Virus record (IMG/VR): IMGVR_UViG_3300009149_000095
Span: 1 to 40,987 of that record
Strand: one strand, 5' to 3'
DNA length: 40,987 bases
Source: a virus
Both the position numbers and the translations under genes were made by a program. Of the stretch, positions 1 to 40,987 are shown one piece after another. Under the pieces are notes generated by a model, which did not search any database, was not told the origin of the DNA, and saw nothing but the letters and a program-made list of their open reading frames with translations. Every line of letters begins with the position of its first letter. The stretch's first letter is position 1.

Positions 1-272
1 CCAAACTTAAATGAGATACCATAAGCATAATGCATTGCGTCATGTAATGCCCTAAACTTGATATTGTACTCCTTACCCATCATACCATGATCACCTCCAT
101 CATATACCAGGAAGTATCCTAATGCATCAAAACAGTCTCTCATCTTCTTGTAAGATTGTGGTGCGCTACTACTAGCCTTGTACTTTATATGCCGCTTATT
201 TAGCTCGATATCAATTACTGCTTTAATTATCCTGTAAGCTGCTTGTACCTCTGTCTTACTTACCTTACTCAT
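1..272 (-). CDS. Partial hypothetical phage protein, cut by left edge
   Basis: An open frame starts at ATG 272 and is still open at base 1, giving 90 residues. An AAAGGGG ribosome binding site lies just upstream on the minus strand, and a good sigma70-like promoter (302-330) lies 30 bases further. The visible part is mixed helical and charged, with Gly-Gly-Asp-His near residue 62 and a Phe-Arg-Ala-Leu-His-Asp stretch near residue 75. The latter faintly recalls an uncharacterised phage family with an FRAVHD-type motif; this is only a resemblance. No function is assigned. Confidence 0.7.
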   Translation of the reverse strand, partial: MSKVSKTEVQAAYRIIKAVIDIELNKRHIKYKASSSAPQSYKKMRDCFDALGYFLVYDGGDHGMMGKEYNIKFRALHDAMHYAYGISFKF

Positions 273-301
273 ATTATACCCCTTTATTGTTGCTATACTT
301 A

Positions 302-330
302 ATTATACTACATATAATGCACCGTGTTAA
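302..330 (-). promoter_or_regulatory. Sigma70-like leftward promoter
   Basis: On the minus strand, TTAACA (330-325) and a perfect TATAAT (307-302) are separated by exactly 17 bases. It sits in the gap between the 95-residue gene and the partial gene at the left edge, about 30 bases before the latter's start codon. It would give that gene its own host-RNA-polymerase promoter. Confidence 0.65.
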
Positions 331-333
331 GTA

Positions 334-621
334 TCATCTATTTAGTCTACTCTGCATACTATTTTGTACAGTACCTTTAATTGATATGTAGCTATCTAAA
401 TAGCCCAACATATATTGATATGCGACATGTTCATCAATCTTATTATGAGATTCAATCTCAAATACTTCTATCAATTTACTATCCATATAAAATGAATATA
501 CTGAACCATTACTATAAACTAAGTCCCTTTCAGTTATTTTAAAGGTACTTTCAAGTTTATTGTTTATGATGTAATTTTGAATATCATTCATGCTTGTTAT
601 TTTTAAAATAATGTTTTGCAT
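334..621 (-). CDS. Hypothetical early protein, 95 aa
   Basis: Part of the leftward early cluster; it starts 8 bases after the stop of the 71-residue gene, with a GAGGG-type ribosome binding site. The product is rich in Ile, Asn, Ser and Tyr, with no cysteine motif, signal peptide or membrane segment. I do not recognise the family. It is called real because it fills the strand-consistent slot in a tight gene row. Confidence 0.6.
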   Translation of the reverse strand: MQNIILKITSMNDIQNYIINNKLESTFKITERDLVYSNGSVYSFYMDSKLIEVFEIESHNKIDEHVAYQYMLGYLDSYISIKGTVQNSMQSRLNR

Positions 622-629
622 ATATACCC

Positions 630-845
630 CTACCCTCTATAATTACTAAGTATTGTTAAAATTTCATCTTCATTATTATAATATATATCTGCAAATTTAC
701 TGTCACTTGTCAACTCATTATCACACAACATGAACACCATATCGCTATTTAAATCAGATGGTTTAAGTCTATTACCATCTAGTAAGATTCTACCTTGTCG
801 CAATATATCATTGATAATTGCTTGATCCTTATTAAGTTGCTTCAT
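630..845 (-). CDS. Hypothetical early protein, 71 aa
   Basis: Small acidic protein with a short basic helix at residues 12-28 and an Asp/Glu/Asn-rich second half. It follows the 98-residue gene by 9 bases and has a weak GGGGAA ribosome binding site. No recognised domain. It is probably one of a three-gene transcript starting at the promoter near 1189-1217. Confidence 0.6.
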   Translation of the reverse strand: MKQLNKDQAIINDILRQGRILLDGNRLKPSDLNSDMVFMLCDNELTSDSKFADIYYNNEDEILTILSNYRG

Positions 846-854
846 ACATTCCCC

Positions 855-1151
855 TTATAATAATATCCCCTTAAAGCTGTTAATTCCACTATATACTGCA
901 TTTTCATCACAATAATCTAAAGTATCCTTACAAGTGATCCTATCATAAGTAAATTCTAAAGTATTATCACTCTCATATTCTTTTCCATAAATCTTTTCAA
1001 AGCATAATCTTATTTCTGTTATTTTCTTAGCATCTTTTGACTTATACCATTTAGTCTTTTCACCTAAACACTCAACTTTTAATATATGAATAGTTGTGTC
1101 AGGTAATTTGCTAAATAAATCCGTAGTCATTGATTTAATCTTAGTTGTCAT
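855..1151 (-). CDS. Hypothetical early protein, 98 aa
   Basis: First gene of the small leftward transcript 1151 to 334. An AGGAGA ribosome binding site sits 5-6 bases before the ATG. The product is Lys/Asp/Glu/Thr-rich, with three scattered cysteines that do not form a CxxC pair. No membrane segment or known domain. A perfect TATAAT about 38 bases upstream supports the start and direction. Confidence 0.65.
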   Translation of the reverse strand: MTTKIKSMTTDLFSKLPDTTIHILKVECLGEKTKWYKSKDAKKITEIRLCFEKIYGKEYESDNTLEFTYDRITCKDTLDYCDENAVYSGINSFKGILL

Positions 1152-1188
1152 ATTACTCTCCTATTGCATTGCGTTAATCTCTATAACC

Positions 1189-1217
1189 ATTATATCACAC
1201 TAAAACCTATAGCACAA
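1189..1217 (-). promoter_or_regulatory. Candidate leftward early promoter
   Basis: The minus strand has a perfect TATAAT at 1194-1189, with a weak TTGTGC at 1217-1212 exactly 17 bases upstream. It lies just ahead of the 98-residue gene. The -10 box is strong and the -35 box matches only three of six consensus bases, so activation by a factor bound to the repeats at 1301-1695 is possible but unproven. Confidence 0.45.
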
Positions 1218-1300
1218 GAAAAAAATGCATCAATACTAAAATAATTCAGCATCATTATATATAAGATGGAATAAAACATAGAAGAAATAAAAAGCTTGAC

Positions 1301-1695
1301 AAACAATATCTGTTTAGAAAATACTCCTGAAACTAGGAAAAAGTACTTAACCTTTCATTATATCACATTTACCCCACCTTTGCAAGTGCCTCAGAAAGTT
1401 GGCAGGTATAAATAAATATTATTCATAACTCTCTAAGCTCCTGACAAGCTCTGTAAGATCATAGGATTTTACCCTAGTCAAGTATCGTATAATTAATTTA
1501 AATGTGTTACAAGGCAATCTGAGCTGCCACAGATAGTTGGCAGGTAAACTATATATGTTTAGTAATAGTGCCACAGATAATAGGCACATGCGTATATTCT
1601 ATAGGGTACTTAATGTTGGTATGATTCTTGCATACTGGAGAGTCAACATATTTTATTTACTTAAGAAGAATTAAGTTGACAAACAAATATTGTTT
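1301..1695. repeat. Three AAAC-N7-GTTT symmetric sites
   Basis: Fifteen-base sites at 1301-1315, 1546-1560 and 1681-1695 share AAAC and GTTT ends around an A/T-rich centre of seven bases, and each is followed by AG. The first and third are preceded by TTGAC, so those two copies agree over about 20 bases. The dyad symmetry is typical of sites bound by a dimeric regulator. Confidence 0.5.
1387..1586. repeat. Three 18-base TGCC-N10-GGCA repeats
   Basis: Copies lie at 1387-1404, 1525-1542 and 1569-1586: TGCCTCAGAAAGTTGGCA, TGCCACAGATAGTTGGCA and TGCCACAGATAATAGGCA. Neighbouring copies differ at two bases only, and all have exactly the same length and orientation. The ends form a 4-5 base inverted repeat. 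They look like operators or iterons, or like small RNA hairpins if transcribed. Confidence 0.6.
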
Positions 1696-1761
1696 AGGTG
1701 GGGGGGTACGTGGTGCAGATGATACCTATTGGGCTACTACTCACTCTGAGTACACACAAGC

Positions 1762-1971
1762 CTATTTTAAACTTAATACACTATTTCTAGTTTCCTCTAC
1801 CATTTCGTTAAATCGTGCTGCTCTTTCTAAGTCCCAATCAAATCCCTGAGTTCTAGCCTTCTGCTGAGTCACATAAGCATCTGAGTGCTTTTTGCAGTAA
1901 TATCGTCCATCATCTTCTAGGACATCAGCTTCTTCGTCGCATATACAGCAATCTTCTATTTGCTCTTCCAT
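1762..1971 (-). CDS. Small putative zinc-binding protein, 69 aa
   Basis: The N-terminal half holds Cys8-x2-Cys11 and Cys26-x2-His29, a spacing that fits a single zinc site such as a short zinc ribbon or treble clef. The C-terminal half is a charged helix. The start follows a GGAGAAATAAAAAA leader that is repeated before other early genes. It is the last gene of the long leftward row before the 610-base gap. The function is unknown; DNA or protein binding is an inference. Confidence 0.6.
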   Translation of the reverse strand: MEEQIEDCCICDEEADVLEDDGRYYCKKHSDAYVTQQKARTQGFDWDLERAARFNEMVEETRNSVLSLK

Positions 1972-1991
1972 TTTTTTATTTCTCCGTTATT

Positions 1992-2213
1992 TTAAGCTTT
2001 ATACACTAATTTTACTAATCGCTCATATTTAACCATATCGCCTTCATAACTCAAAGTATGGTAGAATGTAGGGTCAAGTCCTTTAGGTGGTTCAGAACTA
2101 AAATATGGAGCTAAGAACCCTATTTCTATGATGATATCAATGTACTTATTAATTGGAGATCTTCTAGAGTATTTAATTATCGCATCTTTTATGTCTGTTC
2201 CAGTTATACTCAT
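1992..2213 (-). CDS. Hypothetical early protein, 73 aa
   Basis: Its ATG overlaps the end of the upstream gene by four bases (ATGA type), a sign of translational coupling. The product is mixed, with an Ile-rich middle (residues 23-33) too short and too charged around its edges to call membrane-spanning with confidence. No recognised family. Confidence 0.6.
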   Translation of the reverse strand: MSITGTDIKDAIIKYSRRSPINKYIDIIIEIGFLAPYFSSEPPKGLDPTFYHTLSYEGDMVKYERLVKLVYKA

Positions 2214-2431
2214 TTAAACCTCTGTAACGGTTGTGGTAATCTGCTTGATACTTCATATAGGTACTCTTGGTTCTTTTCGAGTGCTTGAGCTAAGTGTATG
2301 ATAGTATTGGCTAATACTTCTTCTTCATATTCAGCAGTTCTTTCTAGAGCATGAACTGCGTGATAAAGATAGGGATTTCTATAATCACCTTTACGAAGTT
2401 CGTTTCTTAGTAATTCTAGTACTTTATTCAT
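2210..2431 (-). CDS. Hypothetical helical early protein, 73 aa
   Basis: Predicted by eye to be almost entirely helical, Leu/Glu/Arg/Tyr-rich, ending in a Pro-Gln-Pro-Leu segment. It starts directly after the stop of the 88-residue gene (TAA then ATG). No known domain. Its place between coupled genes supports it being real. Confidence 0.6.
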   Translation of the reverse strand: MNKVLELLRNELRKGDYRNPYLYHAVHALERTAEYEEEVLANTIIHLAQALEKNQEYLYEVSSRLPQPLQRFK

Positions 2432-2698
2432 TTAATATCCTTTACTTTGATCTTCATCAGGAAACTTCTTAATAAATTCATTCCATTGTATCAACTGAAG
2501 TTCTGACATTATTTCTTTTTCAACTACAGGATCTGTTAATAACAGTAATCTCTTTAATTTTAATAGCTTATCTTTTAATACTTTTTGTTGAAGATCTTTT
2601 ATTCTCATAAATTCAACAAATATCTTATAATCTTCGTAGTTTAGTTCATTTGTTAAGTGGTCGATTAATTTGTCTTCTTCGTTCATATCGTTTCTCAT
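2432..2698 (-). CDS. Hypothetical coiled-coil-like early protein, 88 aa
   Basis: Strongly helical and charged, with a Lys/Leu-rich stretch at residues 38-55 that has heptad-like leucine spacing. A GGGAGAAATA ribosome binding site belongs to the repeated leader cassette. The second ATG (residue 5) is an alternative start. No recognised family. Confidence 0.6.
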   Translation of the reverse strand: MRNDMNEEDKLIDHLTNELNYEDYKIFVEFMRIKDLQQKVLKDKLLKLKRLLLLTDPVVEKEIMSELQLIQWNEFIKKFPDEDQSKGY

Positions 2699-2731
2699 TA
2701 TTTCTCCCTATTTTATACTTTATACACTTTT

Positions 2732-2989
2732 CTAGTAAATTTCTACTCCATAATCTTCTATATCCTTCACTATAATATCTAAAGTTCCTACTAAAGTAAT
2801 CACTCTGAATAAAGGACTACCATACTCTTTTTCCAGCTCTTTTCTAAACTCTTGACTAAATCTTATAATTGATGGTCTATTTGTGTTGTTTTCAATCCAC
2901 TCACTAACTTTGGTATTTAGTAAGCAAGTGGCAGGTATTCCTCTAGTATCAACAGGAGATCCGTTCATATATGATATGTCTACTTCCAT
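2732..2989 (-). CDS. Hypothetical early protein, 85 aa
   Basis: Mixed alpha/beta composition with no cysteine pair or membrane segment. The start uses the repeated AGGAGAAATAAAAAA leader and lies 4 bases after the stop of the 87-residue gene. I do not recognise the product. Confidence 0.6.
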   Translation of the reverse strand: MEVDISYMNGSPVDTRGIPATCLLNTKVSEWIENNTNRPSIIRFSQEFRKELEKEYGSPLFRVITLVGTLDIIVKDIEDYGVEIY

Positions 2990-2993
2990 TTTT

Positions 2994-3257
2994 TTATTTC
3001 TCCTGTCTTTTACTAAAATACCAAACAGTTCTTCCAGCAGTACGTTCCTCTACAAGCTCTATATCTTCGATTCTAGGCACTTTACCATCTATGGCGATCT
3101 CTGCCATATAAGCCTTAGCAAAACCCTCTAGAAGCTCAAATCGCTTCCCTAAGACCTCTTTTACCATCTTGCTAGTTTCTTCTTCAAACTTACATAATTT
3201 GTCTAGTTGCTTCTTATCCTTTTCTTTTAAGAACTTAGCTGATTTATGTGCGCTCAT
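2994..3257 (-). CDS. Hypothetical early protein, 87 aa, Lys/Glu-rich
   Basis: Highly charged helix for the first 55 residues, then a short beta-like tail. It overlaps the preceding 47-residue gene by four bases (ATGA), so translation is probably coupled. No known domain. Confidence 0.6.
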   Translation of the reverse strand: MSAHKSAKFLKEKDKKQLDKLCKFEEETSKMVKEVLGKRFELLEGFAKAYMAEIAIDGKVPRIEDIELVEERTAGRTVWYFSKRQEK

Positions 3258-3397
3258 TTTTCCATTCTCCTCTTAATTTCCATGTAATTCCAATATGCTT
3301 GATACTTCTGATCATCTGAGAAACCCTCTGTTTCATTCTTCCAGACTCTCTCCCAGAAGCTTAATTGTGGATATAGTCGCATAAATTCGATACTCAT
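3254..3397 (-). CDS. Very small early protein, 47 aa
   Basis: ATG at 3397 after a GAGGAAATAAAAAA ribosome binding leader that is also seen before other early genes; the stop overlaps the next ATG by four bases. The product is aromatic (four Trp, several Phe and Tyr) and charged, with no membrane segment. Both junctions fit the pattern of its neighbours, which is the main evidence that this short frame is a gene. Confidence 0.6.
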   Translation of the reverse strand: MSIEFMRLYPQLSFWERVWKNETEGFSDDQKYQAYWNYMEIKRRMEK

Positions 3398-3430
3398 TTT
3401 TTTATTTCCTCGCTTTTATTACTTAATACA

Positions 3431-3655
3431 CTATACTGGCATCTTAGTAAAAATGACAGGTTCACCTTCTACATTGAGAAGTACCTGCTGTTTTGCATCT
3501 GAATCAGCAAAGCTGTACTCTCCTATAAATCCGTCCTTAAAGCTGCTTATTAGCTCTTTTAAGTCACTTTTATTCAATTCCTTATCCATAGCTAGTCTAA
3601 CTACCTTCCCTTCGTATTCAAATACTATGCTGTTAGTTCCTACTATGCAATTCAT
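3431..3655 (-). CDS. Hypothetical early protein, 74 aa
   Basis: Beta-rich beginning (Val/Phe/Tyr alternation to residue 23), a charged helix, then a second beta-like part. It shares one base with the previous gene (TAATG junction). No family recognised. Its stop codon lies inside the start of the repeated junction cassette. Confidence 0.6.
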   Translation of the reverse strand: MNCIVGTNSIVFEYEGKVVRLAMDKELNKSDLKELISSFKDGFIGEYSFADSDAKQQVLLNVEGEPVIFTKMPV

Positions 3656-3897
3656 TACTCTAACTCCAGCTTTATCTGACCATTTGCAGTAATTTCATGT
3701 AGTTTGCTTCCAATAAAAAGAAATTCTTCTATCAAATCCTCTGTCATAGTAGTAAAACTAGCTACTACTCTTACCTGAAATCCCGGACTTGTACATATTC
3801 TATCTATGAGTACGGTCCACTCCACTCCTTCTATCTTAGGCATATTATGCTCAAGATCTTTTATATAATGTTCTAATTCTGTATGGTTAAACATCAT
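3655..3897 (-). CDS. Hypothetical early protein, 80 aa
   Basis: Two adjacent ATG codons at the start; the first overlaps the stop of the zinc-ribbon gene. Acidic product with alternating beta and helical character and one Cys. No known domain. Overlaps on both sides place it firmly in the co-transcribed row. Confidence 0.6.
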   Translation of the reverse strand: MMFNHTELEHYIKDLEHNMPKIEGVEWTVLIDRICTSPGFQVRVVASFTTMTEDLIEEFLFIGSKLHEITANGQIKLELE

Positions 3898-4118
3898 TTT
3901 CTATGCCCCCAATCCACTCCACCTGACCATAACTTATTTAAACTTTCATAACCTGTGTCAGATTTTTCTTTTTTCTCTTCCAATATTTGATCAGCTTTCT
4001 TTTCACACTTAGTACAATGTACCCAATTTCCTGCACATACGATACGAGGAGTGAAGTCCCATTCGGTTCTACACTCTGGACATTTGTCCCCATATTTATC
4101 TTTTTCTTCTTTAGTCAT
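3894..4118 (-). CDS. Small zinc-ribbon protein, 74 aa
   Basis: Cys13-x2-Cys16 and Cys35-x2-Cys38 form a classic two-knuckle zinc ribbon, with a third-type Cys28 between them. The C-terminal part is charged with a Trp/Gly-rich end. Such ribbons in phage early proteins often bind nucleic acid or host transcription proteins, but nothing here fixes a target. The start overlaps the stop of the PQ-loop gene by four bases, so the two are probably translated together. Confidence 0.65.
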   Translation of the reverse strand: MTKEEKDKYGDKCPECRTEWDFTPRIVCAGNWVHCTKCEKKADQILEEKKEKSDTGYESLNKLWSGGVDWGHRK

Positions 4119-4372
4119 CTTCTTTCCCAGTATTTATATTTAAGTATAACTATGCAAAATATGGTGTTTATCCAGTAGTTTACTAATAATGGCATATCTA
4201 GACCATGTTTTAAATACACATAAACCTGCATTAACAACTCTCCAACTAACCACATCCACATAAATAAATTACTTATGCCTCTAGAATGATCATCTTTATA
4301 CGATTTAATCGATTGAGGAAGTCCACAAAATGCAAATAATAATCCTGCTATCCAACCAATTGACTCAATCAT
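4115..4372 (-). CDS. PQ-loop (SemiSWEET-like) membrane protein, 85 aa
   Basis: Three hydrophobic helices are visible, at about residues 4-20, 34-54 and 62-78. A Gly-Leu-Pro-Gln motif at 17-20 ends the first, followed by a charged loop (KSYKDDHSRG) and Ser-Asn, then an Asn-Tyr-Trp-Ile-Asn pattern in the third. This is the layout of one PQ-loop repeat, and the length matches bacterial SemiSWEET proteins, which dimerise to carry sugars across the inner membrane. The substrate here is unknown. It is coupled to a tiny membrane protein upstream and a zinc-ribbon protein downstream. An unusual early phage cargo. Confidence 0.7.
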   Translation of the reverse strand: MIESIGWIAGLLFAFCGLPQSIKSYKDDHSRGISNLFMWMWLVGELLMQVYVYLKHGLDMPLLVNYWINTIFCIVILKYKYWERR

Positions 4373-4500
4373 TAAAACTTTTCCCCATATATTATATATC
4401 GATATGATCCTTTTACTAATAATGCAAAGGTTCCGATTGCCAAAAGTAACATAAGTACTGGTAATAATAAAATATCAACGAATCTTCTTAGTTTATTCAT
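4372..4500 (-). CDS. Tiny single-pass membrane protein, 42 aa
   Basis: The product has a short basic N-terminus (Lys, Arg, Arg), one Leu-rich hydrophobic helix at about residues 8-29 and a Tyr/Lys tail, so the N-terminus is probably cytoplasmic. It overlaps the upstream 66-residue gene by 8 bases, and its stop shares a base with the next start (TAATG). Those tight junctions, not length, make it credible. Confidence 0.6.
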   Translation of the reverse strand: MNKLRRFVDILLLPVLMLLLAIGTFALLVKGSYRYIIYGEKF

Positions 4501-4693
4501 TGGATACCTTTAGCTGCTTCTTAATTTCGGCTATTTTAGCGTCTTCTTTGTCCTGTGCCTCTAATTGCTCTTCTAAGACGTTTTCAAAAAAAGATGATAT
4601 CTCGGTTGCCTTAAGGTTCTTAGTGGCTCCAGAGGCGTTCTCACGCACCAGGAGGCGGTTATTATTTAAAACCTTAATCATATAGTCAAACAT
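4493..4693 (-). CDS. Hypothetical early protein, 66 aa
   Basis: Beta-like first 20 residues, then a long acidic helix to the end. An AGGAAAG ribosome binding site sits 8 bases before ATG 4693, inside the end of the preceding membrane-protein gene. No known family. Confidence 0.6.
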   Translation of the reverse strand: MFDYMIKVLNNNRLLVRENASGATKNLKATEISSFFENVLEEQLEAQDKEDAKIAEIKKQLKVSNE

Positions 4694-4695
4694 AT

Positions 4696-4848
4696 CTAGC
4701 TTTCCTCATAGTATCTCGACACAATTAACGAGATGATTCCAATATATATCATTATTTGTAAATATGCAACATAAATATTTTCTCCGATTCCAGATAAGAC
4801 AATACACACTAGGGATAATATTGTTGCTAAGATGATTTTAATGCTCAT
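4696..4848 (-). CDS. Tiny two-helix membrane protein, 50 aa
   Basis: Two hydrophobic stretches (about residues 4-20 and 27-44), separated by Gly-Ile-Gly-Glu-Asn, fit a two-pass hairpin. The ATG overlaps the end of the upstream gene by 11 bases. Too short and featureless to name; a membrane-active early protein is an inference. A holin role is unlikely given its early position. Confidence 0.6.
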   Translation of the reverse strand: MSIKIILATILSLVCIVLSGIGENIYVAYLQIMIYIGIISLIVSRYYEES

Positions 4849-5029
4849 CTAGTAACTCCTGCTCTAAAAATACTTCTTTTTCTTCTCTTTTCACTACCTT
4901 ACTTCCGTTTTTCGGAATGTAACTAGTCATTGATGACCAGTCTGTTCGATAGAAATAGACGAAGTTTGTTCCATCTCCTAACTGCTCCACATCTTTAACT
5001 GTGTGACGATACATACTAATTCTTTCCAT
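4838..5029 (-). CDS. Hypothetical early protein, 63 aa
   Basis: Small aromatic beta-like N-terminal half with a Lys/Glu-rich tail. It overlaps the upstream gene by 14 bases and the downstream one by 11. No recognised domain. Confidence 0.6.
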   Translation of the reverse strand: MERISMYRHTVKDVEQLGDGTNFVYFYRTDWSSMTSYIPKNGSKVVKREEKEVFLEQELLDEH

Positions 5030-5198
5030 ATCGGGCTTTCTCCAGTAACTTCTCAGTTATATTATTGATTTTGCGTATTATGAATAACTTCTCGGTTTCA
5101 GGCATCTCATAGCTCGACAGACTTGAAATAAGTAGGTCGCGCTCTATTTTTAGCTTCCTAACTTCTTCTTTATCTTCAAATGGTCTAAATTCTGCCAT
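5016..5198 (-). CDS. Hypothetical helical early protein, 60 aa
   Basis: Two charged helices around a Ser-Ser-Tyr-Glu-Met-Pro turn give a helical-hairpin appearance. An AAAGGTG ribosome binding site precedes ATG 5198. It is the first gene after a 102-base gap that carries a 26-base palindrome and a TATAAT, so it probably begins its own transcript. Confidence 0.6.
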   Translation of the reverse strand: MAEFRPFEDKEEVRKLKIERDLLISSLSSYEMPETEKLFIIRKINNITEKLLEKARYGKN

Positions 5199-5220
5199 AT
5201 ATAAAACACCTTTATGATAC

Positions 5221-5246
5221 TGATTATACAGGAATATGTATAATCA
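5221..5246. promoter_or_regulatory. Perfect 10-base inverted repeat over a TATAAT box
   Basis: TGATTATACA (5221-5230) and TGTATAATCA (5237-5246) are exact reverse complements with a six-base spacer. On the minus strand the symmetric block contains TATAAT about 35 bases before the 60-residue gene's start, so a bound protein would block a promoter. It could also form an RNA hairpin. Confidence 0.55.
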
Positions 5247-5300
5247 TAAGTTTTCTATGCATCACCTTATATCGCTGTATTTTTCCTTCAGAAAAATCAG

Positions 5301-5501
5301 CTATCTCTTTTCACCCAAAATTTTTAACAGCTCACTTTGTCGAAAAGCTCTTCTGTCGTTCACAGTGCTACAACCTATACCCATCTCTATTTTTTTATTA
5401 ATGGAAAGATGCGTCCTAGCTCTATAACATGTATCTACATAATACTCTTGTGAGATAGGTCCTCCAGTGAACATCACTAGTAATCTTAATACTTCCATCA
5501 C
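5301..5501 (-). CDS. Hypothetical early protein, 66 aa
   Basis: Hydrophobic N-terminal 12 residues, then a mixed, Arg-rich middle and a basic end. It overlaps the upstream gene by four bases (ATGA). Two adjacent Met codons are possible starts. No family recognised. Confidence 0.55.
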   Translation of the reverse strand: MMEVLRLLVMFTGGPISQEYYVDTCYRARTHLSINKKIEMGIGCSTVNDRRAFRQSELLKILGEKR

Positions 5502-5770
5502 CCTAACTCCTCTATTTTGTGCTCTAACTCTTTAATTTTAGCTTCTTTCTTATCAAGATCTTTCTTCCACAACGCTTTTAACTTAGTGGCAAATCTAATA
5601 TTATGAGTCTTATGATCTTCAGATATCTCGTTTAAGTAATCTTCGAGATACTGAGCATCCTTTCGTATCATTTTTTTAAACTCTAAAGTATTTCCCATAT
5701 AATAGTCTAGTAAATTTACTAACTTATCTATGATCTCTTGACACTTTATAGCTTTTTTTGGTAATTTCAT
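5498..5770 (-). CDS. Hypothetical coiled-coil early protein, 90 aa
   Basis: Almost wholly helical and charged; the last 25 residues (Lys/Glu/Leu with Ile heptad spacing) look like a coiled coil. It overlaps genes on both sides by four bases. No known domain. Confidence 0.6.
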   Translation of the reverse strand: MKLPKKAIKCQEIIDKLVNLLDYYMGNTLEFKKMIRKDAQYLEDYLNEISEDHKTHNIRFATKLKALWKKDLDKKEAKIKELEHKIEELG

Positions 5771-6057
5771 CTCTTAAGTGCCTTAATTTTGGTAGTTATA
5801 TTATTTGGAGTAGTTTTTACCGCTATACATTCTTCCATTAGGATTTCTCCCATTTTAGTTGCCATGTGATACTTAATAAAGTCGTCTTCTTCACTGGTTA
5901 GTGACCCTTTAATGATGGATTGGGAGGACTCTACCTCCACAACCCAACTATTAATCCAGTCCCCTAGCGCAATTTCTCTAGCAATTCTGCCAGATTCTCT
6001 GTCTATACCCTCTATTTTAATTATTTTTTTTAGTTCTAGTATCGATTTACACATCAT
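5767..6057 (-). CDS. Hypothetical early protein, 96 aa
   Basis: Mixed alpha/beta protein with an acidic centre and basic C-terminus. Two consecutive ATG codons at 6057 and 6054 are both possible starts; the only ribosome-binding-like sequence, AAGAGA, is about 11 bases upstream. It is coupled to the following gene by an ATGA overlap. No family recognised. Confidence 0.6.
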   Translation of the reverse strand: MMCKSILELKKIIKIEGIDRESGRIAREIALGDWINSWVVEVESSQSIIKGSLTSEEDDFIKYHMATKMGEILMEECIAVKTTPNNITTKIKALKR

Positions 6058-6070
6058 CTGTCACATTCTC

Positions 6071-6154
6071 TTAGTTAGTTCTGGTTATTAATTCAATAAT
6101 CGCTATCTGACACAGTATACTTACTGCTATTGTCAGCATAGCAGTTACCATCAT
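6071..6154 (-). CDS. Possible tiny membrane peptide, 27 aa
   Basis: A short frame encodes a nearly continuous hydrophobic helix ending in Arg-Thr-Asn, and it lies between two credible genes. No clear ribosome binding site precedes the double ATG. The longer version of this frame begins inside the 55-residue gene and is unlikely. Kept only as a weak call. Confidence 0.25.
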   Translation of the reverse strand: MMVTAMLTIAVSILCQIAIIELITRTN

Positions 6155-6206
6155 GAATGTCAATACGATTTCGTTGCATTTTAAAAGAAAAATACCGTCT
6201 ACCGAG

Positions 6207-6374
6207 TTATTCTTCAAAAGGATCAAATTCTTCATCATAAAACTGAAAAAAGTCCATGATCCTGTAAGCTTCCTCAAGGGAGTCGCCAAGGCTCTCACAT
6301 ATCATGTGGGCATCTTCTTCTGAGAAGGTCATTATCAGTGGAATTTGATGTTTACTAACTGCGCCAAGTGTCAT
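6207..6374 (-). CDS. Acidic early protein, 55 aa, first of leftward cluster
   Basis: ATG 6374 follows an AAAGGAAG ribosome binding site at good spacing, and a plausible promoter (6397-6424) lies just upstream. The product is acidic in its second half, ending in alternating Asp/Glu/Phe residues. That is the general look of small phage proteins that mimic nucleic acid or bind host enzymes, but this is only an analogy. As the promoter-proximal gene it would be made very early. No family recognised. Confidence 0.65.
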   Translation of the reverse strand: MTLGAVSKHQIPLIMTFSEEDAHMICESLGDSLEEAYRIMDFFQFYDEEFDPFEE

Positions 6375-6870
6375 ATCTTCCTTTTTGTTACCTTCTACTC
6401 TAGCACACCCTACTCAAGAGTCAACATATATCTTGATGTCACAGTATGTGGCTTCAAGACAATAGGAACAACTTACTATGATATATAGTAGCAGCTTATC
6501 TGTGGTGCGGTTCTTCTCTAAAGTAAACCTAATCAGTACATCACATATCCCACTATAACATTACCTGCTAAGGTATCAAATGTAAGTTCGTGAGTTAAGA
6601 TTAGCTTGTTAGTTCTAATCCCTACCTTCTGATACTGTCGGACTATTTGCCCTATAAAGCCTCACTGACTGTCAACCCCTATCAAGGCTGCAGTAAAGCT
6701 GTGCAGGTAAGTTAACGTCATCCTGCTTTTCTTGTGACTCGCTTTAGTTTACGTCAAAACGGATAAATACATCGATAACTGTAACACAGTAGTTCAGGGA
6801 TTGCAACACTTACTTGTAAGTATGTGATTTAACTAGTTGGTTAGAAAAATAAGAGTTATTACACCTCACA
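6375..6870. other. Divergent control region, about 500 bases
   Basis: Separates the leftward early cluster from the rightward late genes. No gene is convincing. Visible items are the leftward promoter candidate, a GATTAG/CTAATC inverted repeat at 6599-6620, an ACTTAC-TT-GTAAGT repeat at 6808-6821, a TTGACA on the minus strand at 6674-6669 without a good -10, and a partial match (CCACAGATAA, minus strand near 6500) to the 18-base repeats of the 1.4-1.6 kb region. Confidence 0.5.
6397..6424 (-). promoter_or_regulatory. Candidate main leftward early promoter
   Basis: Minus-strand TTGACT (6424-6419) and TAGAGT (6402-6397) are 16 bases apart, just ahead of the 55-residue gene. The 13-base block AGAGTCAACATAT around the -35 box recurs exactly at 1639-1651 in the other non-coding region. 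The -10 box is only four of six. Confidence 0.4.
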
Positions 6871-6888
6871 TTTAACAACTATATGTGA
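6871..6888 (+). promoter_or_regulatory. T7-like late promoter motif, variant copy
   Basis: TTTAACAACTATATGTGA shares its first 14 bases with the other late copies but lacks the final TATAG. The expected start point would fall on the ribosome binding site of the 84-residue gene, so it may be weak or degenerate. Confidence 0.45.
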
Positions 6889-6899
6889 AGGAGATTACG

Positions 6900-7154
6900 A
6901 TGGATAAAGAATTAAGGATAGCAGCGCTGAAGGAACTTACAGATAAAGAGTACTTTGAGAAAGCTAAGAAAAGAGCATCTAATAGGTCCCAGAAAGTGCT
7001 TGATAAGTATAAAGACGCAAACTTACTTGAGGAGCGACTGAAAGCAAGCAATGAAGCCTACGACATAACACATAAGGGGATGACTCAAGAACAAAAAGAA
7101 GCTTCTGCTGAGGCTGAATACAGAAAAAAAAGAAAAGAGGTAGGGTTAGAGTAA
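6900..7154 (+). CDS. Hypothetical charged protein, 84 aa
   Basis: First rightward gene. ATG 6900 is chosen over an upstream in-frame GTG because AAGGAG (6888-6893) lies 6 bases before it. The product is very rich in Lys, Glu and Ala and probably one long helix. The stop overlaps the next start by one base. No family recognised. Confidence 0.65.
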   Translation: MDKELRIAALKELTDKEYFEKAKKRASNRSQKVLDKYKDANLLEERLKASNEAYDITHKGMTQEQKEASAEAEYRKKRKEVGLE

Positions 7155-7288
7155 TGGACATAGATAAGAACAAAGAACTGAAGAAGCTTAAGAAGAGGAA
7201 AGAGAGAGAGGAGGTCATCGTCCCTATAAAGCAAAAAGATAAGCGACTGTTTAGTAAAATAAGAAACGCAATTAAAAAACAAAAATAA
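7154..7288 (+). CDS. Small very basic protein, 44 aa
   Basis: Shares one base with the previous gene (TAATG). Nearly half the residues are Lys or Arg, arranged in two basic helices. A nucleic-acid-binding role would fit the composition but is not shown. The coupled start and following spacing support it as a gene. Confidence 0.5.
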   Translation: MDIDKNKELKKLKKRKEREEVIVPIKQKDKRLFSKIRNAIKKQK

Positions 7289-7296
7289 GGACATTT

Positions 7297-7614
7297 ATGA
7301 AAAAACTAATTGACTACGTACCTTTAGTGTTACTACTAGCGCTAACACCATTTTTTTACTACAACCAGCCTAATATTGCCCAGTCCATTATGGTTGCTGC
7401 AATTACAGGGCTAGTAGGTTATAAGGCTTATTTAGAAAGTCTCAGAAAGCCTAATTATGTTGAGATATTCACTAGTAGACTTAATGAAGAGAAAGATAGT
7501 ACTGATAAGAAACTTAACGTGCTGTTAAAAGAGATTGAGGAACTTAAAGCTACTCAAGGGAAACTTAACATCGTTAGAAGTACTGAAGATAAGATAAAAA
7601 ACTTTAAATGGTAG
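7297..7614 (+). CDS. Membrane-anchored coiled-coil protein, 105 aa
   Basis: Two hydrophobic stretches (about residues 8-22 and 29-46) are followed by a charged Lys/Glu/Leu helix to the end, which looks like a coiled coil. The layout fits a protein held in the inner membrane with a cytoplasmic tail. Some holins and spanin-like proteins look similar, but no lysis genes flank it, so no role is assigned. It is eight bases downstream of the basic 44-residue gene and seven before the terminase small subunit candidate. Confidence 0.6.
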   Translation: MKKLIDYVPLVLLLALTPFFYYNQPNIAQSIMVAAITGLVGYKAYLESLRKPNYVEIFTSRLNEEKDSTDKKLNVLLKEIEELKATQGKLNIVRSTEDKIKNFKW

Positions 7615-7620
7615 GATAAT

Positions 7621-7968
7621 ATGGATTTTGAACACGATGAGGCTGTAGGAGAACTACTCGCCCTTCAGAAACGTATAGCAGAACTTGAGAACCAGAATGA
7701 TAAACTCAAGTATGTTATAAAAGAAAATGACTTAGAAGATGAAATAGAAGATATTGACTGTACTTCACTTGAAGAGCAGATATGTTCTGGAGGAATCCGA
7801 CACATAGCAAGTTTAGTAGAGTCTCAGGATTATGATGATAAAGATATTAAATCATTCCAGATACTATACAATACATTGAGAGCTATTAGAGGCGCTGCTC
7901 CTAGTACAAAAAAGACAAAGGTTGCCGATGTTGCAGAACTTCTAAAGATTGTAGGGAAGTCTGAATAA
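7621..7968 (+). CDS. Putative terminase small subunit, 115 aa
   Basis: The small terminase recognises phage DNA and hands it to the large subunit. This gene lies directly before TerL and shares one base with it (TAATG). The first 35 residues are a coiled-coil helix; residues 46-90 read Glu-Glu-Gln-Ile-Cys, Gly-Ile, a Lys-Ser-Phe helix and Ile-Arg-Gly. This resembles the EEIC...F..L...IRG pattern I associate with small terminases of several marine phages. The call rests on position plus this weak pattern. Confidence 0.6.
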   Translation: MDFEHDEAVGELLALQKRIAELENQNDKLKYVIKENDLEDEIEDIDCTSLEEQICSGGIRHIASLVESQDYDDKDIKSFQILYNTLRAIRGAAPSTKKTKVADVAELLKIVGKSE

Positions 7969-10499
7969 TGACAAAAGAATATGGAGAACCACCTAAAAGC
8001 TCTAAACGTAAGAAGACGCTAACTAGAGAAGGAGCTATTGAAGCTCTTTGGCGACAAGGTAAGCTATCTTGGAAACTGAAGGGTAAGCAACGAGAGATAT
8101 ACGATCATTTTAATAACACAGACGATAATATATCAGCATGTCTTATTTCTAGACAGTTTGGAAAATCTTTTACATTATGTCTAATGGCAATCGAATTATG
8201 TCTTAACAAGCCAGGAGCTGTCATTAAATACGCATGTCCTACCCAAAAGATGGTAGTCGGTATTATAAAAAAGAGAATAGGAGAAATAATAAGAGACTGT
8301 CCTGATGAAGTAAAACCAGAATGGAAAACACAAGAAAAGATTTGGTTATTTCCTAATGGGTCTGAGATTCAAGTCGCTGGAACGGATGGAAAATCATATG
8401 ATAACCTCAGAGGTGGAACAGCAGATATGTGTGTCGTGGACGAGGCTGGGTTCTGTGATGAGCTAGAGACAGTTATCTACTCCGTACTAGCACCAACAAC
8501 AGATACTACAGGTGGTAAGATTTTTCTAGCATCAACCCCAAATGACGCAAATCCAAATCATGATTTTCATGAGTTGTTTATACATCCTTTAGCCGCATCA
8601 GGAAAGTTATTAAAATTCACATATGAAGACTCTCCTATGGTAGATAATAAGCAAAGAGCTTTGATAGTAGCTAGATATCCTGGTGGTGAGAATAATACTA
8701 AGTTCAGATGCGAATATTTATGCTTTGATGAGAATACTATGGTGAACACATTAGAAGGGTTTAAGAAAATAAAAAACATAAAAAAAGACGATAGAGTATT
8801 TACTCATAAAGGTAATTTGAAATCTGTAGAAAGAGTTTTTAAGAATAAGTATGATGGTAGGAATGTTTACAAATTACATAATACAGGTCTTCCAGTTACT
8901 GTGACAGAAGGACATGAAATATATGTATCTTATGATGGGAACATTCCAGTATGGGAAAAAGTTGAAAATATAGATTTCACCAGACACCCATATTCTGTAA
9001 TAGAACAACATCCTGAGTTAAGTGTAGATCAAATAATAACTGAAGACATGGCTTTTTTAGCAGGATGGTATGTAGCAGAAGGTCATCATAATAAAACTCA
9101 ACAACAAGTAATACTAAGTTTAGCTAAAAAAGATCCTATAGATGAAATTAATTTGGTAGTTAACAACTTATATGGAAAAAACTTAGTTAAATATAAAGAT
9201 GATGAAAATGTTGTTCAAATGGGACTAAATAGTAAGGAAGCTAAAGATTTCCTGAAACCATTTGGCAGAACATCATCATATAAAAAAGTTATAAATTCAA
9301 TAAAATATGCTTCCGATCATATAAAGATGACGTTTCTTAAAGCTTATATCGAAGGAGATGGTCACATGATAGAAAGAAATGGTAGATTGAGAATAGGGTG
9401 TAATTCTACAAGCTATCAATTGATGCAAGATGTAGCGGAAATGTTATATAGTATGAACATAGGTTGTACAATAAAACAAATGCACAAAAAAGGAAAACAT
9501 ATAATAGAAGGTCGTACTGTTAATGTAAATGATTCATGGAGATTATATATATGTGGATCGGATGCGGAGAGGTTTTTAGGTAGAGAAATAACTAAAAGAA
9601 AATCTTCTTGTATAATTAAAGATAATAAAATATATTCTAGATTAAATAAATTAGAATTGATAGATTATGATAAAGAATACGTATACGATATTCAAGTTAA
9701 AGATGACCATTCTTATTCATTAGGGCAATTAATGGTACACAATTGCGAAATTCCAAATGTAACAGAAGCCAACGTAATTCCAGAGTTTTCTCCAGTAGAA
9801 GACAAAATAGTAAAGGAAGTTGAGATCCCAGATCACTGTGATTTCTATACTTCAATGGATTTAGGCTTCAAGGATTTAACTGTGGCACTTTTTGGCTACT
9901 ACGACTTTAAGAATTCGAGACTAGTGATTATAGATGAGTACGTAATAAACGGACCCGAACTTAAGACAGACATACTAGATAAAAACATAAAACATAAAGA
10001 AGAACTTAGATTCAAAAGTACATTGGGAGTTCAGCCAGCATATTTGAGAGTCATGGATAATAATAATCTCATGCTGATAAACGAACTTGCTAGAACATAC
10101 GATCTGACCTTCATACCGACAGCTAAGCATAACAAAGAGCAAGCGGTAGACAATGTGAGAAGATGGATTGAACAAGAAAGGATCGTAATTCATCCGAGAT
10201 GTAAGAACCTTATCTATCATGTAAAATACGCTCAGTGGCAGTTCACACGAGCAGGAACATCCACTGGGAAGTTTAGGCACTTAAAAGGTAATGATACAGC
10301 AGGACTTTTGACATCTCATGCTGATGCATTGGACGCTCTCATATATATGGTAAGAAACATTCATACATACAGAAACCCATTTCCTGAGTTTTATGGTAAT
10401 GAACTTAAACCAAACACACATGTAACAAAGAACTATAGAGAAAATAAAGCATCTCAAAGTGTTGATTTAATGAGAAAAATCATGAATTTAAAAAAATAG
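7968..10499 (+). CDS. terL: Terminase large subunit with embedded intein
   Basis: The packaging motor: an ATPase that pumps DNA through the portal plus a nuclease that cuts it. In the precursor (843 residues), Walker A is Ser-Arg-Gln-Phe-Gly-Lys-Ser at 61-67, Walker B is Met-Cys-Val-Val-Asp-Glu at 154-159, and the coupling motif Ala-Ser-Thr is near 188-190. The intein occupies 252-592. The nuclease part then shows a Met-Asp-Leu-Gly start (Asp631) and a late His-Ala-Asp-Ala-Leu-Asp motif. Without the intein the protein is 502 residues, normal for TerL. The insertion lies between the ATPase and nuclease halves, at the Glu-Tyr-Leu/Cys-Glu junction. Confidence 0.93.
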   Translation: MTKEYGEPPKSSKRKKTLTREGAIEALWRQGKLSWKLKGKQREIYDHFNNTDDNISACLISRQFGKSFTLCLMAIELCLNKPGAVIKYACPTQKMVVGIIKKRIGEIIRDCPDEVKPEWKTQEKIWLFPNGSEIQVAGTDGKSYDNLRGGTADMCVVDEAGFCDELETVIYSVLAPTTDTTGGKIFLASTPNDANPNHDFHELFIHPLAASGKLLKFTYEDSPMVDNKQRALIVARYPGGENNTKFRCEYLCFDENTMVNTLEGFKKIKNIKKDDRVFTHKGNLKSVERVFKNKYDGRNVYKLHNTGLPVTVTEGHEIYVSYDGNIPVWEKVENIDFTRHPYSVIEQHPELSVDQIITEDMAFLAGWYVAEGHHNKTQQQVILSLAKKDPIDEINLVVNNLYGKNLVKYKDDENVVQMGLNSKEAKDFLKPFGRTSSYKKVINSIKYASDHIKMTFLKAYIEGDGHMIERNGRLRIGCNSTSYQLMQDVAEMLYSMNIGCTIKQMHKKGKHIIEGRTVNVNDSWRLYICGSDAERFLGREITKRKSSCIIKDNKIYSRLNKLELIDYDKEYVYDIQVKDDHSYSLGQLMVHNCEIPNVTEANVIPEFSPVEDKIVKEVEIPDHCDFYTSMDLGFKDLTVALFGYYDFKNSRLVIIDEYVINGPELKTDILDKNIKHKEELRFKSTLGVQPAYLRVMDNNNLMLINELARTYDLTFIPTAKHNKEQAVDNVRRWIEQERIVIHPRCKNLIYHVKYAQWQFTRAGTSTGKFRHLKGNDTAGLLTSHADALDALIYMVRNIHTYRNPFPEFYGNELKPNTHVTKNYRENKASQSVDLMRKIMNLKK
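8721..9743 (+). other. Intein in TerL, LAGLIDADG type, 341 aa
   Basis: Codons 252-592. It begins with Cys252 (Cys-Phe-Asp-Glu-Asn-Thr-Met-Val) and has the block B motif Thr-Glu-Gly-His at 313-316. Endonuclease motifs are Leu-Ala-Gly-Trp-Tyr-Val-Ala-Glu-Gly (364-372) and Phe-Leu-Lys-Ala-Tyr-Ile-Glu-Gly-Asp-Gly (456-465). It ends with Tyr-Val-Tyr-Asp-Ile-Gln-Val and terminal His591-Asn592 before Cys593. All splicing residues and both acidic endonuclease residues are present, so splicing and cutting both look possible. Its DNA is visibly more A/T-rich than the flanking extein. Confidence 0.92.
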
Positions 10500-10520
10500 C
10501 TTGACTTTTGTAATACACAT

Positions 10521-10539
10521 TTTAACAACTATATTATAG
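10521..10539 (+). promoter_or_regulatory. T7-like late promoter before portal
   Basis: TTTAACAACTATATTATAG, then ATAATG. Compared with the 18-base form it has one extra base in the centre. The last G would start a 22-base leader that contains AAAGGA ahead of the portal ATG. Confidence 0.6.
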
Positions 10540-10561
10540 ATAATGAAAATAAAGGATAGAT

Positions 10562-13500
10562 ATGTCACGTAATAAATATTTTGCTGCAGATAAGCCAGAT
10601 GTAACAGTAAGATTCTTAGACGAAAAAGCTAAGGATTGGTTCACTGGAATCAGTGACTCTAGTTACCTCAGTAAGATTGAGAGATCTTGGAGAGCTTATT
10701 ATGGGGAATATTACGGAGGATCTGGGAATTCTCATGGTATTAGTTATGGTGGGGAAAGTGGTGAGATCGTAAATCTTGCAGTTAATCACTATAGAAATCT
10801 AGCCAGACATATTCACGTAATGGTTACTGGAACAAGACCAGCATTTCAATGTAGAGCAATCAATACCGATAGGAAATCTCTGATACAAGCAAAGCTAGGA
10901 AACGGGCTTCTCGACTACTATATGCGAGAAATGAGACTCGAAGAAATCCTAAAGCAGGCTGTGGAGTATGCTATTATATTAGGGTCAGGTTATGTAAAAT
11001 TAGAATGGAACAGTACAACTGGTAAAATCTACGACTATGTAGAGCCTGACCCGAGTTCCATTGTTGACGAAGATGAGGATGGTAATCCTGTAGATATTAA
11101 TGGGAACATTCTAGAAGCCCTCCCTCTATATGAAGGTGATATTGGTTATTCTCTAGTGTCTCCATATGATGTTATTTTCGACTCAACAAAAGAGTACTTT
11201 GATAAAAATGACTGGGTGGTGTGTAGAAGTAAGATAAACAGGTACGATCTAGCAGCTAAATATCCAGAGTTTGCTGATAAGATAGTAGAACTGGATACAG
11301 TAGATATAGAACAAAAATCAAAAACACATAGTTCTTATTCAAAAGCAAACCAGACAGATGACGTTTTTATTAAAGAGTTCTTTCATAAGAGAACTGAATC
11401 GATGCCTAATGGTAAATACATGTTGTATGTTGATCAAGATATCATCTTAGAAGATACAATGTTACCTTATAGAGATCTTCCTATTTACAGAATTACACCT
11501 TCGAGTATTATCGGTACACCTTATGGATATACTGATATGTTTGATTTGTTACCACTTCAAGAGATGTTAAATAGTATGTACTCAACTGCAGCTACAAACA
11601 TTAACGCATTTGGTGTCCAATCTATATTATCCCCTAGAGGTGCAGGAATTGAGCCTGAACATGTTGGTAACGGAATGCAGTTCTTACATTATAATGAAGC
11701 TGCAGGTAAGCCTGAGGCTCTACAACTGACTGCAACTTCACCAGAAGTTTATCAAATGATGGGACTACTAGAAAAGACAATGGAAACGTTATCTGGAGTC
11801 AACTCTGTTGCAAGAGGTAATCCAGAACAGTCACTTAGATCTGGTAATGCATTAGCTTTAGTACAATCTCAGGCATTGCAGTTCGTATCAGGATTACAAC
11901 AATCATACGTAAGGTTGCTTGAGGATGTTGGGACAGGGACTATAAACATACTAAAAGACTTTGCTAGTTCTCCAAGAATGATAGCCATTGCTGGAATAAA
12001 TAATACTTCAGAAATGAAAACTTTTAAAGCTGATGATATTAAGTCAATTAACCGAGTGATAGTCGATTCAGGAAACGCCTTGATGAATTGTCTAGAATAT
12101 GGAACCGAAGTAGTTATGTATGACGGAACGTATGAAAAAGTAGAGAACATTAGAGTAGGTGATCTTTTAATGGGACCAGACTCACTTCCTAGAACGGTAG
12201 GCGTAGTAGGTGGCGGAACTGAAGAAATGTTTGAAGTTAGACATAAGAGTAAAAAGAACGACTTAATCTATACCTGTAATAAGAGTCATATAATGACATT
12301 GAAATATTGTTCTAGTGATTCTAGGTATGGGGTTGAAAAAGGACAGGAGATCGATATATCTGTTGGTGATTTTTTAGAGTTACCGGAGAGACACAGTAGA
12401 TTATTAATGGGTTTCAGAAGAGGGATTGAATTAGAGGGTAAAGAATTACCTATTGATCCGTACATATTAGGGTCTTGGTTAGGAGATGGAACTTCTAAAG
12501 AAACTGCGATTACGACAGAAGATTTTGAAGTAAAAACTGCATGGGCTGATTATGCTAATAGTATTGGTATGCATTTAAAGGCGAAAGGTGATACTTATAC
12601 AGGAAATGCTAAAACATATAGAGTAACTTCTGGGATAGCTAACGGTAGATCAGATAGAAATCCTATGATGAATATAATGCAAGAATTAGAATTGATAGGA
12701 AATAAGCATATTCCTCACGTTTATAAGTATAATACTTCTGAGAGTAGATTACAATTATTAGCAGGTTTCATAGATGCAGATGGTACCACTGTAGGTGAAA
12801 CATTTGTTATTAATCAGAAATGTAATATTATATCTGATGGGATCGAATATATAGCAAGATCTCTTGGTTATAAAGTAGGTAGAAGTAAAATAACTAGAAC
12901 TACAAACAAAATGTCAACAGAAGCTGAGTATAACATAATATCTATAGGTGGAGATACTTGGAATATTCCCACTAAAATAGAAAGAAAAAAAGTAAAAAAA
13001 GTTAAGAAACAGAAAGATTGGAGAAATTACGGAATAAAATTAGAATCTATAGGTGAAGGTAAATATTGTGGATTTTCTCTGATAGAAGACCCTCACTTTT
13101 TACTCAAAGATTTTACTGTTACTCATAACAGTACTGCCGGGAGAGCACAAGTTGCAGAGAACCTATTACAGATGGGACTTATAGACAATATTGATAAGTA
13201 TCTAATGGTACTTAACACTGGTAACTTAGACTATCTCACTGATGGTAAGATTGATAACTTGACACTAATTAAGTCAGAGAATGAAGCGATGGTTCGCGGA
13301 GAAGCTCAACAGGCTATTTGGTCTGAGAGACACTCTATTCATATAAAAGAGCATATGGAAGTATTGAATGATACTGAATTAAAGAAAGATCCAGAATTAG
13401 TTCAATTGGTGATGGACCATGTTCAAGAACATGCTAATTTACTACGAACAATAGATCCTTTCTTATTGTCTATGATCGGAGAGCAGTCCATAGCTCCTCA

Positions 13501-13684
13501 GCCTGATCCTAATGCTCCACCAGACCCAGCACCACAAGGACAACCTGTACCTATAGATAATGCCAACGCTCCTATGCTCGCTCCTCAAGACTCACAAGCT
13601 AGTGGTCAGCCTAACTTACCCGAAGCTGCTGGAGTTTCTGATGGACTATTACCACCACAACCTCAAAAACCATCGGATCTATAA
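10562..13684 (+). CDS. Portal protein with embedded intein
   Basis: The portal forms the ring through which DNA enters the head, docking TerL during packaging and the tail afterwards. The precursor is 1040 residues; the intein fills 510-856, leaving 693, near the size of the P22 portal. Recognisable portal features include the Tyr-Gly-Tyr-Thr-Asp-Met-Phe-Asp region near residue 320 and, once spliced, Ala-Leu-Met-Asn/Ser-Thr-Ala-Gly-Arg-Ala followed by Leu-Leu-Gln-Met-Gly, a conserved helix in P22-like portals. The C-terminus is Pro/Gln-rich. AAAGGA lies before the ATG, and the stop shares a base with the next gene. Confidence 0.9.
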   Translation: MSRNKYFAADKPDVTVRFLDEKAKDWFTGISDSSYLSKIERSWRAYYGEYYGGSGNSHGISYGGESGEIVNLAVNHYRNLARHIHVMVTGTRPAFQCRAINTDRKSLIQAKLGNGLLDYYMREMRLEEILKQAVEYAIILGSGYVKLEWNSTTGKIYDYVEPDPSSIVDEDEDGNPVDINGNILEALPLYEGDIGYSLVSPYDVIFDSTKEYFDKNDWVVCRSKINRYDLAAKYPEFADKIVELDTVDIEQKSKTHSSYSKANQTDDVFIKEFFHKRTESMPNGKYMLYVDQDIILEDTMLPYRDLPIYRITPSSIIGTPYGYTDMFDLLPLQEMLNSMYSTAATNINAFGVQSILSPRGAGIEPEHVGNGMQFLHYNEAAGKPEALQLTATSPEVYQMMGLLEKTMETLSGVNSVARGNPEQSLRSGNALALVQSQALQFVSGLQQSYVRLLEDVGTGTINILKDFASSPRMIAIAGINNTSEMKTFKADDIKSINRVIVDSGNALMNCLEYGTEVVMYDGTYEKVENIRVGDLLMGPDSLPRTVGVVGGGTEEMFEVRHKSKKNDLIYTCNKSHIMTLKYCSSDSRYGVEKGQEIDISVGDFLELPERHSRLLMGFRRGIELEGKELPIDPYILGSWLGDGTSKETAITTEDFEVKTAWADYANSIGMHLKAKGDTYTGNAKTYRVTSGIANGRSDRNPMMNIMQELELIGNKHIPHVYKYNTSESRLQLLAGFIDADGTTVGETFVINQKCNIISDGIEYIARSLGYKVGRSKITRTTNKMSTEAEYNIISIGGDTWNIPTKIERKKVKKVKKQKDWRNYGIKLESIGEGKYCGFSLIEDPHFLLKDFTVTHNSTAGRAQVAENLLQMGLIDNIDKYLMVLNTGNLDYLTDGKIDNLTLIKSENEAMVRGEAQQAIWSERHSIHIKEHMEVLNDTELKKDPELVQLVMDHVQEHANLLRTIDPFLLSMIGEQSIAPQPDPNAPPDPAPQGQPVPIDNANAPMLAPQDSQASGQPNLPEAAGVSDGLLPPQPQKPSDL
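12089..13129 (+). other. Intein in portal, LAGLIDADG type, 347 aa
   Basis: Codons 510-856. It starts at Cys510 with the strong block A pattern Gly-Thr-Glu-Val...Asp-Gly-Thr...Val-Gly-Asp-Leu-Leu-Met-Gly-Pro-Asp, has the block B His576, endonuclease motifs Leu-Gly-Ser-Trp-Leu-Gly-Asp-Gly (636-643) and Leu-Ala-Gly-Phe-Ile-Asp-Ala-Asp-Gly (733-741), and ends His855-Asn856 before Ser857. It differs from the TerL intein in sequence and in +1 residue (Ser, not Cys), so the two probably arrived independently. All key residues are present. Confidence 0.92.
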
Positions 13685-14040
13685 TGAGCATTCAAAGGAT
13701 AAAATACGTAGATCATAAATACAAACAAAACCATAGGGTCAGTGCGAGAGCATTTGTCTCACAAACTACCGGAGCAAAATATCGCCCAGTTCTCAACTTG
13801 ACAGATATGGAATTTTATATACGTAATGAAAGAACTAAGAAGTATGTTCATAAAAGCGGAAAGTACACAAATCTAAACGTACTTAAAAGAATGGCTAGAG
13901 CTAAGTTGGAAAGTTTTGGAGTGCCGTTGAAAACTGAAAGTAGAGATAGACAATTTGGTTTAGTGGAAGCAGGGATGACTCAGCAAAAATGGGAAGCTCA
14001 GCAAAGATTACAAAAAGAAGAAAAAGAAGATGAATTATAA
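13684..14040 (+). CDS. Hypothetical protein between portal and scaffold, 118 aa
   Basis: Coupled to portal by a TAATG overlap. Basic N-terminal half with beta-like stretches, then a charged helix ending in Lys/Glu repeats. No known domain. The place between portal and scaffold suggests a head assembly role, but this is inferred from position only. Confidence 0.65.
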   Translation: MSIQRIKYVDHKYKQNHRVSARAFVSQTTGAKYRPVLNLTDMEFYIRNERTKKYVHKSGKYTNLNVLKRMARAKLESFGVPLKTESRDRQFGLVEAGMTQQKWEAQQRLQKEEKEDEL

Positions 14041-14115
14041 AGTACACATTTAAATAACCTCTACCATAATGGCGAGGTAACTATGCTATATCGATAGACT
14101 AGCAAGGAGAACAGA

Positions 14116-15084
14116 ATGTCAGAAGAACAAAGCAGCGAAGCTGTTGAAGAAGTGGTATCTGAGGATACAATTGAAACACCAATCGTATCAGAAGAAACAT
14201 TAGATGGAGGTACGGTAGAAGTACAAGCTGAAACTGAACAAGAGTTAGAATCAGAGATTAAAGACGCTATTGAGGACGGAGCTTCGGAAGAAGAAGTAAA
14301 AAGCATGATTCGTCAGTTTACTTTAAAGGTAGACGGAAAAGAATTTGTAAGAGAAGTTGATCTAAATGACGAGGAAGCTCTAACTAGACAATTTCAATTA
14401 GCTGCAAAAGGTCAGCAATCCATGCAGGAACTTCAAGAACTTAAGAATGCATACTCTAATGAACTTAAGAGATTATTAGATGACCCATTCGCTGTACTTA
14501 AAGAAATGGACCCAGATTTTGATCCACTAGATGTTTCCGCCAGGTATATAGATAGACTTGCTAAAGAACAAGAAATGTCTCCAGAAGAAAAAGCAGAGAT
14601 AGTTAGACAAAAAGAATACGAAGAATTAAAAGCAGAAAGGGACAGCTTAAAAAAAGCAGCTCAGGATAAAGAACAAGAAGCAGCAAGATCTGCTCTAGCT
14701 GACGAGATTCAAACAGACATCATGGCAGCTTTGTCAGGGGATGATGAGCTAGTTGCTGATAGAGAAACTGTTGCTTTAGTAGCAGAAAACCTCATGTGGG
14801 CAGCTAAGAACAATATGCATGATATTACTGCAAAAGATGTACTTCCTGAAGTTAAGAATCAGCTAAGAGAGAACTTTCAAAGATCTGCATCTAGGTTTAA
14901 GTCTACAGCAGCTCTTAAACAGTATATGGGAGATGAGCTTCTTAATAAGTTAAGAGAAGAGCGTGTAGAACAGGCTAAGAAACAAGTGAAAAATGCCAGT
15001 ACTATAGACAAAGGTGTCTCTAAGCCAGATACCGCAAAGAAAGAAAAAAGAGAAAAAGTAAACTTAAGTAGTTTATTTGGATAA
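14116..15084 (+). CDS. Capsid scaffolding protein
   Basis: Scaffold proteins guide coat subunits into a procapsid and then leave. The order portal, scaffold, coat is that of P22. The 322-residue product has a very acidic Glu/Ser/Val-rich first 70 residues, a long charged helical centre (about 95-200) rich in Lys, Glu and Gln, and a basic C-terminal part ending in Leu-Ser-Ser-Leu-Phe-Gly, all usual for scaffolds. AGGAG precedes the ATG. Sequence identity within this family is normally low, so the call rests on composition and position. Confidence 0.75.
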   Translation: MSEEQSSEAVEEVVSEDTIETPIVSEETLDGGTVEVQAETEQELESEIKDAIEDGASEEEVKSMIRQFTLKVDGKEFVREVDLNDEEALTRQFQLAAKGQQSMQELQELKNAYSNELKRLLDDPFAVLKEMDPDFDPLDVSARYIDRLAKEQEMSPEEKAEIVRQKEYEELKAERDSLKKAAQDKEQEAARSALADEIQTDIMAALSGDDELVADRETVALVAENLMWAAKNNMHDITAKDVLPEVKNQLRENFQRSASRFKSTAALKQYMGDELLNKLREERVEQAKKQVKNASTIDKGVSKPDTAKKEKREKVNLSSLFG

Positions 15085-15153
15085 TACGTAAGTAACTATA
15101 ATTACTATAAATCTTAATTTTATTTAATTTTTATAAGATTGTAGTTGCTTTAT

Positions 15154-15172
15154 TTTAACAACTATGTTATAG
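15154..15172 (+). promoter_or_regulatory. T7-like late promoter before coat gene
   Basis: TTTAACAACTATGTTATAG followed by AAC. Like the copy before the portal it has 19 bases, one more than the standard form. The predicted start lies 207 bases ahead of the coat ATG, giving the longest leader of any late promoter here. Confidence 0.6.
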
Positions 15173-15378
15173 AACGGCAGTTTTCTGCCAAATAATGAAC
15201 ACCTTTTTCTACTGCTTATGCCGTTGGAGGAGATTTCTAGAAATACCACTATACCCTGTCTAGGATTAGTGCTCTGACTCTAGAATACCGAATTTAGACT
15301 AAAAAGTTTTAAAGATTAGGTCGTTTGTGTAACTTAACTAACTAAATGTCCTCAAAAAGAGAGACAAGGAGAATTAAA
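15173..15378 (+). ncRNA. Long structured 5' leader of the coat transcript
   Basis: About 206 bases without a credible gene. It opens with a tight hairpin, GGCAG-TTTT-CTGCC at 15176-15189, only a few bases from the predicted transcript start. Further on are GGAGGAG at 15226-15232 with no start codon at proper spacing, and two similar blocks, TCTAGAAATACC and TCTAGAATACC. The ribosome binding site used by the coat gene is AAGGAG at 15366-15371. A 5' hairpin commonly protects an abundant mRNA from decay; that role is inferred. Confidence 0.4.
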
Positions 15379-16662
15379 ATGGCTAATGAAGTCGCTACAC
15401 TTAACGGTCTGTACAAAGATAGATATGCAGACAAAGTTCAGGATCTAGTTCCTGATCACATTAAACTTTACAATGCAGTTAAATTCAATGAATCTAAAAA
15501 AATGGGTAACTCTTATAATGAGCCAGTTATCTTATCTTTAGAGTCTGGTTTTACTTATGGTGGTGAAGATGGGAATCTTTTTGACCTTGAGGACGCTAAA
15601 GAATTTAAAATGAAAAATGCTTCTATTAAAGCTAGAGAGCTTGTTCTTAGATCAGCTATCTCTATCGCAGCTTTAAATAGATCTGCTTCTGGTGAGCAAT
15701 CAATCGAAAAAGCAATGGATCTTATGGTTGGAAACATGTTGAAATCAATCTATCACAGATTAGAAGTTCAAATGTTCTACGGACAGTCTGGTTTAGGTGA
15801 TTCTAAAACTGCTGCTTCTTCAATTGTTGAATCTGGTGGTAATACTACTATCCTTATTCAAGATTCTGAATGGGCTGCTGGTATTTGGAATGGTACTACT
15901 AACTCTACAGTTAATTTAATCGTTAACGGTTCTGTTGTTTTAGATACAGGTATACCTAAGAAGTTTATCGTTGCTGGATATTCTCTAGCTGATAAATCAG
16001 TTAGTCTTGTTGGTACATTGATCACTGCTGGTGACGTTGCTGATACTGATGCTGTAAGCATTTACTTCAACACATCTATCGATGCTGCTGCTGCTAAAAA
16101 AGAATTCTTAGGAGTTCACGCTATTTCTCAAGAAGCTACAAATCTTTTTGGTATTGCTAATGCTTCTGAGCCACTTTTTCAAGGGTCTATCGTAGATGTT
16201 GGAACTGTTGGTGTTCCAGTTGTTCTTTCTCAACCTAAAGTAGAAGAAGGTATTTCTGCAATGGTAGAAAAAGGTCTAATGGAAGAAGAAGTTTGTGTTT
16301 ATGTTAATCCTAAGCAATGGGATGATCTTTTAGCTGAGCAAGTTTCTAAGAGATCTTTTGATAGTTCATACTCAAGCTCTAAAGCCCAGTCAGGGTCTAG
16401 AGAGATCGAATTCTTTGGTCAAAATGGTACTATCAAAATTAAAGCTTCTACATTTGTTAAGCAAGGATATGCTTATATCATCTGTGAGAAAGATCTTAAG
16501 AGAATCGGTTCTACTGAAGTAACATTCAAAAGACCGGACGGTGAAGAGTTCTTCAAATTACTTGAAGGGAAACACGGTGTAGAAATGAGATGTATGACTG
16601 ACCAAGCGTTATTCACTTCTCGTCCAGCATCTATCTGTCAATTAAGATACATTTTAGCGTAA
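15379..16662 (+). CDS. Major capsid (coat) protein
   Basis: The main head shell subunit. ATG 15379 is preferred to one 33 bases upstream because AAGGAG lies 7 bases before it, giving 427 residues, close to P22-type HK97-fold coats. The N-terminal part has Tyr-Asn-Glu-Pro-Val and a Gly-rich loop, the middle (about 165-250) is a Thr/Ser/Val-rich beta region that could be an inserted domain, and the end has an Asp-Pro-type beta strand. The codon choice (GCT, TCT, GGT, GTT) is more biased than in neighbouring genes, as expected for the most abundant virion protein. Position after scaffold and the following terminator agree. Confidence 0.85.
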   Translation: MANEVATLNGLYKDRYADKVQDLVPDHIKLYNAVKFNESKKMGNSYNEPVILSLESGFTYGGEDGNLFDLEDAKEFKMKNASIKARELVLRSAISIAALNRSASGEQSIEKAMDLMVGNMLKSIYHRLEVQMFYGQSGLGDSKTAASSIVESGGNTTILIQDSEWAAGIWNGTTNSTVNLIVNGSVVLDTGIPKKFIVAGYSLADKSVSLVGTLITAGDVADTDAVSIYFNTSIDAAAAKKEFLGVHAISQEATNLFGIANASEPLFQGSIVDVGTVGVPVVLSQPKVEEGISAMVEKGLMEEEVCVYVNPKQWDDLLAEQVSKRSFDSSYSSSKAQSGSREIEFFGQNGTIKIKASTFVKQGYAYIICEKDLKRIGSTEVTFKRPDGEEFFKLLEGKHGVEMRCMTDQALFTSRPASICQLRYILA

Positions 16663-16684
16663 TACTAAAATAAGAGTATAAACT

Positions 16685-16711
16685 ACCCCCGGCACAGTTC
16701 GGGGGTTTTTT
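16685..16711 (+). terminator. Intrinsic terminator after the coat gene
   Basis: ACCCCCG (16685-16691) pairs with CGGGGGT (16700-16706) around an eight-base loop, followed by a run of six T. It lies 22 bases after the coat stop codon and ahead of the next late promoter, separating head from tail transcription. Confidence 0.85.
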
Positions 16712-16769
16712 GTTTAAGTCGTTGTTTTTACAAACAGTATAGAATAAATTCCTTTACTAATCCAGTAAA

Positions 16770-16787
16770 TTTAACAACTATATATAG
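16770..16787 (+). promoter_or_regulatory. T7-like late promoter, standard form
   Basis: TTTAACAACTATATATAG then GGA. It lines up without gaps with the T7 consensus TAATACGACTCACTATAG, sharing the C-ACT block and the terminal TATAGGGA. It restarts transcription after the coat terminator. Confidence 0.7.
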
Positions 16788-16823
16788 GGATACTTTTGTA
16801 GTCCTATAGTAATAGGAGAAAAA

Positions 16824-17342
16824 ATGTCAAGTACGCGAATCCTCGGGGATGAGATATATGATTACCCAGACACGGGGGATATAAACTACGGTGAAGAAGC
16901 TTCTGGATGGGTAGAGTCAGCCACTGCTATATTGAATGGTGTTAGTGGTCCTGGGGATATACCAACAACAGAAGTCACATTAGTAGGAACTTTAGTTGGG
17001 GATCGTAGAGAAGGTGACGTTACCAATATGACTTTCAATACAGCCTTTGTCCAAAGCATAGAAATTTCAGGATTCATAAAGAGAACATATTCAGACGCTA
17101 CTCCAGATCAAGTGGAAGAGTTTTATATAAAAGGTGCTTATAACGGGACTACTATTAACTTTTCAGTAGAATATACTGGTGATGATACTGAGTTTGAATT
17201 CAGCTCAAATGGGGGGCAGTTTAAGTTCTCATATCTAGACTTACATCCAGCTCAGATAACTGCAGGACCGACAGCATTGAATGATGTAATTTCTGTCAAA
17301 TTTTCTGCAAAAGCCAAAATCGATGAAGAGTACTTTACATAG
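16824..17342 (+). CDS. Probable virion structural protein, 172 aa
   Basis: Beta-rich, acidic, Thr/Gly/Ser-rich protein with no cysteines. AGGAG lies 6 bases before the ATG, about 36 bases from the predicted promoter start. First gene of the tail and appendage block. It could be a capsid decoration, fibre adaptor or tail component; nothing in the sequence decides between them. Confidence 0.6.
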   Translation: MSSTRILGDEIYDYPDTGDINYGEEASGWVESATAILNGVSGPGDIPTTEVTLVGTLVGDRREGDVTNMTFNTAFVQSIEISGFIKRTYSDATPDQVEEFYIKGAYNGTTINFSVEYTGDDTEFEFSSNGGQFKFSYLDLHPAQITAGPTALNDVISVKFSAKAKIDEEYFT

Positions 17343-17348
17343 GATATT

Positions 17349-17537
17349 ATGTTTAAAAAAACAGGAGTTTACATTATTGAAAATATAAATACTGGAAAGT
17401 ATTATATAGGAAGTACCGCTGTGAGCTTTCAGAGTCGATTTAAAGGACATTTAAGTATAAATTTAAAAAAAATATCAATTTTAGCAACAGACATAGAGTC
17501 TGGAACCAGAAATGGGGATTTTAAAGGAAAGGTATAA
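17349..17537 (+). pseudogene. Truncated GIY-YIG endonuclease remnant
   Basis: A 62-residue frame begins with Gly6-Val-Tyr8, Tyr19-Ile-Gly21, Arg30 and His34, a clear GIY-YIG N-terminal half as in homing endonucleases. The part that should carry the catalytic Glu and the DNA-binding tail is missing; after residue 40 the sequence is unrelated-looking and stops two bases before the fibre gene ATG. A possible ribosome binding site (AGGA) remains. Most likely a decayed mobile endonuclease; a small active or regulatory protein cannot be excluded. Confidence 0.65.
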
Positions 17538-17538
17538 C

Positions 17539-20490
17539 ATGTTGAAATCACGTAAATTTTCAAAAGATATTAGAATTAAGGGAACAACTGATGCGGCAAC
17601 ATTAGACGGAGAGATCCGTAATGATAAAACTGCTAAAAGAACCAAAGTATATCACGACACTGATGGTGTAGACGCTGCTGGAGAACGTGAAGTAGTAACT
17701 GAAGACCAAACTCAAATATTAACTAATAAAACACATACAAGTCCTGTAATCAATACAGGAGTATCCGGTACAGCAATTGATACAGACGCTGCTTTAACTG
17801 CCGATTCTGATACATTATTAGCCTCACAGAAGGCAGTGAAGGCTTATGTAGATGCTCAGATCCTAACAAAAGACGAAGCTTCTGAGATAGCGTATGATAA
17901 CTCAACGTCAGGGTTAACAGCAGCTAATGTACAAACTGCTGTAGATGAAGTAGAGGGTAGATTAGATACTGCTGAAACTTCAATAGGTAATAATGCCACT
18001 GCTGTATCAGATCACTTAGCTGATACCACAGACGCTCACGATGCTTCTGCGATATCTAATGTCGCAACAGCAACGCTACTCGCTACTCACGTTCAAGGAG
18101 CTTTAAACGAGTTAGATGGTGAGATAGTTACAAACACAACTAACATAGGAACAAACGCTACAAGCATATCAGATCACTTAGCTGATGCTGTAGACGCTCA
18201 CGATGCTTCTGCAATATCTTTCAATAATGTTACTTCAGGACTCACAGCAATTGAAGCTCAAGCAGCTCTTGATGAAATAGACGGTAACTTAGACTCTCAC
18301 GAAGCTGCGACTGCTTCAGTTCACGGAGTATCTGGATTTGTATTAGGATCAACTGACACACAAGATATATCAAATAAGACATTCGTTGGACCTGTATCAA
18401 ACGAAATACAATCCGCCACTGGAGCTGGATCAGTTTCTTTAACAGTATCTAAGCCAGTAATAGAATTAGGCGGTACCATAACAAAGGTATTTGGCTTAAG
18501 TTTTTCTGGGAACTATGAATGTAAAGTAATAAATAGAACTGGATCTACTGTAACAATTGGTAATGAAGATACTGGAAATGTTATAGCAACTACTCGAATA
18601 CTAACTGGAACTGGTCTAGACATAGATCTACTAGATAATCAAGCTGTAGCAATGCAATATAGTGATACTGAAAACAGATGGAATGTAATCGGTGGAACTG
18701 GATCAGCAACTGCTACCGGAGGATCTGGTGGAATTAACTATCTAAAAGGTGACGATACCAACTTTGAAACTTCAGTAGGTAACTGGTTGGATACAACTGG
18801 TTTAAATATAACTGCAACTAGTGGATCTACTGTTCTTAGAGGTTTAAAAACAGGAGCTATTGGTAAAAGTTCTGGAGATGTATCAGGTGCTCAAGCTTAT
18901 GTTGATTTTACTATTGATAAAGCTGATTTAGCTAAAAAACTTACTATTAGTTTTGATTATGATGCTAGTGATGCAAATTTAGCTGATGGAGCTTTTATTG
19001 TAAAAATAATTCAAGACCCATCAGGAACTCCAATAACAATATTACCAAACGGATCTGATATCAAAGCTGGAGCTAATAAGACTCATTATGCTCAATTTCA
19101 GACTGATCACACAGAATTAGATTATAGGTTAGTTATTGAACATGCTACCACAGAAACATCATCATACTCACTTTATATTGATAATGTATCAGTAGGTCCA
19201 ACTAATTTAGCTTTTGGAGCAATACAAATTGATCCTACTGACTATACTCCAACAATAACTGGCGGTTTTGTTTTAGGGAACGGTGCAATTAATAATTCAT
19301 GGTATGCAAGAAATGGTAAGTTTCTATCTGGTAGAATTGACATAACAGTTGGGACTACAACTACACAAGGGGCATTGGTATTCACATTACCACCTGGGCT
19401 GCAAATTGATCCTACATTGGATGGTGGGGTTCCTAACTATGGTAATGTTACTTATTTTGACGCAGGAACTAGCTTCTATGATGGTTATGTTTTTAAAAAC
19501 ACAAATACACAATTGGTAGCGTATGCAAAAGGTACATCTACCGCAGCGTTAGGAACTATTGTACCATCATCTACGATACCATTTACTTGGGTTTCAGGTG
19601 ATGTAATTTCTATTGTTTTTGATAATGTTCCAATCCAAGGTTGGTCATCTAACGCTCAAATGAGTGAAGACTTAGGTGGTAGGGAAGTAGTTGTAGAAGG
19701 TGCTGGATCTAATACAACAACTGCAACAGCTAACGTAACTGATATTAGTTGGATTGAAACTAAAGACACTACGTCCTCTTGGAATGGTACACAGTTTACA
19801 GTACCAGAATCAGGACAATACTTAATTAATGGTCATGTTGCCCATACATCGGCAGCTAATATTCAAATGTATATAGATGATGTTCCTGATAAATTTGTTG
19901 GAATGGCTAGCGATCCGACTAATATACGAAAAGCAATGGTTGGTTTATTTAGTTTTGTTAAAGGTCAGGTAATTTCTTTTAGATCGAATACAACAATGAC
20001 CGTTACAAACAATATAACCGTTCATTGGTTATCAATCGTTAAACTTGCATCACCACAAACGATGCTAGAGACTGAGACGGTAACTGCGAGATATACTAGT
20101 AATAGTGGTCAGAGTATACCTTATGCATCTTACACTACTATTATATACGAAGATCTTGATTTCGATACTCACGGAGCCTATAATCCATCTACTGGAATAT
20201 ATACCGCATCTGTATCTGGGTATTATCAGGTAAACTCTTTTATATGGATGACACTATCAGGACCTGGGTCTGGGGTTATTTCACCATTTAAAAATGGAGC
20301 TATATATCAAGATGGAGACGCTAGTACTTCAATATCGGATGAGCAATCGTGTTCATTTTCTGGGTTGGTTAGACTTGAAAAAGGAGACACACTAGATATG
20401 AGATTATATCAGGCTAGTCCAGATACTTTATCGAAAACTTTACATACGAATAGTCTTAGAAACGTATTTACAATAGCAAGGATTAAATAA
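17539..20490 (+). CDS. Large tail fibre / receptor-binding protein
   Basis: 983 residues from ATG 17539, chosen because AAGGAAAGG precedes it. The N-terminal third holds fibre motifs: Leu-Thr-Asn-Lys-Thr, Ser-Gln-Lys-Ala-Val-Lys-Ala-Tyr-Val, and repeats with Asp-Asn-x-Thr-Ser-Gly-Leu-Thr-Ala and Asp-His-Leu-Ala-Asp...Asp-Ala-His-Asp-Ala-Ser-Ala-Ile-Ser (twice). Residues about 398-555 look like a jelly-roll carbohydrate-binding domain (Asn-Phe-Glu...Gly-Asn-Trp start). Residues about 710-835 and 845-983 look like two C1q/TNF-type beta domains, common trimeric fibre tips. It probably binds the host surface. Confidence 0.8.
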   Translation: MLKSRKFSKDIRIKGTTDAATLDGEIRNDKTAKRTKVYHDTDGVDAAGEREVVTEDQTQILTNKTHTSPVINTGVSGTAIDTDAALTADSDTLLASQKAVKAYVDAQILTKDEASEIAYDNSTSGLTAANVQTAVDEVEGRLDTAETSIGNNATAVSDHLADTTDAHDASAISNVATATLLATHVQGALNELDGEIVTNTTNIGTNATSISDHLADAVDAHDASAISFNNVTSGLTAIEAQAALDEIDGNLDSHEAATASVHGVSGFVLGSTDTQDISNKTFVGPVSNEIQSATGAGSVSLTVSKPVIELGGTITKVFGLSFSGNYECKVINRTGSTVTIGNEDTGNVIATTRILTGTGLDIDLLDNQAVAMQYSDTENRWNVIGGTGSATATGGSGGINYLKGDDTNFETSVGNWLDTTGLNITATSGSTVLRGLKTGAIGKSSGDVSGAQAYVDFTIDKADLAKKLTISFDYDASDANLADGAFIVKIIQDPSGTPITILPNGSDIKAGANKTHYAQFQTDHTELDYRLVIEHATTETSSYSLYIDNVSVGPTNLAFGAIQIDPTDYTPTITGGFVLGNGAINNSWYARNGKFLSGRIDITVGTTTTQGALVFTLPPGLQIDPTLDGGVPNYGNVTYFDAGTSFYDGYVFKNTNTQLVAYAKGTSTAALGTIVPSSTIPFTWVSGDVISIVFDNVPIQGWSSNAQMSEDLGGREVVVEGAGSNTTTATANVTDISWIETKDTTSSWNGTQFTVPESGQYLINGHVAHTSAANIQMYIDDVPDKFVGMASDPTNIRKAMVGLFSFVKGQVISFRSNTTMTVTNNITVHWLSIVKLASPQTMLETETVTARYTSNSGQSIPYASYTTIIYEDLDFDTHGAYNPSTGIYTASVSGYYQVNSFIWMTLSGPGSGVISPFKNGAIYQDGDASTSISDEQSCSFSGLVRLEKGDTLDMRLYQASPDTLSKTLHTNSLRNVFTIARIK

Positions 20491-20558
20491 TGTCATTTAA
20501 CACATACGATGAATTTAAAGATGCTGTTGTTAGTGAGAAATTAAATAACTATGTTTAA
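20490..20558 (+). CDS. Possible 22-aa coupling peptide
   Basis: Starts in the stop codon of the fibre gene (TAATG) behind a good AAGGA site and ends 8 bases inside the next gene, whose own ribosome binding site is poor. Translating it would bring ribosomes to the chaperone start. It may have no function beyond coupling. Confidence 0.4.
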   Translation: MSFNTYDEFKDAVVSEKLNNYV

Positions 20559-21096
20559 AGTTAAAGTAATAAAAAATGGAGCCATAAAGTTTGGCTCTAC
20601 ATTTACCACAAAAGTAGAAGCTGAAAGTTGGGTTGAATCTCAAGAAGCTAAAGGGAGTTGGGGTAAAAAAGAAGTAATAATGGTGGTAGCTGAAGTTCAA
20701 CCACCAATGAAGCTTATAGAGGAAGTAAAAGGTCCAATGGGAGTTAAAGCTTTTAAAGTGAAACTTCCGGCTGACTACGAAGTGATAATAGAGCATATTG
20801 ATCCAGATCTGTATGATCGCGATAATAAGATTAAGCAGCTTATTGAAAAACGGGATCAATTATTATGTGCGACAGATTATCTTTTCATCTCAGATGTAAA
20901 AGTTGATCAGAAGCATAGAAGAATCTACATGGAATATCGGCAGTACCTAAGGGAACTTCCGAGTAAACTAAATAAAGTGGGCGAGTTATACTTTGAGAGC
21001 TTTGCTGACCGACTTAAAAGACTCAATCCAGAAGAGTTTATGGACGGTGGAAAACAAGAGGAAATAATACGTAAGTTTATGTATTACGTTAAATAG
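20551..21096 (+). CDS. Putative tail fibre assembly chaperone, 181 aa
   Basis: The centre reads Arg-Asp-Gln-Leu-Leu-x-x-Thr-Asp-Tyr...Tyr-Arg-Gln-Tyr-Leu-Arg-Glu-Leu-Pro (about residues 100-140). This matches the signature of phage tail assembly chaperones (RD.LL..TDW...YRQ.LRD.P), which help fibres fold or attach. The N-terminal 70 residues look like a small beta-rich domain with a Lys-rich face, and the C-terminus is helical. The position directly after the large fibre gene supports the role. Confidence 0.65.
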   Translation: MFKVKVIKNGAIKFGSTFTTKVEAESWVESQEAKGSWGKKEVIMVVAEVQPPMKLIEEVKGPMGVKAFKVKLPADYEVIIEHIDPDLYDRDNKIKQLIEKRDQLLCATDYLFISDVKVDQKHRRIYMEYRQYLRELPSKLNKVGELYFESFADRLKRLNPEEFMDGGKQEEIIRKFMYYVK

Positions 21097-21104
21097 GAGT
21101 TTAT

Positions 21105-21359
21105 ATGATTGATCAGGTACAGTTTCTACTACAGAACTACCCATGGATGCAACATTTAGTTGCCATTATGATAGTATGTAGAGTGATTTTCAAACCAACG
21201 TTTATGATAATAGGAAAGTATGTTGAGCTTACAGTAGAAAAAGATGATGACAAGAAACTTCATAGGATCATGGATTCTAAGAGTTATAAGATGGCAGTAT
21301 TCATTGTTGATTTACTAGTAAGTTATAAGTTACCCTCTATTAAAAAAGGGAAAAAATAA
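21105..21359 (+). CDS. Small membrane protein, candidate holin, 84 aa
   Basis: A hydrophobic segment (about residues 16-40, broken by Arg and Lys-Pro), a charged loop with Lys-Asp-Asp-Asp, and a second weaker segment (62-78), ending in a basic tail. The Phe-Lys-Pro, charged KDDD loop and Ser-Tyr-Lys-Leu-Pro end resemble small phage proteins often labelled putative holins. No endolysin gene is nearby, so the holin reading is tentative. AGGAG precedes the ATG; the stop overlaps the next gene. Confidence 0.5.
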   Translation: MIDQVQFLLQNYPWMQHLVAIMIVCRVIFKPTFMIIGKYVELTVEKDDDKKLHRIMDSKSYKMAVFIVDLLVSYKLPSIKKGKK

Positions 21360-21715
21360 TGGGGTCGGTATTAGATTCAATTTTAGTATATGACCTTATT
21401 GATGCTCCAACAACAGTTAATGCAGATTTTAGCACAGAAGGAATTCCTATCCACAATGGTCAGGATCAGTTTTCAGTTCAGATCGATTATATAAATGGGA
21501 ATGGGTCAGTTAATATGGATATAGTATTAGAGGTTAGTAACGACAATACAACTTTTGTTCCTATGTCTAGTCAGAATATAATAACAGATACTGGATCACA
21601 CATCTTCGATGCTATAGGAGGATCAGGTACTAGGTATTTAAGAATTTCTTTTACTGTAGTAACAGGAAGTATCGATGTGCAAAAGATATTCTATAACGGA
21701 AAAAGACTTCACTAA
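21359..21715 (+). CDS. Small beta-rich virion-type protein, 118 aa
   Basis: No cysteine, alternating beta pattern, Asp/Gly/Ser/Thr-rich, with a Gly-Gly-Ser-Gly-Thr-Arg-Tyr-Leu-Arg-Ile segment typical of sandwich domains in tail appendages. Coupled to the holin-like gene by TAATG. The function is unknown; a tail accessory part is likely from position. Confidence 0.55.
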   Translation: MGSVLDSILVYDLIDAPTTVNADFSTEGIPIHNGQDQFSVQIDYINGNGSVNMDIVLEVSNDNTTFVPMSSQNIITDTGSHIFDAIGGSGTRYLRISFTVVTGSIDVQKIFYNGKRLH

Positions 21716-21725
21716 GGGATAGCAT

Positions 21726-22034
21726 ATGAGTAACACTTATAAATCAATAAATATGAACGCCCCTATAGGTGCTGGTGGAGGGAGTGTACCGTATCAGGGA
21801 ACAATTTTAATAGCAAGTTGGGTACTAAATGGCGCAACTTATGAACTATTAATACCTGAATCGTCACATGGGAAAGGAGCTATCATAGCGGTTCAAGTAT
21901 TTGAACTATCTGGCGGAGTCTATTCAGAAGTAGAGGTTGATATTCGCATATCAGCTTCAGGTGACATAACATTAATAATTCAATCATCCCCAGATCTTAG
22001 ATTTGATGGAAAACTAATAGTAATCGGAGAATAA
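21726..22034 (+). CDS. Small beta-rich tail-type protein, 102 aa
   Basis: Gly-rich N-terminus, then alternating hydrophobic strands (Ile-Leu-Ile-Ala-Ser-Trp, Ile-Ile-Ala-Val-Gln-Val-Phe, Leu-Ile-Val-Ile-Gly) that resemble the C-terminal domain of many phage fibres. It may be a stand-alone copy of such a tip domain. It ends two bases before the next fibre gene. Confidence 0.55.
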   Translation: MSNTYKSINMNAPIGAGGGSVPYQGTILIASWVLNGATYELLIPESSHGKGAIIAVQVFELSGGVYSEVEVDIRISASGDITLIIQSSPDLRFDGKLIVIGE

Positions 22035-22036
22035 AA

Positions 22037-23563
22037 ATGGCAAACAAAAAGTTTAAGACTGGAGTAGACCTCCAATCAACGGTAAAGATTTCAAGCGAAA
22101 CAGCAAATAAAGCGTTAATACTAGACGGTAGTGGAAACCTAGTATCATCAACAGTATCTGATACGGAACTCGGATACATCTCAGGGTTAACGTCTTCCGC
22201 TCAGACACAATTAACATCCGCTCAAGGTGATGCGACTCAAGCATTGTCTGACGCTTCTGATGCTCAAACTACAGCAAATGCTGCAATTCCTGCCACTGAA
22301 AAAGGTGCTAATTCAGGGGTAGCAACGCTAGATGCTGGCGGTAAACTATCAAGTGGTCAAATTCCAGCAATCGCTATCACTTCTACATTTGTTGTAGCTA
22401 CTGAAATAGCACAACTAGCATTAACTGTACAAGAAGGTGACGTAGCTGTAAGATCAGATCTTAATCAATCTTATATTGCACTAAACGCAGATAATGTAGA
22501 TATGGGAGATTGGCAATTACTTCTAACTCCAACTGATGCAGTTCAATCTGTAAATACTCAAACGGGTGTTGTAGTTTTAGATGCTGATGATATATCAGAT
22601 TCTGCTACAACTAATAAATACGTAACTGCTGCTGATATAACAAAATTAGGTAACTTATCTGGGACAAACTCTGGTGATGAAGTTGCCGCAAGTGATACAG
22701 TTTCTGGTATTGTAGAGTTAGCTACTATTGCAGAAGTAGACACTGGAACAGACACTGCTAGAGCAATAACTCCTGCAGGATTAGCTGGATCTCAACTTCA
22801 AACAGATGTTACTGCAAATAACTCTAAAGTATCCGCTGACGGGTCTGTAGCGACTCATAGTGACGTTACAAGTGCCGGGTCAGGTATTATCATTAGTGGA
22901 GCTGAAAGAACTAAATTAAATGGAATAGAAGCTCTAGCTACTGCTGATCAAACAGGCGCAGAAATAAAAAGTGCATATGAAGCTGAAGTCGATACGAATG
23001 CATATGACGATGCAGCAGTAACCAAATTAGGCGGAATTGAGGCTTTAGCTGATGTTACAGACGCTATCAATGTAGATGCTGCTGGTGCAGTAATGGAGTC
23101 TGACACAACTACTGCTTCAATGAGTTTTGTAATTGATGAAGATAATATGACTTCAGACTTAGATACAAAGGTACCTACTCAACAATCAGTAAAAGCTTAT
23201 GTAACTTCTCAAGTTAGTGGAATTGGTGCTGCTGGAGATATAAGCGAAACCTCTTTTTCTGGAGCTGCTGATACTGCAACTAACTTAGATGTCACTGGAT
23301 TAGCTTTCGCTAATGGAACAGTTAGATCTTTTGATGCTCAAGTTTCAGTACAAATTGACGCTACTGCAGATTTATTTGAGAACTTTAGATTACTAGGAAT
23401 CCAAAAAGGTGCTTCTTGGGATATGTCAATTGAAAGTGTTGGAGATGACAGTTTAGTATCTTTTTCAATAACTACTGCAGGTCAAGTCCAGTATAGTAAA
23501 TCAACTACTGCTGGATGGGTATCAAGTACTTTAAAATTTAGGGCATTAACAACTAGTGTTTAG
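22037..23563 (+). CDS. Second tail fibre protein, 508 aa
   Basis: Low-complexity, Ala/Thr/Asp/Ser-rich fibre protein. It has Leu-Gly-Tyr-Ile-Ser-Gly-Leu-Thr-Ser, Gly-Val-Ala-Thr-Leu-Asp-Ala-Gly-Gly-Lys-Leu, Ala-Ile-Thr-Pro-Ala-Gly-Leu-Ala and Thr-Gln-Gln-Ser-Val-Lys-Ala-Tyr-Val, all common stalk motifs of long fibres, and ends with a compact beta domain. AGAAT precedes the start weakly. It probably forms a separate fibre or a branch joined to the larger one. Confidence 0.75.
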   Translation: MANKKFKTGVDLQSTVKISSETANKALILDGSGNLVSSTVSDTELGYISGLTSSAQTQLTSAQGDATQALSDASDAQTTANAAIPATEKGANSGVATLDAGGKLSSGQIPAIAITSTFVVATEIAQLALTVQEGDVAVRSDLNQSYIALNADNVDMGDWQLLLTPTDAVQSVNTQTGVVVLDADDISDSATTNKYVTAADITKLGNLSGTNSGDEVAASDTVSGIVELATIAEVDTGTDTARAITPAGLAGSQLQTDVTANNSKVSADGSVATHSDVTSAGSGIIISGAERTKLNGIEALATADQTGAEIKSAYEAEVDTNAYDDAAVTKLGGIEALADVTDAINVDAAGAVMESDTTTASMSFVIDEDNMTSDLDTKVPTQQSVKAYVTSQVSGIGAAGDISETSFSGAADTATNLDVTGLAFANGTVRSFDAQVSVQIDATADLFENFRLLGIQKGASWDMSIESVGDDSLVSFSITTAGQVQYSKSTTAGWVSSTLKFRALTTSV

Positions 23564-23571
23564 GAATAAAA

Positions 23572-23850
23572 TTGCAAGATGAAAAGAAAGCTATAGAAGC
23601 AATAAGAAAACTTGCTTCATATAAATTAGAAGAGTCCGGGGTAAATAAACGCCTTGAAGACAAGGCTAAATTAAAGCTAGACCAACTTGGAGTTAGTCCA
23701 GAAAGCGCAGCGAGATCTGCTGCGCTTTTAAAACTTATACACGATACTTCTCAGGGAGTAGTATCACAAGATTTTGGAGATCTGAATATTGAAGGTAGGA
23801 TAACTCCAGAAGAACGAAGATTGCGACTTAATTGGAAAAGGGATTTTTAA
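23572..23850 (+). CDS. Hypothetical helical protein, 92 aa, TTG start
   Basis: TTG 23572 is chosen because AGGA lies 6 bases before it and no in-frame ATG exists near the beginning. The product is charged and helical with an Ala/Ser/Leu centre and a basic end. It overlaps the next gene by one base. No family recognised. Confidence 0.55.
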   Translation: MQDEKKAIEAIRKLASYKLEESGVNKRLEDKAKLKLDQLGVSPESAARSAALLKLIHDTSQGVVSQDFGDLNIEGRITPEERRLRLNWKRDF

Positions 23851-24866
23851 TGAGCGATAATAAAGTGAACAATAAATTAGATTTCAGAAATGTGAAGAAT
23901 TCTCAATTTGGAGGAGCACAGACTGATAGAATGGAGTTCTCAGAGCTTCAATCTTCTAAGAGGGTATATCATACTACTCCTATCTTAAAAGATGCTTATA
24001 CTCACTTTATTCAGCAAACAAACGTAGATGGTTATCCAACATTCGTAGAGTACTGGCAAGCAACAAGTTCTGCAAAAGACAAGTTGCAATTTAGTTCAGA
24101 TGTTGCAGGAAGTAAAGCAGGAACTTATATTGTTCTTCAAGAATACTTAACTAAGAGAACTCATGTTCTTTATTATGTTGTAAGTGGAAGTGGGGTTGCT
24201 CCAGGAATAGGAGATATAGAAACTCCAATTAATATAGTAACTAATGATTCTGCTGCGTTAATAACGTATGCAACAAAACTAGTAATAGATGCTATTGATG
24301 AGTTTACTGCAATACAAAATGGATTACTTAGTAGTTTTTTAGAGATAGAGTATTTTCAATTTGGAGAAACTTCAGCAATTGACGTAGGGACTACTGGATT
24401 TATTAGTACCAGATTGGTGAACGGGACTAGTTTTAAAGTAGGGGAAGTCGTATTAGAATATGATGTAAATGGACACCCTATTTATAATGGAAGTACATTA
24501 AAAGGACTATTATACAATCCGTATACTGCAAGTTTCGATGTTGAAAGAGATGAAATAACTGTTACTGCAACAGTTGATCTAGATCCACTAATATCAAAAG
24601 ATCCTACTATATATAATGTTGCAATGACTACCGCTAATACTGAGTACAGCTTAGTACTACCACTAGAGACTAAAAGGTTTCAGATGAACATACAAGATCA
24701 TAAAAGTAAATATACAGTGTCGTGGGTTTCAGGAGGAGCAATTTTAACAAAAAGTCCCGGAACTACATATGAAGAACAAGGATTAGAGGTAATACCAGGA
24801 AAAGATACTATTTATTTTACAGGAAAGAAGAACAATTTAACAATGGAGATCGTCACATGGAAATAG
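23850..24866 (+). CDS. Probable tail or appendage protein, 338 aa
   Basis: ATG 23850 overlaps the previous stop and follows a GGAAAAGGG site, making it better than the in-frame ATG 18 bases upstream. Beta-rich protein; residues about 40-130 (Tyr-Trp-Gln-Ala, Val-Leu-Tyr-Tyr-Val-Val-Ser-Gly) and 230-338 look like separate sandwich domains. No recognised enzyme motif. Context suggests a virion protein. Confidence 0.6.
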   Translation: MSDNKVNNKLDFRNVKNSQFGGAQTDRMEFSELQSSKRVYHTTPILKDAYTHFIQQTNVDGYPTFVEYWQATSSAKDKLQFSSDVAGSKAGTYIVLQEYLTKRTHVLYYVVSGSGVAPGIGDIETPINIVTNDSAALITYATKLVIDAIDEFTAIQNGLLSSFLEIEYFQFGETSAIDVGTTGFISTRLVNGTSFKVGEVVLEYDVNGHPIYNGSTLKGLLYNPYTASFDVERDEITVTATVDLDPLISKDPTIYNVAMTTANTEYSLVLPLETKRFQMNIQDHKSKYTVSWVSGGAILTKSPGTTYEEQGLEVIPGKDTIYFTGKKNNLTMEIVTWK

Positions 24867-24939
24867 TGAAGAATTGTTATAAAAGAAAAAATTAAATAGT
24901 AGTAAAAATAATAAACTACTAAATCTTTAGGAGGATTAA

Positions 24940-25881
24940 ATGGCTTTAGAAAAATTAGTATTCGATGTAACGGATGCAAACACAATCGCAGACAGTCACA
25001 GTGTAGGGGCTTATGTACGATCATCAGATGGTACACTAATTACACATAGTACCGTTGGAGGCAAGGAAGCATTGGATGTAAGTCTCGCAGACGGTGTAAA
25101 CGTAGAGGTAGATTTATCTCACGTAGATGACTCAGTAAGACTTGGAGATGGTACTACACTATTTACAGGAACTACTGTAGGACCAGACACAGGGTTAGAT
25201 GTTAATATAATTAACGCTTCTATTGCTGTAACTGCAACAGACTTAGACATTAGAGATTTGGTATTTGCTACTGACTCAGTAGACGTAAGTGGATCAGAAG
25301 TTTCTTTAGATGCTGCAACTTTAGCTGCATTAGAAACAATCAATGCTGTTCAATCAGGTGTATGGGATATCGGAACTGTAACTACTTTAACAGGTATTAC
25401 AAATGATGTAAACATTGCTGATGGTGGAAACTCAATCACTGTTGATGCTGTTGATTTAGACATTAGAGATCTTACTGCTGCAAGTGACTCAGTAGCTTCT
25501 CATCTATTTGACGGAGCTGGTACTGCATTAACTTCAACTTTAGTTGGAGGAGATCAAGCATTAGACGTAAACATCTCTAATACTATCTCTATTAATGACG
25601 CTGCTTTAGCTGATACTGCAATCCTATCTGCTGCTGATACACTAGCTGCTGCTGGAACTGCTGAAAAAGTAGTTGCTGCTAACTTAGCTTCTAGAAAGTA
25701 TTTATTTGTGAAAAACCACGACAATAGAGTTATGTATGTTGGTGGATCTGGAGTGGATGCTGCAACTGGATTTCCAGTATCTCCGGGTTCTGTAATTGAA
25801 CTTAGAGCTGGAGCTTCTGTTGATGTTTATTATGATTCTGCTAAGTCAGGACATGCTATTAGAACTCTAGAGTTAAGCTAA
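24940..25881 (+). CDS. Abundant virion-type protein with internal repeats, 313 aa
   Basis: A strong AGGAGG site lies 5-6 bases before the ATG, and the codon choice (GCT, TCT, GTT, GGT) is biased much like the coat gene, both suggesting high expression. The protein is Ala/Asp/Thr/Val-rich with almost no basic residues. The block Leu-Asp-Ile-Arg-Asp-Leu...Asp-Ser-Val occurs twice (about residues 99-115 and 169-185). The last 80 residues form a compact beta domain with Lys-Tyr-Leu-Phe-Val-Lys-Asn. Probably a fibre, head fibre or decoration protein. Confidence 0.6.
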   Translation: MALEKLVFDVTDANTIADSHSVGAYVRSSDGTLITHSTVGGKEALDVSLADGVNVEVDLSHVDDSVRLGDGTTLFTGTTVGPDTGLDVNIINASIAVTATDLDIRDLVFATDSVDVSGSEVSLDAATLAALETINAVQSGVWDIGTVTTLTGITNDVNIADGGNSITVDAVDLDIRDLTAASDSVASHLFDGAGTALTSTLVGGDQALDVNISNTISINDAALADTAILSAADTLAAAGTAEKVVAANLASRKYLFVKNHDNRVMYVGGSGVDAATGFPVSPGSVIELRAGASVDVYYDSAKSGHAIRTLELS

Positions 25882-25890
25882 ATAATAATT

Positions 25891-25924
25891 ATAGAATGGG
25901 GGTTGACAAAGCCCCTATTTCTAT
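25891..25924 (+). other. Long RNA hairpin after the 313-aa gene
   Basis: ATAGAATGGGGG (25891-25902) pairs with CCCC-TA-TTCTAT (25912-25924) across a nine-base loop, with one bulged T and one G-T pair. No T-run follows, so it is not a classic terminator. It may protect or process the mRNA. Confidence 0.55.
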
Positions 25925-25950
25925 GATAGTCTGAAAGGAAAAAGGATTTT

Positions 25951-26163
25951 ATGGAAGGAAATTTTAATGCAAGTGACAAAGAAAAGCTAATAGAGTTCTT
26001 AAATATGCTAGGAACTAAAGCAAAACTTAATGATCTATCTATAGGAGAGTCTATCAAATTTTATGGACTACTGAGTTATATACAAAAAGAGCTTCTTCCT
26101 AAAATAGAATCTAACATACTTGAGGTAATTCAGGTAACTGAAGAAGAGAGTAAGGAAGAATAA
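25951..26163 (+). CDS. Small helical phage protein, 70 aa
   Basis: AAAGGAAAAAGGA precedes the ATG. The product is helical, with Asp-Lys-Glu-Lys-Leu-Ile-Glu-Phe-Leu, Ile-Lys-Phe-Tyr-x-Leu-Leu-Ser and Leu-Leu-Pro-Lys-Ile-Glu-x-Asn-Ile-Leu-Glu-Val, a pattern I have the impression of seeing in other podoviruses without a known role. It overlaps the HNH gene by one base. Confidence 0.6.
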   Translation: MEGNFNASDKEKLIEFLNMLGTKAKLNDLSIGESIKFYGLLSYIQKELLPKIESNILEVIQVTEEESKEE

Positions 26164-26750
26164 TGCTAAAATGCGGAAGGTGTGGAGAAATTAAAGAGCT
26201 TAGGTGTTTTAATAAAGATTCCTCTAAAAAAAGAGGTCACGCTTCTTATTGTAAGATCTGTAAAAAAGAAAGAGAACTTGAAACTAAGGATGTTATAATT
26301 TCCAGACGCAGAAGGTATTATGAAAAAAATAAAGAAAGAATTTTAGAGTTACAAAAAGAAGATAGACGTAATAATCCAGACAAATATAAACAAAGAGAGT
26401 TATTAAGGTCGGAATCAAAGAAAGAATATCGTAATAAAAATAAAGAAGCTTTGAAGAAGAAAAAATCAAGTTACAGAAAAAAGAACCAGAGTAATTATAA
26501 TGCTAGAGAAGCAAAAAGAAGGGCAGGAAAATTACAAGCGACTCCTAATTGGTATGAGAAAGATAAAATAGAATTTGTATATAAAAAATCCAAAGAACTA
26601 AGTAAACTTCTTGGGGAACAAATGGAAGTTGATCATATAATACCGTTACAAGGAAAAGATGTGTGCGGATTACATGTATGGGAGAATTTGCAGATATTGG
26701 AAAAGTCTCTAAACGTAAGCAAAGGTAATAGGAGTTATTATGTCATATGA
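26163..26750 (+). CDS. Free-standing HNH homing endonuclease, 195 aa
   Basis: A zinc knuckle pair, Cys4-x2-Cys7 and Cys30-x2-Cys33, starts the protein. A long Lys/Arg/Glu helix rich in basic residues follows. The C-terminal 43 residues form an HNH site: Val-Asp157-His158-Ile-Ile-Pro-Leu, Gly-Leu-His171-Val, Asn175-Leu-Gln, Asn184, Lys-Gly-Asn189. It most likely cuts DNA at a related site and spreads by repair. It sits between two structural genes with tight overlaps on both sides, as expected for a mobile insert that adopted local translation signals. Confidence 0.88.
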   Translation: MLKCGRCGEIKELRCFNKDSSKKRGHASYCKICKKERELETKDVIISRRRRYYEKNKERILELQKEDRRNNPDKYKQRELLRSESKKEYRNKNKEALKKKKSSYRKKNQSNYNAREAKRRAGKLQATPNWYEKDKIEFVYKKSKELSKLLGEQMEVDHIIPLQGKDVCGLHVWENLQILEKSLNVSKGNRSYYVI

Positions 26751-27051
26751 GGTTCTTGACGGTCCTTCAAAACAATTTAAATTAAGTGCGGTAAACACTA
26801 CTACTCCAGTTGAAGTGTATGCTAGTGGATCTGCTTTTGCAGAAAGAAAAGTGATAACCTTACAAGCCGATGGCAAGTTTTACATCTATTTTGCTGATGA
26901 AGGTGAGACTCCTAATGCAGCAACAGTAAGTGCTAATGGATTTATCCAATATAAGGACGCTAAGGAGTCATATGAAGCCACTGGATCTCAGGCAGTATTC
27001 GTATTGGCTGTAGCAGGCACAGTGGATATACGAGGAGCTGAGAGAGCGTAA
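26740..27051 (+). CDS. Small virion-type protein, 103 aa
   Basis: Starts inside the HNH gene behind AGGAG. Beta-rich with Lys-Val-Ile-Thr-Leu-Gln-Ala-Asp-Gly-Lys-Phe-Tyr-Ile-Tyr-Phe and Tyr-Glu-Ala-Thr-Gly-Ser strands, no cysteine. It resembles the C-terminal domain of the 313-residue gene in overall style (beta domain giving values to a compact sandwich), not by clear identity. The function is unknown. Confidence 0.55.
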   Translation: MSYEVLDGPSKQFKLSAVNTTTPVEVYASGSAFAERKVITLQADGKFYIYFADEGETPNAATVSANGFIQYKDAKESYEATGSQAVFVLAVAGTVDIRGAERA

Positions 27052-27518
27052 TGGGTATAAGGGATGATTTTACTTCAGTAGCAGAACAAGTTCCATTTGA
27101 TAATGAAACTAATGGGTTCGATGCTGAAAATATACAAGAAGCAATTGAGGAAGTAGGTGCAGGTGCGTCTCCAGGATATACCTTCTCTAGGCCAGGGGAT
27201 CATTCCGGTGATACTTGGTTAAAAATAGCGGGAGGGGTAGTCTCTAATAGATCTGGGATACCTATATTTATATCAAACCCAATACTAACAACTGTAGTTG
27301 CTACATGTGAAAATTTAAATACCTATGATGTCAAAATATATACTCATGATGGGGATTCTATAAATCTATCCCTTATCACAACTCTTAGTGTTATTAGTTC
27401 TAGAAGAGAGACTTTTAACCTAAACATCTCGTTAACTGAAGGTAAGCAAGTTGCTGTTAGAACTACAGGGTCAGTGAAGAATCCTGGCGTAAATATCCAA
27501 CTAAAAGGTAGTAGTTAA
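27051..27518 (+). CDS. Small fibre-like protein, 155 aa
   Basis: Residues 14-34 carry Phe-Asp-Asn-x-Thr-Asn-Gly-Phe...Asn-Ile-Gln-Glu-Ala-Ile-Glu-Glu, the stalk motif also seen in the large fibre and the next gene. The rest is a beta-rich domain. Coupled to neighbours by TAATG overlaps on both sides. Probably a short appendage or the tip module of a split fibre. Confidence 0.6.
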   Translation: MGIRDDFTSVAEQVPFDNETNGFDAENIQEAIEEVGAGASPGYTFSRPGDHSGDTWLKIAGGVVSNRSGIPIFISNPILTTVVATCENLNTYDVKIYTHDGDSINLSLITTLSVISSRRETFNLNISLTEGKQVAVRTTGSVKNPGVNIQLKGSS

Positions 27519-28261
27519 TGAAGATATTAAAAAACTCTACGAGCACAGATATAGAGATAACTTCAATAGGTCTTAGTGTAATAGCGTTATCTTCATATAC
27601 GGTAAATGTTGAGGATTATCTACTGCTGGCATCAGACGATTCTATAACAGAACTAACATCTCTTATATCTTCTGGAGATATTGTAGTAAATGATGGGACT
27701 TCCGACCTATCATCAACAGATGGACTTAATTATATCAAATACCCAGATTTTGCTGGAAGCTCTAGGTTTGACAACTCTACTAATAGTTTTACTAGCACTA
27801 ATGTACAAGATGCTATCGAAGAAGCGGCTTCTGGTGGGGTAACAATTGAACAACTGATTGAATTTGAAGGATATGAAAACACTACAACCCACAGTACCAC
27901 TTCTAATGGTTGGGTTCAAAAATCAGGATACCCATATACGACTTCAACTAAAAGCCCTGGAAAATACAAAATAGACCATACAGCACAATTATCACAAACT
28001 AAACGAGAAAGTCCTCTAGGATATCAGATTCAATGGAGAACAGGAACCTCTGGATCGTGGATTACTTTGTATGAAGTGAAGTGGGGATCTGGAGCAGAAA
28101 ACTCTAGTTATTACGATATAAAAAGTGGAATCAGTGTAATAGAACTTTCTACTGAAACTAATTTTCAAATAAGGTTTATGTTTGGATATACAGTAGATGG
28201 TGGGACCGCTAGAATGCAAAAAACGAATATAACACTATGGAAAGTAGATAATAATATATAG
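27518..28261 (+). CDS. Fibre-like protein, 247 aa
   Basis: The N-terminal 80 residues are a beta domain; then Phe-Asp-Asn-Ser-Thr-Asn-Ser-Phe...Asn-Val-Gln-Asp-Ala-Ile-Glu-Glu (about 84-103), then a jelly-roll-like C-terminus (about 115-247) with several Trp and Tyr residues in strand positions that could contact sugars. No catalytic motif. Likely a host-contact protein; the binding target is unknown. Confidence 0.6.
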   Translation: MKILKNSTSTDIEITSIGLSVIALSSYTVNVEDYLLLASDDSITELTSLISSGDIVVNDGTSDLSSTDGLNYIKYPDFAGSSRFDNSTNSFTSTNVQDAIEEAASGGVTIEQLIEFEGYENTTTHSTTSNGWVQKSGYPYTTSTKSPGKYKIDHTAQLSQTKRESPLGYQIQWRTGTSGSWITLYEVKWGSGAENSSYYDIKSGISVIELSTETNFQIRFMFGYTVDGGTARMQKTNITLWKVDNNI

Positions 28262-28269
28262 GAAATAAT

Positions 28270-28926
28270 ATGTACACATACTCAATAACTAACGACACAT
28301 TAAATGCCAAAGCAAACACTTGGTTATTAGATACTAAGATAAAAGCATCTAATATAACAATAGCACTGGAATCAGTATCTACTTCTGAAGACAGTCTTAC
28401 TATAGAGTTTAAGACAGCAATATCCTCTACAGAAAAAACAACATTAGACGGGTTAGTGTCATCACACAATGGTCTAGATCAAGTAAAGGTAGTACCTCCA
28501 TTGACAGAAGTTCAGCAGTTAGCTTTTTCAGCTAATCACACAGAAGACGGGAAAACGTTATACTTAAAGATCCATGGGATGAAAGCAGTATTGCCAGCAG
28601 CAACACTCGATGTTGATGGAGTTACCATCATTCCAACAGAACATGAATTTTTATTTACATTACCATACACAGAGAGTTACTTACAAGGTGCTGAAATATT
28701 CGTTGATATCCTAGCTCAAACTGACATGAGCGTTAAACACCCTGTATATGGGGTTGTTGAACAATACGGATATGATGTTTGTATGGGAAAGGTTATATAT
28801 AAAAGAGAAGCTAAATATGCAGCTAGACTACCTGCTGGATTGCAAGTAAGTGCTATATGTAAAAATGTAGAGTTAGTGGAGCAAGAAATGGGAGTTAATT
28901 TTATACTCCATGAGATTAGGGTATAA
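28270..28926 (+). CDS. Probable virion protein, 218 aa
   Basis: Starts with a short beta segment and a helix (residues 12-60), then a beta-rich core containing Leu-Tyr-Leu-Lys-Ile-His-Gly-Met and Glu-Ile-Phe-Val-Asp-Ile-Leu. The C-terminal part is rich in Val, Glu and Tyr with two cysteines. AGGAAA lies before the ATG. Not recognised; the position is among tail appendage genes. Confidence 0.55.
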   Translation: MYTYSITNDTLNAKANTWLLDTKIKASNITIALESVSTSEDSLTIEFKTAISSTEKTTLDGLVSSHNGLDQVKVVPPLTEVQQLAFSANHTEDGKTLYLKIHGMKAVLPAATLDVDGVTIIPTEHEFLFTLPYTESYLQGAEIFVDILAQTDMSVKHPVYGVVEQYGYDVCMGKVIYKREAKYAARLPAGLQVSAICKNVELVEQEMGVNFILHEIRV

Positions 28927-28928
28927 TA

Positions 28929-29168
28929 ATGAAAAAAGAATGTAAACTATGTAAATATTTTTGGAATATATTAATAGCTATAGACCAATTAGCTAATGCT
29001 ATCTTATTTGGAGATCCTCAAGAAACGATATCTTCGAGATCTGGTAAAAGAGTAAATACTCAAAAATGGGCATATTATCTATGTAGAATGTTGCATATAT
29101 TAGACCCGAATCATTGTAAAAAATCAATATTAGAAGACGAAGGTGAAGACCAAATATTAGAGGATTAA
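28929..29168 (+). CDS. Conserved small phage protein, 79 aa
   Basis: Ile-Ala-Ile-Asp-Gln-Leu-Ala-Asn-Ala followed by Gly-Asp-Pro-x-Glu-Thr-Ile-Ser-Ser-Arg and a late His-Cys (residues 17-40 and 63-64) is a pattern I recognise from small proteins in many unrelated phages and prophages, function not settled. Four cysteines (Cys5, Cys8 and two later) could bind metal. Hydrophobic part 12-26 may be membrane-associated. Confidence 0.65.
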   Translation: MKKECKLCKYFWNILIAIDQLANAILFGDPQETISSRSGKRVNTQKWAYYLCRMLHILDPNHCKKSILEDEGEDQILED

Positions 29169-29177
29169 GGGAACATT

Positions 29178-29816
29178 ATGCAAAATGAAGAAAAGAAAAA
29201 ATTAATGATGCAGGCTCTGCAAAATCTACAAGATAGGAAATTAGATCAACGTCAGTCACAAAAGATAGGACTTTCTAATCCAGACTTATCTTCTCAGAAT
29301 CTAGCAAAAGGTGCTCTAGATAAAGATGTACTAAAAGTAAAAGGTGGAGATGTTGGTAGAGATGTAACTGAAGGTAGAACTAGAATATCAGGAGGGGTTC
29401 CTAAAATTGATACAGCATCTATTCAAAAGCAAACACCGATTGATGACTTTACATCAATGCAGTATGATATCAAAAAAAACCGTCTCATAAAGGATTTCAA
29501 GAAAGCTGCTGACGCTGGAGATAAAAGCGCTATGGAAGCGTTAAAAGATGCTGCTATGAAGCTCAAAATGGGAGCTAGAACAGGTTTAAAAGCTCTACCT
29601 ATAATAGGTGGTGCAGCTAGTCTCCTAATGAATCCTGAGGACGCTAGTGCCGCTATTCCGGGCTTAGACAGCTCAGAGAGTGTAGGTATGTCTGCTGCAG
29701 ATGAAAATCAAATGATAGCAGAAAGACAGGCTCAAGTAGACTATGGTCAGTCTCCTGCAGCTAAAGACAAGCTTAGGATGGAATTACTGGCAAAACTGGC
29801 AGGGAATAGAAAGTAG
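29178..29816 (+). CDS. Putative internal virion or head-related protein, 212 aa
   Basis: Gln/Lys/Ala/Asp-rich with an unstructured first 110 residues, then a helix and a small Gly/Ala hydrophobic stretch (about 138-165: Ala-Leu-Pro-Ile-Ile-Gly-Gly-Ala-Ala-Ser-Leu-Leu) resembling the Gly/Ala hairpins of ejection proteins. It ends the appendage block before the next late promoter. The role is inferred from composition only. Confidence 0.5.
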   Translation: MQNEEKKKLMMQALQNLQDRKLDQRQSQKIGLSNPDLSSQNLAKGALDKDVLKVKGGDVGRDVTEGRTRISGGVPKIDTASIQKQTPIDDFTSMQYDIKKNRLIKDFKKAADAGDKSAMEALKDAAMKLKMGARTGLKALPIIGGAASLLMNPEDASAAIPGLDSSESVGMSAADENQMIAERQAQVDYGQSPAAKDKLRMELLAKLAGNRK

Positions 29817-29871
29817 TAACATATTGAAAATACAAACAAAATCTATGATTTGGATGTATAAAACCATACAA

Positions 29872-29889
29872 TTTAACAACTATATATAG
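29872..29889 (+). promoter_or_regulatory. T7-like late promoter, standard form
   Basis: TTTAACAACTATATATAG then AGA, identical over 18 bases to the copies at 16770 and 36095. The predicted start is 17 bases ahead of the 90-residue gene's ATG. Confidence 0.7.
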
Positions 29890-29905
29890 AGAACAGGAGA
29901 ATGTT

Positions 29906-30178
29906 ATGTCTAAAATGGCTTTAAAAGCGGAACTATTAAAGATGCTTCGTGATGAAATGATGGACGAAGCAAAAGAAGAGGGAATGTCAGGAATGATGGA
30001 ATCTCTAAAAGAAAGAAAACATGGTATGATGGGTGATATGCCTCATAAGAAAATGCAAGCAACTATCATGGCTGATGATGAAAAAGGACTTATTGAAGGA
30101 GCTAAAAAGCTTCCAGAGATCCTAAGTAAAGCTGAAGAGTTCTCAAAAGCTCGTAAGAATGCAAAAAAGAAAAAATAA
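29906..30178 (+). CDS. Met-rich small protein, 90 aa
   Basis: Thirteen Met residues, most in the first 55 positions, within a charged helical sequence ending in a run of Lys/Ala. AGGAG precedes the ATG and its own promoter lies just upstream. No known domain. Position before the neck gene suggests a head or neck assembly role, unproven. Confidence 0.6.
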   Translation: MSKMALKAELLKMLRDEMMDEAKEEGMSGMMESLKERKHGMMGDMPHKKMQATIMADDEKGLIEGAKKLPEILSKAEEFSKARKNAKKKK

Positions 30179-30203
30179 TAACTTTAATATATAGGAGTCA
30201 ACT

Positions 30204-31169
30204 GTGGCAAGAGTATTAACAGGAGACAGTATGGTGAACTCTGTACGAAAGCGCACCATGACACCAGAAGATACCAGTGTATTTACTGATGACGATATAT
30301 TAGAAATTGTAGACGAAGAATTAAATGTTCAGGTACTTGATAAGCTAATAGTACTTCATGGGGAAAATCTTACAATAGAAGTAGATGTCCCAAGAAACAC
30401 AGAAGGATCTTACACAATACCTTATAGGGCTGTCGGTAATAAGTTACGAGACATATCCCTGATTAGTGGTTCTGCTATTTTTGAGATGTCACAAATAAGC
30501 ATTGGAGAACTTCCTGACTACGCTTATGGAGATTCTTTGTTGAGCTATATCGATAAGTTCTACGTGCAAAATAACAAAATACACTTAATAGATACTACTA
30601 GATCATACGAATCTCTTAGGATTAGATATTACCTAAGACCTAGCTTCTTAACTAAATTAGATAAAGCTGGTGTTATTTCTGAAATAGTTAAAGATACTAT
30701 CTTAAATACTCTAACAATAACTATGTCAAGTGTCGGTAAAAACTTTACCGATAACAGTAAATATGATATTGTTGGACATAATTCTCCTAATAATATAAAA
30801 GCTTTTGATAAGCAACCTACTTCACTCACTACAGGTACTACCGGAATCATAGTATTTAATCTAGACGATTTCGGAAAAGAATTGACAGACATAGAAGTGG
30901 GTGACTATATGACAATTGCACAAGAAACTCCAGTTCCTAATATACCAACAGAAATGCATCCTCTTCTTGCTCAGGCTGCTGCAGTAAATATACTAGAGTC
31001 ATTGACTGATACTGAAGCTTTGTCAAACGCTGAGAGAAGAATGAGTAAAATGACAACAGCAGTACAAACACTTATCGATGATAGAGTTGAATTAGCCCCT
31101 AAGAAGATCAAACCTAGACATGGAACATTGGCATCATCAATACGTCCTAATAATAGAGGTAAATACTAA
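30204..31169 (+). CDS. Putative head-tail adaptor (neck) protein, 321 aa
   Basis: GTG 30204 is chosen because AGGAG sits 6 bases before it. The C-terminal third has helices with Met-His-Pro-Leu-Leu-Ala-Gln-Ala-Ala-Ala and Asp-Asp-Arg-Val-Glu-x-Ala-Pro-Lys-Lys-Ile-x-x-Arg-His, which I associate with neck proteins next to nozzle genes in P22-like phages. The middle holds a beta insertion (about 165-250). The stop overlaps the nozzle gene by one base. It would bind beneath the portal ring and carry the tail. Confidence 0.6.
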   Translation: MARVLTGDSMVNSVRKRTMTPEDTSVFTDDDILEIVDEELNVQVLDKLIVLHGENLTIEVDVPRNTEGSYTIPYRAVGNKLRDISLISGSAIFEMSQISIGELPDYAYGDSLLSYIDKFYVQNNKIHLIDTTRSYESLRIRYYLRPSFLTKLDKAGVISEIVKDTILNTLTITMSSVGKNFTDNSKYDIVGHNSPNNIKAFDKQPTSLTTGTTGIIVFNLDDFGKELTDIEVGDYMTIAQETPVPNIPTEMHPLLAQAAAVNILESLTDTEALSNAERRMSKMTTAVQTLIDDRVELAPKKIKPRHGTLASSIRPNNRGKY

Positions 31170-34100
31170 TGAGCGGTTCTCGTGCAAACATGATAAAAGC
31201 CAGGGGAATTGTAACTTATGGCTCAGAAATATCCGTTTCGGAAGGGTCTCAACGTCAAGCCACTAACGTAAACATTGATGAAGAAGGTGTTATAACTCCC
31301 AGAAGAGGTTTTAACGACTATAATGGACCTACTACAGGAGCAGCAGATACTACCGCAATAGTAAGTCAGATAATGGAGTATAAAGACGCAATACTTCGAC
31401 AATACCAAGATAAGCTAGAGTACGAAGATTCTAACGGAGAGTTTCAAGCAATCAACGGTACATACGCTGTTCTTAGAGAAGGGTATCGTACTAAATGGCA
31501 AGAGTCTAATTCTAATTTATACTTTACTTCAGATACAGGTATTAAAAAAGTGTCTGTTAAAAATAGAAATTCTTTGAATGCTGATATGATAACTGCTGCC
31601 GGAGGAATAAAAGCTGGATACGCATCTGGTAAGTCAATTCCTACTGTAGGAGGCTTTTTACCTCCAGAATCTAAAGTAGCTTACAGGGTTTTATTTGGCA
31701 CAAAAGACATTAACAATAATCTTATATATGGTTCACCAAGTTCTAGATTCGTAGTTTCTAATTATAATACAAGTACATTAACTCAAGAAAGCTGTTCGAT
31801 TGAGATGATAGATAATTCTAGTATCATTGATGGTGATTATTTTACGTATACAAACTCTACTGGAAAATATGTTATCTATTTAAATCAGAGTGGCGGTGCG
31901 GAAGAACCTAGAACGTCAGAAACAATTGGGGGAATCTATATAGAAGCCAATACTGGATTACTGGCTAATAATACTGCCGCTGCGGTTATTGCAAACGCAA
32001 TGTCTGCCATACCAAATAGTAATGTAACTATTGATAGTGTTATAGATACTAAAGTTATTATAGAAACCACAGAAGAAGGTGATATAACAGGTATCACAAC
32101 AGCAAAAGATAAAGATAATATTGCATCAATTGCAGCAAGAATACTAACAACAACTGATTCAGAAGGTGATGTTAAGGAAGGGATAAGTTCAACAGTAGAA
32201 GTAACTGGAGTAGTTCCAAGTAGTGCTACTGTAGATTACTTCTATCAAGTATATAGATCTGGTACAATTTCAGTATCAACTGGTTTAGTTATGAATGATT
32301 TAGATCCGGGTGATGAGCTTAATTTAGTTTATGAGTCAGGTTTGACTACTGCAGAAATAACTGCTGGAGAGTTTTCGTTTATTGATACTACTCCAGAATC
32401 TTTTAGAGCGGAAGCCGCTCCTTTGTACATAAATAATACTACAGGAGAAGGTATTCTTCAAGCAAATGAAGTTCCGCCAATAGCACTAGATGTAGAACTA
32501 TTCAGAAACTATATGTTCTACGCAAACACTAAAGAAAAACACAGATTAGAATTTACTATAGTTTCAGTTGATAACTTCATTTCAGGATCAACTAGAATCG
32601 TAGTTGGTAATTCTGACATAACTAGATTTTATAACTTTGTTGGAACTGCTGAAGTTACTGACGTAACAATTGATGCTGTTCCTACTGCTGGTGATTACAT
32701 TAATTTATACTCTGCAAATGATGAGAGACAATACTACATTTATTTTGGTGCTGTAGGAGATGATCCAGATATTGCAGGTGCTATTGGATATAGAGTTGAT
32801 ATAACAGATTTAGAACTATTCTTAACATATGTTGGAACTACTGTTTATAATCCGGGAGATAAAGTAGTATTTAATAATCTTAACTATGTGTGTAATACTA
32901 TAACTACAGGAATTGATGATACTTCAGAAGATCCTTCTGGGGCTAAAACTAATAATGGGTATTGGGACTATGAATCAGACTCTAGATATTTAGTAGCCGA
33001 TAGAATTGAATCTGCTTTAATTGATAATATTGACTTTTCTATACCGTCTTATTCTGAATATGATGTGACAACAAGTTATGTTGTTGGAGATTTAGTAGAA
33101 TATACTGGATTTAAATATGTTTGTATCCTAAATATTGTTGGAAATGCTCCTTCTGGTACAGCATCAGATAATACCCAATGGGAACATGTATCAGCAGATA
33201 ATGTTTTAAATATAACTCACACTAACAATGGATATACTACTGGTATAACTGACGGAGCTGGATCTGATATTACAATCTCTATTCCAACGGTTGATGGTAC
33301 TGGTGAGCTTTCTGGAACTGATGAAGGTGGAGATGTTCTTCTTTCTGGGCTTGTTTCAGTTGGACAATCAATTGATGAAACTGCTAGAAGCTTAGTTAAA
33401 GTTATTTCAAAAGATCCAAACTCTCCAGTAAACGCATACTACTTATCAACTGGTGAAGATTTGCCGGGAAATATTCTACTTGAGGCAAGATCTCTAGAAG
33501 ATAAGAACTTTTATATTGCAATTGAATCTGGAATTGAAGACTACGTACCTGCTACAATTTACCAAAAAGGTGATTATGTAAAATTTGAAAATGCAGACTA
33601 TGTAGCTAAAAAAACTACTACTGGAGCTGAAGATCCATCAGATCCTCTATTCTGGGAAGAGTTTTTAATAGGAGCAGAATTTACTCCAGAATTATCTAGT
33701 AGTAACGAAATAGAAAACATTGAAGGAAATACTACTTATACTACTATAACAAAAAATTATCATGGGTTTATAACCGGAGATAGTGTTTTTGTAGGGATTT
33801 TTGAATCAGAGTATGACAACACTATAGCTTATAGTACATCTAATATTATTTCATACAATAAAAATGTATATGAATGTATTTTAGGTACTACAGGTCCGGG
33901 AGATAATACAGAAGATCCATCTGGTGATACATCAAATAATACTCATTGGAATTATATATGTCCGGTATTTTCTGGAACTTATGTTGTAACTAAAATAACA
34001 GATAACGTTTTTACAATTCCTGTAGAAACTCCAACAACTACAACATTATATGTTCCAGAATTCTCGACTATATTCAGTCCAGATGTTGAGTCAGATAATA

Positions 34101-35635
34101 AAGAACTTCCAAATAGAATCTATTATTCTAAAAAGAATGAGCCAGAAGCGGTTCCGATTGTAAATTATATTGATGTAGGAACTCAAAATGCAGAAATTAA
34201 ACGAATACTTGCTTTACGTGACAACTTATTTGTACTTAAAGATGACGGTATTTATGTTGTATCTGGAACATCTGCCCCAGATTGGTCAGTCAGGCTTATT
34301 GACAGTACTAAAATCCTTGCTGCTGATAGTGCGGTAGTTCTAAATAATCAGATCTATTGCTTAACTGAGCAAGGTGTAACTAGAATTACAGGGTCAGGAG
34401 CAGCTATTATATCAAGAGGTATCGAAGATCAGATAGACCTGATAACAAATAAACAATTTGACTATGCTTCCAATACGTTTGGTATCGCGTATGAAAATGA
34501 TCGAGCATACATAATGTTTGCCCCAAAAGACAGTACTGATATGTCAGCTACGCAAGCCTTCAGATATAACATGTTTGAACAAACATGGTCTAAGTGGGAA
34601 TATGAAGCCACTTGTGGACATGTTCTAGGTAGAAATAATAAATTATATCTAGGAAACGCTGATAGAAATCACATATCTCAAGAAAGAAAAAATAACGATA
34701 GGACAGATCATTCCGATAGAAATTTCTCTGCTGATATCAGCGTTAACGGTATTTCTTCTAATGTCATTGAACTTTCTACGCTAGTCGGAGTAGAGGCAAA
34801 TGATGTAGTAACTCAAGAACAAGATGTTACTATCGGTTATATAAACAATAGACTATTAAAGAAGATGGATTATTTTGACACTGGGATTACTTCTCCGATA
34901 GGAAGTACAATGTACGACAGTTTTATGGCAACGACAGGTTCTAACATACCTAATGTTATGCAACTGTTATACGATTACTTAATTTCACTAGACACTCTCT
35001 TAGTTTTAAGAGATGATCTTGATGTTCCAATTTCTTCTGCAACATTTACTAACAGTAATGTGAGAGATTATACTGAAAGATTAGTAACTAGGTTAAATGA
35101 TACTACTACTATCACTGCAATAAAATCATATAAGAATCCTATAACAGTAACGTATGAGGCTTATATAGAGTCTAAGGACGTACTTAGAAACCAAATTACA
35201 ACACATATAGAGCGACCTTTCGTAGAAGGTTCTGTAGAGATATATAAAGGTTTTACGTGTACCGTTGAATGGAATCCTCAGCACTTTGGAGATCCTTCAG
35301 CTTTAAAGCAAATAAACTACGTAACTATAATGTTCGACCAGAATAACTTTTACAGCGCTACTGCTAGTTTTGCATCAGATGCTTCTCAAGCGGTCAATAA
35401 GGTAAACTTTAAAGGAAAAGGTATAGGGTATTGGGCAGATATGCCTTGGAGTGATCCTAATCATTATTGGGGAGGAGTCGGAAACGACATACCGTTCAGA
35501 AATCCGGTTCCAAGAGGAAAACAGAAATGTAGGTACTTATCACTAACTTTTGAACATAAAAATGCTAGAGAGAGTTTTAGGATATTAGGAATTAGTGGTG
35601 TGGTCAGAGCAATCAGTAGTAAGGCGTATAGATAA
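31169..35635 (+). CDS. Giant tail nozzle protein with inserted binding modules
   Basis: 1488 residues, far longer than the P22 tail hub (about 470) or T7 nozzle (about 790). Residues about 980-1170 show nozzle-type blades: Leu-Phe-Val-Leu-Lys-Asp-Asp-Gly-Ile-Tyr, Ala-Val-Val-Leu-Asn-Asn-Gln-Ile-Tyr-Cys-Leu-Thr-Glu-Gln-Gly and Phe-Arg-Tyr-Asn-Met-Phe-Glu-Gln-Thr-Trp-Ser-Lys-Trp. The N-terminus (Asn-Val-x-Ile-Asp-Glu-Glu-Gly-Val-Ile-Thr-Pro-Arg-Arg-Gly) also fits. Between them, near 554-602, 631-674, 792-832 and 882-930, lie four CBM5/12-like modules, each with Gly-Asp-x-Val (or a variant), a Tyr-x-Cys strand and a final Trp (599, 671, 829, 927). Coupled to neighbours on both sides. Confidence 0.8.
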   Translation: MSGSRANMIKARGIVTYGSEISVSEGSQRQATNVNIDEEGVITPRRGFNDYNGPTTGAADTTAIVSQIMEYKDAILRQYQDKLEYEDSNGEFQAINGTYAVLREGYRTKWQESNSNLYFTSDTGIKKVSVKNRNSLNADMITAAGGIKAGYASGKSIPTVGGFLPPESKVAYRVLFGTKDINNNLIYGSPSSRFVVSNYNTSTLTQESCSIEMIDNSSIIDGDYFTYTNSTGKYVIYLNQSGGAEEPRTSETIGGIYIEANTGLLANNTAAAVIANAMSAIPNSNVTIDSVIDTKVIIETTEEGDITGITTAKDKDNIASIAARILTTTDSEGDVKEGISSTVEVTGVVPSSATVDYFYQVYRSGTISVSTGLVMNDLDPGDELNLVYESGLTTAEITAGEFSFIDTTPESFRAEAAPLYINNTTGEGILQANEVPPIALDVELFRNYMFYANTKEKHRLEFTIVSVDNFISGSTRIVVGNSDITRFYNFVGTAEVTDVTIDAVPTAGDYINLYSANDERQYYIYFGAVGDDPDIAGAIGYRVDITDLELFLTYVGTTVYNPGDKVVFNNLNYVCNTITTGIDDTSEDPSGAKTNNGYWDYESDSRYLVADRIESALIDNIDFSIPSYSEYDVTTSYVVGDLVEYTGFKYVCILNIVGNAPSGTASDNTQWEHVSADNVLNITHTNNGYTTGITDGAGSDITISIPTVDGTGELSGTDEGGDVLLSGLVSVGQSIDETARSLVKVISKDPNSPVNAYYLSTGEDLPGNILLEARSLEDKNFYIAIESGIEDYVPATIYQKGDYVKFENADYVAKKTTTGAEDPSDPLFWEEFLIGAEFTPELSSSNEIENIEGNTTYTTITKNYHGFITGDSVFVGIFESEYDNTIAYSTSNIISYNKNVYECILGTTGPGDNTEDPSGDTSNNTHWNYICPVFSGTYVVTKITDNVFTIPVETPTTTTLYVPEFSTIFSPDVESDNKELPNRIYYSKKNEPEAVPIVNYIDVGTQNAEIKRILALRDNLFVLKDDGIYVVSGTSAPDWSVRLIDSTKILAADSAVVLNNQIYCLTEQGVTRITGSGAAIISRGIEDQIDLITNKQFDYASNTFGIAYENDRAYIMFAPKDSTDMSATQAFRYNMFEQTWSKWEYEATCGHVLGRNNKLYLGNADRNHISQERKNNDRTDHSDRNFSADISVNGISSNVIELSTLVGVEANDVVTQEQDVTIGYINNRLLKKMDYFDTGITSPIGSTMYDSFMATTGSNIPNVMQLLYDYLISLDTLLVLRDDLDVPISSATFTNSNVRDYTERLVTRLNDTTTITAIKSYKNPITVTYEAYIESKDVLRNQITTHIERPFVEGSVEIYKGFTCTVEWNPQHFGDPSALKQINYVTIMFDQNNFYSATASFASDASQAVNKVNFKGKGIGYWADMPWSDPNHYWGGVGNDIPFRNPVPRGKQKCRYLSLTFEHKNARESFRILGISGVVRAISSKAYR

Positions 35636-36039
35636 TGAAATTAAATAATGTAACAGAATTACGACCTGATGACTTTGCACAAGAGGATCGAAGAGCTGTA
35701 GAGCAAATAGCCGGAATACTGAACCCATTTATGCAACAATTAGTTGAAATAATGGATAAAAGGATTGACTTTGAAAACAGAGTAGAAAACTATCTTGAAA
35801 TAGAAATGACAGTTGATTCTAGTGGAATACCTGTACTTAATAATAAGATATCTACAGGAAAAACTTATGTGAGAGGTTTACCTGTAATTAATGCGTATAG
35901 TACTGTAAATGCTACAATAACTCCAACTGAACAACCGTTTATAAGCTTTACTCAATTATCTAATGGTTTTGTTCAAGTTAATAAAATAACGGGGTTACCT
36001 GCTAATCAAAAGTTCAGATTGAACATTATAGTGTATTAA
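35635..36039 (+). CDS. Small tail-associated protein, 134 aa
   Basis: Helical N-terminal half (Asp-Asp-Phe-Ala-Gln-Glu-Asp-Arg...Leu-Asn-Pro-Phe-Met-Gln-Gln-Leu, then Asp-Phe-Glu-Asn-Arg) and beta-rich C-terminal half with Asn-Gly-Phe-Val-Gln-Val. This helix-plus-sandwich layout after a nozzle gene is common in podoviruses, where the product is usually annotated as a virion protein. It shares a base with the nozzle stop. Confidence 0.6.
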   Translation: MKLNNVTELRPDDFAQEDRRAVEQIAGILNPFMQQLVEIMDKRIDFENRVENYLEIEMTVDSSGIPVLNNKISTGKTYVRGLPVINAYSTVNATITPTEQPFISFTQLSNGFVQVNKITGLPANQKFRLNIIVY

Positions 36040-36094
36040 TAAGTATTTGATTTTATTGAATAACTATAAAAGTATACCATGATAATGTGGTATT

Positions 36095-36112
36095 TTTAAC
36101 AACTATATATAG
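36095..36112 (+). promoter_or_regulatory. T7-like late promoter, best match
   Basis: TTTAACAACTATATATAG then GGAG: the last nine bases, TATAGGGAG, equal the T7 promoter end. It starts the ejection-protein transcript. Confidence 0.75.
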
Positions 36113-36150
36113 GGAGTATTTACTCTCTTATTTACTATTTTAGGAGTATG

Positions 36151-37938
36151 ATGCCATTTGTTGATGACCCAAATACAGACAACACAAACGCGGTAGCTGG
36201 TTCAACCCCGTTACAGCAGGGAGGAGGAGCTTCTAATATGGAAAGTTCACCTTCTGGTGATGCTAGTCAAGCTGCTGCTAGTGGATCAGCTACGATGCAA
36301 TCTAGCGCTCCTCAGGATCAACAGTCTACATCAAGTAGAAAAGGACCAGCATCTTCAGGGATGTTTACCAATATTCAGAAATACGTCCAAAAGAATCAAC
36401 CTCAAGCTCAGAAAATGGCTGGAGCAGTTACTCAAGACTTTAGCAAACAAGCTGGGGAAATAAGACAAGCTGCTGAAGCTAAGAAAACTGAACAAGCTAA
36501 CTTAATTGGTGCAAATACTAAAAAAATAGGAAGCGTGGAAGAAGGTACTGGAGCATTAGGATGGGCTAAAGGTCAAGTTGATCAGATTATGGGAACTACT
36601 TCTCCGCGTCAACTTAGAATGTCAGAGCCACAAAATGATAGAACTAATATAACTCCTCCGAAACTAGTAGGAGGACCAGCACTACCTCCACCTGACGGAC
36701 AGGAGTCATATGAAAAATTTACTGGAAATGTAACTAGTGGAGGTAATGTTCCGGGAACTATAACTCCAGAAATGCAGCAGCAAGGTGGTGTAAAACCAAT
36801 TACATATAACCCCTCTGAAGCGGATGCTGCTAAGTTTTCTGCATTAGCAGGTGGAGATATTTCAAGTCTAGGACTTAGTAATGTACAAGATCTAAACCTT
36901 GCTCAACAACAAAATAGAATGGGAGCATTATCTCAACTAGCTAAAGGATCGGAAACTGAACAAGGAAGAAGAAACTTACTTGGAAGTACTTTCCAGAAAC
37001 AGGGCGATTATAGTAGAGGAATGTCAGGATTAGACAACTTAATAACTTCTGGAGACAAAACTGCAAGGGAAAGTCTTATTCAAGGGACTCAAGGTGCTGC
37101 AAAAGACCTAGGTACCGACTTACAAGGACTGTCTCAAGAAGCGTATGAAAACAAGATAGCTCAAGATACTGTAATGGGAAGCTTTGGAGAAGATATTACA
37201 GGAATAGCTTCTGGAGCAGCATCTAATATAGATACTGAACTTGAAAATGCATATAATGCAGAGATAGCAAAAAGAGGCGCACTAACTGGAGATTTCGATA
37301 AGTCGAAAGCGGATCTAGAAGCATGGAAAGCAGATAAGTTAGCACAATTAGGAGATGTTGAAGATTGGCAAAATGTTGCAGGGCAGATTCTTAATTCTGG
37401 AACTGATCTAGGAAGAAGAGGAAATACGGTATTTTCTGGTGAAGTAGCTGGAACAAACACCGATGGTTCTTTGGCTAGGATAGGGGAGAACCCTTTTAAA
37501 GAAGCTATGACTAATATAATGAAGGGTTATCAATATGGTGGAGATGAGAACCTAACTGGAACATACGGGTCAGATGAAGCTTGGAAGAATATATGGGACA
37601 CATCTAGTTCGAGCAATGCATCAGCTAGTGATCAATATTTTGACAAGACAGCAATACAAGATCAATTTAGAAATCTACAAAAGTCGATATCAGAAATGAC
37701 TCCAGACGAGCTTTTAAAGCAAAAATTTGCTGCTGAAAATGCTGGACAATCATATGATGATTACATCAAAGGTGCAGGATTAGATAAGTACGATACAGCT
37801 AGTCAATCTAACATTGATAGAATTAATGCGCTACAAAAACTAACTAAAACAAATAAATATTCAGATGATATGCGAAATACAGATTATAAGAGTACAAGTC
37901 AAATGACCGACTTTTTGAAAAAGTATGGTAATTCCTAA
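36151..37938 (+). CDS. Putative ejection (internal virion) protein, 595 aa
   Basis: Of two adjacent ATG codons (36148, 36151) the second is taken because AGGAG is only one base from the first and four from the second. The first 90 residues are low-complexity Ser/Ala/Gln/Pro; the rest is Gln/Ala/Gly/Asn-rich helix. No enzyme motif or membrane helix is evident. The position after the tail genes, composition and partners match proteins stored in the head and injected with the DNA in P22- and T7-like phages. Confidence 0.6.
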   Translation: MPFVDDPNTDNTNAVAGSTPLQQGGGASNMESSPSGDASQAAASGSATMQSSAPQDQQSTSSRKGPASSGMFTNIQKYVQKNQPQAQKMAGAVTQDFSKQAGEIRQAAEAKKTEQANLIGANTKKIGSVEEGTGALGWAKGQVDQIMGTTSPRQLRMSEPQNDRTNITPPKLVGGPALPPPDGQESYEKFTGNVTSGGNVPGTITPEMQQQGGVKPITYNPSEADAAKFSALAGGDISSLGLSNVQDLNLAQQQNRMGALSQLAKGSETEQGRRNLLGSTFQKQGDYSRGMSGLDNLITSGDKTARESLIQGTQGAAKDLGTDLQGLSQEAYENKIAQDTVMGSFGEDITGIASGAASNIDTELENAYNAEIAKRGALTGDFDKSKADLEAWKADKLAQLGDVEDWQNVAGQILNSGTDLGRRGNTVFSGEVAGTNTDGSLARIGENPFKEAMTNIMKGYQYGGDENLTGTYGSDEAWKNIWDTSSSSNASASDQYFDKTAIQDQFRNLQKSISEMTPDELLKQKFAAENAGQSYDDYIKGAGLDKYDTASQSNIDRINALQKLTKTNKYSDDMRNTDYKSTSQMTDFLKKYGNS

Positions 37939-38285
37939 TGAACTTATACTCAGAATATATTAAAGAACGACAAGGGTTAGAAATAGTACATAATGATCAC
38001 TGTTTTTTAACATACAAAAAAGATAATGATGGAGATATCGTAATATATGACATCTACTCAGATAAAGAAGTTAGAGGTACTAAATATATGTTAGAATTTT
38101 GCAATAACTTCTATAAAAACATGAGAAAAGAAGGTGTGAAAAATGCCTACGGAATGACTGACACGAGAACAAATGGTTGGAAAAACAGCGAAAGATTGCT
38201 ATTAAAATATGGATTTAAGTTCATTGGACTAGATCCACACGATAAATTTGTAAGAAATTATTTTTATGAAATAGGAGAAATGTAA
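37938..38285 (+). CDS. GNAT-like small protein among ejection genes, 115 aa
   Basis: Strand Asp-Ile-Val-Ile-Tyr-Asp-Ile-Tyr, then a long helix (residues 45-65), then Asn-Ala-Tyr-Gly-Met-Thr-Asp...Asn-Ser-Glu-Arg-Leu-Leu-Leu-Lys-Tyr-Gly-Phe-Lys-Phe-Ile-Gly, the end pattern of GNAT acetyltransferases. The usual acetyl-CoA loop is not clear, so enzyme activity is doubtful. T7 gp13, a virion protein coded beside ejection proteins, has a similar GNAT-like look. Overlaps both neighbours by one base. Confidence 0.6.
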   Translation: MNLYSEYIKERQGLEIVHNDHCFLTYKKDNDGDIVIYDIYSDKEVRGTKYMLEFCNNFYKNMRKEGVKNAYGMTDTRTNGWKNSERLLLKYGFKFIGLDPHDKFVRNYFYEIGEM

Positions 38286-40069
38286 TGGGTGGTAAAGCCT
38301 CAGATCCAAACAAAGCAGCTATGAAGCTTCAAAGAGAGCAAATGGATAGATTAGATCAACTATCTTTGCCAGAATTAGAAGAATATATGCTTCAAAATCC
38401 AGAATTAGTTGGACTCTTAGACGCTGAAACAATAGATAAGTCTAAAATGGAAGGAATCTCACTAGATTCAACTCTTCGTGATAATCAAATGAAAGCATTA
38501 GACTCACTCAGACAACAATCTGAAGAAGGTCTTACTGCTACTGATAAATATGCAATGGAGCAGATGTTAGGAGACGTATCAGCACAACAGAAATCCCAAC
38601 AAGCCGGAATTGAGTCAGAAATGGCTCGTAGGGGTATGGACAGTTCAGGTGCAGCTCTTATGGCTAAACTACAAGCAGGGCAATCTGGGGCTAATTCTGC
38701 TCGTGATAAGGCTATGCAAATGGCTGCTCAAGGTCAGCAGAATAGAATGGCTGCACTTCAAGGTTTAGGACAACAATCAGGTCAAATGCAGCAACAAGAT
38801 TTTGCTAGACAAGCTCAAACCGCTTCAGCTCAAGATGCTATCGCAAGAGCAAATGCTATGAATCGTCAAAATGTTGCTGGAGCTAACTTAGCTGCTAGAC
38901 AAGGAATAGAGAATCAAAGAGCAAATATTGCTAATCAACAAGCTCAGGTAGGTAATCAAATCAAACAACAAAACTTTCAAAATCAAATGTCAAGAGCTAC
39001 TGGACAAGGTAGTGTTGCAAATGCTATGAGTAATATTGCAGGAAATGCTCCTCAGAAACCGGGTGGATTACAAAGTGCATTAGGTGGAGCCGCTTCGGGT
39101 GCGGCAATAGGAAGTGTAGTTCCGGGAATAGGAACAGGAGTTGGAGCAGCAGTAGGTGGAGCAGCAGGACTTTTATCGTCTTTTGAAGACGGTGGTGTTG
39201 CAGGTATGTCAGCAGAAGCGCTACCAGTTCAATATCAACAAGAGAGAATGAAACAAGAGTCTAAACAAAAAGAAGATAAACAACACGAAAAATTCAAGAA
39301 AGATTACATGAAAAGAGTTCGTGAAGAACTTACTCCTGCTGGTGACAAAGCTAGAAAAGAAGTAACTAGAGCAGAAGATGGCGCATTATTCAACATGGAT
39401 AAAATGAAGCAGGATGCACAAAACCAAAGAATAGGAATTGGTAACGATGTTACTAGTGAAGAAATACAAACCGATCAACAAGCTCAAGATTTTTTAAAAA
39501 AAGATGAAAGTAGTGGGCTTGATATAGGAAAAAGTGTTGGACTACTCTCCAAGTTACTTGGTGACGGTAAAGCTCCTGCTAGAAAAAGATTAGATGTTGG
39601 GTCTTTTAACATGCCACAAACACAGAATATAATGAGTCCAATAGGACCTCAAAACTTTGATAACCCTTACTCTCAAATGAGACAAGCTGCGTTAGCTGAT
39701 GGTGGAATCCCTGCCTATAAATGTTGTGGAGTTCACGAAGCTGAGGATGGAGGTACTATGTATGCTTCTGACGGTCAAGGTGATATTGTAGACTCTGGAA
39801 TGGAATCTTATGCTGGAGATAGAGTTGATGCTAAGATAAATGACGGAGAGGCTGTACTTAATGTACCTCAACAACAACGCTTCATGGATCTAGTGAGGGG
39901 TAAAATAAGTGTTGACGAATTAGGAGATGATGATATAGTAGAAGGTGTACCAAGAGACTATAGAGATGATCTTCATGAAAAGATAGAAGAAGATGATTAC
40001 GAGGAGTCTGATGACTCTAGTAAGATAAGAGGATTAGAGAAGCTCTTAGAGATGTTAGGAGACGAATAA
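38285..40069 (+). CDS. Putative ejection protein with Gly/Ala hairpin, 594 aa
   Basis: Gln/Ala/Met-rich helical first 255 residues, a Gly/Ala-rich hydrophobic stretch at about 258-303 that can form a membrane hairpin, then charged helices. The C-terminal 150 residues have two Asp-Gly-Gly-Ile/Val motifs and Gly-Asp-Arg-Val-Asp-Ala-Lys-Ile-Asn-Asp-Gly-Glu-Ala-Val-Leu-Asn-Val, a pattern I associate with phage internal and tail-tip proteins. It probably leaves the head with the DNA and helps cross the envelope. Confidence 0.65.
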   Translation: MGGKASDPNKAAMKLQREQMDRLDQLSLPELEEYMLQNPELVGLLDAETIDKSKMEGISLDSTLRDNQMKALDSLRQQSEEGLTATDKYAMEQMLGDVSAQQKSQQAGIESEMARRGMDSSGAALMAKLQAGQSGANSARDKAMQMAAQGQQNRMAALQGLGQQSGQMQQQDFARQAQTASAQDAIARANAMNRQNVAGANLAARQGIENQRANIANQQAQVGNQIKQQNFQNQMSRATGQGSVANAMSNIAGNAPQKPGGLQSALGGAASGAAIGSVVPGIGTGVGAAVGGAAGLLSSFEDGGVAGMSAEALPVQYQQERMKQESKQKEDKQHEKFKKDYMKRVREELTPAGDKARKEVTRAEDGALFNMDKMKQDAQNQRIGIGNDVTSEEIQTDQQAQDFLKKDESSGLDIGKSVGLLSKLLGDGKAPARKRLDVGSFNMPQTQNIMSPIGPQNFDNPYSQMRQAALADGGIPAYKCCGVHEAEDGGTMYASDGQGDIVDSGMESYAGDRVDAKINDGEAVLNVPQQQRFMDLVRGKISVDELGDDDIVEGVPRDYRDDLHEKIEEDDYEESDDSSKIRGLEKLLEMLGDE

Positions 40070-40070
40070 T

Positions 40071-40987
40071 ATGAACGATCAAGAGAAGTTATATAAAACA
40101 TTAGGAATATCTCCACAAATGAGAAGTGGAGAAAAACCTAAAACTGATAGTGAGCTTAGAGTGGAGCAATTAGAGCAGAGTCTTAATGATCCTTTTCCTT
40201 CAGCGGATGAGTCCATAGAGAGATCTCCGGCAGCAGAAGCACCTATTCAAGACATACCTCCAGTACCTCCTGAAGTGTCAGAAAATGACACATTAGCTAA
40301 CCTTAGAGCTAATATTCAAAAATATCAAGATAAAATGAATGCTCCTAGAAAAGAGTTAGATTGGAAGGAGAGATTACCAGACATTTTATCAGCAGCGCAC
40401 AACATCGTAAACTACGGTCAAGGATCTCAGCAAAAAATGCTAGGGACTGACTACGCTAAAGGGATAGAAACGGGAAGAGATACTTCTAAAAAAGAGGGAC
40501 TTTCTCAAATTCAAAACCTACAAAAAATGTACCAAGATTACATGACCGCTGAAGGAAAAGGAAAACCTGCTGGAATGTCTCCTTATCAAAAAGCACAATT
40601 AGACAATGCGCAAAAAGATCGTGAGTTAAAAGAGAAACTAGCAACCTTGAAAGCAGAATCTGCACCAAAAGTACCTTCTTTTATAGAGAAAGAAACTATA
40701 AAAGCTGATTTAAAAGAAAAAAGCGCTCAGCAAAAAGAGAACAGAACAATCCGTAAAGAAGCAGAAAAAAGCCTAAGTGATATCGATAAAAATATTGCTA
40801 ACGTAAAGAAAGCTGCTGAATTAATGAAAGATGCTGTTAAGTCTGGAATATCGGACACTGGACCTATTGATCAATACATAAGTCCATTAGGGAATAAAGG
40901 TCAAAAACTTAGACAAACTTTTAATGAGATATCATTAGATAAAATGACCAAAATGTTTGCAGGTATGTCAAAAGCGATTGACTCAGA
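40071..40987 (+). CDS. Partial internal virion protein, cut by right edge
   Basis: ATG 40071 lies one base after the previous stop; the frame is open to the end of the window (305 residues visible). It is Lys/Gln/Glu-rich and helical with a Pro-rich linker near residues 60-70. The last part (Ser-Gly-Ile-Ser-Asp-Thr-Gly-Pro-Ile-Asp-Gln-Tyr, Phe-x-x-Ile-x-Leu, Gly-Met-Ser-Lys-Ala-Ile-Asp-Ser) resembles sections of large ejection proteins. No clear ribosome binding site, so it may be coupled to the gene before. Confidence 0.6.
   Translation, partial: MNDQEKLYKTLGISPQMRSGEKPKTDSELRVEQLEQSLNDPFPSADESIERSPAAEAPIQDIPPVPPEVSENDTLANLRANIQKYQDKMNAPRKELDWKERLPDILSAAHNIVNYGQGSQQKMLGTDYAKGIETGRDTSKKEGLSQIQNLQKMYQDYMTAEGKGKPAGMSPYQKAQLDNAQKDRELKEKLATLKAESAPKVPSFIEKETIKADLKEKSAQQKENRTIRKEAEKSLSDIDKNIANVKKAAELMKDAVKSGISDTGPIDQYISPLGNKGQKLRQTFNEISLDKMTKMFAGMSKAIDS

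Follow-up and report, generated by a model that had tools for sequence, protein, structure and literature searches.

Inteins are common in the large terminase subunit (TerL) of phages, and the initial annotation of this locus named them as known. In subcluster C1 mycobacteriophages, Kelley et al. 2016 described 33 inteins of terminase-like proteins and 6 of portal proteins; among the terminase inteins, splicing was shown for five and cleavage of the empty allele for two (PMC5050341). An intein was also reported in the terminase gp239 of mycobacteriophage ET08 (PMC3029335). The TerL of cyanophage Mic1 contains two, one in the ATPase domain and one in the nuclease domain, for which a control role was put forward as speculation (PMC7156551). 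In the crAss-like phages of the Delta group, TerL typically carries an intein, and one genome has two (PMC7886860).

The window analyzed here is the linear IMG/VR virus record IMGVR_UViG_3300009149_000095, 40,987 bases in length. It contains adjacent long reading frames for TerL and the portal protein, both open, and each has an in-frame interruption. The motifs below were located in the sequence, with alignments also used for block B of the portal intein and an alignment with PI-SceI for its first LAGLIDADG motif.

7968 to 10499, plus strand: terL gene; precursor of 843 aa, spliced product of 502 aa
8721 to 9743, plus strand: TerL intein, 341 aa (TerL aa 252 to 592), from Cys1 to His-Asn341, followed by Cys+1
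8904 to 8915, plus strand: TerL intein block B, TEGH (TxxH, intein residues 62 to 65)
9054 to 9083, plus strand: TerL intein LAGLIDADG motif 1, FLAGWYVAEG
9333 to 9362, plus strand: TerL intein LAGLIDADG motif 2, FLKAYIEGDG
9738 to 9743, plus strand: TerL intein C-terminal His-Asn, then the native Cys+1
10562 to 13684, plus strand: portal gene; precursor of 1040 aa, spliced product of 693 aa
12089 to 13129, plus strand: portal intein of the PI-SceI type, 347 aa (portal aa 510 to 856), from Cys1 to His-Asn347, followed by Ser+1
12278 to 12289, plus strand: portal intein block B, NKSH (NxxH, residues 64 to 67)
12461 to 12490, plus strand: portal intein LAGLIDADG motif 1, YILGSWLGDG
12758 to 12784, plus strand: portal intein LAGLIDADG motif 2, LAGFIDADG
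13124 to 13129, plus strand: portal intein C-terminal His-Asn, then the native Ser+1

The first gene encodes a T4-type large terminase subunit (Terminase_6N, 33.8 bits with a cutoff of 22; PHROG 2, E value of 8.5e-28). After removal of the insert, its product aligned end to end with intein-free relatives. The second gene encodes a P22-like portal (P22_portal, 45.1 bits with a cutoff of 26.1; PHROG 156, E value of 1.9e-25). Both inserts are richer in AT than their exteins, with a GC content of 0.29 versus 0.36 to 0.37 in TerL and 0.33 versus 0.37 to 0.41 in the portal gene. A search of all six frames of the window with profiles of its two inteins found no third intein. A DNA search of the window against phages gave no match. 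Elsewhere in the window, positions 17512 to 20490 encode a 992-aa protein with a C1q-like stretch at the C terminus, slightly below the Pfam cutoff, and positions 31169 to 35635 encode a 1,488-aa protein with four CBM_5_12 carbohydrate-binding stretches, perhaps a tail or fiber protein.

Both inserts have the motifs of class 1 inteins, namely Cys1, a TxxH or NxxH block B, a terminal His-Asn, and Cys or Ser at +1. In each, the intein (Hint) and LAGLIDADG profile matches fall within the insert, and both LAGLIDADG motifs retain their acidic residues. The initial annotation had described two complete and different inteins, with Cys at +1 in TerL and Ser at +1 in the portal protein. The analysis bore this out, including the splice residues and both endonuclease motifs of each intein. 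The Intein_splicing match of the TerL insert scored below its cutoff (30.8 bits versus 35.8).

The TerL intein lies between the junctions EYL/CFDENT and LMVHN/CEIP (the slash marks the splice point). It matched LAGLIDADG_3 (50.5 bits) and, above cutoff, TIGR01443 intein_Cterm; its Hint_2 match was below cutoff. The insertion site is at the boundary of the ATPase and nuclease parts, at the end of the ATPase domain where it adjoins the nuclease part. Terminase_6N extends to around residue 264 in L003, and Terminase_3C begins around residue 290 in L013 and L012; these domain limits in relatives agree with the earlier placement between the two halves. We searched for a close relative of this intein and found none. 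Its phage relatives are inteins of methylases and anaerobic ribonucleotide reductases (23 to 26% identity), and it gave weak matches to PI-PkoII and TliVMA. It did not match PI-SceI, and it had no significant similarity to the portal intein of the window. By sequence comparison, the TerL intein belongs to a group other than the PI-SceI-type portal intein.

The portal intein lies between the junctions LMN/CLEYGT and TVTHN/STAG and matched the profiles Hom_end_hint (58.5 bits with a cutoff of 32.1) and Hom_end (38 bits with a cutoff of 21.1). Homologues with 55 to 59% identity occupy the identical residue in three relatives (L025, L064, and L118). The block B residues N64 and H67 are invariant in all four portal-site inteins, and H67 is present in all 18 family members, as are G226, D229, and G232 of the second LAGLIDADG motif. 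A profile of the 18 portal-type inteins matched PI-SceI (1dfa) from the first to the last residue, with an E value of 1.8e-47. An earlier structure model built from only four sequences was poor (pLDDT of 50), and the model built from the alignment of 18 sequences had a mean pLDDT of 92.4. Foldseek placed PI-SceI as the best solved match to this model (E value of 4.2e-27; TM-score of 0.80, normalized to the query). The modeled portal intein therefore has the Hint and LAGLIDADG fold of PI-SceI from the yeast VMA protein and is of the VMA type. The portal profile matched no solved structure, and the site was therefore placed by Pfam and conservation only. The other members of the portal-intein group found here are, for the most part, inserted in the Walker A motifs of diverse proteins. 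In L163, positions 890 to 1303 encode an insert of about 138 aa at a Walker A-like site (SRQMGK/C to HN/S), which matches both ends of the portal-type inteins and resembles a mini-intein after loss of the endonuclease.

About 20 close relatives lack both inserts, and their flanks align base to base, with no gap, at both sites. The one irregularity, in L006, was a small one in the TerL alignment by the junction, with no insert. Over 40 bases at the empty sites, the DNA of relatives reached 88% identity to the window for TerL and 78% for the portal gene, and the nearest relative, L003, has an empty site with 92% identity over the portal N-extein. Because the flanks abut exactly in these relatives, the inserts are not ordinary domains, and the junctions are fixed. 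The contig is metagenomic, which leaves some room for the idea that the inserts are assembly artifacts or ordinary domains. However, the inserts keep the reading frame, the portal junction was found again in three independent contigs, and the profile matches and PI-SceI fold are those of inteins. We therefore give this idea almost no weight.

The residue at +1 is Cys in 51 of the 64 insert-free TerL sequences (a count that includes the spliced form from the window) and Thr or Ser in all 75 portal sequences. In these alignments, the +1 nucleophiles are native and older than the inteins at both sites. Both inteins had been said to lie at conserved spots. They do, but the conservation is moderate, since the 5 residues on either side of the site rank at the 75th percentile within TerL and at the 83rd percentile within the portal protein.

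Two profile scans and single-protein scans recovered 83 relatives, taken as distinct by a rough 60-residue identity filter. Both genes were readable in 62, and the window was added by hand to give a set of 63, the counts from which are samples because the scans require exact peptide patterns. A scan of genome contigs for portal relatives confirmed none. Within the set, a TerL intein was present in six phages (the window, L004, L063, L077, L114, and L118) and the portal intein in four (the window, L025, L064, and L118), and 55 had neither. Only the window and L118 have both; two phages have the portal intein alone and four a TerL intein alone. All portal inteins share one site, versus three sites in TerL. 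Four phages (L004, L063, L077, and L118) use the Walker A (P-loop) site, GK/S or GK/T, with inteins that are 45 to 52% identical. The boundary site EYL/C is used by the window only. L114, whose portal gene is empty, has its intein (6306 to 7448) at a nuclease-motif site, GHYDA/CDAI. This intein is a distant relative of the TerL intein of the window (24% identity by BLASTP) and shares its block B residues T62 and H65. A different element was seen in L014, where a 176-aa gene (3344 to 3871) lies between TerL and portal, with the same spacing in L013 and L015. On visual inspection, its product looks like an HNH endonuclease, with CxxC pairs and HVDHIVPL...NLQ, but Pfam gave no match.

The initial annotation had suggested that packaging as a whole might be gated by splicing. 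In that case, both inteins would await a signal such as redox, temperature, or a late-infection state. The attraction of the proposal is that TerL and portal are both packaging components, that splicing of some inteins elsewhere depends on conditions (cited in PMC7156551), and that a Cys is found at position -4 of the TerL junction. However, this Cys is present in all nine close sequences, intein-free ones included. It is therefore native to the clade and does not represent redox adaptation to an intein. A non-His penultimate residue is a reported modulator of splicing in mycobacteriophages (PMC5050341), but both inteins of the window have the canonical penultimate His and terminal Asn. We found no derived redox or temperature feature. 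Most of the phages surveyed do without either intein, and six manage with only one. Furthermore, the two inteins of the window are not significantly similar, and the L118 pair uses a different TerL site. Because the +1 and -4 residues are native, the penultimate His is kept, and most relatives lack inteins, we consider gating of the whole of packaging very improbable, and the comparison does not support the proposal. The same low standing applies to a novel form of it, in which delayed or conditional splicing of both motor parts would time packaging and L118 would be an independent case.

The inteins come and go separately among relatives, and mobile elements are therefore a better explanation than a coordinated switch. 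A test of overlap between the TerL and portal inteins gave a P value of 0.042 with the window included, although the window was picked for having both. Without it, the probability of one or more overlaps was 0.23; relatedness was uncorrected in either test. The pairing of a portal-site intein with a TerL-site intein is probably coincidental, in genes that are often invaded in this lineage.

The portal-site inteins form one clade (support of 100/99), and a single entry of this intein group into the site is therefore probable. The four carriers are scattered over the portal tree, a distribution that needs four changes, at least three of them forced by supported branches. Homing gain and repeated replacement by empty alleles would both fit this patchy distribution; homing is favored because the endonuclease motifs are kept. 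Compared with L003, no co-conversion tract was seen at either site, and nucleotide identity at the insertion sites (0.74 for TerL and 0.72 for portal) was not above that of the surroundings. This absence weakens recent homing but does not exclude it. The inteins might instead splice with dead endonucleases and be inherited vertically with repeated loss. Consistent with this, the portal inteins of the window and the other carriers are about as similar (55 to 59%) as their portal exteins (51 to 62%), and the intein and portal trees are roughly alike in topology. However, the acidic residues are kept in both LAGLIDADG motifs of both inteins. Many exact excisions or empty-allele replacements would also be needed, because many empty relatives separate the carriers, including L003 with its closely similar portal gene. 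Vertical descent with dead endonucleases is thus very improbable, if a little less so than gating.

We suggest that, very probably, two separate large homing inteins invaded neighboring conserved genes. Both precursors most likely splice themselves by the class 1 mechanism, which would restore normal TerL and portal proteins. In this mechanism, an acyl shift at Cys1 would be followed by transesterification, with Cys+1 as the acceptor in TerL and Ser+1 in the portal protein, and by Asn cyclization. When related phages co-infect a cell, the LAGLIDADG part of each excised intein most likely cleaves the empty allele, and repair would then copy the intein into that allele.

A TerL plus portal pair has now been documented twice in one uncultivated lineage, together with empty-site relatives. 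Its inteins occupy three sites in TerL and one in the portal gene, which makes the lineage a useful natural system in which to test intein homing from phage to phage. It is also a warning that intein-bearing packaging genes should not be read as regulatory switches without splicing data.

Among known systems, PI-SceI, the yeast VMA1 intein, is like the portal intein in its Hint and LAGLIDADG fold, Cys1, two LAGLIDADG motifs, and His-Asn end. The two are about 22% identical, with 454 aa in PI-SceI versus 347 aa here. The VMA intein is followed by Cys+1, whereas the host protein here is a phage portal with Ser+1. The C1 mycobacteriophages likewise have inteins in both terminase and portal (PORT) proteins, but all seven of their terminase sites are within the ATPase domain, whereas the site in the window is at its end, by the nuclease part (PMC5050341). 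Mic1 resembles the window in having a double intein in the packaging machinery, a large intein with an endonuclease domain, and speculation about gating; however, both of its inteins are in TerL, and a portal intein is unreported (PMC7156551). In the crAss-like Delta phages, unlike the window, a TerL plus portal pair is not described in the accessible part of the report (PMC7886860). We found no description of such a pair in one phage in the open-licence literature, which is weak evidence of novelty. As far as checked, the ATPase-nuclease boundary site in TerL, the P22-like portal site, and the occurrence of the pair in two phages are new. The pair had been called unusual. It is indeed rare (2 of 63), but it recurs, and both intein types were already seen in subcluster C1 (PMC5050341). 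The closest counterpart is L118 (IMGVR_UViG_3300003890_000011; locus positions 3747 to 6296 for TerL and 6337 to 9423 for the portal gene), which is of the same lineage and has both inteins, with an identical portal site. Its TerL intein, however, is in Walker A (GK/S) and has no significant similarity to that of the window, and its TerL has Val at the position that is +1 in the window. The proposed mechanism is ordinary, and the pair is uncommon but recurrent.
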